Origin: a virus | Reading direction: 5' to 3' (one strand) | DNA length: 64,000 nucleotides | IMG/VR virus record: IMGVR_UViG_3300018004_000004 | Location: 62,001-126,000 of that record | Shown: in pieces, positions 1 to 64,000 of the stretch | Layout: the number at the start of each line of letters is the position of its first letter | Position numbering within the stretch: position 1 is the stretch's first letter | The notes under the pieces: generated by a model | Databases searched by the model: none | What the model was told of the DNA's origin: nothing | Seen by the model: the letters and a program-made list of their open reading frames with translations, nothing else | Made by a program: the position numbers and the translations under genes

Positions 1-440
1 TCACCGGCGGCACGACCAACGTAACAGATTGGTCTTCTTCGGTCACAGGTGTTGCAACTGTTGGAGCTCACACAGGACTGGTCACAGCAGTAGCACCTGG
101 CTTGACAGTGATAACGGCCGCATCAGATGAAGTAGGCACCCTTACCACTACAGCAACGATTCAAGTAGGTTCGGTCGCAGCAGCAGATGTCACTTTCATA
201 TCGAACTTCTTCCTTGGTTTGATCAAAGGCGTGGCTTCACCATTTGAAGCCACTCAACAGACAGCGATCCAAACGGCGGTGGCCCACATGCAAACAGGGA
301 CCCTGACGACGGCTGATTTGAACTTGCTACAAAGTATCTTGAACGTGCAGTACCAGCAGTTGAATACAGCAGGACCGTACCAAGCCGGCCAGTTGGCAGC
401 AGTAAAGCAAGCCTTGGCGGACATACGATCTCTGTTATAA
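1..440 (+). CDS. Ig-like (BIG2-type) domain protein, 5' truncated by window
   Basis: The reading frame is open from base 3 and ends at TAA 438-440; the start lies before the window. The visible 145 residues begin with a bacterial Ig-like group 2 pattern: alternating Val/Thr strands, then VTGVATV and GLVTAVAPGLTVITA, which is the usual end of a BIG2 domain. A helical tail of about 75 residues follows (AVAHMQTGTLTTADLNLLQ). Such domains usually decorate phage surface proteins or mediate weak glycan binding. The protein at 5086-5466 is another small Ig-like protein in this region. The true function is unknown; the domain type is a family-pattern call. Confidence 0.75.
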   Translation, partial: TGGTTNVTDWSSSVTGVATVGAHTGLVTAVAPGLTVITAASDEVGTLTTTATIQVGSVAAADVTFISNFFLGLIKGVASPFEATQQTAIQTAVAHMQTGTLTTADLNLLQSILNVQYQQLNTAGPYQAGQLAAVKQALADIRSLL

Positions 441-441
441 T
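414..441 (+). promoter_or_regulatory. sigma70-like promoter candidate
   Basis: TTGGCG at 414-419 and a perfect TATAAT at 436-441 are separated by 16 bases. The element overlaps the end of the Ig-like gene and would drive the genes from 542 onward. A second site with the same layout is at 6100-6127. Confidence 0.4.
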
Positions 442-541
442 AGGACTTAGGGGATAGAGGGCCCCAAGGTCCTCTCTAGACCCAGCGTAGTTAGGCCTTG
501 GATGCCCTTCCTGGGCGCGCTGAGCGACAAAGGTCTGGAGA

Positions 542-1009
542 TTGACCTTGAAGCCATCCTGCAATGGTTGGGGCCTCCCAAAGGCCCACAGTAAGGACGA
601 GCTGATTAAGCTTGTGAAGCAGACGTTATCCTTACAGCCAGACTACTCAGTTATTGATCTGGACCTCCCCTCTAATCAACATGCCTGCCCACCTGACTCC
701 GATCTCGGAGTCTGGTTGGATACATGGCATCTATTTGTAGACATCCTAGGCTCGAGTGATGACGCAGAAGTTGGCATTCGGGCAGCTAGGCTTTTCCTCT
801 TTGAGATTAGCACAAAGTGTGCTAGTATGTTATTCAGTGCCGATGCTAGTAAGCCGCCTCTGGATCAGTTTGGCTCGCCAGGCAAGTGCCTAGAGCTGCT
901 GTTCAATGAGAGCTCGTGTTATACTAATATCAGGCCCATTGCTATTTACAAGGGTCGAAAAGTTTACCTGGGCACGGAGCCCTCATCAACAAAGTCTTAC
1001 ATTCCTTAA
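542..1009 (+). CDS. Hypothetical protein, 155 aa
   Basis: An open frame of 155 codons from TTG at 542 to TAA at 1007-1009. AAAGG at 529-533 lies eight bases before the TTG and could serve as ribosome binding site; no ATG is available upstream in this frame. The protein looks globular and mixed alpha/beta, with an acidic first half (KDELIKLVK, DLGVWLDTWHLFVDIL) and five cysteines. I recognise no family. It is followed after 16 bases by the membrane-protein gene at 1026, whose AAGGAGG begins inside the stop region, so the two are probably cotranscribed. The start is uncertain; the coding call rests on length, spacing and strand agreement with its neighbours. Confidence 0.6.
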   Translation: MTLKPSCNGWGLPKAHSKDELIKLVKQTLSLQPDYSVIDLDLPSNQHACPPDSDLGVWLDTWHLFVDILGSSDDAEVGIRAARLFLFEISTKCASMLFSADASKPPLDQFGSPGKCLELLFNESSCYTNIRPIAIYKGRKVYLGTEPSSTKSYIP

Positions 1010-1025
1010 GGAGGAACGAGATCAA

Positions 1026-1247
1026 ATGATTACTTTAGGAGTTTTCGTAGCAGTAGCAGTTGCAGAGCTCGCAGTATTCTGCGGCGGTTTCTACGCTGGT
1101 GTGAAGTTGGGCATCGGTGAGCCGGAGAAGCTGTTGGCCGAACTTAAGAACGATGTTCTCGTTCTTCATACCAAGGCTACGGCAGATGTCGAAGTTGCCA
1201 AGACTTGGGTTCTCGCTGAGGTCGCAAAGATCAAGGCAAAGTTGTAA
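1026..1247 (+). CDS. Small membrane protein, 73 aa
   Basis: ATG 1026 has a strong AAGGAGG at 1008-1014, which fixes this start; the frame is open further upstream but without a better site. Residues 3-25 form one hydrophobic segment (FVAVAVAELAVFCGG), followed by a short charged helix rich in Lys, Glu and Ala (LLAELKNDVLVLHTKATADVEV) that could form a coiled coil. This one-TM-plus-amphipathic-helix layout fits a small inner-membrane protein. The VFxGG motif at the end of the TM recurs in the 52-aa protein at 10036-10194. A holin or superinfection role is possible but unsupported. Confidence 0.7.
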   Translation: MITLGVFVAVAVAELAVFCGGFYAGVKLGIGEPEKLLAELKNDVLVLHTKATADVEVAKTWVLAEVAKIKAKL

Positions 1248-1609
1248 ATCGTAATCCCCTCCAGCAGGCGCTCCCGCCTGTCGATGGAGGGAAATGGCCG
1301 CGACCTTAAGACGCGGCAACAGTGGAGCAGCGTAGAGGTCATTCCTCTCTGTGAACCACTCGAAATGAACGTGGCGGAATAGTTCGTCCTAGCTATACAA
1401 TAACGTCGGCAAGGCCCGGGCGGTAGCCTTAAAAAGCGCTGTCCGGTTGAATCAGGGCCGGGGTCAAGGCTGGGGGAAGTAAACGCGCGGGGATAAAGCG
1501 GGCTGGCCTTATGGTCAGTACTCATCGGAACCCGTGACCGTCGGTTGAGAAAAGGTCATTGCGTGGTGGAGACGGGAATCCACGCCGTTCATTTCATTTC
1601 ATTTTCTGT
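1248..1609 (+). other. Intergenic region with serial hairpins
   Basis: No convincing gene is seen in these 362 bases. They hold a compound hairpin at 1257-1291 (outer stem CCCTCCA/TGGAGGG, inner stem CAGGCG/CGCCTG), a 6-bp hairpin at 1297-1317 (GCCGCG/CGCGGC), a weaker one near 1333-1348, CTGGCC/GGTCAG at 1503-1518, GCGTGG/CCACGC at 1561-1585, and an ATTTC repeat at 1588-1606. None is followed by a U-tract, so they are not typical terminators. This may be structured leader or processing RNA. Confidence 0.4.
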
Positions 1610-1698
1610 TGCGGGGTCGACTAGTCAGGCCGATGTCGCCAGTCTCATAAACTGGAACCGAAAGGGCACCGTGGGTTCGAATCCCACCTCCGCTACCA
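1610..1698 (+). tRNA. tRNA with CAT anticodon and class II body
   Basis: T arm GTGGG/CCCAC with loop TTCGAAT, encoded CCA, anticodon stem CCAGT/ACTGG with loop CTCATAA (anticodon CAT at 1646-1648). The acceptor pairs in six of seven positions, with U1 facing U72. The variable region is 15 bases and the D stem has 3 bp, which is class II (Leu/Ser/Tyr) architecture, with A73 as in tRNA-Leu. It lacks the three G-C pairs of an initiator anticodon stem. Met, Ile2 (lysidine-modified) or a Leu-charged tRNA are all possible. Confidence 0.75.
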
Positions 1699-1713
1699 TC
1701 TTAGTTGTAAGCC

Positions 1714-1780
1714 TAGGGGTAGCTTAAGATCGAAAGCCCCGGATAGTACCGGGAGATACCGGACCGAGACCGGGCCCCTA
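1714..1780 (+). ncRNA. Possible three-way-junction RNA element
   Basis: A closing stem TAGGGG (1714-1719) / CCCCTA (1775-1780) encloses a hairpin CCCGG-ATAGTA-CCGGG and a second short hairpin CCGG/CCGG. It sits between a tRNA and the gene at 1800, just before that gene's ribosome binding site, so it may be a 5' UTR structure or a small RNA. Seen by eye only. Confidence 0.3.
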
Positions 1781-1799
1781 AACCTTTAAGGAGACGACC

Positions 1800-1997
1800 A
1801 TGAAACGAGTCGCAACTGTAGTTGCTAATGATGGAAACACACGTACGAAAATCACGATCGAAGTGAACAACAAGGGACGTGATTTGACGCGCGACGAAGT
1901 GAAGCATGTAGTTGATCGCCTCACTGGTGACGTCTTCGCCGCGGTACAGAAGACTCCATACAGCAACTATCCCGTCACCGAAATCAAGGTGAAATAA
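1800..1997 (+). CDS. Hypothetical protein, 65 aa
   Basis: ATG 1800 follows TTTAAGGAGACGACC, a good ribosome binding site. The 65-residue protein is a compact beta-alpha-beta sequence: strand ATVVANDGN, strand TKITIEVNN, then a helix TRDEVKHVVDRLTGDVFAAVQ and a final strand TEIKVK. No membrane segment, cysteine or catalytic motif is visible. I do not recognise the family. It lies between tRNA genes and is probably expressed from the same transcript. Confidence 0.75.
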   Translation: MKRVATVVANDGNTRTKITIEVNNKGRDLTRDEVKHVVDRLTGDVFAAVQKTPYSNYPVTEIKVK

Positions 1998-2009
1998 GTT
2001 CTGCAGGCC

Positions 2010-2079
2010 GTAGGGTTGGTGCAATGGTTAGAATACCGGCTTTGGACCGGAGATATCCGTTCGATTCGGATACCCTGCA
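2010..2079 (+). tRNA. tRNA-Gln (TTG)
   Basis: Acceptor GTAGGGT/ACCCTGC, anticodon stem CCGG/CCGG with loop CTTTGGA (anticodon TTG at 2042-2044), T arm ATCCG/CGGAT with loop TTCGATT. It is the only tRNA here without an encoded CCA (ATGAG follows A73), so it needs CCA addition. A second TTG tRNA lies at 3486. Confidence 0.85.
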
Positions 2080-2150
2080 ATGAGATTAGTGCCGACAGCT
2101 GTCCCAGTGCAACATTGGCGGCCGTTCTGGGGTCGGCCTTGGATTTATGT

Positions 2151-2228
2151 GCCGTGTTAACTCAGTCCGGTCAGAGTGCCTCTCTTACAAAGAGGAAGTC
2201 CGAGGTTCAAATCCTTGACGCGGTACCA
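2151..2228 (+). tRNA. tRNA-Val (TAC)
   Basis: Acceptor GCCGTGT/ACGCGGT, anticodon stem CCTCT/AGAGG with loop CTTACAA (anticodon 2186-2188), T arm CGAGG/CCTTG with loop TTCAAAT, A73 and encoded CCA. Confidence 0.93.
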
Positions 2229-2244
2229 GATTTAAAGAGGGCAG

Positions 2245-2586
2245 ATGTTAGAGACCCCAAAAGAAGTGCTCGGTGAGGGATATCCTCTGCCAACAGAGCA
2301 GGCGCGTAAGGAAACAGCGCCCATCTGGGAACGAGCATTTGAGATACATGCGACGGCACATGTAGGTGATAGTCGCTTCCACGAAGGGAGCATGCTCCCA
2401 GTGAGAGGAGATGAGTATCACAACGGTACTCCCTACTGTGACTGTTACATGCGAGCCTGGCTGGAGTTTCATGATCCTGTAAAGATAGCAGAACCCCAGG
2501 CTATAGTGCGTGAGAAAGAACGACTACGCGAGCTAGAAGAAGAGAGACAGAAGTTCGCGATAGAATACTTTGAGAGAGTTGTATGA
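2245..2586 (+). CDS. Hypothetical protein, 113 aa
   Basis: ATG 2245 follows AAAGAGGGCAG shortly after the Val tRNA. The 113-residue product begins with a polar segment, has a middle part with CDC and several aromatic residues (YCDCYMRAWLEFHDP), and ends in a highly charged helix (REKERLRELEEERQKFAIEYFERVV) that is probably coiled coil. No known domain is recognised. Its TGA stop overlaps the ATG of the next gene by four bases, so the two are translationally coupled. Confidence 0.75.
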   Translation: MLETPKEVLGEGYPLPTEQARKETAPIWERAFEIHATAHVGDSRFHEGSMLPVRGDEYHNGTPYCDCYMRAWLEFHDPVKIAEPQAIVREKERLRELEEERQKFAIEYFERVV

Positions 2587-3482
2587 TCATCGAGCAGGGT
2601 GAATGCAATCTTAAGGATTGGATCAAAGAGGTCGGCATGTCCGGCCGTATGCAGTCTGTCCTTATTGCTTCTTTCCGCGGCGCTGATTCAGACGACTCAC
2701 CGGAAGTAAAGAGAGTCGTACGTTGGATCCGTAAGCAGTGCATCAAGCTGAACAATCCAAGATCTCATTTCATGAGAGACACGGAGTTCATTGATATTAA
2801 AGCTCTTATGGATCAAGATGCCTGGCAATGGGATCGTTTGAAGACACACTTCTACGATCACCTGAAGCAGGCATTGGCAGTCATAGCATTCTTTCATCCT
2901 GATGAGTGGGTGCAGGCAAAAGCACTTAAGGCCTACCACGATCTGACAGAGCACGAGAGCATTGTGCCCGAGGACCGTGTAGACTTGGTCTCGCGATTGG
3001 CAGATACTAAACCGATCGCGCGCGGTGAATGGGTAGTGCAGGACTGGGTCCTGCAGTTGAGTGGTAAGATGCAATCAGCTTTGTTCTGCGCTATGCGCGG
3101 ATCCGATATCTCTACGGAAGATGAAGTCCGAAGATTAACACGCTGGCTGCGTTGGGTAGTCATGAGAGATGTAATGCCAGAGTCGCATTACATGAAAGAC
3201 AGAGAGTTTATGAGCTTAAAGGTCAGATTCGAAATGTATCCATCGGAGTGGGGTAACCTGCCGATTCACTTCCGGCACCACACCCGAGAAGCGCTCGAGA
3301 TCGTGGGATACATGCATCCGGATAAAGACATCCGTGAACGCGCTCTGGCCGCGTATGAAGATATTTGTAAGAAGTCTAAGGGCAAGCCAGAAACAAAGTC
3401 CATCCTGGTAAATCGTATGAAAGATGAGCCGGGCAGGACTGCTGATCCAAATCAGCAACGAACCAACCTTCCGGTAGCTTAA
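2583..3482 (+). CDS. Phage protein with tandemly duplicated ~110-aa domain
   Basis: ATG 2583 overlaps the previous stop (ATGA). The 299-residue protein contains two clearly related copies, residues about 12-120 and 155-262. Each begins GxMQSxL..A.RG.D, continues with a KR..RW(I/L)R helix and S(H)(F/Y)M(R/K)D.EF, and ends with FHP/MHPD followed by a helix in which A..AY.D recurs. From memory, single copies of this MQSVL-RG-D domain are frequent as unnamed phage proteins, without known function. The C-terminal 35 residues are basic and proline-rich. The domain is helical and soluble, with no catalytic signature seen. The duplication is clear by eye; the function is unknown. Confidence 0.85.
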   Translation: MIIEQGECNLKDWIKEVGMSGRMQSVLIASFRGADSDDSPEVKRVVRWIRKQCIKLNNPRSHFMRDTEFIDIKALMDQDAWQWDRLKTHFYDHLKQALAVIAFFHPDEWVQAKALKAYHDLTEHESIVPEDRVDLVSRLADTKPIARGEWVVQDWVLQLSGKMQSALFCAMRGSDISTEDEVRRLTRWLRWVVMRDVMPESHYMKDREFMSLKVRFEMYPSEWGNLPIHFRHHTREALEIVGYMHPDKDIRERALAAYEDICKKSKGKPETKSILVNRMKDEPGRTADPNQQRTNLPVA

Positions 3483-3485
3483 CAC

Positions 3486-3561
3486 TGGTAGGTGGTGCAA
3501 ATGGTAGTCACGCCGGGCCTTGAACCCGGAGATCCTGGTTCGAATCCAGGCCTACCAACCA
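3486..3561 (+). tRNA. tRNA-Gln (TTG) with C33
   Basis: Acceptor TGGTAGG/CCTACCA, anticodon stem CCGGG/CCCGG (all Watson-Crick) with loop CCTTGAA (anticodon TTG at 3520-3522), T arm CCTGG/CCAGG, A73, encoded CCA. The base before the anticodon is C, not the near-universal U33. Shifting the loop by one to restore U33 breaks the stem. Confidence 0.8.
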
Positions 3562-3562
3562 T

Positions 3563-3637
3563 GGGTTCGTAGCTTAAAGGTAGAGCAACCGCCTTTTAAG
3601 CGGTGGAATGCTGGTTCAAATCCAGCCGGACCCACCA
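3563..3637 (+). tRNA. tRNA-Lys (TTT)
   Basis: Acceptor GGGTTCG/CGGACCC, anticodon stem ACCGC/GCGGT with loop CTTTTAA (anticodon 3595-3597), T arm GCTGG/CCAGC, A73, encoded CCA. It starts two bases after the previous tRNA, so they are one transcript. Confidence 0.95.
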
Positions 3638-3638
3638 C

Positions 3639-3718
3639 GCTCCATTAGCTCAGCGGAAACCAAGAGCACTCGGCTACGGACCGAGGGGTCGGGAGTTCGA
3701 ATCTCTCATGGAGCACCA
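3639..3718 (+). tRNA. tRNA-Arg (ACG)
   Basis: Acceptor GCTCCAT/ATGGAGC, D stem GCTC/GAGC, anticodon stem CTCGG/CCGAG with loop CTACGGA (anticodon 3676-3678), T loop TTCGAAT, A73, encoded CCA. A34 would normally be deaminated to inosine by host TadA. Confidence 0.94.
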
Positions 3719-3726
3719 AGTTTCGC

Positions 3727-3802
3727 GGGCTTGTAGCTCAGACGGAAGAGCAGCGGAGTTCTAACCCGCAGGCAGAGAGTTCGAATCTCTCCAAGCTCGC
3801 CA
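3727..3802 (+). tRNA. tRNA-Arg (TCT)
   Basis: Acceptor GGGCTTG/CAAGCTC, D stem GCTC/GAGC, anticodon stem GCGGA/CCCGC with an A-C pair next to the loop GTTCTAA (anticodon 3760-3762), T arm GAGAG/CTCTC, G73, encoded CCA. Confidence 0.92.
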
Positions 3803-3812
3803 AGATTTACGT

Positions 3813-3887
3813 TGCCTACTCGTTTAACTGGTAGGACGCCAGCCTCTGGAGCTGGATATGAAGGTTCGAGTCCTTCGAAGGCAACCA
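3813..3887 (+). tRNA. tRNA-Gln (CTG)
   Basis: Anticodon stem CCAGC/GCTGG with loop CTCTGGA (anticodon 3846-3848), T arm GAAGG/CCTTC with loop TTCGAGT, acceptor TGCCTAC/GAAGGCA with one A-A mismatch, A73, encoded CCA. Confidence 0.88.
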
Positions 3888-3898
3888 CATATTTACTA

Positions 3899-3973
3899 GC
3901 CATGGTAGCTCCAATGTAGAGCTGCGCACCTGTAATGCGCGGGTTGGGGGTTCAAGTCCCTCCCATGGCTCCA
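3899..3973 (+). tRNA. tRNA-Thr (TGT) with C33
   Basis: Acceptor GCCATGG/CCATGGC, D stem GCTC/GAGC, anticodon stem GCGCA/TGCGC with loop CCTGTAA (anticodon 3931-3933), 5-base variable loop, T73, encoded CCA. The residue before the anticodon is C instead of U33. Confidence 0.85.
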
Positions 3974-3983
3974 CGAGGTCACA

Positions 3984-4196
3984 ATGAACCAAGGAAGACC
4001 AGCACCGAAGCAATGCCCGTCAGTGGGTCAAGGTGTCACCTTGGTTGCAGGCTACACCCAGATGATGCTGGGCGCCAGGGTGAACAAGACGTGGAACCCA
4101 ACTACAAGACAGTGGGAGTTCATGAGCCGGCCGGCCCTCACAGAAGGAACCAACGGCGGCAAGAGATTCGCATTTGGGCCATCTAAGCTGATCTAA
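3984..4196 (+). CDS. Hypothetical protein, 70 aa
   Basis: ATG 3984 follows the Thr tRNA by ten bases, with GAGGT at 3975-3979 as a weak ribosome binding site. The 70-residue product has a basic N terminus and two short hydrophobic stretches (GVTLVAGYTQMMLGA), with one aromatic pair WNPTTRQWEF. It may be a small structural or DNA-associated protein; no family is recognised. It is read in the same direction as the flanking tRNAs and ends just before a TATAAT box. Confidence 0.6.
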   Translation: MNQGRPAPKQCPSVGQGVTLVAGYTQMMLGARVNKTWNPTTRQWEFMSRPALTEGTNGGKRFAFGPSKLI

Positions 4197-4391
4197 GTAT
4201 GGTATAATGGGTTTGTGTTCAACCCAATCTATCCGACCTGCTCTAAGTGGTGGCGCGCTGTTTTCCGGCTGCGCACCATAGAAAGAGATGGAAGCTTTCA
4301 GATACGCTGTAGATTGGTGAAATCAGATAAGTGTTGTCGGTTCTATTGGTTAGTTATACGTAGGCAACTACTATACTAATCAGGGGTACGA
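4197..4391 (+). other. Intergenic region with TATAAT box and hairpin
   Basis: No gene is seen. A TATAAT at 4203-4208 lacks a recognisable -35 box. An imperfect hairpin pairs GGTGGCGC near 4248 with GCGCACC near 4272. The distal part carries the TATACTAATCAG element at 4372-4383, nine bases before the Gly tRNA. Confidence 0.4.
4372..4383 (+). promoter_or_regulatory. Recurrent TATACTAATCAG element, promoter candidate
   Basis: The 12-mer TATACTAATCAG occurs here and, on the minus strand, at 39588-39599 and 63213-63224, each time just upstream of a transcription unit. TATACT resembles a -10 box; no shared -35 box is evident. Here it would start a transcript at the Gly tRNA. Confidence 0.45.
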
Positions 4392-4465
4392 GCGAGGTTG
4401 GTATAGTGGTAGCACGTGACCTTGCCAAGGTCGAGGCACCGGTTCGAATCCGGTACTTCGCTCCA
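4392..4465 (+). tRNA. tRNA-Gly (GCC)
   Basis: Acceptor GCGAGGT/ACTTCGC, anticodon stem TGACC/GGTCG with loop TTGCCAA (anticodon 4424-4426), T arm ACCGG/CCGGT, U73 as is usual for Gly, encoded CCA. Confidence 0.94.
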
Positions 4466-4604
4466 GGATCTTATGCTAGCTTATGCAATAACTTGCACTG
4501 TTCTAATGGCTGCTGTTTACTTCGCGCCATTCTGCAAGAAAGGGTTTCGACCCGACCAATCACCAAAGTACACGGTGGGTCCTCTTAAGGGATAATCGGG
4601 ACCA

Positions 4605-4680
4605 GCGGCTGTGATGTTAACGGCCAGCATGTCTGCCTTCCAAGCAGAATGTATCGGTTCGAATCCGATTAGCCGCTCCA
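4605..4680 (+). tRNA. tRNA-Gly (TCC)
   Basis: Acceptor GCGGCTG/TAGCCGC, anticodon stem TCTGC/GCAGA with loop CTTCCAA (anticodon 4639-4641), T arm ATCGG/CCGAT, U73, encoded CCA. The 139 bases before it contain only small hairpins (AATGG/CCATT, GGGT-TTCG-ACCC). Confidence 0.94.
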
Positions 4681-4687
4681 AGCTCTC

Positions 4688-4772
4688 GAAGCACGGTAAG
4701 GGTCATGGCCCTACACGGACGCATACGGATGATGTACCATGAGCCGTCCGGCGCAGCCGCATTACGTGCTTC
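4688..4772 (+). ncRNA. Possible multi-branched structured RNA between tRNAs
   Basis: A long closing stem pairs GAAGCACG (plus TAA after a bulged G) at 4688-4698 with TTACGTGCTTC at 4762-4772. Inside are AGGG-TCATGG-CCCT (4699-4712) and CGGACG/CGTCCG (4716-4721 with 4745-4750). It fills most of the gap between the Gly(TCC) tRNA and the odd Arg tRNA. It is not a tRNA: no T arm or anticodon arm can be formed. Confidence 0.4.
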
Positions 4773-4776
4773 CCGG

Positions 4777-4853
4777 GCCTCCGTAGCTCAGCCTAGCAGA
4801 GCACCGGGCATCTAACCCGGGGGTCATCCGCGAAACACGGATCGGGGGCTCCA
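4777..4853 (+). tRNA. Atypical tRNA-Arg (TCT), possibly decayed
   Basis: Acceptor GCCTCCG/CGGGGGC, D stem GCTC/GAGC, anticodon stem CCGGG/CCCGG, U73 and CCA are all intact. The anticodon loop is CATCTAA (A at position 33, geometric anticodon TCT at 4811-4813), and the T stem ATCCG/CGGAT closes a loop CGAAACA that lacks TTC. It is either a pseudo-tRNA or a specialised tRNA-like RNA. If U33 is assumed, the shifted anticodon would be CTA, but the stem does not support that. Confidence 0.65.
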
Positions 4854-4858
4854 CGATC

Positions 4859-5062
4859 TTGCCTCTGGCTCCTCGTAAGAGGGGTAGTTCAAAGCTCACA
4901 GGGGCGCCAAGTGTAGTAGATGTAATCCGAGTCGCCGATCTTGACGACCTTCAAAGTGAGGTACACCGATGTTCAAACAACATCGGCACCGCCATCTTCA
5001 TCATCGCCACTACGGAAGAGGGCTATATCTTCTACTGGAGTGGGAAGGTGACGGAGTGGTAG
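4859..5062 (+). CDS. Hypothetical protein, up to 67 aa
   Basis: The frame runs from TTG 4859 to TAG 5060-5062. The last 50 residues look like a real small alpha/beta protein: strand VDVIRVADLDDLQ, helix VHRCSNNIG, strands TAIFIIATTEEGYIFYWSG. No ATG or GTG start is available, and the TTG has only a G-rich stretch of the preceding tRNA-like gene upstream, so the start is doubtful. Family not recognised. It is followed by the Ig-like gene at 5086. Confidence 0.5.
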   Translation: MPLAPRKRGSSKLTGAPSVVDVIRVADLDDLQSEVHRCSNNIGTAIFIIATTEEGYIFYWSGKVTEW

Positions 5063-5085
5063 TGTCTTCCTTAGGAGGAACGTTA

Positions 5086-5466
5086 ATGATTCAAGTATCA
5101 GACAGTTTGCTTTCAAATCTCGCGTTGGCACTCGTTGACCAGCTCGGTTTCCCAGCCAATCTGGATGGCGTAACTGCAGTATGGTCGATCGACAACGCGA
5201 ATGTTGGTTCCATTGTGGGCAACAACTTCGCAGCTGTGTTCACACCTGGAACAGATTTGACCGACGTCGGAACCATCACAGCAGCCGTGAGCATCAATGG
5301 CACGTTTGCTTTCAATGTAACCGTCCAGGTCCAGGTTGTATCTGGTGCACCAGTGAGTGGTACAATCACACTGAGTGGCACTTCTCCTCTGCCGGCCGCT
5401 GCACCCGCAGCCCCAGCAGCTCCAGCAGCCCCTGCAGCCCCAGCGGCAACAGGCGCAACAGCCTAA
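5086..5466 (+). CDS. Small Ig-like protein with Pro-Ala repeat tail
   Basis: ATG 5086 lies behind TTAGGAGGAACGTTA, a strong ribosome binding site. The 126-residue product has a beta-rich Ig-like domain (residues 1-95: VTAVWSIDN, FAAVFTPGTDLTDVGTITA, FAFNVTVQVQVV) and a low-complexity tail of repeated AAP units ending TGATA. The final NVTVQVQVV strand resembles the TTATIQVGSV strand of the truncated protein at the window start. Pro-Ala tails usually act as flexible linkers; decoration of the virion or cell surface is possible. No signal peptide is visible. Confidence 0.75.
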   Translation: MIQVSDSLLSNLALALVDQLGFPANLDGVTAVWSIDNANVGSIVGNNFAAVFTPGTDLTDVGTITAAVSINGTFAFNVTVQVQVVSGAPVSGTITLSGTSPLPAAAPAAPAAPAAPAAPAATGATA

Positions 5467-5678
5467 AGTAGTCCTAAGTCCTGAGGGGTGAGTAAGGCCC
5501 CTCAGGCAGAGATTAGAAGTATAAGATTGGTAGCGCGAAAAGCGACAGGTAGCCCCTCTGTATACCGAGGGCAGGTGCTGAATCGTCCCAGACGTGGGGT
5601 GATTTGGAAGTTGGTCCACCGGAAGGCCAGCGCGGTTGTCGTGTAAGCCGTGCGCTATTGATATTCCAAGAGGTTGCT
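5467..5678 (+). other. Intergenic region with 9-bp hairpin
   Basis: No gene is seen. A 9-bp hairpin CCTGAGGGG/CCCCTCAGG spans 5480-5506 without a U-tract; CCCTC/GAGGG pairs around 5555-5572, and GCGCGG can pair with CCGTGCGC around 5628-5654. Confidence 0.4.
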
Positions 5679-5810
5679 ATGTGCACAATGAAGTGTCCTG
5701 TGTGCGGTAAGCAGGTTAGCAAACCTCAGCCTAAAGACGAGTTCGTCTGCCCATGTGGTTGGCGATCGGAAGCAAAAAAGAACAACGGAGAACATCATGA
5801 AGAACAGTAA
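5679..5810 (+). CDS. Zinc-ribbon mini-protein, 43 aa
   Basis: ATG 5679 follows CCAAGAGGTTGCT, a good ribosome binding site; the open frame extends upstream without a comparable site. The 43-residue protein has MKCPVCGKQV and FVCPCGW, giving CxxC and CxC pairs about 17 residues apart, a minimal zinc ribbon. Its tail is hydrophilic (SEAKKNNGEHHEEQ). Such mini-ribbons in phages often bind nucleic acid or a host protein; the partner is unknown. It overlaps the next gene by 14 bases. Confidence 0.75.
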   Translation: MCTMKCPVCGKQVSKPQPKDEFVCPCGWRSEAKKNNGEHHEEQ

Positions 5811-5952
5811 CGGGTCTAAGACACCTCCAGCACAACTTAGCAAGACCCCGTATATCGGCGACCCGATCTTCGCGTCACCGACCACACACAAGGCAAAGGC
5901 CATCAAGCCTACTCAGCCGAAGGTGGCAAACTCGGGCGTCAAAAAGGGCTAA
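5797..5952 (+). CDS. Hypothetical protein, 51 aa
   Basis: ATG 5797 is inside the end of the zinc-ribbon gene, with CGGAGAACATC before it as ribosome binding site. The 51-residue product is basic and proline-rich, without predicted secondary structure (KTPPAQLSKTPYIGD, KAIKPTQPKVANSG). It is comparable in type to the small basic proteins at 15173 and 14985 on the other strand. No family recognised. Confidence 0.6.
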   Translation: MKNSNGSKTPPAQLSKTPYIGDPIFASPTTHKAKAIKPTQPKVANSGVKKG

Positions 5953-5965
5953 GCCGGCAACGGTA

Positions 5966-6088
5966 ATGGCCCTCAGAAAGAAAGCGAAGAAGGCCTCATG
6001 GTTTAACCATGGGGCCACTCGACTAGCCGCGGCTACAGTACAAATGTACAAGCCGCAGAAGCCATTACCGCAACCCAAAGCAAAGTAA
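5966..6088 (+). CDS. Small basic protein, 40 aa
   Basis: An ATG-initiated frame of 41 codons starts 14 bases after the previous stop. The product begins MALRKKAKKASWF and ends QKPLPQPKAK; about a quarter of the residues are Lys or Arg. The ribosome binding site is weak (CGGCAACGG). Position and direction fit a cotranscribed mini-gene, but the length makes the call uncertain. Confidence 0.45.
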   Translation: MALRKKAKKASWFNHGATRLAAATVQMYKPQKPLPQPKAK

Positions 6089-6099
6089 TACTCCCACCT

Positions 6100-6127
6100 T
6101 TGGCTTGCCGTCCTGGCAGGCTATAAT
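6100..6127 (+). promoter_or_regulatory. sigma70-like promoter candidate
   Basis: TTGGCT at 6100-6105 and a perfect TATAAT at 6122-6127, with a 16-base spacer, lie just upstream of the Asn tRNA and the Pth2 gene. The layout matches 414-441. Confidence 0.45.
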
Positions 6128-6145
6128 ACAACATAGAGATTCTAC

Positions 6146-6221
6146 TGGAGTGTGGCTCAACCGGTACAGCATCTGGCCGTTAACCAGACACTTGGGGGTT
6201 CGAGTCCCTCTGCTCCAGCCA
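6146..6221 (+). tRNA. tRNA-Asn (GTT) with C33
   Basis: Acceptor TGGAGTG/TGCTCCA, anticodon stem TCTGG/CCAGA with loop CCGTTAA (anticodon 6179-6181), T arm GGGGG/CCCTC with loop TTCGAGT, G73 as in bacterial tRNA-Asn, encoded CCA. C replaces U33. Confidence 0.88.
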
Positions 6222-6227
6222 AGCTTA

Positions 6228-6625
6228 TGAAAGAGACGCCCAAAGTAGAGAAGCGCATATACGTTGTCCTCCCTTCATTCGTCATATCACCGACGATGTT
6301 CCTAAGAGAGGTCATTCCGATGTCCTGCGGCCGCTGTATAGCACAGGCATGTCATGTGGTATCGAAGCTGAAGCTGAGACTTAAACTGGATCCCGATGAA
6401 GAACACACAACCATCGTCCTCAAAGTCGTTGACAGCGACGAGCTGGAAAAAGTCCGTGATAAGATCTCACGCTCGCGTCTTCCGTGGGAAGAGTTTCGCG
6501 ATACCAACCCCGGGTACTATAAGACTGAAAAGTCCATCCTAACCGCGGTTGCTGTTTGTTGTTCGAGAAAGAAAGGTAAGTCACTGTTCCATGGCTACGA
6601 TGCCTGGCAGTGTGATGTGGAGTAA
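6228..6625 (+). CDS. Peptidyl-tRNA hydrolase, Pth2-like
   Basis: The 132-residue product matches the Pth2 (archaeal/eukaryotic-type) fold pattern: a first strand RIYVVLPS, the helix GRCIAQACHVVSKL (equivalent of the GKxAAQxxHA helix that holds active-site residues), strand HTTIVLKVVDSDELEKV, helix RSRLPWEEFRDTNPGY, and the end strand KSILTAVAVC. Pth2 cleaves peptidyl-tRNA left by abortive translation, releasing tRNA for reuse. ATG 6228 keeps the first strand; ATG 6309 has a better ribosome binding site (AGAGAGG) but would lose it. An insertion of about 12 residues lies before the active-site helix. The gene sits within the tRNA array and near the tmRNA, consistent with translation rescue. Assignment rests on motif reading. 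Confidence 0.75.
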
Positions 6626-6723
6626 ACTCGTGAAGAACGATACAATGGGCGGATGCATTCGATTGCTAGGCCTGCTTAGTTAGCAGGCCCGCGGACTGCC
6701 GTCCCCGGACCTTGTAGTTCAAG
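6626..6723 (+). other. Intergenic hairpin, 7 bp
   Basis: GGCCTGC (6669-6675) pairs with GCAGGCC (6683-6689) around the loop TTAGTTA. No U-tract follows. No gene is seen in these 98 bases. Confidence 0.4.
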
Positions 6724-6802
6724 GCGCTGGTGGACAAAATGGCAAAGCCGCCTCGTTCAGACCGAGGAGATTTTGTGGGTTCGAATCCCACCCAGCGCAC
6801 CA
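6724..6802 (+). tRNA. tRNA-Leu (CAG) with short variable loop
   Basis: Acceptor GCGCTGG/CCAGCGC, anticodon stem CCTCG/CGAGG with loop TTCAGAC (anticodon 6758-6760), T arm GTGGG/CCCAC, A73, encoded CCA. The variable region is only 7 bases, unlike the long arm of a normal bacterial tRNA-Leu. Confidence 0.87.
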
Positions 6803-6815
6803 AGTTTATCGATGT

Positions 6816-6904
6816 GCTGGAGTGGCGTAACTGGCAGCCGCGCAGGGCTCAAGCCCCTGTGGCCCTAGAAAGCCGTGAGAGTTCGAATCTCTCCTTCAGC
6901 ACCA
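6816..6904 (+). tRNA. tRNA-Leu (CAA)
   Basis: Acceptor GCTGGAG/CTTCAGC, anticodon stem CAGGG/CCCTG with loop CTCAAGC (anticodon 6850-6852), long class II variable arm, T arm GAGAG/CTCTC, A73, encoded CCA. Confidence 0.93.
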
Positions 6905-6905
6905 A

Positions 6906-6990
6906 GTACCTGTGCTGAAACTGGTAGCCAGCCGCGGTTGAGAGCCGCGTGCCGCAAGGCGTGGAGGTTCGAATCCTCTCAGGTACACCA
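6906..6990 (+). tRNA. tRNA-Leu (GAG)
   Basis: Acceptor GTACCTG/CAGGTAC, anticodon stem CGCGG/CCGCG with loop TTGAGAG (anticodon 6940-6942), variable arm with GCC/GGC stem, A73, encoded CCA. One base separates it from the previous tRNA. Confidence 0.94.
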
Positions 6991-6995
6991 AGATT

Positions 6996-7313
6996 ATGAT
7001 ACCAACGCTTCTCAAGATCGCAGTGGGTATTCTGATTCCGGCCGCAACAGCAGACGGAGTCAGCACAGCTCACTTTCTGAGGAAAGGTTACACTGAAGCA
7101 GATCGAATCATGATCTGGATCTACGGCACCGATGATCCTTCAGTGAAGAGGATGTGGGTTCGTAGCAGCATTGCCGTAGCACTCGAGGTCCTTGTAGCAG
7201 GTATTGCAGCGCATTACTGGACACCTGCAGGATACGGATTTGGAGTTGGGTATCTGTGCCAGGCAGCTTATCACGTCTACTGTACAGTGAACAACTATAG
7301 GAACGTGCCATGA
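6996..7313 (+). CDS. Small membrane protein, 105 aa
   Basis: ATG 6996 follows the Leu(GAG) tRNA by five bases, with no clear ribosome binding site, so expression may depend on tRNA processing or upstream translation. The 105 residues contain an N-terminal hydrophobic helix (TLLKIAVGILIPAATADG), a central TM (RSSIAVALEVLVAGIAAHYW) and a third hydrophobic stretch (GYGFGVGYLCQAAYHVYC). The first helix ends in D-x-x-S-T-A, like the GDTYYT of the next membrane protein at 7496, so the two may be distant paralogues of a DUF5658-like type with D and E residues near the membrane. Function unknown. Confidence 0.75.
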   Translation: MIPTLLKIAVGILIPAATADGVSTAHFLRKGYTEADRIMIWIYGTDDPSVKRMWVRSSIAVALEVLVAGIAAHYWTPAGYGFGVGYLCQAAYHVYCTVNNYRNVP

Positions 7314-7357
7314 AAGGCGGACAGAGCAGCGGAGTCGGTTATCGTAGCGCTTAATGA

Positions 7358-7375
7358 GCGCACGGAGAGGTGCGC
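7358..7375 (+). other. Hairpin before tRNA-Tyr
   Basis: GCGCAC and GTGCGC form a 6-bp stem around GGAGAG, seven bases before the Tyr tRNA. It may be a processing signal; no U-tract follows. Confidence 0.3.
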
Positions 7376-7381
7376 TTCCAT

Positions 7382-7471
7382 GGAGGCGCAGCAGAGACGG
7401 GGATCTGCACTTGGCCGTAACCCAAGGTCCCAACGGGACTAGAGAAGGTTCAAATCCTTCCGTCTCCACCA
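7382..7471 (+). tRNA. tRNA-Tyr (GTA) with C33
   Basis: Acceptor GGAGGCG/CGTCTCC, anticodon stem CTTGG/CCAAG with loop CCGTAAC (anticodon 7417-7419), class II variable arm GTCCC/GGGAC, T arm with loop TTCAAAT, A73, encoded CCA. C occupies position 33; the class II arm independently supports Tyr. Confidence 0.9.
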
Positions 7472-7495
7472 AGTTTAGAAGTACAAGGAGCAAAT

Positions 7496-7849
7496 ATGTT
7501 TGATCCATCGACAGATCCAAGAACGTGGCCCAATCAACCGGGCTTCTGGGAATCACTCGGTATCTTCGTTCTGTATGCTTACATGCTCGTTGCTATCCTG
7601 GGCGACACGTATTACACAGGGGTCGGACTGGCAAAGGGATTGAAGGAAATGAATCCTATCAATCGCTGGCTCTTCCCCAAGTTGGGTCAAGCATTGACTT
7701 GTTTTGTTGAAGCCGCGGCAATCACAGTAGTAGGTGGAGTCTTCATGGCCTATAGTATGCCGCTGGCTTATGGTTATTGGGGACTCATCGCAGCCCTCGA
7801 AACCTGGATGGTTTATCGTAATCGCAAGATCCTAGGATTGAGTTTGTAA
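7496..7849 (+). CDS. Membrane protein, 117 aa (DUF5658-like pattern)
   Basis: ATG 7496 follows ACAAGGAGCAAAT, a strong ribosome binding site. The 117-residue product has three hydrophobic segments: residues 20-40 (LGIFVLYAYMLVAILGD), 68-90 (ALTCFVEAAAITVVGGVFMAY) and 92-108. Between the first two lies GDTYYTGVGLAKGLKEMNPINRWL, close to the D-x-x-T...G..E.NP pattern of DUF5658-type small membrane proteins. The function of that family is not known to me. It could act on the host envelope. It is related in layout to the product of 6996-7313. Confidence 0.8.
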   Translation: MFDPSTDPRTWPNQPGFWESLGIFVLYAYMLVAILGDTYYTGVGLAKGLKEMNPINRWLFPKLGQALTCFVEAAAITVVGGVFMAYSMPLAYGYWGLIAALETWMVYRNRKILGLSL

Positions 7850-7895
7850 TGACGCGCGCACTAGAGCCACGACCCGAACGACCGTAAAAGGTCAC

Positions 7896-7969
7896 CGGGG
7901 TGTGTTCTAGTGGTAGGATCCATGCGTCGGAAGCATGGGGCGGAGGTTCGATTCCTCCCACCCCGACCA
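7896..7969 (+). tRNA. tRNA-Pro (CGG)
   Basis: Acceptor CGGGGTG/CACCCCG, anticodon stem CATGC/GCATG with loop GTCGGAA (anticodon 7928-7930), T arm GGAGG/CCTCC, A73, encoded CCA. C1-G72 is typical of bacterial tRNA-Pro. Confidence 0.94.
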
Positions 7970-7978
7970 GATTTCCGT

Positions 7979-8053
7979 GGGGCAGTGGCGCAACGGGAGC
8001 GCAGATGCTTTGCAAGCATAAGGTTGTGGGTTCGATTCCCATCTGCTCCACCA
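7979..8053 (+). tRNA. tRNA-Ala (TGC)
   Basis: Acceptor GGGGCAG/CTGCTCC, D stem GCGC/GCGC, anticodon stem GATGC/GCATA (last pair G-A) with loop TTTGCAA (anticodon 8011-8013), T loop TTCGATT, A73, encoded CCA. Confidence 0.92.
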
Positions 8054-8063
8054 AGGATTGACA

Positions 8064-8276
8064 ATGATCATCGAATCATACGTAACTGAAGTAGTAGATA
8101 CCGACACGAAGCAGAAGAGAGCTTTTGTCGGTGTAGTTGGTGGCGAAGTACTGTTGGATGTTCCCTTCAAGGATACCGATAACGAGAATCTGATCAAGAC
8201 TCTCGTATGCGCTATCAGGGTTCTCGAACAGAAGCTGGTAGATGCTGGCCAGCCGCCATTTGGTGGTATAGTTTAA
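8064..8276 (+). CDS. Hypothetical protein, 70 aa
   Basis: ATG 8064 is chosen because AAGGA at 8053-8057, partly inside the Ala tRNA CCA end, lies six bases before it; the TTG at 8058 is too close. The 70-residue product is a small beta-beta-alpha protein (IIESYVTEVVDTDTKQKRAFVGVVGGEVLLDV, then helix NLIKTLVCAIRVLEQKLVDAG). No family recognised. It ends three bases before the Trp tRNA, so gene and tRNAs alternate on one transcript. Confidence 0.75.
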   Translation: MIIESYVTEVVDTDTKQKRAFVGVVGGEVLLDVPFKDTDNENLIKTLVCAIRVLEQKLVDAGQPPFGGIV

Positions 8277-8279
8277 CGC

Positions 8280-8357
8280 AGGCCGGTCGTTTAGCCCGGT
8301 CCAGGACCTCGGTCTCCAAAACCGATGACGGTGGTTCAAATCCATCCTGGCCTGCCA
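8280..8357 (+). tRNA. tRNA-Trp (CCA)
   Basis: Acceptor AGGCCGG/CTGGCCT, anticodon stem TCGGT/ACCGA with loop CTCCAAA (anticodon 8316-8318), T loop TTCAAAT, G73 as expected for Trp, encoded CCA. Confidence 0.93.
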
Positions 8358-8369
8358 AAGGATTTGTGG

Positions 8370-8375
8370 TATAAT
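8370..8375 (+). promoter_or_regulatory. TATAAT box upstream of Ser tRNA
   Basis: TATAAT with TGTGG directly before it; a weak TGGCCT lies 16 bases upstream. It could drive the Ser-Ser-Phe tRNA group from 8439. Confidence 0.3.
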
Positions 8376-8438
8376 AAAAACATGAACGATACAGCCAACT
8401 CGAGTAGTAGAAGCTCATCACGATCTACCCGTGTATAC

Positions 8439-8528
8439 GGAGGGTTGGCTGAGTTTGGAAAGGCGCCAGGTTGCTAACCTGAGGCCTGGTGAAAGCCAGC
8501 GTAGGTTCAAATCCTACACCCTCCGCCA
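8439..8528 (+). tRNA. tRNA-Ser (GCT)
   Basis: Acceptor GGAGGGT/ACCCTCC, anticodon stem CAGG/CCTG with loop TTGCTAA (anticodon 8473-8475), class II variable arm CTGG/CCAG, T arm GTAGG/CCTAC, G73, encoded CCA. Confidence 0.95.
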
Positions 8529-8534
8529 AGTTTA

Positions 8535-8623
8535 GGAGGGCAGCGCTGAATGGTCGGCAACGGTCCCGAAAACCGAGACTCGTCGAAAGGCGAGACAGAG
8601 TTCGATTCTCTGGCCCTCCTCCA
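8535..8623 (+). tRNA. tRNA-Ser (CGA) with C33
   Basis: Acceptor GGAGGGC/GCCCTCC, anticodon stem CGGT/ACCG (A-A at the fifth pair) with loop CCCGAAA (anticodon 8567-8569), class II variable arm CTCG..CGAG, T arm CAGAG/CTCTG, T73, encoded CCA. C33 and T73 are unusual for Ser. Confidence 0.87.
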
Positions 8624-8625
8624 AA

Positions 8626-8699
8626 CCCGCGGTCGTTCAATGGTAGGACCCCTGACTGAAGATCAGGAGATGATGGTTCGAATCCATCCCAAGGGACCA
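8626..8699 (+). tRNA. tRNA-Phe (GAA) with mismatched acceptor
   Basis: Anticodon stem CCTGA/TCAGG with loop CTGAAGA (anticodon 8658-8660), T arm GATGG/CCATC with loop TTCGAAT, A73, encoded CCA. The acceptor CCCGCGG/CCAAGGG has two adjacent mismatches (G4-A69, C5-A68), so the tRNA may be weak or decaying. Confidence 0.82.
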
Positions 8700-8706
8700 C
8701 AAGTTT

Positions 8707-8877
8707 ATGAGTAGTACAGAAGATCTGATTTACAGGCTGCGCAAGCGCGCTGAGATACGAAGGCAGATAACTACACGCAAGAGCGTACAAGAAGGAAAGC
8801 CTGATCGTATCGCCGATCTTCTGGAAGAAGCAGCCAATGAGCTGCAAAGATTATTGGATTTGACCTGTAGTAGATGA
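8707..8877 (+). CDS. Small helical phage protein, 56 aa
   Basis: ATG 8707 follows the Phe tRNA by seven bases. The 56 residues read as two amphipathic helices: EDLIYRLRKRAEIRRQI and RIADLLEEAANELQRLL, joined by TTRKSVQEGKPD. The RKSVQEGKPDRIADLLEEAA block is one I recall from many small unnamed phage proteins, where it probably mediates oligomerisation or binding to a larger partner. The function is not known. The weak upstream sequence leaves ribosome binding unclear. Confidence 0.7.
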   Translation: MSSTEDLIYRLRKRAEIRRQITTRKSVQEGKPDRIADLLEEAANELQRLLDLTCSR

Positions 8878-9107
8878 GTAGTCCTTGTATTCTGGCTCTG
8901 CCATTCGGAAATAGCAGAGCGCGTCAATCGGCACGGTGTTGTACAATCCGTGGTGGCGCTCACGGATTACAACGAGACTAATCATCTAGGTCAGTTGTTC
9001 TTAGGTCTGCAGGAGCTGTAGTCACCACTGCATAAGCTGGTGCCCCCACATTACGGGGGAGAGCTGGCGTCGCCTTTGAGTGCTACAGTTAGACCTTCGT
9101 ATTTCGC
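8878..9107 (+). other. Intergenic region with three stable hairpins
   Basis: No gene is convincing in these 230 bases. Hairpins: GCTCTGC/GCAGAGC (8895-8901 with 8914-8920), AATCCGT/ACGGATT (8945-8951 with 8962-8968), and CCCCC/GGGGG around 9043-9059. None has a U-tract. The Asp tRNA follows. Confidence 0.4.
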
Positions 9108-9186
9108 GGTGATATGGGACAGTCTGGCCTACTCCGCTCCCCTGTCACGGGAAACCTCGCCGGTTCAAATCCGGCTATCACCGCCA
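9108..9186 (+). tRNA. tRNA-Asp (GTC)
   Basis: Acceptor GGTGATA/TATCACC, anticodon stem TCCC/GGGA with loop CTGTCAC (anticodon 9144-9146), T arm GCCGG/CCGGC, G73 as expected for Asp, encoded CCA. Confidence 0.9.
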
Positions 9187-9187
9187 A

Positions 9188-9262
9188 GGCCCTATCGTCT
9201 ATGGGATAGGACTCCGGCTTCTCAAGCCGGCAACCCGGGTTCGATTCCCGGTGGGGTCACCA
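9188..9262 (+). tRNA. tRNA-Glu (CTC)
   Basis: Acceptor GGCCCTA/TGGGGTC, anticodon stem CCGGC/GCCGG with loop TTCTCAA (anticodon 9221-9223), T arm CCGGG/CCCGG, A73, encoded CCA. One base separates it from the Asp tRNA. Confidence 0.93.
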
Positions 9263-9296
9263 GTTTAACTTAGTCAAGGTCGGAGGACCAAGTACT

Positions 9297-9743
9297 ATGA
9301 GTAATGAAAAGAAAGACGCTACGCTTGGTATGTCACACGGTACGGCTACAAATAGATTACGTAAGCAGATAATGTTTAGATTACTGCAACGTTTGAATGA
9401 GAACTTTTGCTTTCGTTGTGGATGTGAAATACAATCAGTAGATGATCTAAGCATCGAACATAAGCAGCCTTGGGAAGGTATCAGTGCTGACTTATTCTGG
9501 GATGAAGAGAACATTGCCTTTTCTCACTTGCGATGCAATAGACCAGATAGACCAAGCGGTAGAAATGCGAATGCCAAGATTCCACCAATAGAAGGTGTAT
9601 GCTGGTGCGTTCCTGGCGATCATTTTGCTCCAGTCGATAACTTCTACAAGAATGAAAGTAGACCGACAGGATTACAGAACTGGTGCAAGGATCATAGACC
9701 TCCTCGATTAGGAGGCTACCACAAGTTTGCGATGCTCTGTTAG
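9297..9743 (+). CDS. HNH endonuclease with zinc ribbons
   Basis: ATG 9297 lies behind GGAGGACCAAGTACT. The 148-residue protein has an N-terminal helix region (GTATNRLRKQIMFRLLQRL), then CFRCGC (C38, C41), IEHKQPW (H55), DEENIAFSHLRCN (N72, H77, C80), which is the beta-beta-alpha metal HNH core with its structural zinc. A second zinc finger follows (CWCVPGDHF...GLQNWCKDH). Such stand-alone HNH proteins in phages are typically homing or packaging-related nickases. The gene looks more AT-rich and Asn/Lys-rich than its neighbours and sits in the tRNA array, which suggests independent acquisition. Catalytic H and N are present, so it is probably active. Confidence 0.88.
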   Translation: MSNEKKDATLGMSHGTATNRLRKQIMFRLLQRLNENFCFRCGCEIQSVDDLSIEHKQPWEGISADLFWDEENIAFSHLRCNRPDRPSGRNANAKIPPIEGVCWCVPGDHFAPVDNFYKNESRPTGLQNWCKDHRPPRLGGYHKFAMLC

Positions 9744-10035
9744 TCAGCCGTGTATACGGAACATCATCGCCGATACGGTGACGTTAATCAACAGGAGTGT
9801 AACGAGCCTCGAAAACTCGTTTCGTCTGAAAAACCTCCGACCCTTGAGTTTAGATGTGTCGAGCGAGGACACATCGCATGGCTATCTGGGCGCCTCGAGC
9901 CGAAGGGTAGCCAGAGTTTAGCGGGACTAAGTAGCTAGTGCTTTCCCCATCGGCTGCTACCTTGCCGTCGGCGGCATGGCCAGGGGAAAGGATCCTGTTC
10001 GCGACTGGATCTCACCCGCGGGTTTAGGAGACACA
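9744..10035 (+). other. Intergenic region rich in RNA structure
   Basis: No gene is seen. An 8-bp hairpin GATGTGTC/GACACATC (9853-9860 with 9868-9875) is followed by a stem TGGCTA/TAGCCA with an inner GGC/GCC, and by the element at 9941-9990. Confidence 0.4.
9941..9990 (+). ncRNA. Possible structured RNA with 8-bp closing stem
   Basis: CTTTCCCC (9941-9948) pairs exactly with GGGGAAAG (9983-9990). The enclosed 34 bases can form GCCG-TC-GGC-type inner pairs. It resembles the closed, branched elements at 1714-1780 and 4688-4772 in being set off from the flanking genes. Confidence 0.35.
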
Positions 10036-10194
10036 ATGTTTACACTTCTCAAGGTTGTAGTGGAAGGGATTCTTACCCTTCTTGTTTTCTTTGGCGGCAT
10101 GAAGTTCCAGCAACACTACCCTAACTTCATTGCGCGCGTTGATAGTATCCTAGCATGGATCAAGAACATCCTGCCAGGTACAACGAAGTCTTAA
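10036..10194 (+). CDS. Small membrane protein, 52 aa
   Basis: ATG 10036 follows TTTAGGAGACACA, a strong ribosome binding site. The 52 residues have one N-terminal TM (LLKVVVEGILTLLVFFGGM) followed by a short amphipathic helix (FIARVDSILAWIKNIL). The VFFGG motif matches VFCGG at the end of the TM in the protein at 1026-1247, so they may be related. A holin-like role is possible only by size. The stop is two bases before the Glu(TTC) tRNA. Confidence 0.7.
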   Translation: MFTLLKVVVEGILTLLVFFGGMKFQQHYPNFIARVDSILAWIKNILPGTTKS

Positions 10195-10196
10195 GT

Positions 10197-10271
10197 GCCC
10201 AAGTCGTACATGGGTTAGGATCCCAATCTTTCAAGTTGGGGAACAGAGTTCGAGTCTCTGCTCGGGTACCA
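10197..10271 (+). tRNA. tRNA-Glu (TTC)
   Basis: Acceptor GCCCAAG/CTCGGGT with one A-C mismatch, anticodon stem CCAAT/GTTGG with loop CTTTCAA (anticodon 10230-10232), T arm CAGAG/CTCTG with loop TTCGAGT, A73, encoded CCA. Confidence 0.9.
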
Positions 10272-10272
10272 A

Positions 10273-10422
10273 ATGAACTTCAAGCGAAAGCGACCAAAGA
10301 ACGCACGCAGTGGCTGCCTAATGTGCAAGCCACATAAGATGAATGGAATCAAACATACTTACCATGTCAAAGGTATCAGAGGCAAGGTGAACATCAAGGA
10401 TTTAGAACGGAGAGTGGCCTAG
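10273..10422 (+). CDS. Basic CxxC mini-protein overlapping a tRNA, 49 aa
   Basis: ATG 10273 begins within two bases of the Glu tRNA CCA end, and the TAG at 10420-10422 lies inside the acceptor and D arm of the Pro tRNA. The 49 residues are very basic (MNFKRKRPKNARSG) and contain CLMCKPHKMNG. I recall this CLMCKPHK motif from small unannotated proteins of many tailed phages, which favours a real gene. The CxxC with nearby H may bind zinc. No ribosome binding site is obvious apart from CGGGTACC in the tRNA. Confidence 0.65.
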   Translation: MNFKRKRPKNARSGCLMCKPHKMNGIKHTYHVKGIRGKVNIKDLERRVA

Positions 10423-10486
10423 TCCGGTTTAAGGCGCGTGCCTTGGGCGCACGAGATCGAGAGTTCAAATCTCTCCTCTCCGACCA
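10408..10486 (+). tRNA. tRNA-Pro (TGG)
   Basis: Acceptor CGGAGAG/CTCTCCG, anticodon stem CGTGC/GCACG with loop CTTGGGC (anticodon 10444-10446), T arm GAGAG/CTCTC with loop TTCAAAT, A73, encoded CCA. Its first 15 bases overlap the gene at 10273. Confidence 0.94.
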
Positions 10487-10501
10487 TTTTGGAGCAACAC
10501 A

Positions 10502-10930
10502 ATGATGGATCTATTGCATAAGTTCTTACTGGGTGGCGAGATCTTCGCCGGCGCCGTAGCAAGCCTGGTATTTGTTTCTGTAGCAATAGGATCCATTAGA
10601 CACTGGGTGGACAAGGGCGCCAAGCCATTTGTCTATCCTGATGACGTACCTCTGGCAGAAGCCAAGGCAGCAGCAGAACCATACTGGCACAGAGCGCTGG
10701 TAGCTTTGGACATCTTCCTGAACGTGGTAGTCTTGTTTGGAGCCCAGGATGAGACGATGTCGACTCATGCCTGGCGCGCGGCGGTAGCCGGCAAGCTCTG
10801 GGGCAAGCTCATGAACCTGTGGCTCAATGGTTTTCAGCCTCAGCATGGCCCTCAGGCAGCTTCCGGCGATCTCGAACGAGCATTGGCTCGTGTTGCAGTA
10901 CTCATGAAAGCTTTGGGCTTATCTAAGTAA
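10502..10930 (+). CDS. Membrane-anchored phage protein, 142 aa
   Basis: ATG 10502 (or 10505) follows TTTTGGAGCAACACA. Residues 8-32 form a TM segment (LLGGEIFAGAVASLVFVSVAIGSI). The rest is soluble and helical, with FLNVVVLFGAQDETMSTHAWRAA, GKLWGKLMNLWLNGFQPQH and a C-terminal helix ERALARVAVLMKAL. The NV...G..DET.S...RAA..GK.WG..M pattern recalls an unnamed family of small phage proteins whose function I do not know. TAA overlaps the next ATG by one base. Confidence 0.75.
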   Translation: MMDLLHKFLLGGEIFAGAVASLVFVSVAIGSIRHWVDKGAKPFVYPDDVPLAEAKAAAEPYWHRALVALDIFLNVVVLFGAQDETMSTHAWRAAVAGKLWGKLMNLWLNGFQPQHGPQAASGDLERALARVAVLMKALGLSK

Positions 10931-11133
10931 TGCTGGCCTTCTGGAAGTACGTGCATCGCTGCACGAACAAAGAACGAACCCGAATCATCATCGGGTATCC
11001 TTCAGCAGTCTGCAGTATGCACAGCGAAACAGACTACGGCCAGATGTCTATCAGCGGATTGTTCTATAGGCTAACAAGATCCAAGAAGATCTTTAAGCCT
11101 GCTGTTCCGGACTTTGCAACTAGTCCTTTTTGA
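10930..11133 (+). CDS. Hypothetical protein, 67 aa
   Basis: ATG 10930 shares its A with the preceding stop (TAATG), giving tight translational coupling. The 67-residue product is basic, with three cysteines and the stretch ERTRIIIGYPSAV; no domain is recognised. It ends four bases before the tmRNA. Evidence for coding is the coupling and gap-free fit between two firm genes. Confidence 0.6.
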   Translation: MLAFWKYVHRCTNKERTRIIIGYPSAVCSMHSETDYGQMSISGLFYRLTRSKKIFKPAVPDFATSPF

Positions 11134-11137
11134 TCTT

Positions 11138-11483
11138 GGGGACGTCCCGGTTTCGACAGATAGCGGAACGACCTGAATGCATGCCGGTGCCTGACGACCG
11201 TAACTGTTGGAAAACTTTAACTGCAGAGTTTGAAGAACTGCCGTTGGCTGCTTAAAGCAGCCACGTCCTACCTGACGATGCCTATTGATTGGGCTAGGGC
11301 GTAAACTAGTGGGCTAAGCTTCCCGGGTCAGCTCCCTGCGAGCCGGGCGGATGAAAACCAAGAAGGGATACTGGGACCTCACTTGTCCGGTCTGTAGGCC
11401 CCTGAGAAACCGAACGGAATAAGCATGTAGTATTCATAAGTAATGCTTTCTGGACACGGGTTCAACTCCCGTCGTCTCCACCA
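11138..11483 (+). ncRNA. ssrA: tmRNA (transfer-messenger RNA)
   Basis: The ends form the tRNA-like domain: GGGGACG at 11138-11144 pairs with CGTCTCC at 11473-11479 followed by ACCA, and the T arm ACGGG-TTCAACT-CCCGT is intact. The 5' part continues TCCCGGTTTCGACAG, the standard tmRNA signature. The tag frame starts at GCA 11223-11225 and reads AEFEELPLAA then TAA at 11253-11255; the stop lies in the loop of the GGCTGCTT/AGCAGCC hairpin, as in bacterial tmRNA helix 5. The LAA ending is the ClpXP-type degron. Tagging of stalled nascent chains and release of stalled ribosomes is the expected role. Phage tmRNAs are known but uncommon. Confidence 0.95.
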
Positions 11484-11502
11484 AGTGTAAAGGAAGGAAG
11501 AA

Positions 11503-12258
11503 GTGGCTCTCATAGCATTCGTTGGTGATACACACTACAGGTTCTATGAGATGTATGCTGCGTTGGCTGCCTGGCAACTACGTACAGGCAACCTGTTAGA
11601 CGCGATCATCCACGTAGGTGATTTTGGAGTTGATAAGTTCAATCCCCAGTGGGCTCACCTCTGGGAACGCGACAAGCAAGTTCCAATAGAGACTTATGTA
11701 AACATGGGCAACCATGAGAATCATGAGTCTATCAAAAAGTGGCAAGCCGAGCCTAATAGAATAGCTCGCTTGCACCTCCTGCCAGATGGCGGTGTCACTG
11801 ACATCGCTGGTGTAAAGGTTGCATCCGTCTGGGGAAACTACAGTCCCCGGAGCTGGATGAATCCTGATATAGTTAAGTGCGCAAGGAATCACTCGGTTCC
11901 AGGTAGTTTGAAAGCACTGCATATCTATCGTCCTCACGTTCTTGAGCTTCTCAGGTACGATGGGCCGGTGGATGTCTTAGTTACACATGATTGTTCGACA
12001 GCTGTTGTGCCATGGAAGTTCGCAGGCAAACCAGTACCAGAAGGTCTGCGCGCAGTCCTGGGACTAGATCACGATGAGACAGTACCTCCAGGATGTCCTG
12101 GATTTACGCAGCTGCTCAACAAGTTCAAACCTACATACCATTTCTACGGACACATGCATCTGAAAGACGTTCAGGAAAGGGAAGGAACCAAGGTTATCTG
12201 CCTAAATGCATTCGACTTCAATCAAAACGAAGCAGTTGAGATTGTGGCTTTCAAATAA
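11503..12258 (+). CDS. Calcineurin-like metallophosphoesterase
   Basis: GTG 11503 follows AAGGAAGGAAGAA. The 251-residue protein carries all five metallophosphoesterase motifs in order: GDTHYR near residue 8, GDFG near 39, GNHEN near 70, THD near 162, and GHMH near 222. This dinuclear-metal fold hydrolyses phosphomono- or diesters; substrate cannot be told from sequence. The insertion after GNHE (EPNRIARLHLLPDGGVTDIAGVKVASVWG) resembles debranching-enzyme or Ser/Thr-phosphatase-like members, which strip phosphate from protein or RNA. It is the last gene of the plus-strand region, before the terminator. Confidence 0.9.
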   Translation: MALIAFVGDTHYRFYEMYAALAAWQLRTGNLLDAIIHVGDFGVDKFNPQWAHLWERDKQVPIETYVNMGNHENHESIKKWQAEPNRIARLHLLPDGGVTDIAGVKVASVWGNYSPRSWMNPDIVKCARNHSVPGSLKALHIYRPHVLELLRYDGPVDVLVTHDCSTAVVPWKFAGKPVPEGLRAVLGLDHDETVPPGCPGFTQLLNKFKPTYHFYGHMHLKDVQEREGTKVICLNAFDFNQNEAVEIVAFK

Positions 12259-12450
12259 TACTACATGTGACTGCGCATGGGTGCGACTGATTACGGGTTG
12301 CATCTGGCGCAGAAACGTAATACTATACGACGGCCGTGCTAACCCAAGCATCCAACTACAACGGCAGGAGCTATAGAAGATCTTCAAGAGAGCATTCAGC
12401 TTGTTGGTCTCGTGGGAAAGCAAACCTAACATAGATATTAAACAAACAAA

Positions 12451-12485
12451 GGGCCCAAGAGGAAGTTCTCTTGGGCCCCTTTTTT
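12451..12485. terminator. Strong rho-independent terminator at convergent boundary
   Basis: GGGCCCAAGAG (12451-12461) pairs exactly with CTCTTGGGCCC (12468-12478) around GAAGTT, followed by a T run at 12480-12485. On the minus strand the same hairpin is followed by TTTGTTTGTTT, so it can stop both converging transcripts. The 190 bases before it (12259-12450) hold no gene I can support. Confidence 0.92.
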
Positions 12486-12502
12486 ATCTGTATAAGACTC
12501 GG

Positions 12503-12703
12503 TTATGGAATGAGCACCACCGAGGAACCATCATCAGTCAGTTGAAGTCTCTGACCTGGCTTCAGTGTAACTCCTGCTGCTGTAGCCAAAAAGTTCACAT
12601 AAGCTGTGTGAGCTGTATGTGCATTTTGCTGTGCAGCTGCAAAAGTCGCCTTGAGAGCAAGAGCCTGCGTCTGCTGTACTGTTGTTAATGTTACTGACTT
12701 CAT
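12503..12703 (-). CDS. Small helical protein at end of virion operon, 66 aa
   Basis: ATG at 12703 has AAGGAGAAACACA before it. The 66-residue product is a long Ala/Gln-rich helix (TTVQQTQALALKATFAAAQQNAHTAHTAYVNFL) followed by a short beta end (KPGQRLQLTDDGSSVVLIP). It is the last gene before the convergent terminator. The helix could be a coiled-coil oligomerisation segment, for example a fibre accessory; no family is recognised. Confidence 0.75.
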   Translation of the reverse strand: MKSVTLTTVQQTQALALKATFAAAQQNAHTAHTAYVNFLATAAGVTLKPGQRLQLTDDGSSVVLIP

Positions 12704-12744
12704 TGTGTTTCTCCTTGTCGGAACCGCTTTGCTCCGAGATTAGA

Positions 12745-14043
12745 TTAGAGAGCTTCTAGCCTGATATGCAGGGCAAACTTCATAGCATTAGGACTGTTCG
12801 AGGCATATCCGGTTGTATTGTAGCTCAGACCACCACCACCCTTCGCATGGATCACCGCACTCCCTTGCAAGATCGTATTGAATACGTCTCCCGAGTTGGT
12901 CGGCGTCAAAGCCAACCATCCTACCGCTGTATTTGTGTCAGGGTCAGCCCATTGAATCTGGACAGACGGAAGTGTTGATGATACACCATCGACCGTGGTC
13001 AGAACAATGTAGGCCGATACACGATACATTCCGGTCGTGACATTGTACAAAGAAGTACCAGGAATATCAGCGCTCTGAGTGGCTAGATCCACGGCCGCAA
13101 TCTGTGAAGGAACACCTTTGCCCACTGTAACGATGTTGTCGTACTTGGTGATAGTCCCAACGAGCTCCACTCCAGAACTGGTCTTCAGACCATTGGTAGC
13201 GTTTAGAACACCTGTTGGATCCACATAAAGAGGCGCCGCTCCAGAAACACCATTAGCATACCACTCGGTGATGTTGGCAGCACCTGTCCCACCATGGAAA
13301 GCAACTACAGTACCTCCATTATAAACATCGAAGACGGCACCTGAATCTCCGCTAACGATCAACTGACCTGGGCTCAAGGAAGACGATACTCCAGGACCGT
13401 AGAAACTGAATCCGCTAGCATCAATACTTGCAGTATACGTAAATGAGTTAGTGCTTATATAGATGTAGGCACTACCATCAAAGTTATCTGCTATTGTAAA
13501 CTGTCCAGTGGCATCACTACTAAACGGCACTAGACTCAGCATATAATCGCCATTGGAGTCACCGTTGACAGTGACACCAACTCCACTTGGGTTGGTGACA
13601 ATCAACCCACCAGTCAGAGTTCCGCCGGCCAGGTCCAAGTAAAACGAAGAGTAGTCACTATCCTGTGCTGTGACTGCATTCGTACGGCCGAAGACCGATG
13701 ATACAGCACCCCCACCACCTCCAAAAGCAGCTTGAGCAAAGTGACCGGTAGTAGCATCATACGATACCAGAGCCTCTCCAGTGATGCCTGGAGTTGTTAT
13801 AGGTACTATACCTGGTATACCACCAGCGATCTCATTGACCGTTGCCTGGAGGGTGGCAACCTGCTGGGTTACCTCATTCAGCTGGGCTTGGATCGTCAGG
13901 GTTACCTGGCTGATAGTCGTATGGATGCCATTCAGATCCGCTTCGATCGTTGGGACGGCCGCGGCAGAAGGAATAGGCGAAGTGATACCATCCAGAGCTG
14001 TAAGTCTGTTCAGGATTGCGTTTATTTGTGCTGGTGAAGCCAT
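12745..14043 (-). CDS. Tail fibre protein, 432 aa
   Basis: ATG at 14043 follows AAGGGGAATACA. The N-terminal 75 residues are a heptad-rich coiled coil (IEADLNGIHTTISQVTLTIQAQLNEVTQQVATLQATVNEI). A Gly-rich hinge and FGRTNAVTAQDSDYSS follow; this GRTGxVTAxxGDY motif is common in phage fibre shafts. The middle is beta-rich with the motif NITEWYANG...LYVDPTG, shared with the fibre at 15335. The last 140 residues look like a globular receptor-binding head. Trimeric assembly and host adsorption are inferred. It lies among the distal fibre genes. Confidence 0.8.
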   Translation of the reverse strand: MASPAQINAILNRLTALDGITSPIPSAAAVPTIEADLNGIHTTISQVTLTIQAQLNEVTQQVATLQATVNEIAGGIPGIVPITTPGITGEALVSYDATTGHFAQAAFGGGGGAVSSVFGRTNAVTAQDSDYSSFYLDLAGGTLTGGLIVTNPSGVGVTVNGDSNGDYMLSLVPFSSDATGQFTIADNFDGSAYIYISTNSFTYTASIDASGFSFYGPGVSSSLSPGQLIVSGDSGAVFDVYNGGTVVAFHGGTGAANITEWYANGVSGAAPLYVDPTGVLNATNGLKTSSGVELVGTITKYDNIVTVGKGVPSQIAAVDLATQSADIPGTSLYNVTTGMYRVSAYIVLTTVDGVSSTLPSVQIQWADPDTNTAVGWLALTPTNSGDVFNTILQGSAVIHAKGGGGLSYNTTGYASNSPNAMKFALHIRLEAL

Positions 14044-14053
14044 TGTATTCCCC

Positions 14054-14608
14054 TTATTGAGCCATGAAGGCCGCTTCCTGGCCGAGCCATTGGCGCGCGT
14101 TCATCAAAGATGCTGACATCTCTCGAGCAGCCACCTGCCTCATCGTATGAGCAGTAGCTGTATCTCTATAATCTCCACCGAAGTTAACTCTCCGTTGGTT
14201 GGTGCCGAAGTCCACGAGAGGTTGGATTGCTCCTTGGAACATCCTATCCATAGTCGGCTGGACCATAGCCTGCAAAGCCAGGTCCGTAAGCATAGGAGGC
14301 AAGCCTGTAAGAGCACTAACTCCAACAGATAGAGCAGTTGTCACTCCGATCGATAACCCAGTTGCCAGGCCAGAGGACAGCTTCTGGTGCCGCGGCGCCA
14401 TGATAGCAGACTGAACACCAAAGCCGAGAGCAAAAGGAAACGACCCCTTGCCTACAGATCCCCAGGCCTTAGGTAGGCGCGCGGCCGGAGTCAAACTAGC
14501 ATAGCTCTTCCAGCCCCTCATTGTCGACATGGCTTTGTTACGGCCCCAGTTGACAGGACTGAACGGCATAGGTGCAGGCATGGTATCCGCTACGTTGATT
14601 CTAATCAT
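14054..14608 (-). CDS. Structural-region protein with hydrophobic centre, 184 aa
   Basis: ATG at 14608 overlaps the end of the Vsr-like gene (stop at 14605), so they are coupled. The protein has a polar N terminus, a hydrophobic Gly/Ala stretch (SSGLATGLSIGVTTALSVGVSALTG, residues about 80-105), and a C-terminal region with RRVNFGGDYRDTATAHTMRQVA and ARQWLGQEAAFMAQ. The YRDT...TMRQ.A pattern suggests a conserved C-terminal helix. A membrane-active or virion-internal role is possible. Family not recognised. Confidence 0.65.
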   Translation of the reverse strand: MIRINVADTMPAPMPFSPVNWGRNKAMSTMRGWKSYASLTPAARLPKAWGSVGKGSFPFALGFGVQSAIMAPRHQKLSSGLATGLSIGVTTALSVGVSALTGLPPMLTDLALQAMVQPTMDRMFQGAIQPLVDFGTNQRRVNFGGDYRDTATAHTMRQVAAREMSASLMNARQWLGQEAAFMAQ

Positions 14609-14988
14609 TTCACAGTCTCCGCGTACTTACGCAGAGTCTCTCTTGTCTCATCCGGATGGTTGAGGATGTCACACTCCCATAAGATGAGTAGTTTGAAGCC
14701 TTTACGCCCCAGGTACTGATACCTATGGATGTCCTGGAATCGTTTCATCTGTTGCTTCCGAGTCTTCTTTGGATAGCAACGGTGGCAGCAGTGCCAGTAG
14801 CAGCCATTCAACTCTACGGCGCCCTTCTTGCCTATCACAATATCGATATGACAGCGCCCACATCTCACCTCAGTACGATAAGGAATCCCATCGGCATCTA
14901 ACCAAGCAGCCACCAGCTTCTCGATCGAAGTCTTAGGACGCTTGCGATTATGCTTTCGTGCGGCCGATCGCGGGATTCCTTTTCTCAT
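14605..14988 (-). CDS. Vsr-like PD-(D/E)xK endonuclease
   Basis: The 127-residue product resembles very-short-patch-repair (Vsr) nucleases: an N-terminal helix with E23 (SIEKLVAAWL), HIDIVIG (D49), VELNGCYWHCC (E59, N61, H66) and LLILWECDIL, which aligns with RPDIVF, VDGCFWHGC and LRIWECEL of Vsr as I remember it. The E-D-x-H-D arrangement is also that of the Vsr-derived homing endonucleases. CGRC (43-46) and CCHRC (67-71) supply cysteines for a structural zinc. It overlaps both neighbours by four bases, so it is built into the virion operon rather than inserted beside it. A homing, repair or recombination role is possible. Confidence 0.8.
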   Translation of the reverse strand: MRKGIPRSAARKHNRKRPKTSIEKLVAAWLDADGIPYRTEVRCGRCHIDIVIGKKGAVELNGCYWHCCHRCYPKKTRKQQMKRFQDIHRYQYLGRKGFKLLILWECDILNHPDETRETLRKYAETVK

Positions 14989-15173
14989 ACCTTGAATGTC
15001 CCCACAAATGGCGGGTTGCGCCAGCTGGGAGCCATCGGATCCGGGAAACCTAGATTGACTACCTTCCCTTTCTTCGTACGCATCTTCCCCGCGGGCGAAG
15101 AAGGCTGGGCCATCACGGCGCCAGGCTTGAACTTCGTCACCTTACGGTTCGTATGTGTACGCTTAGCAGCCAT
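14985..15173 (-). CDS. Small basic protein, 62 aa
   Basis: ATG at 15173 shares a base with the preceding stop (TAATG) and has AAGAAAGGTAAGTA upstream. The 62 residues are basic and Pro-rich (MAAKRTHTNRKVTKFKPG, AGKMRTKKGKVVNLG) without a clear fold. It overlaps the Vsr-like gene by four bases. It could be a DNA-binding or virion-internal peptide; no family recognised. Confidence 0.7.
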   Translation of the reverse strand: MAAKRTHTNRKVTKFKPGAVMAQPSSPAGKMRTKKGKVVNLGFPDPMAPSWRNPPFVGTFKV

Positions 15174-15316
15174 TACTTACCTTTCTTGGCCGGCGGGAAC
15201 AGGCTAGTGTTCTGTGTTACAGCGAAGTTGACAGGCTGAGGTGGGATCACCTTAGGTGTCGGCTTCGTGCCATTCGATCCCTTAATGTAGGGAGCTTTGG
15301 TTGGTGCTTTTGCCAT
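15173..15316 (-). CDS. Small basic Pro-rich protein, 47 aa
   Basis: ATG at 15316 follows CAAGGAGAAACGACC, a strong ribosome binding site; the stop overlaps the next ATG. The 47-residue product reads MAKAPTKAPYIKGSNGTKP... and ends FPPAKKGK. It is similar in composition to its downstream neighbour, so the two may be diverged copies. No function is evident. Confidence 0.7.
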   Translation of the reverse strand: MAKAPTKAPYIKGSNGTKPTPKVIPPQPVNFAVTQNTSLFPPAKKGK

Positions 15317-15334
15317 GGTCGTTTCTCCTTGATA

Positions 15335-17260
15335 TTAGAAAGTTTCAATCGTATAGACTACAATGATTTCCACTGTACCATCACCACCAGTTAACCCAGC
15401 CGAAGTACCTACAAGAAAGACTCCGATGTCCTTTCCAAGTACGTTCGTAGTAGACACAGCAGATGTAGTCGGAAGTGATGCCATTTGTGTACTCATAAAA
15501 AAGAGACCACTACCAGGACCGTCTACAAAACCGTGCGCTGGAAAATGATAGATAGGTTCAGGACTACCAACTCCGTAACGAATCTCTAACTGATTATCGT
15601 TATTACCAACCGTATAACCAGTTGTATTGGCAATATATCTCATATTGACCGAGATAATATTGTAGAAGCTTGTGCCTGTCAAGCTTGGAAGAAGTTGAAC
15701 TTCAGCCGATGCCAAGTTCAACAAGTCCGATTGAAGCAAAGTAACGGAGACCCTAGATAGACCCCCATTAGGAGCAGCCCAAGCTACAGAACGATTTATA
15801 CCTATCATCTGGCTAGTAAGAACTTGTCCATCCGTTCCAAGACTAGTGTTACCGTCCTTGATGCCTTTAAGTGGCGAGATATAACCAGCGTTCGCTATCA
15901 GATTGGCATAGCGATCTACCTGGAGATCTGCTTGACCAGTATGACCATTTATGAACCAGTCTTGAATATCTGAACCGTAGACATTGCCGCCGACCGCAAG
16001 GGAAGCATCGAAGCCATTATCTTGAACCCACAGTTTGCATCCCGGACTGGGATAGTTGACCGCAATCCCAGTATCACCAGTGAAGGTTCCACCATTATTG
16101 TATTGAACGGATCCAGTTGGTCCACCCGGAGATCCGCCTCCACCACCACTAACCCACAGAACTCCCGACCCTGTGCTAGAGAGAACTTGACCAGCAGTAC
16201 CTGCTGAGTAAGCAGAATCATAAAGAAGCGTGCCGGTAGCAGACAGATACAAAGCAGCATACGCACCAAAAGTCAGATCTCCATAAGCATCAACCGACAA
16301 GACAGGAGCTCCAGGAGCACCATTCTGATACCACTCCTGAATGTTATTGCTAGAAGCATCACCAGTAATAGTAAGTGCTGCTTGAACAAGACTACTTGGG
16401 TTTGGCGGAGCTACAGAAATCATCCCATTTGTAAAATCAACGAGAGTACCTGCTATACCACCAAAAGCTCCAGCATTATTACCCTGTATAGATCCAATAG
16501 GAGATCCAGGAGTTACGCCAGGAGCAGCCGTCAGATCTATATTGCTTCCAGCCGGCGTAATCGTCACCGAACTATCCGAGCTAGTTAGTGTCAGTACCCC
16601 AGACAAGCCAGCAAGGCTAGTCACCACCGTAACAGGTGTAACAGCAATCGTAACTGTACCACCAGCACCAGGTGTAAGCTCAATCCCAGAACCAGATATC
16701 AGATTCAGGATATTCTGTGTGCCATTTGCCACATTGTCAGTCAGAAATGATACAGAGATGGCTGCTATAGCTTGGGTGTTGGCGACCGTCTGGGCCGTCA
16801 AGGACTGCAAAGCAGCAGCGAAGTTCTGTAGGGCTTGAGCTACATCGTTCTGGTTAGTACTGGACAGCGCTGTTTGAAGACCCGAGACTTCTACACTCAG
16901 ACTATTGATCGTTGTCTGGGTAGTCTCGACGATACCTTCAATCACTCGAAGAGCATCCGCGATAGAGTTCGAAGTACCAGCCAAGCTATTGAAGAAGACC
17001 TGGCTATTGTCTGTTGTGTCCGCGTAGATGAAACGACCTTCCAATCCGTACGGAGCATTGCTGGGGTTCGGCTGAATAGTCGAAATCAACCCATTCAACA
17101 TAGGAATGAGAATGTCATCGATGAAGCCGGCCAGAGCAGCAAGGTCAGCCAGAGACTCCGTCCAGGAATCATTGTAGTCCTGTGAGCTGGGAGATCCGTT
17201 CAGCGGCGCCGCGCGCAGCGTCGAGACCAGTTCTACCGTTGATAGATCGAGATTTGCCAT
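15335..17260 (-). CDS. Tail fibre protein, 641 aa
   Basis: ATG at 17260 follows AATAAGGTAATCT. Residues 1-190 are closely similar to the N terminus of the 406-aa fibre at 20031-21251 (shared TVELVSTLRAAPLNG, SSQDYNDSWTESLADLA, STNQNDVAQALQNFAAAL), probably the common baseplate-attachment domain with a coiled coil at 95-165. The middle holds repeated beta units with NIQEWYQNG...LSVDAYG and DIQDWFING...LQVDRYA. The C-terminal 130 residues form a beta-rich head. Host adsorption is inferred; two fibres with one anchor would give dual receptor specificity. Confidence 0.82.
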   Translation of the reverse strand: MANLDLSTVELVSTLRAAPLNGSPSSQDYNDSWTESLADLAALAGFIDDILIPMLNGLISTIQPNPSNAPYGLEGRFIYADTTDNSQVFFNSLAGTSNSIADALRVIEGIVETTQTTINSLSVEVSGLQTALSSTNQNDVAQALQNFAAALQSLTAQTVANTQAIAAISVSFLTDNVANGTQNILNLISGSGIELTPGAGGTVTIAVTPVTVVTSLAGLSGVLTLTSSDSSVTITPAGSNIDLTAAPGVTPGSPIGSIQGNNAGAFGGIAGTLVDFTNGMISVAPPNPSSLVQAALTITGDASSNNIQEWYQNGAPGAPVLSVDAYGDLTFGAYAALYLSATGTLLYDSAYSAGTAGQVLSSTGSGVLWVSGGGGGSPGGPTGSVQYNNGGTFTGDTGIAVNYPSPGCKLWVQDNGFDASLAVGGNVYGSDIQDWFINGHTGQADLQVDRYANLIANAGYISPLKGIKDGNTSLGTDGQVLTSQMIGINRSVAWAAPNGGLSRVSVTLLQSDLLNLASAEVQLLPSLTGTSFYNIISVNMRYIANTTGYTVGNNDNQLEIRYGVGSPEPIYHFPAHGFVDGPGSGLFFMSTQMASLPTTSAVSTTNVLGKDIGVFLVGTSAGLTGGDGTVEIIVVYTIETF

Positions 17261-17268
17261 AGATTACC

Positions 17269-20031
17269 TTATTGAAAGAATGTCGGGATCACAACAAAAC
17301 CTGACAGCAAAGGAGCCAGCAAGGGAGTGATTTCTGCAACCCAACCTTGAATCTCCGGATGCCCCGGGAAGTAATAATAAGGAGGTCCACCACCATCGTA
17401 GTTATACGCATACTGCGTGTGGACTTCTACCGGACCACCCACAATGTCCTGTGCAATATAGAGATACACAGCATTTGAATAGAAACCATAGTTAACATCG
17501 TTATTCGGATTGTTAACTACCCCCAGCAACTGATAAGCATTGTTCTGTGAATCCCAAATACTGATGGGAGGTGCAAACGTAAAGTTTGTCTGCGCTATCG
17601 TGAGACCAAGAATAAGCGCATTCCCTGGTGTAGTGTCATTAAAACTTGTAGAACCACCGCCCTGTCCACCTGGATTAGCCCCTTGTATCACTGTCGGTTG
17701 AGTATAGAACATAGCCAACGTTGCAGCCCAGTTGGCTGTGTGGGTTCCAATAGTTGAAACAGCCGTTACAGGAACAGGAGAAGCTTGATCCAACCATGCC
17801 ATTATCCCTGCATAAAGCGCCGGCCCGTTAGGAAACGCTGTGAAGCCCGAAGGCACACTGTTGTCTTGATTAGAGTTCTGACCAGAACCAAGGTAGATTA
17901 ACCACTCACTCCCTTGTGCTGGTGTTCCTGTAATCGAGATCGGAGCCGTCCCTTGCTGTCCAAGATCCGGTCCAATCGTGCCAGCCGGCGACACAGCCGT
18001 CACAATCTTCTCTACAATCTTTGGTATAGTAGGTACCTTCAAACCAGAGACTTCATAGATAGACCAAGTACCAGTGAATCCTCCACCACTAGGACCATCA
18101 AATGCCATTACGTCAAGCGTCTGAGTTCCACTCAGCGGCGAGGGACACCACCACACAAATACAGATGCTGAGTGTGCTGGTATAGCACCCAAGTTTGTGT
18201 TCGGCGCTATCCCGACCTGATACCACTGATTAGTATCGTCGACTGGATTGGCCCACAATAAACCACCATGAACAGCATCGCTTATCGTCAGCACACCAAT
18301 CACACCGTTACTGGTTGAGACAGGGCTGGTGAAAACTGCTCTCCATCCAAATCCAGCATTAGCACCTGTAATAGGAGTAGCACTTGAAGCACTCTGAATG
18401 ATGGCCGGCGTGCTAGCAGTAGGGATAAGAGCTATCGTTGCTGATGCAGAAACATTTGGAGTTCCCAGAGTGACTACAGCTCCAATCGGAGCGATAGCAC
18501 TAACAGTTTGAGCGAATACACCTTGACCTGCAGCTGTAGGACCTATACTTGTCCAGTTTCCAAGTCCAGGCACGATATTTGAAACTTCAAAGACCCAGCC
18601 GTTAGCTGAAGAACCTCCCGCAGATATACCAGACAGAATAGTTATACTTACAGTTAGTGTACTTGGGTTAGGTGCGAAGCAAGCCCACACTCCGGTAGCT
18701 GCACCGTCTACCCCACCAGTCTGAGTAAAACCTACCTGCGTCCAGACATTGCCATATGTATCTGTAACAGTGGCAGTAGTAATCGACCCTACGAATGTGT
18801 CATTTGTTGAAACGACAGCAATCAAAGTACTGCCTGGAGTTAAAGCACTACCAAATGTAGGAGTAACAGTACCAAAAGCTCCACCACCTTGCGCTGTTTG
18901 CAAGATAGCAGGTGTACTTCCATTGGTCTGGAATAGTGCCAGGACTCCCGCGCCAGGGTGACCAAAAGTCGTAAGAGTTGCTGCTGCTGTAATCGGGGAT
19001 ACACTAGGCAAATATCTTGTGTAGATATCTTGACCTATATATCCATTAGCTAACAATGTCCAGCCAGGACCAGGATCGAAATCAACCAGCTGATTGTAAG
19101 AAGCATAGGTAAAGAAGGCCCACTCATTTGGATGCGCTGGCGTCAGCGTAGCAGTGATAGCAATACAACTACTATTCTCATACGTAGCTGCCTGTACAGT
19201 CTCTAGTGGGAGATCATGAATACTTTGTCCCTGCGCAGCATAAGCAAACACAGCGTACATATCCGCTGTGTCAGGCATAAGAGCAGCCTCAATAACTGGG
19301 TTTGTAGCTCCACCTACAACATCTACGTGGTAGCTGGTTAGCTGATAAGGTGGCTCCACAGTCGACGGTAGAGAAGCATCCCCATAAAAAGTAGTCAGCT
19401 GAATATCAGCATTGTTGCTACCAATCCCCATCTGTGCTGTATAGCCAGTCTGGATGGAACTGACTATCTGATAGCCCATCTGACCGAACCAGTCAGGACC
19501 ACCCGTCCACTCTATATTCGCCAGCAGACTCATCGGAGCGATGACGGTTCCACCAGCACCTCCTGGATAACCAGCACCAGCAATACATCCAAATGAAATC
19601 AGTAACTCATGAGCATAGCGCGTAGTTACTGGGTTAGAAGTGTTCGTATGTAATGGGGAAGATGTAGCGCCGTATTGGGTTATCGGCACAGTAATCTGAT
19701 CTATACCAACGATACCCGAGAACTCAGCCAGGGCTACTCCACCATATGAGTTATTAGCCCCAGAAACTGTAACTGTATTCGCACCCGACGCATTGGCAAA
19801 AGTATACCAAGCGTTACTTTGCTGGCCAGAGGAGCTGCTTAAAGTAGCATAGATAGGAATCCAAGCATTACCAAGCGTATCTACAATGGTCAGTTTACGA
19901 GAATAAGTCCACTGTCCTTCGTACTGAGCAATCAACAGATTCCCAACCGTGACAGAGGAAGTAAAAGTGTTGGAGACAACACTACTACTTACCATTGTAG
20001 CATTGACGGCTTGGACGAGGGCTATACTCAT
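17269..20031 (-). CDS. Large fibre-like protein of repeated beta domains, 920 aa
   Basis: ATG at 20031 overlaps the stop of the 406-aa fibre (TAATG). The 920-residue protein is built from about four to five related units of roughly 180-200 residues. Each has a strand-rich pattern with (V/P)GNLLI or PGSTLIAVV near its start, DT.GN.W in the middle, a segment with FAxASGANTVTV or APNPSTLTVSI, and a closing ALAEFSGI, VFEVSNI or YEVSGL. Repeated beta sandwiches of this kind form adhesive shafts or side fibres. No enzymatic motif is seen. Its place between the two paralogous fibres supports an adsorption role. Confidence 0.75.
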   Translation of the reverse strand: MSIALVQAVNATMVSSSVVSNTFTSSVTVGNLLIAQYEGQWTYSRKLTIVDTLGNAWIPIYATLSSSSGQQSNAWYTFANASGANTVTVSGANNSYGGVALAEFSGIVGIDQITVPITQYGATSSPLHTNTSNPVTTRYAHELLISFGCIAGAGYPGGAGGTVIAPMSLLANIEWTGGPDWFGQMGYQIVSSIQTGYTAQMGIGSNNADIQLTTFYGDASLPSTVEPPYQLTSYHVDVVGGATNPVIEAALMPDTADMYAVFAYAAQGQSIHDLPLETVQAATYENSSCIAITATLTPAHPNEWAFFTYASYNQLVDFDPGPGWTLLANGYIGQDIYTRYLPSVSPITAAATLTTFGHPGAGVLALFQTNGSTPAILQTAQGGGAFGTVTPTFGSALTPGSTLIAVVSTNDTFVGSITTATVTDTYGNVWTQVGFTQTGGVDGAATGVWACFAPNPSTLTVSITILSGISAGGSSANGWVFEVSNIVPGLGNWTSIGPTAAGQGVFAQTVSAIAPIGAVVTLGTPNVSASATIALIPTASTPAIIQSASSATPITGANAGFGWRAVFTSPVSTSNGVIGVLTISDAVHGGLLWANPVDDTNQWYQVGIAPNTNLGAIPAHSASVFVWWCPSPLSGTQTLDVMAFDGPSGGGFTGTWSIYEVSGLKVPTIPKIVEKIVTAVSPAGTIGPDLGQQGTAPISITGTPAQGSEWLIYLGSGQNSNQDNSVPSGFTAFPNGPALYAGIMAWLDQASPVPVTAVSTIGTHTANWAATLAMFYTQPTVIQGANPGGQGGGSTSFNDTTPGNALILGLTIAQTNFTFAPPISIWDSQNNAYQLLGVVNNPNNDVNYGFYSNAVYLYIAQDIVGGPVEVHTQYAYNYDGGGPPYYYFPGHPEIQGWVAEITPLLAPLLSGFVVIPTFFQ

Positions 20032-21251
20032 TAGCTTGTTCTATATCCCCATAGCACGATGCCTACATCAGCAAGAGTTGTGTCTGGGGTGGCAGGTCCG
20101 TCGATCTCCAGAAGATCTCCAGGAGCAAAAGCTTGATTAGATGCTTGCGTAAAGACCCCGGTAGAGGAACCAAGAGCAAAGTTCACAGTGGCAAAAGGAG
20201 TACCAGCATGAGAGAAAGTAAAAGTCGTACTTGCTGCTGCAACTGCAGATGCTGTAGCAAAAGAACTAGCAGCACCAGCAGGAAACAATACATTGCGCGC
20301 GATCGGAATACGCAAGAGCTTCTGATTGGCAGAACCTAAGCCAGGAGCAAAAGCAGGCACATCAAAAGGAGGATGCAGCAAAGCCAGTGTAACTGTACCT
20401 GCGGCTTCCGAAGCATGAATCCCAAGCCCATCAGCTATGTTCAATAGAGCTTGAGTTGAGTTAGGAGAGCCGTTGGTTTCTAGATTCAGGGTGCCGCCCG
20501 AGCCCGTATAGGCAATCGTAACTGTACCAGCACTTTCAACCAATGCAATGTCCAACCCACCAGTCAAGTTCAGCAAAGTCTGAGTAGAGTTCGGAACAGA
20601 GTTAGTTCTAAGTGAGGCTAAGGTTAATGTATTACCTATCGTTACCACACCACCGGCACCAGAAACAAGAGAAATACCCGTGCCAGCAGTAAGATTCAAG
20701 ATGTTCTGAGTACCGTTAGGTACGCTGTCAGTCAAGAAGGTGATCGAGATCGCCGCGATAGCAGCTGTGTTCGCATTCACCTGAGCTGTCAAGCTCTCCA
20801 ATGCGGCCGCAAAGTTCTGCAACGCCTGAGCTACGTCATTCTGATTGGTGGAAGACAGCGCCGTCTGCAGCGCAGTGACTTCAATATTCAGGTTACCAAC
20901 TGTTGTCTGTACGGCGTTAACGATTCCCTGCAGTACTCGCAATGAGTCCGCGATCGTATTTGGTGTATTAGATAGATTGTCAAAGAAGACCTGAGAAGTG
21001 TCTGTCGTATCACTAAAGATGAATCGACCTTCGATTCCATTAGGTGTAGCAACCAGCGTCGGCTGAATGCTCGAGCTCAACCCATTGAGCATCGGAATCA
21101 AGATGTCATTGATGAATCCAGCCAGTGAAGCCAGATCTGCCAGCGACTCGGTCCATGAGTCGTTATAGTCTTGCGAACTTGCGGCGCCATTCAAAGGAGC
21201 GGCGCGAAGCGTCGAGACTAGTTCTACCGTAGGTACGTTAAGTTGGGCCAC
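20031..21251 (-). CDS. Tail fibre protein, paralogue of 15335-17260
   Basis: GTG at 21251 starts two bases after the upstream stop. The first 190 residues match the 641-aa fibre almost continuously, including a coiled coil. Short repeats follow with SVPNGTQNILNLTAGTGI, SVPNSTQTLLNLTGGLDI and GSPNSTQALLNIADGLGI, each about 45 residues apart. The C-terminal 65 residues (APGDLLEIDGP, DTTLADVGIVLWG) form a compact beta domain often seen at fibre ends; a diverged copy ends the gene at 63879-64000. It is probably a shorter alternative fibre on the same anchor. Confidence 0.82.
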   Translation of the reverse strand: MAQLNVPTVELVSTLRAAPLNGAASSQDYNDSWTESLADLASLAGFINDILIPMLNGLSSSIQPTLVATPNGIEGRFIFSDTTDTSQVFFDNLSNTPNTIADSLRVLQGIVNAVQTTVGNLNIEVTALQTALSSTNQNDVAQALQNFAAALESLTAQVNANTAAIAAISITFLTDSVPNGTQNILNLTAGTGISLVSGAGGVVTIGNTLTLASLRTNSVPNSTQTLLNLTGGLDIALVESAGTVTIAYTGSGGTLNLETNGSPNSTQALLNIADGLGIHASEAAGTVTLALLHPPFDVPAFAPGLGSANQKLLRIPIARNVLFPAGAASSFATASAVAAASTTFTFSHAGTPFATVNFALGSSTGVFTQASNQAFAPGDLLEIDGPATPDTTLADVGIVLWGYRTS

Positions 21252-21252
21252 T

Positions 21253-22554
21253 TTATACCTCTACAAGCTGGGCGCCAGAGTAAACGGGCGTAGTGTTAAG
21301 ATCGGAAGTCGTGAGTTGTACATGCAGCTGAGCCCCAAGTTGTGATGGCCCAGTCGTATAAGACACATCAAAGATGCGCGCGCTGTCATGCAGAGCGACG
21401 TATGTCACCAGATACATATTGCCAGACGTATCCAGCGTAAAGTATTGATTCGAAGGGGGTGTAGCCGCCGCAGACAACCCAGGAGCGATTCGCATTTCAA
21501 AAGGTGTTGCCGGGTTTGTTACGTCAGTTATCACCAAGGAAGACGAATATGCATTGGCTGGCAACTGATAGGTCACAGCCGGGCTAGGAAGCTGAAGTTG
21601 ACCTGTGACGGAGTCCAGTGGTACTGACGTTGAGTTGACCACCGTGGCGCCAGGGACTGGTACTATGGCGCCTGGGAATACTTCGAGGGCAGGGTTACCT
21701 CCCAAGGACAGGAAGTAAGTGATGCCTGGAACGGTCTCCGTCTCGAACTCCACGAAGGCAGTCCGCGGGGTCATCTGTATCTGATTAGTATAAACATCTG
21801 ACTGCAGATGGTATTGGACCGAGAAGGCATGGAAGTCCGTCAGGCCGAATGTAAAGACATCCCCACCCAGGACATCTGGGAGGGCTGGGGTAATAGCCAG
21901 GCGAATATACTGTGTCTCAGCCGGCGCGAACCAGGCAGCCAGACGGTACCCGTTCTGGGTCTGGCTAACGGCCGGAGCGAAGTTGATCCCATTCAAAGAG
22001 ATGTAGGGCTGGACAGTTGGACCCGCGGGCATATCCATCATGTCGAAGATGATCAACCCGGTTGTGACAGGGCTCAGAAGCTGGATATCGAAGGTGCCTA
22101 CCGGTACAGCCCCATTCTGGGTGGCGACCCTGTAGAGGGCTCCTAGATTGCCCGTAGAACCCGTCTGGGGGACCTGTAGAGCCTGGATCGTACCCTGGCT
22201 GGCAGAGAACCTTACCTGGGAGACGATCGCCTCTCCTGGCGCCTGGCGTTCACGAAGGGTAATATTGCCGGCGTCGCAGCGGAGGGTAGCTGTGGTAATA
22301 GGCTGATTGAAGTCTTTATCATCCGTGGTCAGGAACTTGACATCTATTCCGATCTCGGGCAGGCGATTAGCACGGACCTTCTTCCCATTCAGTTCGGCCA
22401 GGGCATTGTTAAACAGAAGCAAAGTGTTCTCACGCAGAACGACGCACTTGTTTATGGCGGCCTGGCCTTGGTTTATCAGGACGTCAAAGTTTGACTGGAC
22501 CGCGGATGCGCTCCCAGTTGTGCCGTCTACGAGAGGTGTGATTGAGGTAGCCAT
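21253..22554 (-). CDS. Baseplate or fibre-attachment protein, 433 aa
   Basis: ATG at 22554 overlaps the previous stop by one base. The 433-residue protein starts with TSITPLVDGTTGSASAVQSNFDVLINQGQAAINKC, a helical lead, and continues as beta-rich domains with discoidin-like touches (QPYISLNGINFAPAV, ETQYIRLAI). It belongs to a block of three coupled genes (21253-26074) that share this style: a helical N terminus and beta sandwiches with SxDG/SLNG motifs. Such proteins usually connect baseplate and fibres. No family name can be given. Confidence 0.65.
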   Translation of the reverse strand: MATSITPLVDGTTGSASAVQSNFDVLINQGQAAINKCVVLRENTLLLFNNALAELNGKKVRANRLPEIGIDVKFLTTDDKDFNQPITTATLRCDAGNITLRERQAPGEAIVSQVRFSASQGTIQALQVPQTGSTGNLGALYRVATQNGAVPVGTFDIQLLSPVTTGLIIFDMMDMPAGPTVQPYISLNGINFAPAVSQTQNGYRLAAWFAPAETQYIRLAITPALPDVLGGDVFTFGLTDFHAFSVQYHLQSDVYTNQIQMTPRTAFVEFETETVPGITYFLSLGGNPALEVFPGAIVPVPGATVVNSTSVPLDSVTGQLQLPSPAVTYQLPANAYSSSLVITDVTNPATPFEMRIAPGLSAAATPPSNQYFTLDTSGNMYLVTYVALHDSARIFDVSYTTGPSQLGAQLHVQLTTSDLNTTPVYSGAQLVEV

Positions 22555-24068
22555 TATGCTTGCTCGAATGATGCTTGGAATAGATAGGGAGTAAAGTTGT
22601 TCTGCAGGGATGCTAGACCTGCAGTACCGAACGTTGATGTTTGGTAGCGAACTGTCACATTGCTCTGCGGCAGTGAAGCCAGAGTAAGTGTATTGTTTGT
22701 AAATACATAAGCCGAAGCGGGTTGCAGAGTAGAACCATAGTATACAGCCAATGTATTAGGGATCGGGGTCTCATTCAGGACGATCGGGCCGGTCACCGAG
22801 GTGAACACGATGTTGCGTTGTAACACCCCACCGTTGAGATTCGTGCTGGTAATGTTCCCCAGAGTGTAGTTCGGGGAGATTCCCGGGTCTCCATTTCCTT
22901 GGGCCAGCGGGCTTGCGGCCGAGCTGAAGGCTGCAGTCACGACGTCTAGCTGCGCGCGGTACCAGAACGGGGAACTAACCAGGGAGATAGACTGCCCAGG
23001 CTGGATCACCGAGAAGTGGACTCCGTCATAAGAGAGCTGGTGAGTGATCTGTGTCAGCTGATTGTAGATACGCTGTACAGTTGCGAAGTTCACGAGGCCA
23101 GTTGGAGTGTATATAGGCTTGGAGGTAAACTGACCCGAAGAGGCGAAGACACGCTGATGTGTTTCGATGCCACGGAGAGCGACGAAACCCTGGCCAATCA
23201 AATCAGCAATCACAATCTTCATCACACTGACCGTGCGCGGGTTGAAATCAATAATAGCATCACCGCTATACTTGCCAGACTTGGCATCCAATGTTAGATC
23301 ATCAGGGAAGAGCTCTGCATCAATCTTATCGAAGTAGATCCCATCTGGAGAACTAGTCAGGCTGATGATCTCCAGGCCCTCATAGTTATCCTGGTGTATA
23401 ATCAATCGATTCAACGGAGTAGGAGTAGAGAACTGTAGCTGCAGCTCGAGCTGAGACCCATTCCAAACCACCACGTTTGTTACAGAGTGTGTAGGGTTCA
23501 ACAGCTGCATCGGATCATAGTTAGCATTGGCTGTAGCAGTTGAGCTAATGCTCGACGGACCTGTAATGATGGTATTCGGATTTACCGTGGTGTCCGATGT
23601 CAGTGGGCAGGTAGCTACACCAGCATTGAAGTCTAGGTTTGCAGTATAGCCCGGCTGCATTTGAGCGTCATTGACGAATGCCTCAATATACTGGCTGGCG
23701 ATTGAGCCGTATACTTGTTCGCGGACTTTCTGACGCAGGGTATTCTGAACTCCAGCAGACAAGTTGTAGTACTGGGCAATCTGTGTCTCGATCGAAGTTA
23801 CTTCCGCAGCGATGTCATTACCGTCGTTGTTCAAGTTCCCCAGATAGGTAGTGATATCTCCCACGATGGCCGGCGTCTGGCCAGCAAAGAAAGCAGGAGG
23901 AGTCATCTTGTTTCCAAGATTCAACACACCATTCACCTGGCTATAGACTTCTGCTTGGTAATCAACCTGAGTGTAAGCTACGAATGAACGCAGTTGATTA
24001 GCAATGCGCGCGATCCTGTTAAGGATGAGCTGGCTTGTTTGAACGGAATCGAAGACGGGGTTAAACAT
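22554..24068 (-). CDS. Discoidin-like baseplate/fibre connector, 504 aa
   Basis: ATG at 24068 overlaps the upstream stop. Residues 1-100 are helical (FDSVQTSQLILNRIARIANQLRSF...). Residues about 205-310 resemble an F5/8 type C (discoidin) sandwich: LELQLQFSTPTPLNRLIIH, ISLTSSPDGIYFDKI, VSVMKIVIADL, FVALRGIETH. Such domains bind glycans or serve as connectors. The C terminus has VLNETPIPNTLAVYYGSTL and ends in a beta domain. A structural role is inferred from position between baseplate and fibre genes. Confidence 0.7.
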   Translation of the reverse strand: MFNPVFDSVQTSQLILNRIARIANQLRSFVAYTQVDYQAEVYSQVNGVLNLGNKMTPPAFFAGQTPAIVGDITTYLGNLNNDGNDIAAEVTSIETQIAQYYNLSAGVQNTLRQKVREQVYGSIASQYIEAFVNDAQMQPGYTANLDFNAGVATCPLTSDTTVNPNTIITGPSSISSTATANANYDPMQLLNPTHSVTNVVVWNGSQLELQLQFSTPTPLNRLIIHQDNYEGLEIISLTSSPDGIYFDKIDAELFPDDLTLDAKSGKYSGDAIIDFNPRTVSVMKIVIADLIGQGFVALRGIETHQRVFASSGQFTSKPIYTPTGLVNFATVQRIYNQLTQITHQLSYDGVHFSVIQPGQSISLVSSPFWYRAQLDVVTAAFSSAASPLAQGNGDPGISPNYTLGNITSTNLNGGVLQRNIVFTSVTGPIVLNETPIPNTLAVYYGSTLQPASAYVFTNNTLTLASLPQSNVTVRYQTSTFGTAGLASLQNNFTPYLFQASFEQA

Positions 24069-26074
24069 TAGCGTGTAGTAACCTGTAACTGTAGGGCTTG
24101 GGCCACAGACAGTTCATTACGGAACACAAACTTCACGAAGAAGTCGACGTGATCGGCGACAAAAGCACCTGGATACAGAATCGTAGTTCCAGGTGTGAAT
24201 GCAATCTCGTTCTGCTCGAGGACTGCATCATTCGCATCGTATGAGATATAACCAAGGTAGACTGCATTCGTCGACATATTTGTCAGTTCACAGTCTAGGC
24301 GAATGACTTCCGGTGTGCCTTGGACAAGATAAGGTCCGCTACTAAACACACCAGGGAGATTAGGGAGGTCATCATACGCTGCAATGTTTTGAACACCGAA
24401 CTCATAAAGAGCTCCTTCAAAGTGCTGAGGAATACCAGGCTGTGGACGTTGCACCGAGAAAGGCAAGCTAGATTGAAGCTGAGCCAGGGTGTCACGGCGC
24501 AGTGTATCCGGCGCCTGTACCAAGTACTCTTTCAACGCATAGTTTGTCTGGGCAAAGGTCACAACAAAAGATCTTACTAGCTGGCGCGCGAACTTGAAAG
24601 TAACTGCGCGGTCAAGAATGAATGGCGTGCTGACTACGATGGTCTGGTTTGCATCTGTAAATCCAAGAGCCACAATGCTTGTGATGGTTGGTGAGAAGTT
24701 AGTGAAAGGTTCCAGATGCAGACCATTCATGTAGACAGTCTGCTGTAGCGTAATAGTCAGTTGAGCGGTCTCACCGAATGTTCCTGAGCCCGGAGTAGTC
24801 ACAAGCAGAACCATTTCTCCAGCCGCGGCTACGTTTGTCGAGCTACCTATCACCTGTAGATAGAGTCCCAGTGGAACCCCAAGCTCATCAAAGAGCGGGA
24901 AGTTACCATTCTGAATATCGATCGGAATGAAGTCTGTCGTATCGTCCGGATACGGACGATTCTGATCCAACATGAAGATAGGACTCCAGTGTGTCTGATC
25001 GATCGAGCACTGATAAGCCGGATAGTATTCCTCGAACATGATCGTGACATTCTGTCCAGGCAGAGCACCAGTCGATAGAACAGTCAGCTGTGATGTCTGA
25101 TTGACTGTGTAATCCAGACCTTGAGTGAAGACCTTGGTTGGAGTAAAGACTTGGACGGTGTCGGCTGTTACATTGAATGGACTGAGTTTGATGACCTGAT
25201 TACCTATCAGGTTTGTGACGATGATATTTTGTTGGCGAGGCTGGAATAGGATGCGTACATAGACAGGAAGACTTCCTCCTGCCACTGAGCCTGTGGCAGT
25301 ATAGAGCCCAGCGGCCGAACCGCCCACCGGCAGTTGTACCGCGATAACTGGCGCACCAAACGTAAGTATCGGAGAGGGTTCCAGAGTAGAGAGATACGCC
25401 CACGTCTGGTCATTACTATAGATGGTTTCATACTGTGTCTGTCCTGAGTTCGGAGTAAAGGACCAGGCTATATCCTTCACCGGTATGTTACGGTGGATTG
25501 TGGGGGAACCAATACCTTGTGTAGCCGTACTATCCCCACTGAGTACATAGGAAACATCCGGTACTGGAGTGAGATAAGCTACACCATTAGTGGGGTCGGT
25601 CTGATAGGTAGCACCACCTGTAGTAGGATAAACCTCACTTGTAGAACCATGACCCGACTCGAAGTTCCAGAGACTGACCTGGGAAGTTGGCAAGTATGGG
25701 CGTTGGGATCCCCATACTTCTATCTCGGCCGCGGCGATTGTCTTATCAATCAGATCCGATTCCTTCTGGATTGTGGAAAGCAGAGCCGTGATTGTGCTCT
25801 GCATGTTCTCCACTTCACTTGTTATTGCATTGTAGCGCGCCTGTAGAGTCTGTACCGGAGTATTCACGTCCGTCACATAGGCAGTATTGCCGGCCGCCGG
25901 AAGGGTAAGAGTCGAGAAACTCTGGCCTTCAGCCTGGATGGTCTGGGCCGCCGACGTATCAAACAGAGTTCCACCACCATACTCGCCAGCAGAGATATCC
26001 GTCTCAAGCTGAGCCAGCAGCTGCTCATACAGATAAGCAGTGAGGTTCGATTGGTAGTTTCCAAGTAGTTGCAT
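24068..26074 (-). CDS. Baseplate/fibre connector, 668 aa
   Basis: ATG at 26074 overlaps the upstream stop. The first 130 residues are helical, with a heptad segment (LQARYNAITSEVENMQSTITALLSTIQKESDLI). The rest is beta-rich, with VKDIAWSFTPNSGQ, VRILFQPRQQNIIVTN, an AxxYQCSIDQTHWSPIF segment and a long C-terminal domain that ends VKFVFRNELSVAQALQLQV. Its style matches the product of 22554-24068, so they may be related wedge or fibre-base proteins. No enzymatic motif is seen. Confidence 0.65.
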   Translation of the reverse strand: MQLLGNYQSNLTAYLYEQLLAQLETDISAGEYGGGTLFDTSAAQTIQAEGQSFSTLTLPAAGNTAYVTDVNTPVQTLQARYNAITSEVENMQSTITALLSTIQKESDLIDKTIAAAEIEVWGSQRPYLPTSQVSLWNFESGHGSTSEVYPTTGGATYQTDPTNGVAYLTPVPDVSYVLSGDSTATQGIGSPTIHRNIPVKDIAWSFTPNSGQTQYETIYSNDQTWAYLSTLEPSPILTFGAPVIAVQLPVGGSAAGLYTATGSVAGGSLPVYVRILFQPRQQNIIVTNLIGNQVIKLSPFNVTADTVQVFTPTKVFTQGLDYTVNQTSQLTVLSTGALPGQNVTIMFEEYYPAYQCSIDQTHWSPIFMLDQNRPYPDDTTDFIPIDIQNGNFPLFDELGVPLGLYLQVIGSSTNVAAAGEMVLLVTTPGSGTFGETAQLTITLQQTVYMNGLHLEPFTNFSPTITSIVALGFTDANQTIVVSTPFILDRAVTFKFARQLVRSFVVTFAQTNYALKEYLVQAPDTLRRDTLAQLQSSLPFSVQRPQPGIPQHFEGALYEFGVQNIAAYDDLPNLPGVFSSGPYLVQGTPEVIRLDCELTNMSTNAVYLGYISYDANDAVLEQNEIAFTPGTTILYPGAFVADHVDFFVKFVFRNELSVAQALQLQVTTR

Positions 26075-26586
26075 TAGGCCACGTCAAAGTCTGCAGTTAG
26101 TTGAATGTTGTAGATATCGTACTGTGTTGCTTGCTCAGGGATGACATACTTAAGCACCAGGTTCGCCGAGTCAAATGGTCCAAGAACACCATTCAAACCG
26201 TTCAATCCTACGGCAACCGCTGGCAAAAGCACCCAGGTCGAGGGCGCGGCTTCATAGCCATAGGTTGTGGAGAAAGCCGTATAGGTTTTGCCACCATCAT
26301 AGCTAATGAACAACCCGCCACCTTGTGTTGGCCATACTCCCTGTACAACAGCAATCTGTTTGGGATCGCCCGTCAGATAGAGTTTCACATTACGAAATGT
26401 ATCGAATGTCTGTAAGTCATGGGAACTGGAGGACATACGTACATTGACTGGGGTTGTTTCATGGCTAGGGAATGTGATGCCCTGAACACATTGATTCTCC
26501 TGGAAGACAAGATTCACCAATCCAATAAGGACGGCCGAGCCTTGTGTCCAGTTCAGGTATACTCCGGGAGTGGGTAGGTTGCTCAT
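26074..26586 (-). CDS. Small beta-rich tail protein, 170 aa
   Basis: ATG at 26586 overlaps the stop of the upstream gene. The 170 residues are beta-rich (GVYLNWTQGSAVLIGLVNLVF, GLFISYDGGKTYTAFSTT, ATQYDIYNIQLTADFDV). SYDGGKTY is like an Asp-box turn of beta propellers, here as a single copy. It lies inside the coupled baseplate block and is probably a small wedge or fibre-base component. Confidence 0.65.
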   Translation of the reverse strand: MSNLPTPGVYLNWTQGSAVLIGLVNLVFQENQCVQGITFPSHETTPVNVRMSSSSHDLQTFDTFRNVKLYLTGDPKQIAVVQGVWPTQGGGLFISYDGGKTYTAFSTTYGYEAAPSTWVLLPAVAVGLNGLNGVLGPFDSANLVLKYVIPEQATQYDIYNIQLTADFDVA

Positions 26587-28154
26587 TATGCTGTGGTCTC
26601 GTTGCCTTCAGAGTCATAGTAAGTTATGACTGGTATTGTTCCCATGGGTACAACGGCATTTACAATCTGTGATACTTCCGCAGAAGTGAACGTTTGTAGA
26701 AGCGTGACTGGCAGATACAGCATCATAGATCCGCCGGCCGGGAATGGCTTACCATCCCAGAATCCGAGATCCCAGAAGTTGACTGCCTGAGGAATGCCTT
26801 GATATAGTGGCGCCAATCCGCCACCGCGCACACGCGCGTCAGTGAAAGTAAAGTCTCCCACCGACACGGCCTGGCCTACCAGTATTGTACCAAAGAAATG
26901 GTTGGTTCCTTGGGTAGGGACAGGATCATTCGTAGCAGTTATAGTGCCATTCTCATCCTGAACCTGGTAGTAGATATAGTGCAGAGGATCTGCACCATCA
27001 ATCTTCTGATAGAACGAAATGATCTTGTTCCGAACACTCGGATTGGTGTATGGGTTGATATCCAAGCTACTGAAGACTACATCAGGCTCCAGGTAAGAGA
27101 AGAACCCAAAGATGATGTCTGTCGGTTCAGTCTCAACCGATACTTGTACGACTCCAGTGTTAGGATCTATATCCACGAACTGATTCAACCGCCATGGGTA
27201 TAGGAAGCCGTTGCCTGTTTGTCCAGCCAATGCATACTTCAGAACGTAGTTCTTGTCATAGATCAATACGTTAGGGTAGACGTTGTTGTAGAGGATAGGA
27301 CGACGCTCGAACTGAATCAAGTGCGTTGCTATCGAAGTACCCGGGACCCAGCTCCCCAGCTGGTAGGGCTTTTGAGGAGTCCAGACTTGATTGCCGTACT
27401 CCGGCGGGATGTGCTGTAGACTGAATCGTATACGCGCGCGCCATGGATCATTTGGAATGTCATTGTAAGGCTGCAGGATCTGGTATCCGTTCTGTGCATA
27501 CCATCTTACATAGTAAGTAGTAGCAGCATTCACCGTAAGAACGATCGTAGAAGCTGTATAGGTGTTCTCACTGGGCGTAAAGGGAGCCGAGGCGATCACA
27601 TTATAGAACTTCAGAATCTCCAGATGAAGGAAACCAACTGCATCAACGTAGCGTACCTGGTATTGAACGTAAGGCAACACCGTGTTATTGACATTCGGTA
27701 GAGAGTGAAGCAAGAAGGTAGCTGTAACACTTCCCCGAGTCAGCGAACGAATGATAGGACCAGATGCTGATGTCATAGTCGGCGTTGCTATCGTATTACC
27801 TTTGAGGTCGAGAATCGTTACGTTTGACACCCCGGTTGGTAATACATGCTGATAGTACAACGGACTTCCTAACCCATCAACTTGATCCGTTAGCTCAAAG
27901 AACTGGTTAGCAAACTGATACTGCAACGCTCCAGAGATAGCTATTGAGGATTGTAAAGCTGGGGCAGTAAATACCGTATGAGGAGTAGTCAGCTGCGTCA
28001 TTGTCAGCGCGCCAGGCTGATAGACATTGTTATTGACGTCTGTCAACTGGGACGGCGACTCAGGCGTAGTAGACACCTGAGCTATCGGAATCGACCTGGT
28101 GGGCAGATTCTGAGTGTAGTAAACGAACTGTACTCCACGATTGGGTGTAGGCAT
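26586..28154 (-). CDS. Baseplate/tail structural protein, 522 aa
   Basis: ATG at 28154 follows the upstream stop by one base. The 522-residue product is beta-rich with many Tyr, Asn and Pro residues (GVQFVYYTQNLPTRSIPIAQVSTTP, NSWRAR-type helix PNDPWRARIRF). A central part (YQIRYVDAVGFLHLEILKFYNV style) and the segment TDIIFGFFSYLEPDVVF suggest sandwich domains. No database-type motif is recognised. Position between fibre-like and connector genes suggests a baseplate-peripheral role. Confidence 0.65.
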   Translation of the reverse strand: MPTPNRGVQFVYYTQNLPTRSIPIAQVSTTPESPSQLTDVNNNVYQPGALTMTQLTTPHTVFTAPALQSSIAISGALQYQFANQFFELTDQVDGLGSPLYYQHVLPTGVSNVTILDLKGNTIATPTMTSASGPIIRSLTRGSVTATFLLHSLPNVNNTVLPYVQYQVRYVDAVGFLHLEILKFYNVIASAPFTPSENTYTASTIVLTVNAATTYYVRWYAQNGYQILQPYNDIPNDPWRARIRFSLQHIPPEYGNQVWTPQKPYQLGSWVPGTSIATHLIQFERRPILYNNVYPNVLIYDKNYVLKYALAGQTGNGFLYPWRLNQFVDIDPNTGVVQVSVETEPTDIIFGFFSYLEPDVVFSSLDINPYTNPSVRNKIISFYQKIDGADPLHYIYYQVQDENGTITATNDPVPTQGTNHFFGTILVGQAVSVGDFTFTDARVRGGGLAPLYQGIPQAVNFWDLGFWDGKPFPAGGSMMLYLPVTLLQTFTSAEVSQIVNAVVPMGTIPVITYYDSEGNETTA

Positions 28155-28155
28155 A

Positions 28156-30789
28156 TTACACGATTGTAAAGACGAATGGGCTATTCACTGGTGTACCACC
28201 TGTTGGGGTAACAGTTAGAACACCGGTTGTTGCTCCCGCAGGGATGGTGCAAGTAATACTTGTCGAAGAGTATCCAGAGATGGCTGCAGCGTGGCCGTTG
28301 AAAGCAAATGTGCCCGAGCTACCAAAGTTACGACCCTGGATCTGAACAGTGTTTCCAACAGATCCCTGGTTGAAAGTCTGGGTTGTTGTATCGAATGCAC
28401 TAATGATCAACGCATTCGCAGTTAGATTTCTCCAAGCAACCGCGCTAACTGCAGCAATACCGTTGAAGACATACTGATGGCTTTCATCAGCTGTTCCAAT
28501 AACCTTGACGATGCGAGTGCTGTTGTTAACCACAGCCTCGTAGTAGTTGCCCTTCGTGTCATAGGTAATGTTCATAGCAAATGACAGAGAAGCGCTGGCG
28601 TAGAAGTTAGTAGAGCTCCAACCCGTTGCTTCAGGCAAAGCTACTTGCTGAGTGCCTGCATACACACCATGACCGAAAGCGATTTCAAAGAAACCACCAA
28701 AGTTGATGATAACGTAGGTAATCGAAGCTGATGTGCTTGGGTAAGCAACATCCGCTTGACCTGTAGGATTGTGTGGCAATCCAGGCTGACCTGTTATTGT
28801 ACCCCCACCAGGATTGATTGAGTCACCTGGGAAGGAAGGTCCAGGAGTTGTCACAACACGAACAGAGATGTTTGTCTTTGCATCGGTGTACGCAGTGACA
28901 TCAGAGATGATACCCGATACTGTAGTGTTGACGTAAGTCTCGCTGGCAGCACCAATATCAGCTGCACTCAAACCATGAGGATTGTTATTCCCATGAGAGT
29001 TGTAGTTAACGTGCTCAGCCAGCACATTAGCAATCAAGGACATCAAGCCAAGCGTACCACGATATGTAGCTGGTCCGCCTGTGCCGTTTAACCCTTGCGC
29101 GTTAGCCGCATTCGCCAGCAAGGAGTACAGATCTCCACTATGTGTCAAAGCTGCCTTGCGAACGTTTGTATTGCTTAAGAGAACAGCAGCATCGCCGGAT
29201 ACCGAGGTCGTAGCTTCATTGACTGTGAAACCACCAGTATCAGAAGTTACAGAAGCCGGATGGCTTGTACCCAATCCCAGCTGTTGGCCAACGTGCGAAG
29301 CAGGAGCGGCGCCGACCTGAGAGGCTGTATAGTCTCCAGCTTGCGCGGTAACAACTCCAAAGCGGCCGTTGAATGACACAACGCCAGCGCTACCACCACT
29401 AGCAGCAAAGAGAGCATCGAGGGCCGCGGTGATTGTCTCTTTCTTTGTCTTGTAGATGAGAACATCGCTGGAGATACCACCCTGATTCAAAGTGGCTGTA
29501 GCTCCGGTGACTTCATCTACAGCATAAGGATTTGTCAGAATCAGAGTGGTAGCCGAAGACGATGTGCACAACAGTTCAACACCGTTGTTACCAACATTCG
29601 TGAAGCCGGCAACCGTAAAGCGATAGCCAACAAAGAAGTCGCCAGCGCCACTGACAGACTCACTACCAATGGTTCCTGTAATGGCACCGTTATAGGTTAC
29701 AACGCTGCCAGCAACAGATACAGATGACAGACTGAATGTTACGAATGCAGCTGGGTCATAGGCTGGGAGGTTAGCTGGGCCAGCATTGGTCCAAATCCAC
29801 TCCACGCTGCTTGTCGGCGGGCTATTAGAAATAGCCTGCCATGTCACACCACCGACGTTTGTATTCCAACCGCCGAGAGTGTATGTAGGACCAGCAGTTA
29901 CGGCAATCAGGTCAGTGACTGCTGTGGCTGGTATGTGAGCTGGCAAATAAGGACTGATTAGCTGAGGGCCTGTCTGCGTAGTAGAGCAGATCTGCAGGTT
30001 GCCGTTGCTGTCAACTACCTTTGCACCCGGGGCCGCGAGACCAGCAACCCACGTAGGATACGAAGAAGCCTGGAGACCTGTCTGAATAAGTTGAGCAACA
30101 GACCCAGTCTCAACACTGAGAGGAGCTGGAACACGAGGATCGTGCACGCGCGCGTCAGTAGTACCAACAGCCAGGCCTGTAGTATCAGTTAATGCTACCA
30201 GCCCAGCCTGATTCGGATTACCTTGAGCATAAGGAAGCACGCCATTGATGTAAGTGACTGTCACGTTTGGCGTAGCACTCATGTCGAAGATAGCAAGGAC
30301 GATCGCCGATGAGTTCTTTGCAAACTGAGTAGGGCTCGGCGAGCCATGAGTATCTGTCCAGTCCACATCCAGGTTCAACTGGCCAGCCTGAATAGTGGGC
30401 TCGCCAGTAATACCATCGATGAAGGACGGATCATCCGAACTTGTCTTCTGATCCCATGACCAGTTCAAGTAAAGATTTACAGTGCCTGATACAGGCTGTG
30501 AGCCGGCTATCGTTACTGTATTACCCAGCGATTCAAAACGATCATTCACCAATACGTAGATTGGGAAGCTGGCATTGGAGTGCGTCATTACGATCGTAGA
30601 GCCAGTGATATTGAACACACAGTTGAGCAGCGTACCTTGTGCAAACAGCTGTGCCATACCGGTGATTCCGTTGATCGCAGTGACCGAACGGCCCTCGAGT
30701 ATAGTCTGCAGCAACGTCACGTTGCTGGCATCGAGGATGTTACCCCCGATGAAGTCAATATAGCGGTAGAGAGATGGATTTGAAGGCAT
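28156..30789 (-). CDS. Fibre/wedge protein with IPT/TIG end, 877 aa
   Basis: ATG at 30789 follows AAGGAATAACAC. The N terminus (SLYRYIDFIGGNILDASNVTLLQ) looks like a baseplate-docking segment. The middle contains FNGRFGVVTAQAGDYTASQVGAAP, the fibre-shaft motif also seen at 12745-14043, and a stretch with NNPHGLSAADIGAA typical of fibre collars. The last 75 residues (NTVQIQGRNFGSSGTFAFNG...TGVLTVTPTGG) form an IPT/TIG immunoglobulin-like domain. This is probably a long tail fibre or fibre base. The assignment is by motif. Confidence 0.78.
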   Translation of the reverse strand: MPSNPSLYRYIDFIGGNILDASNVTLLQTILEGRSVTAINGITGMAQLFAQGTLLNCVFNITGSTIVMTHSNASFPIYVLVNDRFESLGNTVTIAGSQPVSGTVNLYLNWSWDQKTSSDDPSFIDGITGEPTIQAGQLNLDVDWTDTHGSPSPTQFAKNSSAIVLAIFDMSATPNVTVTYINGVLPYAQGNPNQAGLVALTDTTGLAVGTTDARVHDPRVPAPLSVETGSVAQLIQTGLQASSYPTWVAGLAAPGAKVVDSNGNLQICSTTQTGPQLISPYLPAHIPATAVTDLIAVTAGPTYTLGGWNTNVGGVTWQAISNSPPTSSVEWIWTNAGPANLPAYDPAAFVTFSLSSVSVAGSVVTYNGAITGTIGSESVSGAGDFFVGYRFTVAGFTNVGNNGVELLCTSSSATTLILTNPYAVDEVTGATATLNQGGISSDVLIYKTKKETITAALDALFAASGGSAGVVSFNGRFGVVTAQAGDYTASQVGAAPASHVGQQLGLGTSHPASVTSDTGGFTVNEATTSVSGDAAVLLSNTNVRKAALTHSGDLYSLLANAANAQGLNGTGGPATYRGTLGLMSLIANVLAEHVNYNSHGNNNPHGLSAADIGAASETYVNTTVSGIISDVTAYTDAKTNISVRVVTTPGPSFPGDSINPGGGTITGQPGLPHNPTGQADVAYPSTSASITYVIINFGGFFEIAFGHGVYAGTQQVALPEATGWSSTNFYASASLSFAMNITYDTKGNYYEAVVNNSTRIVKVIGTADESHQYVFNGIAAVSAVAWRNLTANALIISAFDTTTQTFNQGSVGNTVQIQGRNFGSSGTFAFNGHAAAISGYSSTSITCTIPAGATTGVLTVTPTGGTPVNSPFVFTIV

Positions 30790-30799
30790 GTGTTATTCC

Positions 30800-33700
30800 T
30801 TATGGAGTGACGATCCCCAATCTATTTTGGTTGAGCACGCTGTCCGAGAGCGGCGTTGGATAGTATGGCGGACCAAGGGTCTGAGCCGTACTTGGTACGA
30901 TATACGGATTATTGATGAGCTGGTTCGGCGGTTGCATCTGCAACATGATTGAGTTGCTATAGATGTTCGTACCTACCACCTGCATCTGAATGATTTCTCT
31001 TTCCAGGAACTGAAATAGATAAGCCTGTACGAAGCCCTGAGACGGATTCGGCAGAGTCTTATCGAATACAACCTGAACAGCCTCACCATTAAATCCCTGA
31101 GAAGTATCAACCAACGTACCAGATAACTGAGCTGTAGGAGCAAGTACACCAGCATTTGTCTGATACGAAAGAGTTGTATAGCCAGCCGACGGTGTATTCA
31201 GAGATACTGCTGTAACTTTCCAGGAGCCATCGAGGCTTGGGGATGTGGCGTTGTAAACGTTGATGATATCGTTTACAGCGATCGTAATGGTATTGTGTCC
31301 TTGGATTACTTCGACTGTTGCTAGACCAGTACCATCGATTTGAGAGTTACCAAACAAGCTGAAGATGTTGTCAAAGTAATCGTTCCCGAGCTTATCATAG
31401 ACATGGATAGGAACGGCCGTGCTTGGACCCGGAGTACCGCGGTTAGACCAAGCAACGGTATTGTCTGTTGTTGGTTGATTGAAAAGCTTGGCCCATGTCG
31501 GTGGAGTCAGACCAGAAGTTCCGGCACCACCGGTATTAACTTTCTGTATATTTCCATTAGGATCTAGAATCACATCCCCATCTTGATAATCATAACTAGG
31601 CACCCAAGGGATAAGATTCTTAGTCCACTCAGTAAGAACACCGTTCATGATGAAGTTACTATACGTCAGTGTGGCTCCCGCTTCAGATTCAGTGCCCGAA
31701 CCTGCAGTAGTTGTGGGAGTGCTAACAACATTACCGACAACCGACAGGACATTCTGGAAGCCATTCAATGTCGAAGTCGTACAGCCTACGATCTTGACAT
31801 TCTGCCCTTTCTCAAGATTCGTTGGAGTGGTAGCCAGAGTATACTGAGCAACATTACCTGCCCAGGAGACACTGAGAATAGTCTCGGCGCCATCCACTGT
31901 ACCATCTGCTACGAAAGGCACAGCACCGGTAGCTAACAAGCTACCTGCTACTTGTGGCGTCGAGGCCAGTGATCCAGACTGTACCCACTGCACTGTCCAA
32001 ACTCCGGAGGACAAAGCAGCCGATGTCAAAACCCAGGAGCCATCCAATATAGAAGATGTAGCATTGGATATAGTGACAGGATTGCCCACGGCCAGGGTGA
32101 TTGGAGGATTGTTCACCACTTGTGCTGTAGCGTGGCCAGACAAGGTCACACCTATATCCGCATTACCTGTCAGATCCAGCGCACTAAGACCGAACAAGGG
32201 TTGATTGCTCAGCACAGGATAGACATAATCCAGCCAACCTTCATTCGACGGAGGTGCAGCCCAGAGCTGGCTAATAGCAATCGGAACAGGCAATACCAGT
32301 GTATCTGTTGGCCCGGCCAATCCAACGACAGTCACAGTCCCTGGATCATTTGGCATATTGACAGTCAGTGTATTGATAGAAGCATCGACCGTCAGTATCT
32401 GCCAATCACCATTCCAGGCCGCAGGAGCAAAGCCTGTCAGACGGAGATTACCACCTGCCCAATACTCATGCAACAGAGGAGCCGGCAGTTCAACAGTTCC
32501 GTAGCCGCCACCTGAAACTAAAGTCCAGGTAGGTGTAACTGAAGGCGTCTGTGTGGTACTAGTAACTAACCATGGAGATACAGTCGGAATGTAGAAACCA
32601 AAATCGTTGTCAGGCTGATATACAAGGTTTGCAATCCCGTCACCACCAGTTACAACAACCACTGGAGTGGTATTGGGATCTACACCGTTGATCAACCCGC
32701 GGAACGGGTAACTCTGCAGCGGCTGTCCGTTGAGTGGATTGTATCCACCAGGTACAACCTGCAGCTGAGCACCTGGTATCACTTCATTCGGCAAGCTACC
32801 AATGGCCGTAGCTGTTAATAGCGCATGGTCACCATTGTAATAGATAGGCCCATAGGCTATTAAGCCTATAATCGAGCTGAGTGTCGGAGGGATGGCGATC
32901 TGTGGCTTGTCGGCCGACAAAGTCACTGCCACTGGGCGTAGGACGCGATGCTGCAAGAACACGTAACCACTTGACAGGCCAGAGAATGCAGGATTCAGAT
33001 CTGGGGTCAGGAGACGTGTATTCTTCAGGAGATCCTGTTCATCAGGGATGTTTGTATTTTGGATCTCAGTCTCATCCGGAACATCATACTCATACTCTAC
33101 TGCTATGGCCGGGTTGACCACAGCAAAGAGAGGCTGGCCGGCAGCAGTACCACTAGCTTTGGGGAACGTGATGAAACCCTGCTCGCGATTAAACGTGTAG
33201 GCAGGGATATTGACGTCTGGCCCAGTAACATACAGCTTAATCACACTATCAACTGGATAGTATGGCAGATCAAAGTACTCGGTAACACCGCCCGACAACA
33301 CACCTAGTAAGATAGTTGTCTGGGGACTCTGAACTGCAGGATTGATTGTCAATATCCCTGTTACACGATCGACGGTAAACTGAGGGTTGACCACATCCGC
33401 AGGATTGAAGTTGGGTCCGAAAGTATAGCGAGCATTCAGATTGTATTCGTAGAAGCCCTGGCCATCCAAGCGCCAGTTACCAACAAAGACGGTAGTTTGT
33501 TCACGCGGCGGAGCCAGCAGCTGATACGTTAGAGATCCACCGACAACGGATGGCAGGAACTCTAGGTTCCAGTTGTCAGATGGGAAGAAGTAACGCTTTA
33601 CACCAGTGAAGTACTGGCCATGCAGCGCGCGCAGATAGACAGAGCTATCGATCTCTTGCAACTCAATCGGCTCCAGGTCGTTGGTTTCGCCGATGCTACC

Positions 33701-34549
33701 CACACCACCGATAAACTCCTGAGTGATCTTGCTGGTATCTGTATCCCACTTTGTAGGCACAATGGCAACTGAGTTCTCAGTTGTATTATCGCGCCAGCGA
33801 TATTGTCCCCAGGTGAATCCAGGTAGATTAACAGATACCTGTCGGTTCACAGGCAGCAAACGCATTCTCTGAGCCAAACCCTGATCGCGTTGCTGTATAT
33901 ACAATATACACGACGGCTGCACGACATAGTGAGCCACATCATTCATGTCGATCGGGTGATACAACCCTGTAGGCAGGATCGACAGGTTGAGATACTGTGC
34001 TTCGGCGCCGGCTGGAGCTGTAAACTGCAGATTGATCTGTACTGCGTTAGCAATACCAGAAATGATTGTGCTGATTGGCAGCAACAGAGGAACTCCTGGC
34101 GGCCCATAAGTGCCGCTAGGAAGAGCCAAGCTAAGTCCAACAGGACCAGCAGACATACCACTGATCAAAATCGTGATGTTACCAGATACACTGGTGTAAG
34201 TAGTCTGTGGATAAACAATAGCACCAACTAGATGTCCAGCAGCTGTCGTACTGTTGTACCCGCGGGTGCACCCGCTGATGTGTGGAGAAGGTGTCTTGGA
34301 TGCCGAAGAGTAAGCGATCTCTTCCCCATCGATTGTTATCACCCCACCTGTCGGGGAGAACTCATCAACCTGAGTAAGGTAGATTGTTGTTGCTGAAGGA
34401 GAGACGCCCTGAGAAACGATAGACGTATATGCATCACCAAGATACGCAGAGGTAGTCTTGATGGCACCCTTCGTCGGGACAGACGTCCACTTAGGTGTGA
34501 AGCCTGTAATAGGCAGGGTCAGTCCAGCATCTTTGAACCATTGTAGCAT
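30800..34549 (-). CDS. Large multi-domain baseplate/tail protein, 1249 aa
   Basis: ATG at 34549 overlaps the upstream stop. Near residues 45-110 is the tail-protein motif GGVITIDGEEIAYSSASK...ISGCTRGYNSTTAAGH, which recurs in many phage baseplate and tail-tip proteins. The remainder is a series of beta sandwiches, with repeated turns of the form (N)PVTISNATSSILDGSWVLTSAAL, (I)NVYNATSPSLDGSWKVTAVSL and QNVKIVGCTTSTLNGFQNVLSV, spaced about 90-150 residues apart, so at least three homologous domains. A structural, perhaps wedge or arm, role is inferred. Confidence 0.7.
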   Translation of the reverse strand: MLQWFKDAGLTLPITGFTPKWTSVPTKGAIKTTSAYLGDAYTSIVSQGVSPSATTIYLTQVDEFSPTGGVITIDGEEIAYSSASKTPSPHISGCTRGYNSTTAAGHLVGAIVYPQTTYTSVSGNITILISGMSAGPVGLSLALPSGTYGPPGVPLLLPISTIISGIANAVQINLQFTAPAGAEAQYLNLSILPTGLYHPIDMNDVAHYVVQPSCILYIQQRDQGLAQRMRLLPVNRQVSVNLPGFTWGQYRWRDNTTENSVAIVPTKWDTDTSKITQEFIGGVGSIGETNDLEPIELQEIDSSVYLRALHGQYFTGVKRYFFPSDNWNLEFLPSVVGGSLTYQLLAPPREQTTVFVGNWRLDGQGFYEYNLNARYTFGPNFNPADVVNPQFTVDRVTGILTINPAVQSPQTTILLGVLSGGVTEYFDLPYYPVDSVIKLYVTGPDVNIPAYTFNREQGFITFPKASGTAAGQPLFAVVNPAIAVEYEYDVPDETEIQNTNIPDEQDLLKNTRLLTPDLNPAFSGLSSGYVFLQHRVLRPVAVTLSADKPQIAIPPTLSSIIGLIAYGPIYYNGDHALLTATAIGSLPNEVIPGAQLQVVPGGYNPLNGQPLQSYPFRGLINGVDPNTTPVVVVTGGDGIANLVYQPDNDFGFYIPTVSPWLVTSTTQTPSVTPTWTLVSGGGYGTVELPAPLLHEYWAGGNLRLTGFAPAAWNGDWQILTVDASINTLTVNMPNDPGTVTVVGLAGPTDTLVLPVPIAISQLWAAPPSNEGWLDYVYPVLSNQPLFGLSALDLTGNADIGVTLSGHATAQVVNNPPITLAVGNPVTISNATSSILDGSWVLTSAALSSGVWTVQWVQSGSLASTPQVAGSLLATGAVPFVADGTVDGAETILSVSWAGNVAQYTLATTPTNLEKGQNVKIVGCTTSTLNGFQNVLSVVGNVVSTPTTTAGSGTESEAGATLTYSNFIMNGVLTEWTKNLIPWVPSYDYQDGDVILDPNGNIQKVNTGGAGTSGLTPPTWAKLFNQPTTDNTVAWSNRGTPGPSTAVPIHVYDKLGNDYFDNIFSLFGNSQIDGTGLATVEVIQGHNTITIAVNDIINVYNATSPSLDGSWKVTAVSLNTPSAGYTTLSYQTNAGVLAPTAQLSGTLVDTSQGFNGEAVQVVFDKTLPNPSQGFVQAYLFQFLEREIIQMQVVGTNIYSNSIMLQMQPPNQLINNPYIVPSTAQTLGPPYYPTPLSDSVLNQNRLGIVTP

Positions 34550-35352
34550 TAGGTCGCCCAGTAACTCTGATCTTGTTGCATAATCGCTTGCACAGCTTCT
34601 TGAACTTGATACACCATAGTGCCGCCAGGCCCTTGCGCCATCTGACCAACGGCCGGATCCAGCAATGAGTAGATCGACACATCCCCGCCGATAATGTTAT
34701 ACGGCCACACTAACCGCTTGTAGGTTATTTGTGTGCCAGTTGGGACTGGAGCGCTGAAGACAAACGTGCCAGCAGCATAGTTGGGTGTGTAAGTGGGAAC
34801 TGGTACATTAAAGAGTTCTGATCCCGGGATAACATTGGGATACCCAACATTAACATTCTGACCAGAGATCGGCTGCGCGATGACTGTGAGGAGGTTCGAT
34901 TGCCGAGATATCCGAATAGTTGGCCCGTCCGCAACCAGTAGTGTAGCCGTTGCAATCGTGCCCGCGTTGATCGCCCCCACAACGTCAGATAACAAGTACC
35001 AAGTCCAAGCATCGTCGATATCCACTAGGACTACCGGAATGGTTTGGGTAGTCAGAAGTATTGTATCAGTAAGAACTATGCCATTCAAAGCTATGTCCAC
35101 TCGTAGTGGATTACCTGACACACTGGTCAGTGAGATCACGTTACCGATGCTAAGACCCAGCTGAAGAGTAAGCTCATTTAGCAAGCCTACATAGTCTTGA
35201 CTGGTGTCTATGCGAGTAGCGTTATTCAGGCGCTTGACGTATGCTTCAGATGTCTCGCCCGGCAGGCGACTCAGGCCTATCAGTACTCCTACTTCATCAG
35301 CGTAGGTAGTGCTGTTGGTCTGCGTAATCGTTGTGATAGTTGTAGGTGCCAT
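34549..35352 (-). CDS. Baseplate protein, 267 aa
   Basis: ATG at 35352 overlaps the upstream stop. The 267 residues begin with a Thr-rich segment, followed by the helix GLSRLPGETSEAYVKRLNNATRIDTSQDYVGLLNEL, then beta-rich domains. The segment LPGETSEAYVKRL resembles the first helix of phage baseplate wedge proteins that bind the J-like protein. The gene lies two genes after the J-type gene. It is probably part of the wedge. Confidence 0.65.
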   Translation of the reverse strand: MAPTTITTITQTNSTTYADEVGVLIGLSRLPGETSEAYVKRLNNATRIDTSQDYVGLLNELTLQLGLSIGNVISLTSVSGNPLRVDIALNGIVLTDTILLTTQTIPVVLVDIDDAWTWYLLSDVVGAINAGTIATATLLVADGPTIRISRQSNLLTVIAQPISGQNVNVGYPNVIPGSELFNVPVPTYTPNYAAGTFVFSAPVPTGTQITYKRLVWPYNIIGGDVSIYSLLDPAVGQMAQGPGGTMVYQVQEAVQAIMQQDQSYWAT

Positions 35353-36890
35353 TAGCTTATGATGACTGACGAGTAGTCGTCTGTTGCATAGATCGTTCTA
35401 GTGCTAGGATCCCACACATAAGCATCATACGAGATCTTTAGCGGGATTGCGAACTGTCCGGTCCAGGCCCAGAGCTTGTCGTAGGAATCAAACGCAATAC
35501 CCTGTATGCTAGGAACCACAGTGGCCAGACTGATCGTAGTCTTGACTTGGGCCGTGAAGTTTCCGAACGGAAAAGTGTCGGTTGTTTTGGCATTGTACGT
35601 CCCTAATGTTTCCAGGGAGATTAGCCACGTACCAATGACCGTCAGTGGAAACGCTACAGGTGTGGGATAGCCATCATTCCAGCCTCCCGTACCTGAGTAC
35701 TGCTGAAGAATCCCGTTCGGCAGGAGCACATACAGATTGCCATGCGGATCCTCGACGACGTAACGCCATTGCGTTACTGTGGAGGCTTGTGCCATTGCAA
35801 CCGGAGAGATATAGGCATACTTCGTATCCCCAGGCTGATTATAATCATACCACACATTGATAGTGTATGCTGGTTCCGAAGTATGTCCAGTCTCAAGCAG
35901 ATTGGCCGGCATCGGTGTTCTGCGATCGACATAGATCAGATTGGTCCCATCAGTCAAGAATAGGCCGTTAGTATTTGGTTCGACGGCGCAATCCACCATG
36001 GTAGTAGGAAGTTGATATGTCTGGTATGTTTCATACCCAGAGAACCTATTACGCTTGTAGACTTCCTTTAGTGTCACGTCATCTAACTGCCAGAAGCGCG
36101 GGAAGGTAACACCACGGTAGGCAGGATGTGTGAACGGACGATCGATATCCTGCTCGGCCGGGAGCTGAACTCCAAGCACATAACCTATCAGCTGGCAGCC
36201 TACAGGCAATCCTGTAATGCTGATGTTGCTGATTGAATACCATACGGAGTCGGTCTGATAGAAACCATCATCCGAAATGACCAGGACTTCGTTACGAGTC
36301 TTGATGTCCTGCGGCCAGATGGCCGGCGGATTCAGATACCCCGTAATCGAGACACTGAAAGCTGTCGTTACCGAGCCCATCCCGTGTACTGTGAACAAGA
36401 TAGAGTTAGGCAGAGCCAATACACCCGGGTTGAAACTATACGGTGTAACCCCATCCCCAGTCACATTGAGAATCTGAGGGTTTGACAAAGGCACAGCAGG
36501 TACACTTAGATCCTGGTAGATACGCGTAGGCACCGGAAGTGTATCATCATAGGCCCTTAATGTAACCAGAGGGCCTCCAGTTATCTGACCCTGAATCGTT
36601 GTCGGCGGCAGCAAGTTGCCTTGGGCATCATACGGCAGACTAAAGGACAGTGGAACCAGAGCCCCAAAGTATACACCGCTGTTATCTATGTTCATCGGAA
36701 CATCTGATAGATTCAGCGCGCGCAGCTCACGATTGATCTGCATGTTCTGCAGCTCCATCGGATTAGCCACAGCATTCAGGAGCTGAGCAACTACTGTGAC
36801 CGGATTCTCACGAACACGGATGTCAGTATCCGGGTAATAGTTCAGCATCACCTGGGTCAGGTGCGAATAGATTGTTGGCGGTGTGCTCAT
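35352..36890 (-). CDS. Baseplate wedge component, 512 aa
   Basis: ATG at 36890 overlaps the J-type gene's stop. Residues 1-60 are helical (HLTQVMLNYYPDTDIRVRENPVTVVAQLLNAVANPMELQNMQINRELRAL), as in wedge proteins that dimerise around gp6/gp53-like partners. A repeated beta structure with NGLFLTDGTNLIYVDRR and HGNLYVLLPNGILQQYSG suggests a partial beta-propeller. Its tight coupling to the J-type gene supports a wedge role. Confidence 0.7.
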   Translation of the reverse strand: MSTPPTIYSHLTQVMLNYYPDTDIRVRENPVTVVAQLLNAVANPMELQNMQINRELRALNLSDVPMNIDNSGVYFGALVPLSFSLPYDAQGNLLPPTTIQGQITGGPLVTLRAYDDTLPVPTRIYQDLSVPAVPLSNPQILNVTGDGVTPYSFNPGVLALPNSILFTVHGMGSVTTAFSVSITGYLNPPAIWPQDIKTRNEVLVISDDGFYQTDSVWYSISNISITGLPVGCQLIGYVLGVQLPAEQDIDRPFTHPAYRGVTFPRFWQLDDVTLKEVYKRNRFSGYETYQTYQLPTTMVDCAVEPNTNGLFLTDGTNLIYVDRRTPMPANLLETGHTSEPAYTINVWYDYNQPGDTKYAYISPVAMAQASTVTQWRYVVEDPHGNLYVLLPNGILQQYSGTGGWNDGYPTPVAFPLTVIGTWLISLETLGTYNAKTTDTFPFGNFTAQVKTTISLATVVPSIQGIAFDSYDKLWAWTGQFAIPLKISYDAYVWDPSTRTIYATDDYSSVIIS

Positions 36891-38092
36891 TAAGATGCCG
36901 GTATCAGGTTGATCGGATTAGAGATCGAGTACTCAGTTACAATGCGTTCGCCCAAAGCTGGCGTGTAGTCTTGTACCAAGAAGCGGCTGTATCTTGATCC
37001 GTCAGCGCGGCTGCGCCAGATGAAGATACTATTTATAGGATCATCGGGAGTTCCAATGTCAAGGATATTCTGATCAGCGTTGATTATCTGGGCTGCGAGT
37101 TCATTGATGATCAAGGGACTCCCGATGCTTAAGTTGTTGATGTAGTTCTGTGCGGCCGCCACAGCATTTTGAAGGATGCTGGCTTGATTGGCCGAGGACA
37201 CACCGGCAACGAAGGTAACCGTTGTCTCGAGGCTTATACCTACGAGATTCGGCGCCACAGCCAGACCTGTTAGAGGATAGGCTGCTGTGTTATTGATGGC
37301 TGTCTGGACGAGCTGGAGCAAACTTGGAGGGACTTGAGGGGCGATTCCATAAACATAACATGTAAACGTGCCCGCCTGAGGCTGGAAAACAACATTCTGC
37401 ACGCCGGGGACTTGTAGAATAGCGAACTGTAGAGCCGCTTGATTGGCTCCAGCTCTGGATGTGATCTTGAGGTTGATTCTGTAGCGATAGTCATTATCAC
37501 TCTCCGCGTCGGATCCGCCGACCACCCCAAAGTTATTCGTAACAAGCAAGGTGCCGTACTGAGACTGTGCATAGTTCTGGAAGTTGCAAACGTCAATGAC
37601 GCCTGCAGCAATGTTACCTGCGGAGCCTGGTGTCTGACTAGCTGCTGAGAAGAAAGCCGAGCTGGCTGCAGCCACTAGAGTCACAGCTTGGGTAAGAACG
37701 AATACAGGACCACCTGGAGTACTGGAGGTAACGATTGTACCTACAGGCACTATAATATTCTGGCCATTATTGATTGTACCAAAGGTCCCAGAACGAACGT
37801 AGAACTCGAAGTTGTTGTCATCTGGTGTGACTGTGGTATTCGTCTGAGCCAGACGCGTTACACCGAAGATGTCTCCGATCAAATCCAGAGAGCTGCCAGT
37901 AGCATAAGGCAGCAGACTCTGAGACACCATATTGAAACAGTCTGTCTCTGTAGTACCCAGCACATCTCCAACGATGTCAGCGATCGCGCGCGCCTTACCG
38001 CCAGGCGACAGCTGAGTGATAGCTGTAGTTGCCAGAGCGCTTAGGATCTGATTTTGGAATGTAGTCGCTGAGGTAGGTTGCTGTATGGGCAT
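36890..38092 (-). CDS. Baseplate J/gp47-like wedge protein
   Basis: ATG at 38092 lies two bases after the upstream stop. The 400-residue protein fits the baseplate J family: N-terminal helix with SPGGKARAIADIVGDVL, the YATGSSLDLIGDIFGVTRL block (family G.xLD.ig...gv.R), a central beta domain with VPVGTIVTSSTPGGPVFVLTQ, then SDNDYRYRINLKITSRAGANQAALQFAIL and VPGVQNV. It forms the wedge that triggers sheath contraction with gp6-like function. The length of 400 fits the family (about 350-480). Confidence 0.9.
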   Translation of the reverse strand: MPIQQPTSATTFQNQILSALATTAITQLSPGGKARAIADIVGDVLGTTETDCFNMVSQSLLPYATGSSLDLIGDIFGVTRLAQTNTTVTPDDNNFEFYVRSGTFGTINNGQNIIVPVGTIVTSSTPGGPVFVLTQAVTLVAAASSAFFSAASQTPGSAGNIAAGVIDVCNFQNYAQSQYGTLLVTNNFGVVGGSDAESDNDYRYRINLKITSRAGANQAALQFAILQVPGVQNVVFQPQAGTFTCYVYGIAPQVPPSLLQLVQTAINNTAAYPLTGLAVAPNLVGISLETTVTFVAGVSSANQASILQNAVAAAQNYINNLSIGSPLIINELAAQIINADQNILDIGTPDDPINSIFIWRSRADGSRYSRFLVQDYTPALGERIVTEYSISNPINLIPAS

Positions 38093-38093
38093 A

Positions 38094-38501
38094 TTAGGAA
38101 ACCGTCGATGTCCCTGTCAATGGATTCAGCGTTGCTGTTGCGATCAAGGACTGATTGAGATAAACATAGATCGTGATGATGTCATTGTCCTGAATACTCT
38201 GGACATTGAAGGAACCGCGAGGAAGGAACTGATTGGTCAGAGAGTTATTTACCTGCCGGCGCAAGGTGATGTTAAGCTCCTGATTAATCGTATCACCTAG
38301 TCTGGCTTGCAGGTCAGCCCCGATTGGATATAGCTGCCAGCCATTAAGCGCCGCCTTCAATCGGGTACGTGTCATGTCCTGGATACTAGCCAGGGTAGAA
38401 GGGTTAGTTGTAGCAAGATCACCGCCAGAGAGGATAAAGTCGCCTTGCGACATCCACTGGAAGTCTATGAAGCCGCCCGGGATTGTAGGTGAAGTTGCCA
38501 T
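38094..38501 (-). CDS. gp25/W-like baseplate protein candidate, 135 aa
   Basis: ATG at 38501 overlaps the upstream stop. The 135-residue protein contains DFILSGGDLATTN, LASIQDMTRTRLKAALNGWQLYPIGADL and LRRQVNN, followed by a strand IITIYVYLNQ. The pattern of small wedge proteins placed directly before J (T4 gp25, Mu/P2 W) is a short protein with I..RL.T..gw.lyP..GadL. The order W-like then J-like is conserved among contractile tails and supports the call. Confidence 0.7.
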   Translation of the reverse strand: MATSPTIPGGFIDFQWMSQGDFILSGGDLATTNPSTLASIQDMTRTRLKAALNGWQLYPIGADLQARLGDTINQELNITLRRQVNNSLTNQFLPRGSFNVQSIQDNDIITIYVYLNQSLIATATLNPLTGTSTVS

Positions 38502-38917
38502 TAGCTTGGGAAACTAGGATCAGCTGCTTGTAGATTGCTGACTGAGCTAGAGACAGTAGCAGCTGAGGACAAAAGACGAGGAGTATCGTTCACGAGGGTT
38601 GGCACCGGAACTGCAGCGCTCGACCCTATACTTGAAAGCTGGACTGGATTGAGAGTCCAATAACCGCAACCAAAGTGGATATTCTCCAATGACTCGGAGA
38701 ACGATGTCGGACCACTGATAGCGATACCGAAGATGTTGTCTACCAAGATGCCAAGGCCCAACTTACTGTACATGGCCGCAGACGCATCATCAATGAAGAC
38801 ATACGGCTGGCCAACCCAATCAGTACCAGCGTGTATAAGCTTAGGAACTTGCGTACCCGGCGGGGCAAACAAGGGTAGTTGTTGGTCATTCACGATCGCA
38901 TTGGCAGGAGTAGACAT
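38501..38917 (-). CDS. Baseplate-region protein, 138 aa
   Basis: ATG at 38917 overlaps the upstream stop. The 138 residues are Ser/Ala-rich at the C terminus (SSAATVSSSVSNLQAADPSFPS), with a central mixed region (VFIDDASAAMYSKLGLGILVDNIFGIAIS). No motif is recognised. It sits between the zinc-type protein and the W-like protein, so it may be a hub or spike accessory. Confidence 0.6.
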   Translation of the reverse strand: MSTPANAIVNDQQLPLFAPPGTQVPKLIHAGTDWVGQPYVFIDDASAAMYSKLGLGILVDNIFGIAISGPTSFSESLENIHFGCGYWTLNPVQLSSIGSSAAVPVPTLVNDTPRLLSSAATVSSSVSNLQAADPSFPS

Positions 38918-39576
38918 TAGGTGCCACCAACTATCCCATGATCATCTGGATTGACCGTATTGAAGGAGTAGGCGAAGGAAGCCTTTGAAACAGTGCCAGC
39001 CACAGGTGTTTCTTGATACTGAACACTGGTAGAGGTAAACGGAGTAGTCATGGGAGGAATACGATGTGATTCTGCCACAACATGATCCATCTCCTGGAAC
39101 GGACCCAGGGTGCGAAGAATATCATGATGCTGTTCCGATACATACGGAAGAAGTCGGCATCTGATGTAGGTGTTATCGAACTTGCTATCGAGGATCCCTG
39201 GAGTCACAACATTCCCCTGGTTATCCACAACGCCTGCATTGTCTTCTACCGCGGCAATCCAGACCAAGTAGTTACCAGTATTCTGATCCACGACAGGATT
39301 CGCAAGTTTATTAGGGTCAGTCGTACCGGAGAGATATAGAACGGGGTCGGGTCCTTGACCGCTATCAGGATCTGCATTTGCTTGCTGCTGAATCCAGATA
39401 CGCCGCGGACAGGAGGTACGGTATGGGTCCGTAGATGTGTCGCCGGCTTTGCTGAAGTTCTGACAATGCGAGCAGGGACTAACTACCGCCAACTCTTTCT
39501 GAGCAGCTGACTTAGTAGAATCCGACGTGCTGGCAATCCTGAGACCTAGCTCAGCGTTGCGTTGATCCTTTGCCAC
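38917..39576 (-). CDS. Baseplate-region protein with CxxC, 219 aa
   Basis: GTG at 39576 follows GAGGAGGTAGAT and the TATACTAATCAG element, so it is likely the first gene of a transcription unit. The 219 residues contain SPCSHCQNF and TSCPRRIWIQQQ, three cysteines that could bind metal, and a globular rest (KFDNTYIRCRLLPYVSEQHHDIL). I recognise no family. The location before the small baseplate genes suggests a hub or spike-associated protein. Confidence 0.65.
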   Translation of the reverse strand: MAKDQRNAELGLRIASTSDSTKSAAQKELAVVSPCSHCQNFSKAGDTSTDPYRTSCPRRIWIQQQANADPDSGQGPDPVLYLSGTTDPNKLANPVVDQNTGNYLVWIAAVEDNAGVVDNQGNVVTPGILDSKFDNTYIRCRLLPYVSEQHHDILRTLGPFQEMDHVVAESHRIPPMTTPFTSTSVQYQETPVAGTVSKASFAYSFNTVNPDDHGIVGGT

Positions 39577-39587
39577 ATCTACCTCCT

Positions 39588-39599
39588 CTGATTAGTATA
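39588..39599 (-). promoter_or_regulatory. Recurrent TATACTAATCAG element, promoter candidate
   Basis: Read on the minus strand, TATACT is followed by AATCAGAGGAGGTAGAT and the GTG start at 39576. It is the same 12-mer as at 4372 and 63213. It would separate baseplate genes downstream from the hub gene upstream. Confidence 0.5.
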
Positions 39600-39612
39600 C
39601 CATATCGCGTGG

Positions 39613-42600
39613 TTAGATAAGACCCATATTGCGAGCCTGGCGGAACGAGAACATAAGGGGCTCGATTTCGTCTTCCTTGAAATACTGCCACTTTGTCTGC
39701 AAAGTACCCAGAACATCATCCACCTTCCAGCCTTCTAGACCTGAAATCCAGGGTCTCTGGAAACGAGTAAGTGGAGCAATACCCATTGGATTGAGGCGGT
39801 TAACTATCTTACCGGTCCAGAAGATAGCTGCTCCGCCTGCTAGCGCGGCCGGCACAGCAATCCATGGACTGATAGCCGCGGCGCCAATCAAGGCAAGAAT
39901 GCCTAACTCCGCCTCAACCACAGGCAAGTTGGAGCTATTGATTAGAGGATTGTGTATCGTCCAGCCTTCAATCTGGGTTTCCATTCTGGTCAGCATATCC
40001 CACACAGCCTGGTGTATAGGCATGCTCAGCTTATCGTTGATCACGACAAACGCGCGCGGACGTACGATCGTAATGAAACCAGTCTCCTGATTGAATGAGT
40101 GGATCACACTATCAACTTCGACCGGGCCCGAGATGCCGGTGGAAGGATCCAGAAGCATCAGGACATCGAAAGGCTCGATCTCTGGGTTGCCAAGAAGTAC
40201 CAACTCACCACGATAAGCCTTAGCCAGTTCATCACGCAAAAAGCTCTGCATGTAGGCATTCGTATAAGGCGTATCGCCTTTGATGTTCTTCTTGTCCACA
40301 ATGAACGGATCAGCGAGCAACATACGACGATACTGCGAGGGTATCGCTTCATTGGCTGGTAACGTCTGATTCACCAAGCGGACTGTATTGTAAAAGTTCT
40401 CATTCAGATTGATACCGTTATGAATGATGTTATCACCATTCACTAAGTGCCAACGACGGACGGGCTTCATACGAGCATTCACAGCCAGATTAGCACCTGG
40501 TTGAGTCTGTTGATTTAGCCAGGTGTAGTAGTTCTGGACTAGTTGCTGAAGACCTTGTTCTCCCTGGAATGGAGAGATTGTTTTGCCAGGAGACGTGCCT
40601 ATAACCAGGCCAAGAGAAGAAACATTACTTGCCATCTGCTGCGCGAAGATGTTAGTGATGTTGAAGAAGACTCCAGGCCCACCACCATTGATGTAACCTA
40701 TCATCTTGTCAGCGGCCGCATTAGGACTTTGTAAAGTTGCACCTACAGTAGCTATAAAGAAAGTATAGAACTCTGAGCCTTCTGTGGCGCCATTCAGAGT
40801 ATATTCATATTGGTTCTCTGCACTAGAAGCCCATTGAGAACCAACACCGTTGCAGAAAGCCCTGAACTGAGCCTGTCCACTATTGGTACCACCTGTCCAC
40901 CAGAGATTAAACTGGATCGTATCTGAAGCCGCTTGCTGCTGCAACTCGACCTCGCCTGGGACTGGCGTACGCGAAGAATAGAAATCATGTGGATTAGCAA
41001 ACACAAGGGTAGCATCCGCAGTATATGGAAAACCATATTGCTTAACGGCGAGAATGAACTCAGGATAGCGACGAGCAATATCCTGGATATACGTCCAAGG
41101 AGTCATAATAGAATCCTTGGGGATGTAGTACTCTGGCGAACCGTAGCCGCCTGGCAGTTCATACCACCACGTACGAGCTCCACCCTTTGCATCAGCTATA
41201 GCTGTACCATCTGGTCCAAAGATGTGTGTTGTTAGGATATTCTCAAAGCTACGATCGTAGCCTGATTCTAATCCAGTTGCCCCAGCCGTCAGAGGTGAAC
41301 TGCTAGCCAGAATCAAAACCGAACCCAGCAGGGTGTTCCAGTTATGGCCCTTGATGTAGTGATCCGTCGGAGCGCCAAGCTGCCAACGACCAAAATGCTT
41401 AGCTGTGCTGACACTCAGCATGGCACTCATAACGTCAGCCACAGTCCCACCTGGAGAGTTAAGGCCAGGAATCTTGTAGCCTCCAACAGTACTGTTGCCT
41501 CCGAAGGCAGGTGTGTTACCGAAGATACCACCAAGCAAATCACCTGGGATACTAGGTATATTGCTAGGAAAATCACGAACACTCTTTACAAGAGCATTGG
41601 TCAGCTTGTTGATACGCCCATCAACCGTAAATCCATCCTTACGGATCTCATCTTGGGCCGGCACAACTAGCTCCAGCATGTAGCTCTGGCAGACGATCGA
41701 GAGGATCTCATCACCCTCGATTTGTGTTACCTGGCCGGTAAAGACAGGCACAAGCAAATCAGGATTATTCGAGAACCCCATGCGCACCTGTACCTTAGTA
41801 CCGGTCTGTAGAGCAAAATAACGAAGCGGGAACTTGTTATCGACCTGGCGATTCGATGTGGTAGTATCAACAGGACGATGGGCCGCGATCTGAGGGAATC
41901 GATTATCAAGAGTCCATGCATCAGCTGTGGGCTGATTGATATCCATACTAGCCACACCACCAGCAGGGATGACAAGCTGCTGATCGGCTGGTATGTTAGT
42001 TGTTACCGGCGCGTGCAGTCTTGCTTCCTGGCGGCCTTGCGGCGTACCGTCAAACATGTGTTGATCCAACATGTGCAGGAGATTGGAGACCTGAATGACC
42101 GCTGTGTCGGGTCTATCCCGATAGCGAATGATCTCCATATCAAGAACCGTAGCATACGAGTAGAAGTTATCGTAAGCGTAGAACGGTTTCTGCGCGTTGT
42201 CTTCCATCAGGAACAACTTGAATGTGGGGAATGCCTTGGACATCGTGTAGCTAGAAGGCTTAACATTTGAAATGATAGCCTGTGCATTACCCGTGAAGGA
42301 TGCTGTATTTGTATGAACCAGCTTCCCTGTATCGACATTAGGGGTTACTTGTTCGAAGTTTGTTACCGAAGTCATTGTCTGCGAAACAATGGAAGTGATC
42401 TGCTTCTGCATGCTGGCAATCAGGTCAGCATTGTCATCATGGAAGTACATGGCCGGATTGTTATCGCGGCCGACGTATGTAACATCTTTGAGACCCATAT
42501 CCAGATAGCACGAGTGTCCTGGGAGCTGAGCATTACCAGGTGTGGTAATCGTCTGTGTTGTCACAAACATAGGTTTCAGCTGTGGAGACGACTGCGCGCG

Positions 42601-45468
42601 TTGCATTTGGTCACGAATCAACTGATAGTTGTTAGCATAGGCAAAACCCACAAACTGATCCCATAGCTGATTGACCGGTGACTCTAAAGCAGGATCTGCA
42701 GCCAGAGCTGCAGAGACACGGGCATCAATATTCTTGGAGTAGGTTTGAAACAGCTGATAATCCGGCAGCTCGGATAGAGTTGGCCAGTTCTTAATCAGGA
42801 AATAGTCGGAATAGTTTAACTGACCACCATGACTCTTGATTCGATTCGCTATATCTGGGAAGTCTTCGGTGAAGGTATTATCTCTCAGACCTGTTAGGCT
42901 GCTTGGAAACTCATCTAGCAACTTAACCATCAGCAGTTGCTCCTGTTGCTCGAAAGGAGCAGGAGACAGCACATTGTAAGCTTCACTAGAGATAGGAGGA
43001 GGAGCCAGAAAATGCGTAAGCGCTTGCTGCACCGCTGTGCCTAATGCAACACCCCCAATAGCACCTGATACTGCACCTCCGGCTGGTGTTACAGTCGGTG
43101 ATTGCTGAGTTAACCAGTTCCACAAGAACTGATTAGCTTCTGCTCCAGTAGCAGTAGTCCCTGTCACTGAAGAAACAGCGGTCGATACTGTATTTGAGTA
43201 CGTCATCATCTTTGCCAAGTTCACCAAGGCAGTGAGCGATGTATCACCAGAGAAGTCATTGACGATCGTGCCGTCACGCAGGATCTTCAGCCAGATTTGA
43301 GAGAATCCAAAGGGTGTTGTATTCACCTGATATGGATTTGGACCCTCAGCATAATAGACGTTCTCATATTGAATGGCATTGTACTGGGCAGTTACTTCAC
43401 TTGCTGCTTCAGGTATAGTCTCAGTTGTCAGTTCCTTTGTCAACAAGCCGCGAATACCCAGCATGTTAAGGACTTGGTTCTGGACTGCTATCGATTGCAT
43501 ACGATGAATAGAGTTCACACGGCGCCACTCATTGCGCAGGCTCTGGAACTGATCTTCCAGCATCTTAGTCATATTGGATAGCAAGCTGAGTCCAGTATGT
43601 TCCGGTTCCGGATAACTATCAGCTTCTGGGATCTTGGCATTCGACAGCAACCCAACAGATACCAATGTAGACCCAGGACCCAAGTGCTGATAGGTAGGAT
43701 ATTGATATCCAGCCAATGGTATCTGAGAGATGTTATTGACGAACACAACGGAGATCTGCATCGGATAGATAAAGTGTTCTGGATCTATATCTTCGATATC
43801 CGAGCTGGCCGGCTGATCATCATTCTCCTTCGCTGTCATCTTGATGTAGTGTTCTTTGTATAGGAACGCAGCAGACTCAGTAGCATAATCATACGTATAG
43901 TTGTTGTTCAACAGATAGCGAATCTGCGTTGTCATCGGCGGTGGGGTTGTCGCAGTCGGTGGCGGGTTGGTTGAGTTAGAAATGTTTGGAGGTGTGTTTG
44001 TGTTATTACCGCTTACCACTGGAGTGGTATTCGTTGCCGGGTTAGGATTACCAGCAGGCGGTATTGTACCTTCCTGAGGAGTGAAAGCATTTGGATCATT
44101 CGATAGTGTGCGGTAAGTATTCGTAGCCTTCGTGAACCAAGTGTTATCCATACTTGGAGAACCTTGTCCATTATTCACGATGCCTTGTCCAAAACGATGT
44201 GCTTCCCAAGCCGACAGAGCAGAACCATTGTTAGCACGCAGCTTGAGAATAGCCCAACCTGTAGCCATGTCATTCTGAAGCTGGGCTTGTCCACCTGTGA
44301 TAGGCGGGCTCATCATCCAAGAGATATAGGTTGCCAATACAGGATCTGTTGACTGCGGACTTGGAACAGACTTAGAGCCCCAGTTGTATCCATTGTTGGT
44401 ACGAGCAGCAACTAGATAACCACTCTGCACAGCCACAGAAACATAGTGTGTGCCAAGATAAGTATCAGCTGCCTTCATAGCATCAATAGCAGCCGCGCGC
44501 ACCCACTGCAGAAGACCTACTGCAGCCGAAGGCTTGCCGGTATTGGTCACTGTAGACTTGTTGATCGCCGAATAGTTATTATTGGATTCCGGAAAGGCAG
44601 CAGACTTCACCCACCACTGAATAGCAGGATTATGGATATCAGTTGTGTCGATAATGATGTTATCTACGAAGTTTCCAGCGCTGGCTTTCCCCTGCGCAGC
44701 AGTACCTTGTCGAGTGGCTCCAGGATTGGCTGGATTGAGGGCTCCAGATCCGGCCGGCGGAGGATTGAGACCTGTATCGTTAGGCAGTGCACAAGCAGCA
44801 TACTCGCGCGCAGTAAACGTAATACTACCAGGTATTTGTCCCTGCCAGTTCGTGGAGGAGACAGTCATACCTGTATCAGGCTGTTGGGTAGGATCACTAT
44901 TCAGATTCGTCTGGATCCAGTTCAACAAGTAAGCTGTGAAAAGTGGCGAGTTCAGAGCACTGGAAGTAGAGTTGCCTGTCCAATCATCATACTGGAAGTT
45001 CTTGGAGTACGGACGATAGTTGAAGTACGACATCGTCATGGTAACTTGCAGTGTGTCAATCAAATCAGGATTAGTTTCCACACGCATCTGACGCAGAGCA
45101 AAAGCCATAACGTCATCTGCAGTAGCTCCTTGAGTTAGAACTGCAGGGTTCACGATCTGACGGATATGATCGTTCTCTACTTCAACGAAGGGAGCAGCCT
45201 TAAACATAGCCAGGAGCATCTGTACATCAGTCCATGCTGAGTAGTCGGCATTATCATAATCAGCAACGCACTTCCAAGTCCACGTTACATCCCAACGCGA
45301 CTGACCAGTCTTGATAGGAATAGCGAACGGGAAGCGCAGAGGCATAACCTCTTCTCCGTTGATAACCTTGTGGCACTGAATCTGTTCCGGAGGAATGTTC
45401 AGTACAAGGTTACCAATACGGAAGTATCCCGCTTGATTGTCATCTCGAGTTGTGATTATCTGTCCCAT
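39613..45468 (-). CDS. Giant baseplate hub with lysozyme-like insert, 1951 aa
   Basis: ATG at 45468 overlaps the upstream stop. The 1951-residue protein has, in order: an N-terminal tube-adaptor-like domain (residues 1-180); a lysozyme/SLT-like region near 285-410, with PESNNNYSAIN (candidate catalytic E294), SAAVGLLQW and ALSAWEAHRFGQG, like the E..G..Q and AYN.G motifs of soluble transglycosylases; Pro/Thr-rich linkers; a gp27-like hub domain near 1220-1265 (GTKVQVRMGFSN, PVFTGQVTQIEGDEILSIVCQSYMLEL); and a C-terminal hub domain near 1700-1810 (AYMQSFLRDELAKAYRGELVLLGNPEIEPFDVLML). It is likely a fused central hub that opens the cell wall. Far longer than T4 gp27 (391 aa). Confidence 0.78.
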   Translation of the reverse strand: MGQIITTRDDNQAGYFRIGNLVLNIPPEQIQCHKVINGEEVMPLRFPFAIPIKTGQSRWDVTWTWKCVADYDNADYSAWTDVQMLLAMFKAAPFVEVENDHIRQIVNPAVLTQGATADDVMAFALRQMRVETNPDLIDTLQVTMTMSYFNYRPYSKNFQYDDWTGNSTSSALNSPLFTAYLLNWIQTNLNSDPTQQPDTGMTVSSTNWQGQIPGSITFTAREYAACALPNDTGLNPPPAGSGALNPANPGATRQGTAAQGKASAGNFVDNIIIDTTDIHNPAIQWWVKSAAFPESNNNYSAINKSTVTNTGKPSAAVGLLQWVRAAAIDAMKAADTYLGTHYVSVAVQSGYLVAARTNNGYNWGSKSVPSPQSTDPVLATYISWMMSPPITGGQAQLQNDMATGWAILKLRANNGSALSAWEAHRFGQGIVNNGQGSPSMDNTWFTKATNTYRTLSNDPNAFTPQEGTIPPAGNPNPATNTTPVVSGNNTNTPPNISNSTNPPPTATTPPPMTTQIRYLLNNNYTYDYATESAAFLYKEHYIKMTAKENDDQPASSDIEDIDPEHFIYPMQISVVFVNNISQIPLAGYQYPTYQHLGPGSTLVSVGLLSNAKIPEADSYPEPEHTGLSLLSNMTKMLEDQFQSLRNEWRRVNSIHRMQSIAVQNQVLNMLGIRGLLTKELTTETIPEAASEVTAQYNAIQYENVYYAEGPNPYQVNTTPFGFSQIWLKILRDGTIVNDFSGDTSLTALVNLAKMMTYSNTVSTAVSSVTGTTATGAEANQFLWNWLTQQSPTVTPAGGAVSGAIGGVALGTAVQQALTHFLAPPPISSEAYNVLSPAPFEQQEQLLMVKLLDEFPSSLTGLRDNTFTEDFPDIANRIKSHGGQLNYSDYFLIKNWPTLSELPDYQLFQTYSKNIDARVSAALAADPALESPVNQLWDQFVGFAYANNYQLIRDQMQRAQSSPQLKPMFVTTQTITTPGNAQLPGHSCYLDMGLKDVTYVGRDNNPAMYFHDDNADLIASMQKQITSIVSQTMTSVTNFEQVTPNVDTGKLVHTNTASFTGNAQAIISNVKPSSYTMSKAFPTFKLFLMEDNAQKPFYAYDNFYSYATVLDMEIIRYRDRPDTAVIQVSNLLHMLDQHMFDGTPQGRQEARLHAPVTTNIPADQQLVIPAGGVASMDINQPTADAWTLDNRFPQIAAHRPVDTTTSNRQVDNKFPLRYFALQTGTKVQVRMGFSNNPDLLVPVFTGQVTQIEGDEILSIVCQSYMLELVVPAQDEIRKDGFTVDGRINKLTNALVKSVRDFPSNIPSIPGDLLGGIFGNTPAFGGNSTVGGYKIPGLNSPGGTVADVMSAMLSVSTAKHFGRWQLGAPTDHYIKGHNWNTLLGSVLILASSSPLTAGATGLESGYDRSFENILTTHIFGPDGTAIADAKGGARTWWYELPGGYGSPEYYIPKDSIMTPWTYIQDIARRYPEFILAVKQYGFPYTADATLVFANPHDFYSSRTPVPGEVELQQQAASDTIQFNLWWTGGTNSGQAQFRAFCNGVGSQWASSAENQYEYTLNGATEGSEFYTFFIATVGATLQSPNAAADKMIGYINGGGPGVFFNITNIFAQQMASNVSSLGLVIGTSPGKTISPFQGEQGLQQLVQNYYTWLNQQTQPGANLAVNARMKPVRRWHLVNGDNIIHNGINLNENFYNTVRLVNQTLPANEAIPSQYRRMLLADPFIVDKKNIKGDTPYTNAYMQSFLRDELAKAYRGELVLLGNPEIEPFDVLMLLDPSTGISGPVEVDSVIHSFNQETGFITIVRPRAFVVINDKLSMPIHQAVWDMLTRMETQIEGWTIHNPLINSSNLPVVEAELGILALIGAAAISPWIAVPAALAGGAAIFWTGKIVNRLNPMGIAPLTRFQRPWISGLEGWKVDDVLGTLQTKWQYFKEDEIEPLMFSFRQARNMGLI

Positions 45469-48400
45469 TAGGATTCCAGTTGTTCTCGAATCGTCTCACG
45501 ACGGCGGAGAGTACTCATCTTGTTTCTCCATCCGTTGCGATAGTTCACATTGATATTTGATACACCATTATTGCCAGAGATCTGACTAATCATACGTTGC
45601 ATTTCAATCGTATCCTGGCGATTCTGAGCCTTCATTCTTACTTCCAGATCTGTACGCTGGCGCATTGGCGCCACGATCGTTGTAGATGTACCACCGCGCA
45701 GAGGAAGCTGACGACGAGGTGGGTTAACAGAAGACATAGCACCGGTTATTGGCTCGCCCGGGACCTGATCTGTTACAGTCTCAGTAGTTTCTGGTCTGAA
45801 GTTCCCACGCGGCCGACCGAAAGTAGCCTGCGTCGGAGTAACCTTCTTGACATGGCTGGTAAGAACTGCTCCTACAGCCGCGGCTCCGACTCCAATAGCC
45901 AGAACACCTAGGTTACCTTTGGACTCTCTGTAAGTACTCTTGAGACCCTCATTGATGGCGCCGAGGACTTTGGAAACAGACATCCCCGAGCCTTTCTCGC
46001 GCGCCAGGCCAATCAGCCAAGGAGGAGGCGTACCCATCTCCTTGTACAAGGCCTGCAGACGATAGAGGGAATCACCCTCCATATCCGTAGTTGCCTTAGT
46101 CAGAAGTTCGGCAGCACGATCTGCCCTAACATTACGCCCTATGATAAACTCGGAGAGTGTTCCTTGGAACTTCTCGGAGTCCAGCACGTCCATCAAAACA
46201 TTCCGCTTGGTGCCGGGAGCTACCCTCATCCCAGTAAGCTCTTCAAACAAAGGAGCGGTCTCTGCAGTAATGATCGATTCCTTACCGTAGCCAGAGATAA
46301 CTTCCCTCATACCCTCGGTGAACTTAGCTACACCTTCCGGCGTGCGAGATTCCAAGCCACCTACCAATCTTCTGTACAATCCCAGAGGATCCTCAGGATT
46401 CAACTTCATCTTGCCCTTCTGGGCAGAGATAGGTACCTGACGGATCGTCCACAGCATGTGACCGAGGATATCTCTTTCCATCGGCTTCACACCGATTGTA
46501 GGATGCATCTCGACGTTCATGTACAAGCGAGTCAGTAAGTTAGAGTACGCACCAACCACACCACCAGCCATACGCTGTGTGACTTGTTCTGCTCTTCCAC
46601 CTGCACTAGCCAACTTAAGACTTTCTTCAAGCATAGAAGGCAGAGTCTTCACACCAGCTTCTGCGATGTTACGTGAGTCTTCAACGCTCCCGTACAGCAT
46701 CTCAAGAGTCTTCAGGCTTCTCCACTGGTTGCTATTCAGAGCATTGATAGCAGCCTGGGCTTCACGTTCGGCTTGAGAACCCTTGCGATAGAAGAACAGA
46801 TTCAGGATATCCTTATCGTCATCGGCGCCGAACAAGCCACGGATGCGCTCATCCATACCGACCATGTTAGGACCCATGCCAGCATCAGGAGCCACCTTCA
46901 CACGCATGTAAGGAGCTGACTGAATAGGGTGACGAGCAGCCGTAGCGTAGATATCTTCTCCGGCGAGTAATGCTTTACGGATCTCTGGGTCGCGGACTCG
47001 GCCGGCCATCTGCTCATTGATAAGGAGTTCAAATGGGTTTTCCTGGGCGCGCGTCTGAATGAAACCAGACACAGCTCCCAAGACATCTGTACCACGGGCA
47101 CGGTAGAATCCTTCCTTCCCGAACAGTACACGCTGGGCTTCATCAAGGTGAGCGGAGATCGCCGCGGACATCATAACGGGATCCTTCTGCCACTTGACTA
47201 CGTCCGCCAGCGTCTTTTCATAATCCGTGGGGCTATAAGTAAGACCCTCACCAACCTTTTCATAGAGGTTGCTACCACCGCCGTGTGCCAACTTACCAAG
47301 GACAGGAATGTGAGTAACTTCAAGGTCACGTCCAGCCACACGTGCGTACACCGGCTGATCAAGTTTGATAGAAAAGTTCTCTTGGACGAGCTTATTTGAG
47401 GGATCAAAGATACCTCCAACTCGGCCTTCCATCGTGCCTATTCTGAGATTGGCTGCAGCCTCCTCTATGGGGATAACAGTCCCCAGAGACTTGGTGAAGT
47501 CACCACCTACGAACTGGGCAGCAAAAGCAGAAGCTCTTCCCGGATCGCCACCATGGAAATCCAAGCGGCTCATCAACTCCTTCATACCTTCCACATTACC
47601 AGCTCTCCACATCTCGGAGAACATATCGTATGTGGCGCCGACCATCTGAGGTACATTACGGCGAGTGCTATCCCAGAACGCCGCAAAGGAGAACATGGCG
47701 TTCTTCTGCATGTAGTTCATCAGACTTTCTTCACCGCTACGTCTGAAGGCAGAGAAGAGCTCACCCTCGGTCCCAGGAGCACCACGCTGAGCAAAGCCAG
47801 CAACATCACGCAGGTAGTCTTCTGTAAGTTGACCCACCGACTGCATACGGAGTCGACGGCCCTCCAGATCCAGGCTGCGTACGTATTCCGAATCTTCGAG
47901 CAGATGGAAGACGTTATTTCCAGTACCAGTACGCTGCGCGCGAATACCCTGAGCAGCAAGATCAGCCATGTACTTATTGACACGATCCAATGCTTCCAGG
48001 TTTGCCCAGTCAGCCTTTAGATGCACACTGTTAGCAGCAATATCGCTAGACACAGCAGCTGCTTGCGATACCATAAGGCGGAAAGGATCGCTAGTCTTAG
48101 CTTGCATGTAGTGTAGCGGAGCTAGAGCTTCCACAAAGCTAGGGATAGCAGTCTTAGATCCAGTAGCTTCACCGTATAGATTCAGCAGCTCGACCTGGCG
48201 ACGGAAGATGTCTTCCTCGGGTACGATAGCCAGACCCTTCACGCCAGCGATGTCAATCTTGGCTCCTGTCTCTACTGGATACTCTTGACGCAGCTTGAGC
48301 TCGAACTGGCCGCTAGGTGTAGTGGACCAGCCTTCTATGAATGTAGAAGGAGCTTCCGACGTGACAGGATTCAAACCCTCAAATCCGATTAGTGTCTCTG

Positions 48401-50237
48401 GGCTAAGGGACTTTTTGATGTAATCCTCGGGGTTGAGATGAAGCTTGTCGACGTAGACGTTCTTACGCGACTCCATCTTCAGCCGGCGGAACTTCTCGTG
48501 AAGGATAATATCACCTTCACCCAACCCACCCAAGCCACGGCCGGCTTCTAGATAGCCCTTCTCGCCGAGCTTACCACTGATCTTACCCCAAGCAGCCTCT
48601 GCCTGGGCGCGTGTCATCTTTGGATTGTCGGCCAGTATGCGTTGGATAGCAGTCTCTTTATAGCCAGCCAATCCTTCTGCTGTTTTCGGCAAGTCGCCGA
48701 ACAGCGACTTCTGTTGTGGCGACACACCAGCCACGGACATCTGTATTTCCGGAACACCTCCGATGGATTCAACCGCGGAAGTTGTAAAGCTTGGACGGAA
48801 CTCCTCACCAATGGTCTCAGCTTTCAGCTGCAAGTCCTTGGTGAAGGATCTATAGAAATACGTTTGCTTAGCGAGCGAAGGCGCACCTCCCGGGATGTAG
48901 AGTTCCGATTCAGCGAACTCGAACACACCTTTCGATGTGCCTCCCTCAGAACCAATGCGAGTCATACCACGACCCAGCATCTTGATAGTGTACTGGATCC
49001 GTTCCAGGTCTGACAGATCCTCAAATGCCTTGCCTCCATAAATAGGCAAGCTGCTAGGAATAGCAGCGCGAGAACGGATATACAGAGCTTGTGGAGAAAG
49101 GTTAGCAAGCTGGGATTCAAGACGTGTTTGAAGCTTGAATGGATCTTCGGGGACCACGCCGCCGAAATAAGCAGCACGACCAATATCACCTTTCAGCTTT
49201 CCCCAATCCTGAGTCAGGTGTTCAGCAACGAATGTATCCAGTTCGAATACTCGTTCTGGCGTGTGAATGTGGCGCCCGACTCCAACCTTGCCTTCAATGT
49301 TGACGGATCCTGTCTTGGGATCAAACAGAGGGATATGAAGCTCGCCCTTTGGACCCTTGATGTTGACACCCAGCATACGGCCGACAGTTCCATCTGCCAC
49401 CTGCTCGGCAACGACCGTAGCAGAGGACACCTGTCCCTGACGGATCGCGCGCTGAATAGCATCAGCTACTTCTGGACGCTGACCGTGCAACTGACCATAA
49501 GCTTCCAGCCACTCCATACTAGTAGTCTTACCAGTCATGCTCATCTTGAGTGGATTGGCAAACGGACCGAGATCCTTGAGCTTCTTGGCCCAGCCAAGAC
49601 GGCTACTCAGCTCCTTGACGAAGCGGGGATCAGCTCTATTGGCGTTGACGATACCACGGAGCTCTGACTCTGCCATGCCGGCCAGAGGACCTCCGCGCGC
49701 AACTCTAGTAAGATCTAGCGGAGAAGCTACCCGCTGTCTGGCGCCTTCCACAGCATAGGTAAGCAGATCACGCTTGTTAGACATGCCCAGAAGCTCATGA
49801 AAGAGGTTCTCCGCCTGCTCCATGCTCTTCTCGATCGGTGGCCCACCGCGGTCAACCTGGCTGAAGAAATCTACGGCCGCATTGTCGGCCCAGGTACGGA
49901 AGATGGGATTGAGAGCTCCTGCACCCCCACCTGTCTTTTCCAGAGCTGAACGTAAGTCCTTGAATCTAGTAGCTTTATTGCTACCAAAAAACATAGGCAT
50001 CTCACGTGCGAACTGCATGCCAGCTCGAGCTGTACGGGAGGCAGATGTTACCAAGCCCGGGCCGGCAAGACCCATAGCCGCTACAATAGGGGTAGTTATG
50101 ACGGCAGTCCGGAAGTAACCGCGGTTCTCATCCTTAAGGAAAATAGGGGCCGTAGCCGAGGCAAAGGCAGTGGCAAAGGCCACACCTGGATGTTCAGTTG
50201 CAAGGCTTTTAACGGCTTTTAGGAACCCGGTAAACAT
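45468..50237 (-). CDS. Giant tail/ejection protein with RNAP-like DxDxD signature, 1589 aa
   Basis: ATG at 50237; the stop overlaps the hub start. Hydrophobic segments lie near the N terminus (residues about 18-70, VAFATAFASATAPIF, AVITTPIVAAMGLAG) and C terminus (LGVLAIGVGAAAVGAVL, about 1455-1475). Residues 1100-1165 resemble the active-site region of double-psi beta-barrel RNA polymerase beta' subunits: RHP at 1102-1104, GADDDKD with D1139, D1141, D1143, and AEREA ending at 1160. In E. coli beta' the RxP is at 425, D460/462/464, and EA at 479-480, so spacings are 37 versus 35 and 17 versus 16. VGAYSN and ISAQKGK follow, comparable with motifs of single-chain polymerases. A virion RNA polymerase or ejected protein is proposed; tape measure is the alternative. 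Confidence 0.6.
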   Translation of the reverse strand: MFTGFLKAVKSLATEHPGVAFATAFASATAPIFLKDENRGYFRTAVITTPIVAAMGLAGPGLVTSASRTARAGMQFAREMPMFFGSNKATRFKDLRSALEKTGGGAGALNPIFRTWADNAAVDFFSQVDRGGPPIEKSMEQAENLFHELLGMSNKRDLLTYAVEGARQRVASPLDLTRVARGGPLAGMAESELRGIVNANRADPRFVKELSSRLGWAKKLKDLGPFANPLKMSMTGKTTSMEWLEAYGQLHGQRPEVADAIQRAIRQGQVSSATVVAEQVADGTVGRMLGVNIKGPKGELHIPLFDPKTGSVNIEGKVGVGRHIHTPERVFELDTFVAEHLTQDWGKLKGDIGRAAYFGGVVPEDPFKLQTRLESQLANLSPQALYIRSRAAIPSSLPIYGGKAFEDLSDLERIQYTIKMLGRGMTRIGSEGGTSKGVFEFAESELYIPGGAPSLAKQTYFYRSFTKDLQLKAETIGEEFRPSFTTSAVESIGGVPEIQMSVAGVSPQQKSLFGDLPKTAEGLAGYKETAIQRILADNPKMTRAQAEAAWGKISGKLGEKGYLEAGRGLGGLGEGDIILHEKFRRLKMESRKNVYVDKLHLNPEDYIKKSLSPETLIGFEGLNPVTSEAPSTFIEGWSTTPSGQFELKLRQEYPVETGAKIDIAGVKGLAIVPEEDIFRRQVELLNLYGEATGSKTAIPSFVEALAPLHYMQAKTSDPFRLMVSQAAAVSSDIAANSVHLKADWANLEALDRVNKYMADLAAQGIRAQRTGTGNNVFHLLEDSEYVRSLDLEGRRLRMQSVGQLTEDYLRDVAGFAQRGAPGTEGELFSAFRRSGEESLMNYMQKNAMFSFAAFWDSTRRNVPQMVGATYDMFSEMWRAGNVEGMKELMSRLDFHGGDPGRASAFAAQFVGGDFTKSLGTVIPIEEAAANLRIGTMEGRVGGIFDPSNKLVQENFSIKLDQPVYARVAGRDLEVTHIPVLGKLAHGGGSNLYEKVGEGLTYSPTDYEKTLADVVKWQKDPVMMSAAISAHLDEAQRVLFGKEGFYRARGTDVLGAVSGFIQTRAQENPFELLINEQMAGRVRDPEIRKALLAGEDIYATAARHPIQSAPYMRVKVAPDAGMGPNMVGMDERIRGLFGADDDKDILNLFFYRKGSQAEREAQAAINALNSNQWRSLKTLEMLYGSVEDSRNIAEAGVKTLPSMLEESLKLASAGGRAEQVTQRMAGGVVGAYSNLLTRLYMNVEMHPTIGVKPMERDILGHMLWTIRQVPISAQKGKMKLNPEDPLGLYRRLVGGLESRTPEGVAKFTEGMREVISGYGKESIITAETAPLFEELTGMRVAPGTKRNVLMDVLDSEKFQGTLSEFIIGRNVRADRAAELLTKATTDMEGDSLYRLQALYKEMGTPPPWLIGLAREKGSGMSVSKVLGAINEGLKSTYRESKGNLGVLAIGVGAAAVGAVLTSHVKKVTPTQATFGRPRGNFRPETTETVTDQVPGEPITGAMSSVNPPRRQLPLRGGTSTTIVAPMRQRTDLEVRMKAQNRQDTIEMQRMISQISGNNGVSNINVNYRNGWRNKMSTLRRRETIREQLES

Positions 50238-50274
50238 ATTCGGCTTATCTCACTGATTTAATGGCTCTAATCGA

Positions 50275-50306
50275 CTCCTAGGGCCCTTTACGGGGCATTC
50301 TAGGAG
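50275..50306 (-). other. Intergenic hairpin between the two giant genes
   Basis: CTCCTAG (50275-50281) and CTAGGAG (50300-50306) form a 7-bp stem with inner GGGCC/GGCCC-type pairing. No U-tract follows on the minus strand. It may set relative expression of the two giant proteins or stabilise mRNA ends. Confidence 0.4.
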
Positions 50307-50307
50307 C

Positions 50308-53300
50308 TTAGCTGGTGCTCTCTTCCCGGTACTCGTCCTCATTCCGGCGAATATCCCGCATAACCTCTTTGTCTCCCTGTTCGTCGACGCTTATAGACAC
50401 GTTGGAGCCTGCCACTCGGTTAGGACCGCCCGAGGAGACCACTTGCGGATTCTTATCTTGTCCCTCGAGGATAATACGCTCCACAGTTTGTCGTATGCGT
50501 TCTGTAGGTTGTGAACCGCTAGAAACAAGTTCTCGCACAGCTCCATCGATGTAGGGCTTGCGCCAGAGGAGGGCTGCCCGGTCGTCGTAGATGTTGAAGT
50601 CGTGGTAATCATAGCCTTCGTTCTGAATAATCTTAAGCTTGACATCCTCATAGTCAATGCCTTGCTCCCATAGCGGAGAACCAGGACCGGGGATATCAAA
50701 GCCGAGCTTGCCAAAGGTTTCGGCGATTTGCTTCGAACGGATGTAGTCTGCGTAGCTGAGGTCTGTTTTCGCTTGCTCATACTCTTTGAGGCCTTCCTCT
50801 GTGTAGAGGACTCCGCCTTCTTCAATGGCTGGTATTATCTTGCCCGCGAGGCGAGCAAGCATAGCATCAGTTTTTACCCACTGAGCAGTAAGGGCTCGGG
50901 CTAGTTCCGGAGAGACAGATTCAAGAATCTGCTGGCGCTTGTCCGGATCTGTTTCTTGGAGGAATGCTGGGAAGTAAAGCTTCTCGCGCCGAGGGAGGGT
51001 TTGAGAGACAAACTGAGGATTGCCAAAGAGATTGGCACCAATATTCGTTCTCTTACCCTGACTAGTATACCTGCCTTTCTGGCCTGGATGCGCTCCTGCC
51101 TGCACATCTGCACGCAGATATTCCAACTCATCGACCAAGCTATCCATTAGACGGCGATGTTCGACTTCTTCCGGCACCAATACACCGCCAGTGAAACGAC
51201 GGTAGGTACCGCGGGCCCATGCAGCAATCATATCATGGAACGGCTTCTGCCATCTACGCATGCGCGCGCCGTAGACTTCCTGTTCCTGATAGAGAGACAA
51301 AGCTGTGCGCTCATTCCAGTACTTTGTGTGGAATGGAGTTGGTACGAAGCGGAGAGGTCCACCCTCACCTGTGAAGGCCAGAGTCTCGGCGTACTTACCG
51401 AGAGCTACCTGGGTGGAGGAATACATGGCCTGAGCTTCTGCCCCGCCGTAATCCTTTCTGAACTGTCCGAGACCTCGATCGATGATTTCTTTGTTGATAT
51501 TAACATCATCAATGAAGATGACAGCACGAGACTCAGCCGCATGCTCTTCAGTACCCTTAGGCACAACAAGAGTAGCCTGCATGCCAACCTGGCTAGACAA
51601 GTAATCATCCAGAGAAGCTTGTTTCTCCGTAACGGCCTTAGCACTCTGAGAGCGAGTAAGTTCATTCTCCTCGCCGAGTGTTGTAGCTGAGAGATCGGAA
51701 GCAGACATACCAAGAGAACTGAATATGAACTTGCGTCCTGGATACTGCTCCAGCTCAATACCTTCTGGTGTAGCCTTGGTGATCGTTCCTTGGATCTGTT
51801 CGATCGAAGCAGTGAAACGACGCTGACCGAACTGGATCGTCGATTCCTTCATCTGGCGCACTTGATCTTCAGTGCGTGCAAACTCGATCTCCAGACGAGC
51901 ATCTCTCTGTGCGGCCGCGCGCACCTTGGAGCGATAGATCATGTACTCCTTACTCCAAGGAGCAACATCAGCCAGAATCTTGTAACGATAGATGTCTGGG
52001 TATTCTTCTGCCTTCAAGCCACGAAGCTCTGGATGCAGAGCAGCATAACCACGGCCTGGAAGACGAGCACCACCTTCCGGTATCTTGGCGAACGGATCGC
52101 CAGTACGGAAGTTGATCATGTAATCTTCGCCAGGCAGCCAACGAGGCATTGTATTCGGGATCTCATTAGCTTGCGGAGCTAGCTTATCAGGCTGAATGAA
52201 ACGGCGGAGAGGTTCTGAATAACCGAACGGCATGCCACCAGTTCCGCTAGGGTTGAAGCCAGACACAGCACCCAACTCACGCTGGTAGTACTGACGGGAC
52301 AGATTCGTCATTTGACGACTGCCCTGCAATACAACATCTTGACCCGGTGTTCCGGCGCCAGGAGTTCCAGCCTTACCATAAAGGGTTGTAGCTATGAACC
52401 CAGGCAGACCTGTATATTCAGCAAAGGCCAGCGCTTCACGACCGACAACATCCTTGAAGCCAAACTCCTCACGAGGCCGAGATGGCGCCAGGCCACCCAA
52501 CGCCATGTTAGGTTCTAGACGCGGGCTATACAACGTATAGTTGTTGATGTCCCATTCGCCTTGGTGCATTCTCTGTGTTGGCTTTACGATGCGGCCGACT
52601 GTGGCAGCCAGCAGCGGACCAATGAGAGGCACGTTGGAGAAAGCAGGAGATGTGATTGGGTATGGACGGCTAGCGTAGTTCGCGCGTTCCAGCCAGTATG
52701 GATCCTTTATGTACTTGAACGGATGCAGCAGTGGGTGATGTTCCCAGTATGCATCTTCCGAACCATAGGTCGATACCATCTCGGCCTTGGTCTTCATCAA
52801 CTGATACCAGTGCGGACGGAAGTACTTGATGCGACCGCCACTGAACGGAGTGGAACCTACATCCCACCAACGGCCGGCGCGGATTGGAACTTCTTCTTCA
52901 CCAGAGTAGATGCGTTGCAGCTCATCTTCAGTCTTACGGCTGCCCAACATACCAGGCACGAAAGGCAGAGCCAGCAAAGCACCGATACCTGCACCCTTCC
53001 AGAAGGCCTTGTGAGAAGCAGCTACTCGAGCAGCGTGGACTGGGAACTCTTGGGCGCCACGAGCAATGTTGACCCAGTGAATACCTGCACCAATAGCACC
53101 AGCTCCGATAGGCAGAGCTAACGGACCATACTGCGGACCTGGTACGATCTCTTCGTACTTATCTGTGATCGCACGGAGGCCTGGGATTGCGTCGGTTGCG
53201 CGCGCCCAGGCAAGATGAGCCTTAAGCGGAACCTCGGCGAGCGTCTCAGCTGGTTTATTTCCCAGCTGGTAGTTGATGTAACGTGCGGCCGTGATAGCAA

Positions 53301-55233
53301 GATATGCAGGCAGCACACGCTTGAGCATCAGCGCATTGAGCATTCCGCCTTCGCCGGCGAACGGAATGTGGAACAGTTTGTTGTATGAGCCCTTAGGCAG
53401 ACCCATACCGATATCAGACAACAGACGGAGTGGGCGCTCAGCAGCTTCGAATGCTACACGTTGACCTGTTCTGTAGGCCGATTCGATACCACCCACGAGT
53501 CCAGGCTGACGACCGTAGAGAGGTTCGAAGAACTGGAACTCTCCACCAATCTGTCTCTTGAAAGCCTGTCCCTTTGTGAGGGGAGTTCCTGGTCTCTGGC
53601 TGGCGCGGAGATTCTGGAACATCTCCCACATCTCAGCAAGAGGACCTTTGTCAGTCAGTGTACGAGGGAATACCTGTTCGCGGAGCTTGGCGCCAAAGGC
53701 AGCCGATGATCCTGTCAGCCGGCCGCGTTCGGCAAAGCGAATAGCTTCACCGCGGCCGCCAACCAAACTCAGATACGGAGAGGAAGCTGAGGTTCGAGTG
53801 AACCTCATTCCTGTCTTAGCAAAGCGTTCATCCAGGGCGCTGACACCAATCAGGCGCTCGATGTGCTTACCCATCTCGGTAAGCTCAGAACCGCGTATCA
53901 GTTGTTCGGCCGCAAAGGAAACTTCCTCTGGCAGATAACTGGACATGCGCTGAGACAGACCGAAGGTACGGAAGAGGCCGCCAGGCGAACGCGCTTCTAC
54001 CGTCTTCATGAACTGATAGACGCCCTCAGCATAGCCAGACCAGTTCTTAAGAGCAAACTTATGTGCTCCTACAACTGCGGCGCCACCAGCCAACCAGGCA
54101 GCTACCTTCAGAGTATTGCGATCGTCCTGTCCATCCCAACCGGATCCAAAATCAGTCAAGGCATGACGGCTCTCAGCAGCCAGACCTGTACCACTCAAAC
54201 CGGTGATCTGAGTCTGACGATCGCTTCTCTTGCTGCTTGCGATAGCCCACGCTGCGGTTGCCGCGGCAGCAAAGACCAGGGCAACAGAGATACCCTTTCC
54301 TATGGCACTGACTTTGTTAGGCAGGACCTTGGCACCACGCTCAGCCTGAGCAGCTACCTTCTCAGCCCAGGGGCTGGCATAGATCTTGGAGAAGAACGTC
54401 TCGGCAGTCTCACCTGGGGGCAAGAGTTGTGCAGAGCCCAGAGCTTCTTCCCAACTGTGCCCACGCTGTAGGTTTCTCTTGGCTGTGCGCAGGCGCTCAA
54501 AGAGGGTCTGCTCGACCTTGACGTCAGTCACAGCCTCATGATAGCCGGCAGCTCCAGCCAGCTTGGGACCCATGAGTCTTTCAAGTCCGCCGGCCGCACC
54601 AGCAATATTCTCAACCTTCCAGCCAGGAACCCACTGCATCTCCTCTACGTTACGCGCCAGCATACCTGGGCCGGTAGTCTTGGAGATAGGAGTGGATGGG
54701 CCCATGCGCAGGTGACGTTCTGCGAAAGCTGGGTTGTCTTGTCCGTAACCCAGCGCCAGTTCAAAGAATGACTGCTCCAAGCCGAATACCTTTACTCCCT
54801 TGCGCTTGAAGAAGTCCTTGTATCCAGCGAGGCTGGGATAACGGCCGGCGATCTCAGTGAGCACACCAGTATCGTACTTGACATTCCAGCCAGTCAGTAG
54901 GAAACGCTTCTTACGAGAGAGTTCTTCTTCGGCCGAGGCAAAGAAGCGTCGAGCTGCTTCTTCTTCACCGACCTGACCAAGCTTCATAGCCTGAGAAAGA
55001 ACTTGCTCGCCTTTCGCATAGTTGTACGCAAACGGGATATGAATCCCGCTCACAGGATCGGTATATCCAGTGCGAGGCTTTACTAATGTGGTGGGATGAA
55101 ACGGGGATGCTACGTAAGGAGGGAGTTTTGAAGCGAAGATCTGGAGCAGGCCTGTGTTCTTATGTCCAGCGGACAGGCCTGTAGTCTCGACGTCGAGAAC
55201 ATGAAAGAAATGCTTTTGATGCCAGGTTGCCAT
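50308..55233 (-). CDS. Giant tail protein with DEDDh exonuclease and SNase-like domains, 1641 aa
   Basis: ATG at 55233, six bases after the Fe-S carrier gene; ribosome binding site weak. Residues 9-245 form a DnaQ/RNase T-type exonuclease: VLDVETTGL (D14, E16), GWNVKYDTGVL (N117, D121) and GYHEAVTD (H232, D237), so all five DEDDh catalytic residues are present. Hydrophobic segments near 310-330, 375-392, 715-735 and 760-778 suggest membrane insertion. Around residues 1135-1280, ending SRAVIFIDDVNINKEIIDRGLGQF, the sequence resembles the end of a staphylococcal-nuclease (SNase) domain. The place after the tail-assembly genes is that of the tape measure. It may line the tail tube and act on nucleic acid during ejection. 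Domain calls are motif-based. Confidence 0.75.
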   Translation of the reverse strand: MATWHQKHFFHVLDVETTGLSAGHKNTGLLQIFASKLPPYVASPFHPTTLVKPRTGYTDPVSGIHIPFAYNYAKGEQVLSQAMKLGQVGEEEAARRFFASAEEELSRKKRFLLTGWNVKYDTGVLTEIAGRYPSLAGYKDFFKRKGVKVFGLEQSFFELALGYGQDNPAFAERHLRMGPSTPISKTTGPGMLARNVEEMQWVPGWKVENIAGAAGGLERLMGPKLAGAAGYHEAVTDVKVEQTLFERLRTAKRNLQRGHSWEEALGSAQLLPPGETAETFFSKIYASPWAEKVAAQAERGAKVLPNKVSAIGKGISVALVFAAAATAAWAIASSKRSDRQTQITGLSGTGLAAESRHALTDFGSGWDGQDDRNTLKVAAWLAGGAAVVGAHKFALKNWSGYAEGVYQFMKTVEARSPGGLFRTFGLSQRMSSYLPEEVSFAAEQLIRGSELTEMGKHIERLIGVSALDERFAKTGMRFTRTSASSPYLSLVGGRGEAIRFAERGRLTGSSAAFGAKLREQVFPRTLTDKGPLAEMWEMFQNLRASQRPGTPLTKGQAFKRQIGGEFQFFEPLYGRQPGLVGGIESAYRTGQRVAFEAAERPLRLLSDIGMGLPKGSYNKLFHIPFAGEGGMLNALMLKRVLPAYLAITAARYINYQLGNKPAETLAEVPLKAHLAWARATDAIPGLRAITDKYEEIVPGPQYGPLALPIGAGAIGAGIHWVNIARGAQEFPVHAARVAASHKAFWKGAGIGALLALPFVPGMLGSRKTEDELQRIYSGEEEVPIRAGRWWDVGSTPFSGGRIKYFRPHWYQLMKTKAEMVSTYGSEDAYWEHHPLLHPFKYIKDPYWLERANYASRPYPITSPAFSNVPLIGPLLAATVGRIVKPTQRMHQGEWDINNYTLYSPRLEPNMALGGLAPSRPREEFGFKDVVGREALAFAEYTGLPGFIATTLYGKAGTPGAGTPGQDVVLQGSRQMTNLSRQYYQRELGAVSGFNPSGTGGMPFGYSEPLRRFIQPDKLAPQANEIPNTMPRWLPGEDYMINFRTGDPFAKIPEGGARLPGRGYAALHPELRGLKAEEYPDIYRYKILADVAPWSKEYMIYRSKVRAAAQRDARLEIEFARTEDQVRQMKESTIQFGQRRFTASIEQIQGTITKATPEGIELEQYPGRKFIFSSLGMSASDLSATTLGEENELTRSQSAKAVTEKQASLDDYLSSQVGMQATLVVPKGTEEHAAESRAVIFIDDVNINKEIIDRGLGQFRKDYGGAEAQAMYSSTQVALGKYAETLAFTGEGGPLRFVPTPFHTKYWNERTALSLYQEQEVYGARMRRWQKPFHDMIAAWARGTYRRFTGGVLVPEEVEHRRLMDSLVDELEYLRADVQAGAHPGQKGRYTSQGKRTNIGANLFGNPQFVSQTLPRREKLYFPAFLQETDPDKRQQILESVSPELARALTAQWVKTDAMLARLAGKIIPAIEEGGVLYTEEGLKEYEQAKTDLSYADYIRSKQIAETFGKLGFDIPGPGSPLWEQGIDYEDVKLKIIQNEGYDYHDFNIYDDRAALLWRKPYIDGAVRELVSSGSQPTERIRQTVERIILEGQDKNPQVVSSGGPNRVAGSNVSISVDEQGDKEVMRDIRRNEDEYREESTS

Positions 55234-55238
55234 GCATA

Positions 55239-55559
55239 TTACACACTGAAGCTCTTACCACAGCCACACTGGCTGCGCACATGTGGATTAGTAAACCTAA
55301 ATCCAGATGCGTCTAGGCCTTCGATGTAGTCTACAGATACATCCTCAAGATACATCAAGCTCATTGGGTCCACGACTACTTTCACGGGACCAAACTCAAA
55401 CAGTTCCCAGTCCGGCTCGTATTCATCAACGAGACCGATAGAGTATTCGAATCCGGAGCAGCCGCCACCTTTCACACCAAGGCGGACGAACGGCCGATCT
55501 GGGTTATCTTTGAGGACGCTGACGAGCTTGTCCTGGGCGGCGATTGAAAGCTGGATCAT
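55239..55559 (-). CDS. A-type Fe-S cluster carrier (IscA/ErpA/HesB family)
   Basis: ATG at 55559 follows GGAGAGAAGGA, a strong ribosome binding site inside the end of the upstream gene. The 106-residue product matches A-type carriers: MIQLSIAAQDKL, GVKGGGCSGFEYSIGLVDE with C34, then VVVDPMSLMYLEDVSVDYIEG and NPHVRSQCGCGKSF with C98 and C100. The C-x63-C-x-C spacing is the family's cluster-binding triad. These proteins hand [2Fe-2S]/[4Fe-4S] clusters or iron to target proteins in the cytoplasm. Length 106 is normal for the family. It lies between the tail-assembly genes and the giant tail proteins, all in one direction, suggesting a virion or virion-assembly client. Confidence 0.93.
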   Translation of the reverse strand: MIQLSIAAQDKLVSVLKDNPDRPFVRLGVKGGGCSGFEYSIGLVDEYEPDWELFEFGPVKVVVDPMSLMYLEDVSVDYIEGLDASGFRFTNPHVRSQCGCGKSFSV

Positions 55560-56070
55560 TCCTTCTCTCCAATGCTATTTGCTGCGCATCTGTGAGCTGC
55601 TTTTTCTTTCGTTGTAACTTGCTCTTAGAATCCTTGACAGACTTAGGATCCATCGGGTTGAGTGGCACGCCCGACACAAACTCAGCTTGGGCCAAGCGAG
55701 TAAGGAGTGTTTCCGAATCCCAGCCATCCATCACCTCGAAGGGGATCTTGAATACAGATGCTATGAAGGCCTGTGCGCACAACAGATAAGAGTCTGTTAC
55801 CTTCTTGCGCGCGTTCTCCAGCGGTAGAGACAGCGTCTGGAAAGATCCAGAGAACGGGCTCTTCTCAAGCTGGTCCTTGTAAATCCACATCATGATCCCG
55901 GCCGGAATCTCTTCCGGCCGCGGACCGTGGACGACACACAACTTATAGACGTGTAGGGCTACTTCAGCGGGAGGCCCTTGACGAGAACGGGCATCTCGGT
56001 ACTCTCCCCAAGTAAGATCACGCCAGACTACACGTGTCCCACTGGGCCAAGTGGCGGCCCTAGTTGTCAT
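55504..56070 (-). CDS. Tail assembly chaperone candidate, 188 aa
   Basis: ATG at 56070 is three bases after the previous stop, and the 3' end overlaps the Fe-S carrier by 56 bases. The protein is helical, with WRDLTWGEYRDARSRQ, a central region (AQAFIASVFKIPFEVMDGWDSETLLTRLAQAEFVSG) and a basic, probably disordered C terminus (KLQRKKKQLTDAQQ, RRPGQARQRPQR). Many myoviruses carry two tail-assembly chaperones before the tape measure, often linked by a frameshift; here they are separate frames. Position supports the role; the sequence alone does not prove it. Confidence 0.6.
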   Translation of the reverse strand: MTTRAATWPSGTRVVWRDLTWGEYRDARSRQGPPAEVALHVYKLCVVHGPRPEEIPAGIMMWIYKDQLEKSPFSGSFQTLSLPLENARKKVTDSYLLCAQAFIASVFKIPFEVMDGWDSETLLTRLAQAEFVSGVPLNPMDPKSVKDSKSKLQRKKKQLTDAQQIALERRNDPAFNRRPGQARQRPQR

Positions 56071-56073
56071 AGA

Positions 56074-56553
56074 TTACAGCTCGGCTGAAAGGAACTCGAT
56101 CTGCTGTGGATCCATGAAATCCGACAGCTTCGTTACCTTCGTGAAGAGGGTGGCCGGGAGGCCAGCAGTGCCATTGCGCAACCGAACGTCGGTCAGCTTA
56201 CCATTCTCGCCGGCATTGGTCCAGACAACAGCCTTGATAACGGCGTGGAGTTGCATTTCGAGTTCAGCATCCGCCACTGGAGTTGCCATGTTTTGGATCT
56301 GCTTTTGGATTGTGGTCAGCTCTAGACCGGTCAGTCCGCGGACAATGTAAGCACGCTTACCGTCGGGAGTAAAGAGTTCGAGTCTGTTGTTAGGGGCTTG
56401 CTGCTTCCATGCAGCAATCTGATCCTTCGTCGGAGCCCCAGGCAGGGATGCTAGGAACTCGTGTGGATCCATATTGGAACGGTCTACAGGCTTGGTTTCG
56501 CCTGGAGTACCAGTACCTTGTACTTCTACTTCTGCTTCCGGATTGTGTGTCAT
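56074..56553 (-). CDS. Tail assembly chaperone candidate, 159 aa
   Basis: ATG at 56553 follows CAGGAGAATCTAG. The 159-residue protein has an acidic, disordered N terminus (PEAEVEVQGTGTPGETKP), then a folded part with LELFTPDGKRAYIVRGLTGLELTTIQKQI, an EMQLHAVIKAVVWTN helix and a C-terminal helix TKVTKLSDFMDPQQIEFLSAEL. The short strand-rich start with KRAYIVRGLT is similar in style to tail-assembly chaperones encoded between tube and tape measure genes. Assigned mostly by position. Confidence 0.6.
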   Translation of the reverse strand: MTHNPEAEVEVQGTGTPGETKPVDRSNMDPHEFLASLPGAPTKDQIAAWKQQAPNNRLELFTPDGKRAYIVRGLTGLELTTIQKQIQNMATPVADAELEMQLHAVIKAVVWTNAGENGKLTDVRLRNGTAGLPATLFTKVTKLSDFMDPQQIEFLSAEL

Positions 56554-56574
56554 TCTAGATTCTCCTGATGATCT

Positions 56575-56602
56575 ATTATAACATTACTTCTTCTTGCGAG
56601 AA
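56575..56602 (-). promoter_or_regulatory. Promoter candidate upstream of chaperone genes
   Basis: On the minus strand TTCTCG (56597-56602) and a perfect TATAAT (56575-56580) are separated by 16 bases, 21 bases before the ATG at 56553. The -35 box is weak. Confidence 0.35.
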
Positions 56603-56742
56603 CGCTTCTTGAAGAACTCTACTTGGCCAAGCCGAACATGGGCCTGGTGCTTGGACTTACTGCAACCAAGATTCTTGCCTTTCTCAGAGAGAACGCAGTA
56701 CTTACTGCCCCTCTTCCGTATCACATCTTCCATGGTTTCCAT
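56584..56742 (-). CDS. Small basic protein with KGKNLG motif, 52 aa
   Basis: ATG at 56742 (alternative 56733) ends at TAA 56584-56586. The 52 residues read METMEDVIRKRGSKYC..., with LSEKGKNLGCSKSK, HQAHVRLGQVEFFKK and a KKRSRKKK end. The pattern (L/V)LS.KGK.LG..KSK..A..RL.QVE.FK is one I recall from the ends of many phage proteins and small phage peptides, where it may bind nucleic acid or capsid parts. AGAGAGG lies 12 bases before ATG 56742. It overlaps the next small gene by 41 bases in another frame. Confidence 0.65.
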   Translation of the reverse strand: METMEDVIRKRGSKYCVLSEKGKNLGCSKSKHQAHVRLGQVEFFKKRSRKKK

Positions 56743-56824
56743 AGACTCGCTTGACCTCTCTGTACATTCCGCGGGCCACTACAATAACCGCCACAACGCA
56801 GAATATGATGTTACCCCAATGCAT
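56702..56824 (-). CDS. Small membrane protein, 40 aa
   Basis: ATG at 56824 shares a base with the stop of the 444-aa gene (TAATG), the same junction used across this operon. The 40 residues contain one TM (NIIFCVVAVIVVARGM) and a basic tail (YREVKRVYGNHGRC). It could be a holin-like or assembly membrane peptide. The call rests on the coupling and clear TM. Confidence 0.55.
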   Translation of the reverse strand: MHWGNIIFCVVAVIVVARGMYREVKRVYGNHGRCDTEEGQ

Positions 56825-58158
56825 TATCTGAGTCTCCGCGCGATGAACCCATAGGAATCCAGAATGGTCTGGCCATCCTGGGCCATCACTTGATCATTCG
56901 AAATCAGCTTGCACTTCTCCAGGTAGCGAATACGCTTCACTCCTGTAATCTCATTACCCAGCTCGATACGGATGTCAAACAGAACATCCTGGTAGACAGC
57001 ATTGTCGAACCCAATCACACTAGAGAACGTAGTATTCTGCTGCGTGATGTTGGTTGCCAGTGTCTGCATCTGCTCCGGAGTCAGGCCAGCTCGTAGAGTG
57101 TTGATTTGAATCTGCAGATTGGCAGCCTGCTTGGCCGACCCTGTATCGTTCGGGTTGTTGTTTGCCTGCTGATTAAGATTATCACGAGCAGCCATGAGTC
57201 CCAAAATACGTGTGATGGTTGCTGCAGCCGGGCTATTCACCAAAGCCTGGGTGTTTTGGGTGTTCTGGATGAATCTCTGGTACTCCTGCATGACGGTATA
57301 TAGATAGCCTTCCGTCACGAAGTTGATAGTGAACTGACCTTGAACCAGGGATCTACCCTGGGCGTAGGCATCCACATAGCGGCTGGCATAGCCATAGATA
57401 GGAACCGCGTTATCCTGGAGAGCGTACTGGACGGAGTTCAACTCATCGATGAAGATATTCCCAATATACATGCGCGCGCCGGTGACCGTGAAGTACTTAT
57501 CATACTCCGAGTTGGGATAGGTATACTCAGACGGCGCCGGAGGAACAGTGGAGGTACTGCTTACGATGCTGGAAGGCGAAGATGTACTCTGGGAAGAGTC
57601 AGTCGGGTTACCGGTCTGTTGACCGTTATTGGCATCAGCCAGCTGAACCAAGGTAATCACATACGGATCAGTCTGGGTGGTAACTACCAGAGACTGACTG
57701 TAGGGCGAATAGCCTTGTAGCGTGGCGGCAAGGGTGTATGTACCAAGCGGAATGGGATTCAGAGTGGTAGAGGTACCTGAGTTGTCGGTTACACCATTGT
57801 CGGTGGCCGGCCCTGAAATGCCCCACGCAATACCAGGCACGGCAGGCTTGAATGAGAGAGTGATATTGGTCGTCGGCTGGGCACTAGGCGACAACGAAAC
57901 CTGTACCGACTGAGAGACTGTTGTGTTAACTGAAAGCAGCTGGCTAAGAGCTTGATATCCAGTAGCCTTTACCTGCATCTGAGCCTGGATAGGATTCAAC
58001 AATACTCGGAACGATACACGCCCATTCGAATCAGTCACCACCGAGAACTGTGTTGGATCGAAGTTCGCCGATCCATTGATAAACACCTGTGCCCCAGAGA
58101 TAGGAGCATTAGTTGCCCCATCGATAACGGTTAGTACTATTGGGCTGTAAGTAGCCAT
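56824..58158 (-). CDS. Tube-fold protein with two N-terminal Ig/CarboxypepD-like domains, 444 aa
   Basis: ATG at 58158 overlaps the upstream stop. Residues 8-95 and 100-190 are carboxypeptidase-regulatory/Ig-like sandwiches (VTDSNGRVSFRVLLNP; PLGTYTLAATLQGYSPY). A Ser/Thr-rich linker (about 190-215) leads to a domain around 225-310 with GARMYIGNIFIDELNSVQYALQ, VPIYGYASRYVDAYAQGRSLVQGQFTIN and GYLYTVMQEY, which lines up with the tube proteins at 58158 and 59229 (REK.P.Y..G...P.a..rg.r...G...). It is probably a third tail-tube homologue, perhaps a tube end or decorated tube protein. Confidence 0.72.
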   Translation of the reverse strand: MATYSPIVLTVIDGATNAPISGAQVFINGSANFDPTQFSVVTDSNGRVSFRVLLNPIQAQMQVKATGYQALSQLLSVNTTVSQSVQVSLSPSAQPTTNITLSFKPAVPGIAWGISGPATDNGVTDNSGTSTTLNPIPLGTYTLAATLQGYSPYSQSLVVTTQTDPYVITLVQLADANNGQQTGNPTDSSQSTSSPSSIVSSTSTVPPAPSEYTYPNSEYDKYFTVTGARMYIGNIFIDELNSVQYALQDNAVPIYGYASRYVDAYAQGRSLVQGQFTINFVTEGYLYTVMQEYQRFIQNTQNTQALVNSPAAATITRILGLMAARDNLNQQANNNPNDTGSAKQAANLQIQINTLRAGLTPEQMQTLATNITQQNTTFSSVIGFDNAVYQDVLFDIRIELGNEITGVKRIRYLEKCKLISNDQVMAQDGQTILDSYGFIARRLR

Positions 58159-59138
58159 TAGGCTGCCACACTCGAGGAGAAGATATTCGAAGGAGGAATA
58201 GCGAACTGCTGTTTGTTGTTCATGACTGCTTCAACAGTATTCTCTGGCGCCACACTCTGACCGGCATTGGTTGGATTGAATAGAGCACTGGCTTCAAAGT
58301 TCAACAGAGGTGTAAAGTCGGAGGCCATATAGCTGACAGTCTGTTCAGCCAGCATGTCATTAGTAGAGTATACCACACCATCGGTCACGAAATCCACGCC
58401 GAGGACACGACGATAGCTGGCATTGCCATACTCATCTGTGAAGAGCATGGTCATGTTGAATGGAGGGAGCTGATCGACCTTGATGTAGAAAGTATCCTTG
58501 GATAGGTCATGGGCTGATAGCTGGTTAGCCATCAAGAATCTGTACAGAACATCGACGGTGAACTGAGTGAGCACCATAGTACCAGCTATGGTACGACGGC
58601 CGCGAGCGAAGCCCTTTGGATTGATGTAGCCGGCCGCGCGCACAGCAGCCTTCTCTCTGTGAATCGAGACAGTGAAAGTAGTACATTCAATCAACTGCTT
58701 CTGGTTCTTGCGGACCGAACTGACTGTATCTGTATTGACCAGATCCACTATGATCTTCAGGTCCGTGCCTGTGTAGGTCGAGAAATCATTCTGTAGGCCC
58801 ACAGTGAGTGTTCCGTCTGGATTGTAGATGGAGAGACCTGTGCCTCCATTAGGATTGGCAACCAAGTCATTTAGACTATACGGAACTGTACCAGTCCCTA
58901 TTGGAATACCAATCGATGTCGCAAACGGATTACCTACAGTGGGGATCGATCCACCTGTTTGGTTGGTGATATCGCTTACGGAAGGTATCGCATTACCCTG
59001 AATCGTTGTAGGAGTGGAATCGTACGGGCCTGGTTGTTTCTCAGTAATAGGAAACAGACCAGACGAAAGAAGAGACGTCTGGTCGCCGTTAACTGGAGAA
59101 AAACCAACTGTAACTACACTGAGGGAGGGAATGGACAT
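58158..59138 (-). CDS. Second tail-tube-like protein, 326 aa
   Basis: ATG at 59138; the sequence before it is pyrimidine-rich (CCCTCCCTCCT) with no Shine-Dalgarno, which is unusual here. Residues about 130-200 match the main tube protein: ECTTFTVSIHREKAAVRAAGYINPKGFARGRRTIAGTMVLTQF, and later FNMTMLFTDEYGNASYRRVLGVDF and TDGVVYSTNDMLAEQTVSYMA. A long Gly/Pro/Thr-rich N-terminal extension (about 110 residues) is added. A terminator lies before the gene, so it is transcribed less than the main tube protein, consistent with a low-copy tube cap or initiator. Confidence 0.75.
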   Translation of the reverse strand: MSIPSLSVVTVGFSPVNGDQTSLLSSGLFPITEKQPGPYDSTPTTIQGNAIPSVSDITNQTGGSIPTVGNPFATSIGIPIGTGTVPYSLNDLVANPNGGTGLSIYNPDGTLTVGLQNDFSTYTGTDLKIIVDLVNTDTVSSVRKNQKQLIECTTFTVSIHREKAAVRAAGYINPKGFARGRRTIAGTMVLTQFTVDVLYRFLMANQLSAHDLSKDTFYIKVDQLPPFNMTMLFTDEYGNASYRRVLGVDFVTDGVVYSTNDMLAEQTVSYMASDFTPLLNFEASALFNPTNAGQSVAPENTVEAVMNNKQQFAIPPSNIFSSSVAA

Positions 59139-59156
59139 AGGAGGGAGGGATCAAGC

Positions 59157-59189
59157 AAAAAGGGCTGCCACTGAGTTCAGCAGCAGCCC
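59157..59189 (-). terminator. Rho-independent terminator after main tube gene
   Basis: On the minus strand GGGCTGC/GCAGCCC encloses an inner CTGA/TCAG stem and is followed by TTTTT (59157-59161). It lies between the tube protein gene (stop at 59229) and the second tube-like gene, so it should lower expression of everything downstream relative to sheath and tube. Confidence 0.88.
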
Positions 59190-59228
59190 CTGGATAGAGC
59201 ACTAGCTTCGAAAGAGACTTCTTAAAGA

Positions 59229-59927
59229 TTAGCTGCCACCTTCACCAGAAAGATTCGGGAAGGCAGTTACCACAGCAGACCAAGGTTCAACGAGACGAGC
59301 AACCCATGTTGCCTGCATCTCGGTCACCGCGTCATCGATGCTGACTCCCATACCTTCATTTAGGATCTCAACACCGAAGATCTTCATCGTAGTGGCGGCT
59401 CCGATTTCATTCGTACCGGCCAGAGTGATGTCAAAGGGAAGGATTTGATCCGAGTACCATGGTACAGCTTCCTGCTTGAAGCCCGAGACCGCGTTGACCG
59501 GCACTTCGGCCGAATCAACAGTCGTCGGGAGCGGGATGGGGACTGCACGTGTCAGAGACGAGGAGAAGATCGCTGTCTGCGAGAGCTGCTGTTGGGCAGC
59601 TGGGTTGTATTCCGGACGAACGTCATCGATGTTGGCTACGAATACACCAGATGCTTCATAGATGATGTTCAACAGAGCATGACGATCGAAGTTGATCCAG
59701 ACCAAGGAGCCAGCAACGCCGCGCTTGTTACGGCTAAAGGCACGAGGGTCGGGAGATCCCATCGTGTAGATAGGCGCCTTCTCGCGAGTAACGCTGTAGC
59801 TGATCGCCTGGATCTCGGCGAACGGGATGTTGCCGATCTGGGCACGGATGTCCGAGCCTGAGAACGAGTTGTAGGAACGAGCGATTTCGCTTTCGAGCGA
59901 GTTACCGCCATTTGTATTAATAGCCAT
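59229..59927 (-). CDS. Major tail tube protein
   Basis: ATG at 59927 follows AGGAGTCATAAACAA. The 232-residue protein sits directly after the sheath gene, the standard position for the tube. It has the tube pattern ISYSVTREKAPIYTMGSPDPRAFSRNKRGVAGSLVW at residues 42-77, and later LPFDITLAGTNEIGAATTMKIFGVEILNEG and a C-terminal acidic end. It polymerises to hexameric rings around the ejected DNA. Followed by a terminator, in line with high expression. Confidence 0.88.
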   Translation of the reverse strand: MAINTNGGNSLESEIARSYNSFSGSDIRAQIGNIPFAEIQAISYSVTREKAPIYTMGSPDPRAFSRNKRGVAGSLVWINFDRHALLNIIYEASGVFVANIDDVRPEYNPAAQQQLSQTAIFSSSLTRAVPIPLPTTVDSAEVPVNAVSGFKQEAVPWYSDQILPFDITLAGTNEIGAATTMKIFGVEILNEGMGVSIDDAVTEMQATWVARLVEPWSAVVTAFPNLSGEGGS

Positions 59928-59972
59928 TTGTTTATGACTCCTGGGAGGAGATACTACTGAGGAAGTTTACCC

Positions 59973-59997
59973 GGGGCCAACCACGAGAGTCAGCCCC
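59973..59997 (-). other. Hairpin between sheath and tube genes
   Basis: A 9-bp stem GGGGCTGAC/GTTGGCCCC (two G-U pairs) around TCTCGTG, read on the minus strand, without a U-tract. It could protect the 3' end of the sheath mRNA or tune relative expression of sheath and tube. Confidence 0.5.
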
Positions 59998-60017
59998 AGA
60001 TTAAACCGTTGATACTA

Positions 60018-62483
60018 TTAGCCGTTCAGGTTAATACCGATTGTGGCATTCAACTGAACCAGCTCATTTGCAGGAACGAAGCTGATCTGGATTGAAGCCT
60101 GACCAATCTTCTGCTGAGCTGGAGTGGATGTGATCGTGAAGTTGTAGCTCGAGAGATAACCGCGCTTCTGGAGGTTCAAGCAGTCGGCGTCAAGAGCAGT
60201 CTTCAAGGCCACCAAGGACAAACCATCGTTGGTTCCGTTGCCAATGTAGTTGTTGGCCTCTCCCAGAACTGTCTGGATGACCAAGAACTTGATGCGCTGA
60301 CGGAGAGCCAGAGTATAATCGCTTGCCACTGTTGCCGCGGTCTTGTCGATCAAGGCAACCGGCAGAACACCCACACCCTTGTAACGAAGCATGTTGATGT
60401 CTGCGAATGTGAGAGCATCGAGCTGGTTGAGGCTTGCACGATAGAGCTGCTGTGCACCCGCAACTGGCTTGTTGGTAACTGCCTTCTGCTGGTCGAGCGT
60501 GCTGACCAAGCCGGCGATGATACCAGCAATGTTGCCGACGTAAGTGCCGTAGCCGTTCGACAGGAGAGCGTAATCACCCTGTGGACAGAGATAAGCACCC
60601 ATATCAACCTTGTAGCCGTTGCTGTCGATTTCCGGGCCACCATCGTACTCACCCGAGTCTGTATCAAACAGACCAGGCAGACGGTAACCATTACTCCAGT
60701 CGGCGCATGCCGAGTTCAACGAGCTGGCGCTGCAGCCAACCAACCAAGGAGTACCCAGCAAACCGCCACCTGACGTTGCCGGATTACCTGTGACCGGGTT
60801 ATAGGTCGGCAGATAGCCGATCCATGCCTTCACAGCCGGGAGCGAGAAGTTGCTCAAGCTTGCGGGACCACCAAAGCCGATGAAGCCGAGGCAGCCGCCA
60901 TTGTCAGCCTGAGGAGCTTCGCTCTGATTGAAGCAGAAGCGCGCGAGCTGATAAGCGAAGTTGACTTCGTGGAATCCGGACTGTTGGACTGTTCCACCAG
61001 CGCCGACACCAGATGCCAAACGAGTAGCAGCAGTGGAGAAGCTGAACACAACAGGAGTCGTCGGAGAAACCTGACCCTGAAGCAGAGCAGAAGCCAGCTG
61101 CTGGTTGTTGGAGTTGTAGAAGTGAGCATCCGAGGCCCACTGATAAATAGGATTGCCGGAGGCGTCAACACCAGTCCACAACCAGTCAAGAGCGTTGGGG
61201 TTCGTAACTGGATTGTTGATGGCTGTCGAGGCGCCTGTATAGAACGCAACGTTCGGGTTGTCACCGAGAGCGCCAGGAGTGATTGCTTCATCGATCGGGA
61301 AGCCCTGGAGCAGGTTGATTGCATTCTGTTGTGCGATGTACAGCTGGCGGCCAGTGAGACCGATACCTGTGATTGGCGCGACGTATACTGCACCACCACC
61401 GATGTTCTGGATCTCAACAGCATTTGCCAAACTGTCTGTACCAGTACCGATTGCGGTACCAGCAATAGCAGAACCTGTAACCTGGGAATCACCAGTGTTC
61501 AGGATTGCGGAGCTGCCTGTCACGGCCGGGTCGTTAGACCAGACCACCTGGTTATCAAGCCACAGAGAGAGCAAGCCGTTCTTGTACCACACGCTGTAAC
61601 GCGAGTTGGCATCTGCTTCGACCTGGCCCAAAGTGATGAGTAAGCCAGGATATGCAGCAACCGGCTGCTGGCCGTAAGCTGGAGTTGCAGACAGAGTACC
61701 TGCTGTAAGAGTGTAAGGACCGCCCACTGTGAAAGGACCAGCAGCAGTCAATACGATATCGTGTGTACCAATGCTCAGAACTTCGTACACTCCGTCCAAA
61801 GCAGACGAAGGAGAACCAAGACCAGCATCAGTCAAACCTGCCAGTGTAACCTGGGCGCCGACCACAACACCCGCAGTAGGAGAACCAGAATAATGCAGAT
61901 CAACTGTCGTTGCAGTCAATGCTTGAACTGTCTGGAAGTTAGCAAACGTATCTGCGATCGCCGTTGGAGTTTCAATAGCGTGATCAGGCGAACCAATCTG
62001 GTCCACCAGGATTGTGTTGCCAACGACCTGTGAAATCGGCTGTGCTGCGATATTGTAACCGGCGAAGGAGAAACCTGTTACTGTAAGAGGAGCCCCATCA
62101 ACCAGGTCAGCAGTCGGAGGAAATGCAGTTGTGTAGGTGATAACACCATCAGACAGAACTGCGCTAATGATGGCATTGTTCGGACCAAAACCGGATCCAG
62201 AAGTTCCAACCAGAAGAGTGCCCTGAGCAGTACCGACGCGCATCAGGTAAACATTGTCGCAGTATACGGCCGCTTCAGACATCCCGCGGATTAGCGTACC
62301 TTGCAGCCCGAAAAGAGTGGTTGCTGTAGCAACGCTTACAACCTGATAAGGGCTGTTTGCGGGTCCAGTCGCGGAGGTACCAAGGACCATGATGGATTGA
62401 TTTGTTGGGGTGTTAACGGCGGCCAGACCACCGTCTACGGTCTGTACCTGGACACCCGGCAGATTTGCAAAAGTGAAGGACAT
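60018..62483 (-). CDS. Tail sheath protein
   Basis: ATG at 62483 follows CCGGAGGAAAAG. The 821-residue protein starts FTFANLPGVQVQTVDGGLAAVNTPT, the sheath N terminus that links neighbouring rings, and ends with the conserved contractile core: TFADINMLRYKGVGVLPVALID, LRQRIKFLVIQTVLGEANNYIGNGTND, ALKTALDADCLNLQKRGYL, and QIGQASIQISFVPANE-style strands. About 200-250 extra residues in the middle (beta-rich, Gly/Ala/Thr-rich) make it longer than T4 gp18 (659 aa). It contracts to drive the tube through the envelope. Confidence 0.93.
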   Translation of the reverse strand: MSFTFANLPGVQVQTVDGGLAAVNTPTNQSIMVLGTSATGPANSPYQVVSVATATTLFGLQGTLIRGMSEAAVYCDNVYLMRVGTAQGTLLVGTSGSGFGPNNAIISAVLSDGVITYTTAFPPTADLVDGAPLTVTGFSFAGYNIAAQPISQVVGNTILVDQIGSPDHAIETPTAIADTFANFQTVQALTATTVDLHYSGSPTAGVVVGAQVTLAGLTDAGLGSPSSALDGVYEVLSIGTHDIVLTAAGPFTVGGPYTLTAGTLSATPAYGQQPVAAYPGLLITLGQVEADANSRYSVWYKNGLLSLWLDNQVVWSNDPAVTGSSAILNTGDSQVTGSAIAGTAIGTGTDSLANAVEIQNIGGGAVYVAPITGIGLTGRQLYIAQQNAINLLQGFPIDEAITPGALGDNPNVAFYTGASTAINNPVTNPNALDWLWTGVDASGNPIYQWASDAHFYNSNNQQLASALLQGQVSPTTPVVFSFSTAATRLASGVGAGGTVQQSGFHEVNFAYQLARFCFNQSEAPQADNGGCLGFIGFGGPASLSNFSLPAVKAWIGYLPTYNPVTGNPATSGGGLLGTPWLVGCSASSLNSACADWSNGYRLPGLFDTDSGEYDGGPEIDSNGYKVDMGAYLCPQGDYALLSNGYGTYVGNIAGIIAGLVSTLDQQKAVTNKPVAGAQQLYRASLNQLDALTFADINMLRYKGVGVLPVALIDKTAATVASDYTLALRQRIKFLVIQTVLGEANNYIGNGTNDGLSLVALKTALDADCLNLQKRGYLSSYNFTITSTPAQQKIGQASIQISFVPANELVQLNATIGINLNG

Positions 62484-62503
62484 CTTTTCCTCCGGAAGTT
62501 TCT

Positions 62504-63193
62504 TTACGGACTAGGAATCTTGTATTCTTCAACCAGATCGATAGACTGCTCTGGGTTAGGCGGTCCGCCCACCGTGACATTAATCGACTCTAGGTTCTTA
62601 CATTCGAAAGTCTCGATCAACTCAAGTCGAACGTTGTAATCCAGATGACGGAAATGAACTTCTTGCCCGTACTCTCTGGTGAACTGACATGGCCCACGTT
62701 CCTCGAATGTCATGTAGTGTACGCCGCGGGCTTTGAAGAAACTAAGGTCAAAGATGTACCGCATCATCATCTTATGAAACCACTTAGTTACTTGGTCGGC
62801 ACGCTCGCTTGACAGTGAATGACATACGAAGCGTACGGTCATCATCTCCCACCACGCGATCGTAATCAGCGAGTAGCCTTTCTTGGTCGGGTGCGGGCGT
62901 CTTTCTCTTAGCGTCGGTCCTTTAGGGATCCGAAGCCCTTTGGGGTCTGTTGCTGCTCGAACGGACTTTTGGATACCAAAAATGATGACATCGAAACTCG
63001 TATCGAAGTTCCCCAGGTTATCCTTAGGGAACTCAGCCACAAGAATAGGTGCCTTTTGGCCTGGAGGGCCAGCGGAAGCAAGGTGCAGCTTCATAGCCTC
63101 GCCAACCGCATCGAAAAAGGTATCCCAGTCAACGGCAGGGAGTGGTGAGCGGGTCAAGTACAACGGTTGATGTGCTTCATTCGTTGGGCCCAT
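62504..63193 (-). CDS. Tail terminator/neck protein candidate, 229 aa
   Basis: ATG at 63193 is preferred (TGGAG upstream); a TTG at 63211 would add six residues but lies on top of the promoter element. The protein has an N-terminal helix (WDTFFDAVGEAMKLHLASAG), a beta/alpha core (FDVIIFGIQKSVRAATD, SLITIAWWEMMTVRFVCHSL, ERADQVTKWFHKMMMRYIFDLSFFKARGVHY) and a strand-rich end. It comes directly before the sheath gene, where tail-terminator proteins (T4 gp15-like) are placed. No family-specific motif was recognised. Confidence 0.6.
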   Translation of the reverse strand: MGPTNEAHQPLYLTRSPLPAVDWDTFFDAVGEAMKLHLASAGPPGQKAPILVAEFPKDNLGNFDTSFDVIIFGIQKSVRAATDPKGLRIPKGPTLRERRPHPTKKGYSLITIAWWEMMTVRFVCHSLSSERADQVTKWFHKMMMRYIFDLSFFKARGVHYMTFEERGPCQFTREYGQEVHFRHLDYNVRLELIETFECKNLESINVTVGGPPNPEQSIDLVEEYKIPSP

Positions 63194-63212
63194 CGACAAA
63201 CTCCATTCCAAC

Positions 63213-63224
63213 CTGATTAGTATA
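63213..63224 (-). promoter_or_regulatory. Recurrent TATACTAATCAG element, promoter candidate
   Basis: On the minus strand TATACTAATCAG starts about 32 bases before the ATG at 63193 and would drive the terminator, sheath and tube genes. Same 12-mer as at 4372 and 39588. Confidence 0.5.
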
Positions 63225-63240
63225 GTAGAATCAAGGACCT

Positions 63241-63876
63241 TTAAACAGTGACCTTCTCACAGCCTAGCTCAAAGAACTCTATGCGGCCGTTGTCTCCGTG
63301 GTGTGCTGTAAGGGTACGTATCCGCCATTCCTCAGTCCTAATCATGGCCGGATCCATCTGCCCATCCGGACCGACTTTAAGCTCGAAAAGCTTATCAGGC
63401 GCCGGGCGGGTAGGAATCGAGTAGCGTTCATAGTCCGGGACGTCGTACCAGAACATGAACGCCAGGCATCTATCGGAGTCCTGGACGCCTATAGGAGAGA
63501 TCTGACCATGCTGCTGAATCTGAGTGGCGCTGCCCAAAACCGAGCCAAAGTTCTTGGCGAAATAGACTGTCTTGATCTCCTCGGTAAAAAGGTAACCCTC
63601 ACCATTGCAGTAGACACAGTTAGGGTCCGGAGAACCATTCTGAACACCAAAAGATAGATAGCACTGGCACTTAGTGTTAGAGAGCTTGCGATAGATCGCC
63701 GGCCGGCCAACACCAGGATCCTCAAAATCACCATTCATAGTACGCGCGAACCACTCACGAAGATCGAATGCAGTCATCTCCGGATAGGCAGTATCCTCGA
63801 ATGAGCCCGAGACGGGTCTATTAGGATTCTGTTGATTGTAGCTCGGCAGACCTTTATTGATGATGATCTGTGACAT
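63241..63876 (-). CDS. Neck/head-closure candidate with zinc-type CxC...CxxC, 211 aa
   Basis: ATG at 63876 (MSQIIINKG...) is two bases after the stop of the upstream fibre-like gene; the frame is open 10 codons further but without a better start. The product contains TKCQCYLSFGVQNGSPDPNCVYCNGEGYLF, with CxC and CxxC pairs that probably bind zinc, followed by a beta-rich domain (FAKNFGSVLGSATQIQQHGQISPIGVQDSDRCLAFMFWYDVPDYERY) and LKVGPDGQM. Its place just before the terminator and sheath genes suggests a neck or head-closure role. This is an inference from gene order. Confidence 0.6.
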   Translation of the reverse strand: MSQIIINKGLPSYNQQNPNRPVSGSFEDTAYPEMTAFDLREWFARTMNGDFEDPGVGRPAIYRKLSNTKCQCYLSFGVQNGSPDPNCVYCNGEGYLFTEEIKTVYFAKNFGSVLGSATQIQQHGQISPIGVQDSDRCLAFMFWYDVPDYERYSIPTRPAPDKLFELKVGPDGQMDPAMIRTEEWRIRTLTAHHGDNGRIEFFELGCEKVTV

Positions 63877-63878
63877 GG

Positions 63879-64000
63879 TTATCCATTGCCTACAAGTGTC
63901 AAGCAAATATCTGCAAGTGTAGTATCCGGTGTGACTGGGCCGTCTATTTCTAGTAGATCAGTAGCAAGAAAAGACGAATCTGAAGCCTGTGTAAACGTCG
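63879..64000 (-). CDS. C-terminal end of fibre-like protein, 5' truncated by window
   Basis: Only the last 40 codons are inside the window, ending at TAA 63879-63881. The visible part, TFTQASDSSFLATDLLEIDGPVTPDTTLADI, is a diverged copy of the C terminus of the fibre at 20031-21251 (FTQASNQAFAPGDLLEIDGPATPDTTLADV). So a third protein with this end domain is encoded upstream of the neck genes. The N-terminal part cannot be judged. Confidence 0.75.
   Translation of the reverse strand, partial: TFTQASDSSFLATDLLEIDGPVTPDTTLADICLTLVGNG

Follow-up and report, generated by a model that had tools for sequence, protein, structure and literature searches.

An A-type iron-sulphur carrier gene between tail chaperonin and structural genes of a 0305phi8-36-type jumbo phage

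In Bacillus phage 0305phi8-36 the tail genes follow one another as a two-gene chaperonin (orfs 143 and 144), structural protein 145, tape measure 146 and hub 147 (PMC2147016). Viral genes for A-type iron-sulphur (Fe-S) carriers (ATC) are likewise known: marine phages with ATC or IscU genes also carry many Fe-S enzymes, and a supply of both viral and host Fe-S proteins is favoured by the authors (PMC5332604). Fe-S clusters themselves occur in tail hubs, as described in PMC10276861 for roseophage R4C and hubs of the lambda gpL type. The locus considered here touches on all three subjects. It lies in a stretch of 64,000 nucleotides (the window), which is part of a 215,395-base IMG/VR virus record (IMGVR_UViG_3300018004_000004), and a preliminary description had read it as an A-type carrier gene embedded in the morphogenesis block, which suggested a client in the virion. 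The first part of this reading stands; the second finds no support.

The ATC gene is real, and its product is an A-type Fe-S carrier by family and by its intact ligands. The whole protein matches PF01521 (E 3.8e-18; 66.2 bits against a cut-off of 26.3) and TIGR00049 (103.8 bits against 58.8), and the translation from the minus strand contains the motifs MIQLSIAAQDKL...GGGCSGFEY...CGCGKSFSV. The positions given earlier for the gene were right, to which the strand can be added, and the translation bears out the A-type arrangement of C34, C98 and C100. This arrangement, C-x(63)-C-x-C, is invariant in the two related phages that carry the gene at the same place (L100 and L109). An HMM built without these three proteins scores the window ATC at 121 bits (E 4e-37), while the other 370 stop-to-stop frames of the window reach 5 bits at most and the best of 2000 shuffles reaches 8 bits; the match is therefore not a chance one. 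The nearest solved structures are bacterial A-type proteins, e.g., E. coli IscA (1r94), and the protein resembles IscA, SufA and ErpA in length, fold family and the three ligand cysteines. It differs from them in its location in a tail operon, in a genome without an IscU gene, and in its distance from the bacterial and other viral copies found, none of which shares more than about 48% identity with it. The equivalog cut-offs were likewise not reached for IscA (90.3 against 150.6), ErpA (88.3 against 117) or SufA (87.6 against 136.2). Most plausibly, judged from its sequence, it is a putative functional Fe-S cluster carrier encoded by the phage.

The genes around the carrier (Table 1) run in the order 159 aa, 188 aa, carrier, 1641 aa, 1589 aa and 1951 aa, and by this order the tail block is of the Bacillus phage 0305phi8-36 type. 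The preliminary description was thus correct in placing the gene inside a morphogenesis block, with the tail chaperonin on one side and the gp145-like structural gene on the other. Searches with the tail genes reached three cultured phages, ME3, KLEB27-3 and Moorella phage MTATph1, which share with the window the succession of tube paralogs, two-gene chaperonin, structural protein, tape measure and hub. The known members of the type lack both the ATC and an exonuclease-like domain that lies at the N-terminus of the 1641-aa protein of the window. A virion structural protein whose gene adjoins that of the tape measure thus includes this domain; its profile matches are restricted to a weak one to RNase T (E 0.1), with none in Pfam. 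Its catalytic residues are conserved in two related phages (L109 and L110), and the domain is absent from L108, L111 and the cultured relatives. In the Bacillus phage KLEB27-3 (L101) a 212-aa hypothetical gene, which may be an inserted element, divides the gp145-like structural gene into two parts.

Table 1. Positions of the carrier gene, the surrounding tail module and further features of the window.
Position	Strand	Feature	Basis or remark
1610-11483	plus	25 tRNA calls and a tmRNA gene, tag AEFEELPLAA	ARAGORN
14605-14988	minus	Vsr/MTES_1575-type endonuclease-like gene	just below Pfam cut-offs; near tail-fibre genes
36890..38092	minus	baseplate J-like protein	PF04865, E 8e-23
38917..39576	minus	four-cysteine protein, 219 aa; C35, C38, C56 and C140 conserved	conserved in relatives lacking the ATC
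39613..45468	minus	baseplate hub (gp147-like), 1951 aa	tblastn: ME3 baseplate hub, KLEB27-3 baseplate protein, MTATph1 endolysin
45468..50237	minus	probable tape measure protein (gp146 position), 1589 aa, 0 Cys	follows the gp145 homolog in relatives; PMC2147016
50308..55233	minus	virion structural protein (gp145-like), 1641 aa, 0 Cys	homology to structural proteins of ME3, KLEB27-3 and MTATph1
54376-55233	minus	DEDDh exonuclease-like domain (LDVETTG ... WNVKYD ... YHEAVTD)	residues ~1-290 of the 1641-aa protein
55239..55559	minus	A-type Fe-S carrier (ATC), 106 aa; C34, C98, C100	profiles, motifs, purifying selection
55504..56070	minus	second gene of two-gene tail chaperonin (gp144-like), 188 aa	homologs in L102 and L107-L111; role by position and 0305phi8-36 synteny
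56074..56553	minus	first gene of tail chaperonin (gp143-like), 159 aa; no frameshift pair	homologs and order in relatives; PMC2147016
59229..59927	minus	tail tube protein (query for relatives)	annotated tail tube homologs in KLEB27-3; alignment
60018..62483	minus	tail sheath	homology to ME3 tail sheath
63241-63906	minus	neck-region protein with CxC...CxxC set, zinc-like	conserved in relatives

At its start the ATC gene overlaps the last 56 nt of the second chaperonin gene, which is the tail-assembly gene of the overlap reported earlier, and the start codon of the 1641-aa gene follows 5 nt after the ATC stop. The strong ribosome-binding site attributed to the gene is present in the window, where TTGGAGAGAAGGA-ATG is a good Shine-Dalgarno context. 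It is not conserved in L109, where the ATC start and the stop of the gene before it instead overlap as ATGA. On the other side, the junction ATC-TAA-TATGC-ATG(gp145) is identical in the window, L100 and L109, and the carrier-less L108 reads gp144-TAA-ACATGC-ATG at the same junction. A consensus scan called neither a promoter nor a terminator at the ATC on its own strand, in which the gene departs from a classical moron. Embedded in this way, it is most likely made together with the tail genes, late in infection.

Alignment of tail tubes identified 59 viral loci of this tail type, including the window's own virus; a second IMG/VR contig, identical over the stretches compared, was treated as the same virus. 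Within the tail type the ATC occurs only in the window's virus, in L100/L107 (IMGVR_UViG_3300014159_000140) and in L109 (IMGVR_UViG_3300044802_000078), always between the homologs of the 188-aa and 1641-aa proteins; L100 and L109 are represented by partial genomes of 12.8 and 25.4 kb. The next sister, with an 84% identical tail tube, the more distant relatives and the three cultured phages all lack it. The comparison of synteny proposed in the preliminary description therefore places the gene at one and the same junction in both of the nearest carrier-bearing relatives and nowhere else in the related records searched: with PF01521, neither the 58 related records, many of them fragments, nor the three cultured phages yielded a carrier at any other place, and the junction of chaperonin and structural gene is directly visible in 12 carrier-less loci among those listed. 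One further match to this profile (L105) belongs to an unrelated carrier-bearing virus.

In a tree of eight concatenated tail proteins the phages with ATC form one clade (99/99), below which the carrier-less L108, L110 and L111 branch successively, and a single gain is thus the simplest history. Confinement to one clade, absence from the junction in relatives and a clean boundary are what moron-like cargo should display, and the gene was most likely gained once in this lineage by a moron-like insertion, as far as trees and junctions indicate. The three carrier proteins likewise group as a single clade (SH-aLRT 97) in a tree of 209 carriers from viruses and bacteria, which has 120 columns and is poorly resolved outside this trio. 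We name no host donor; the best bacterial matches, of about 48% identity, fall in Limnobacter and Acidobacteria without converging on one source.

Comparison of the window with L109 and L100 outside the overlap gave dN values of 0.30 against a dS of 1.8, and of 0.19 against 2.3, the dS values being near saturation and approximate only. With dN this far below dS, the protein is under purifying selection. Within the trio neither the three cysteines nor the motifs GGGCSGF and CGCGKSF vary, whereas the remainder of the protein has diverged to 58-71% identity. Between the window and L100 the dS of the whole ATC gene (1.06) exceeds that of its neighbours (0.32-0.67). The first 20-odd codons are nearly identical and mostly doubly coded with the chaperonin, and part of the contrast in divergence is due to this double coding. 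The abrupt divergence after codon ~22, with identity regained at the stop, suggests that ATC alleles may have been exchanged.

Carriers are not rare in viruses, and hundreds were found in viral contigs. Among the best 80 loci, a rough count of sequence motifs within 2 kb gave IscU-like genes at 27, ferredoxin-like genes at 8 and tail genes with NDGTGD/NESTG motifs at 12, some of the latter matching tail-fibre or baseplate-wedge PHROGs. A class II RNR lies beside the carrier at three loci (L025, L029 and L030); a homologous RNR is present in the window's virus, far from its carrier. No structural genes in common with the window were found among these 80 loci. Most matches in isolate phages are apparently bacterial sequence under phage names, or bacterial contigs; only two huge-phage genomes look genuine, and in them the carrier lies outside the tail block. 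Like the marine viruses with ATC/IscU auxiliary genes (PMC5332604, PMC9038755, PMC10580990), the window's virus has an ATC and also encodes Fe-S enzymes, likely ones in its case, in other parts of its genome. In contrast to other viral carriers, often accompanied by IscU or ferredoxin, RNR or tail-fibre genes, its ATC stands alone between the tail chaperonin and the gp145-like gene. Virus-borne carriers as such are already known; it is this position that is new for an A-type carrier.

The position invites the interpretation that the phage loads its own tail with Fe-S, the ATC being a dedicated maturation factor of a virion metal site that is co-translated with the tail chaperones. We regard this as very doubtful, and the broader alternative, in which the carrier matures a metal site in some tail, baseplate or neck protein (the 219-aa protein with four cysteines or the CxC/CxxC neck protein), as scarcely less so. 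Both could draw on the conserved junction that sets the ATC next to the tail chaperones, on two conserved four-cysteine proteins within the structural block and on the Fe-S hubs of roseophage R4C and the gpL type (PMC10276861). Carriers in unrelated phages also adjoin tail-fibre or baseplate genes, and a location among structural genes alone is therefore no evidence for a client in the virion. The neighbouring giant proteins, in which a search for cysteine clusters had been proposed, contain no cysteine at all in 1641 and 1589 residues and are rejected as clients. Both four-cysteine sites are retained in relatives without the ATC and are equally zinc-like. In particular, the 219-aa protein, with a spacing of C-x2-C-x17-C-x83-C, has no sign of a gpL hub domain; nothing in Pfam, PHROGs, NCBIfam, PDB sequences and isolate phages matches it, and profile searches found no relative of known structure. 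It is the best candidate for a virion metal site on its cysteine pattern, though not linked to the ATC. Likewise, no gpL-like client was recognised in the window phage, which differs from the lambda gpL precedent in its contractile tail and gp27-like hub. No cysteine cluster among the tail proteins is tied to the presence of the carrier, the homologs of the hub and the 219-aa protein lying beyond the L100 and L109 contigs. Only C216 of the neck protein tracks the ATC, being present in the three phages with the gene and missing from the three nearest without it; as one of about 30 cysteine columns in six related phages, 6 residues from the C-terminus, it is judged a chance association. Should a client in the virion prove right after all, this would be the first phage known to us that loads a metal site in its own tail, with a bearing on the Ferrojan idea of iron in phage tails.

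The auxiliary, moron-like reading fits better, although clients among the phage's own enzymes do not follow from gene content. The genome contains three radical-SAM matches, two of them above the Pfam cut-off as whole proteins, a UDG-superfamily protein (PF03167) with a family-4-like cysteine pattern, which we take to be of family 4, and a candidate Cas4-like nuclease recognised by its cysteine pattern (C..CxxCx5C) only; all are likely Fe-S enzymes. As radical-SAM genes (10/20) and UDG genes (11/20) are common in relatives without the ATC, these genes alone do not predict the carrier, and we reject a tie between it and the phage Fe-S enzymes. The same observation would agree with a narrower role in which the ATC sustains Fe-S enzymes of the host, in respiration or isoprenoid synthesis, and no phage protein. 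Viral ATCs are indeed widespread in many contexts, many of them adjoining IscU and ferredoxin, but the late expression expected of a tail operon is a poor time for remodelling host metabolism, and we consider so narrow a role unlikely. Far less credible still is a moonlighting part of the tail chaperone complex, with the ATC fold as assembly factor and its cysteines incidental: the 56-nt overlap with the chaperonin gene, to which its translation seems to be coupled, would suit it, yet cysteines and both motifs are invariant amid the divergence of the trio, and all more distant relatives with the same chaperonin dispense with the ATC.

We therefore consider it reasonably probable that the ATC is an Fe-S carrier gained once, moron-like, between the chaperonin and the gp145-like gene of this jumbo phage lineage, and that it is made with the tail genes and serves Fe-S apo-enzymes. 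In its favour count the likely Fe-S enzymes encoded by the phage and the supply role preferred for marine phages with ATC/IscU (PMC5332604). As a late product it would receive Fe-S clusters from the ISC or SUF machinery of the host, the phage having no IscU of its own, carry them through Cys34, Cys98 and Cys100 and hand them to apo-enzymes of phage or host, which might thus be kept working as host protein synthesis fails. The exact position of a metabolic helper in the tail operon is explained by this reading only as insertion history.

This case shows that an Fe-S carrier gene can settle as a fixed single copy in a contractile-tail operon and be maintained there by purifying selection, and the handling of Fe-S clusters by viruses is not confined to the metabolic gene clusters of marine T4-like phages.
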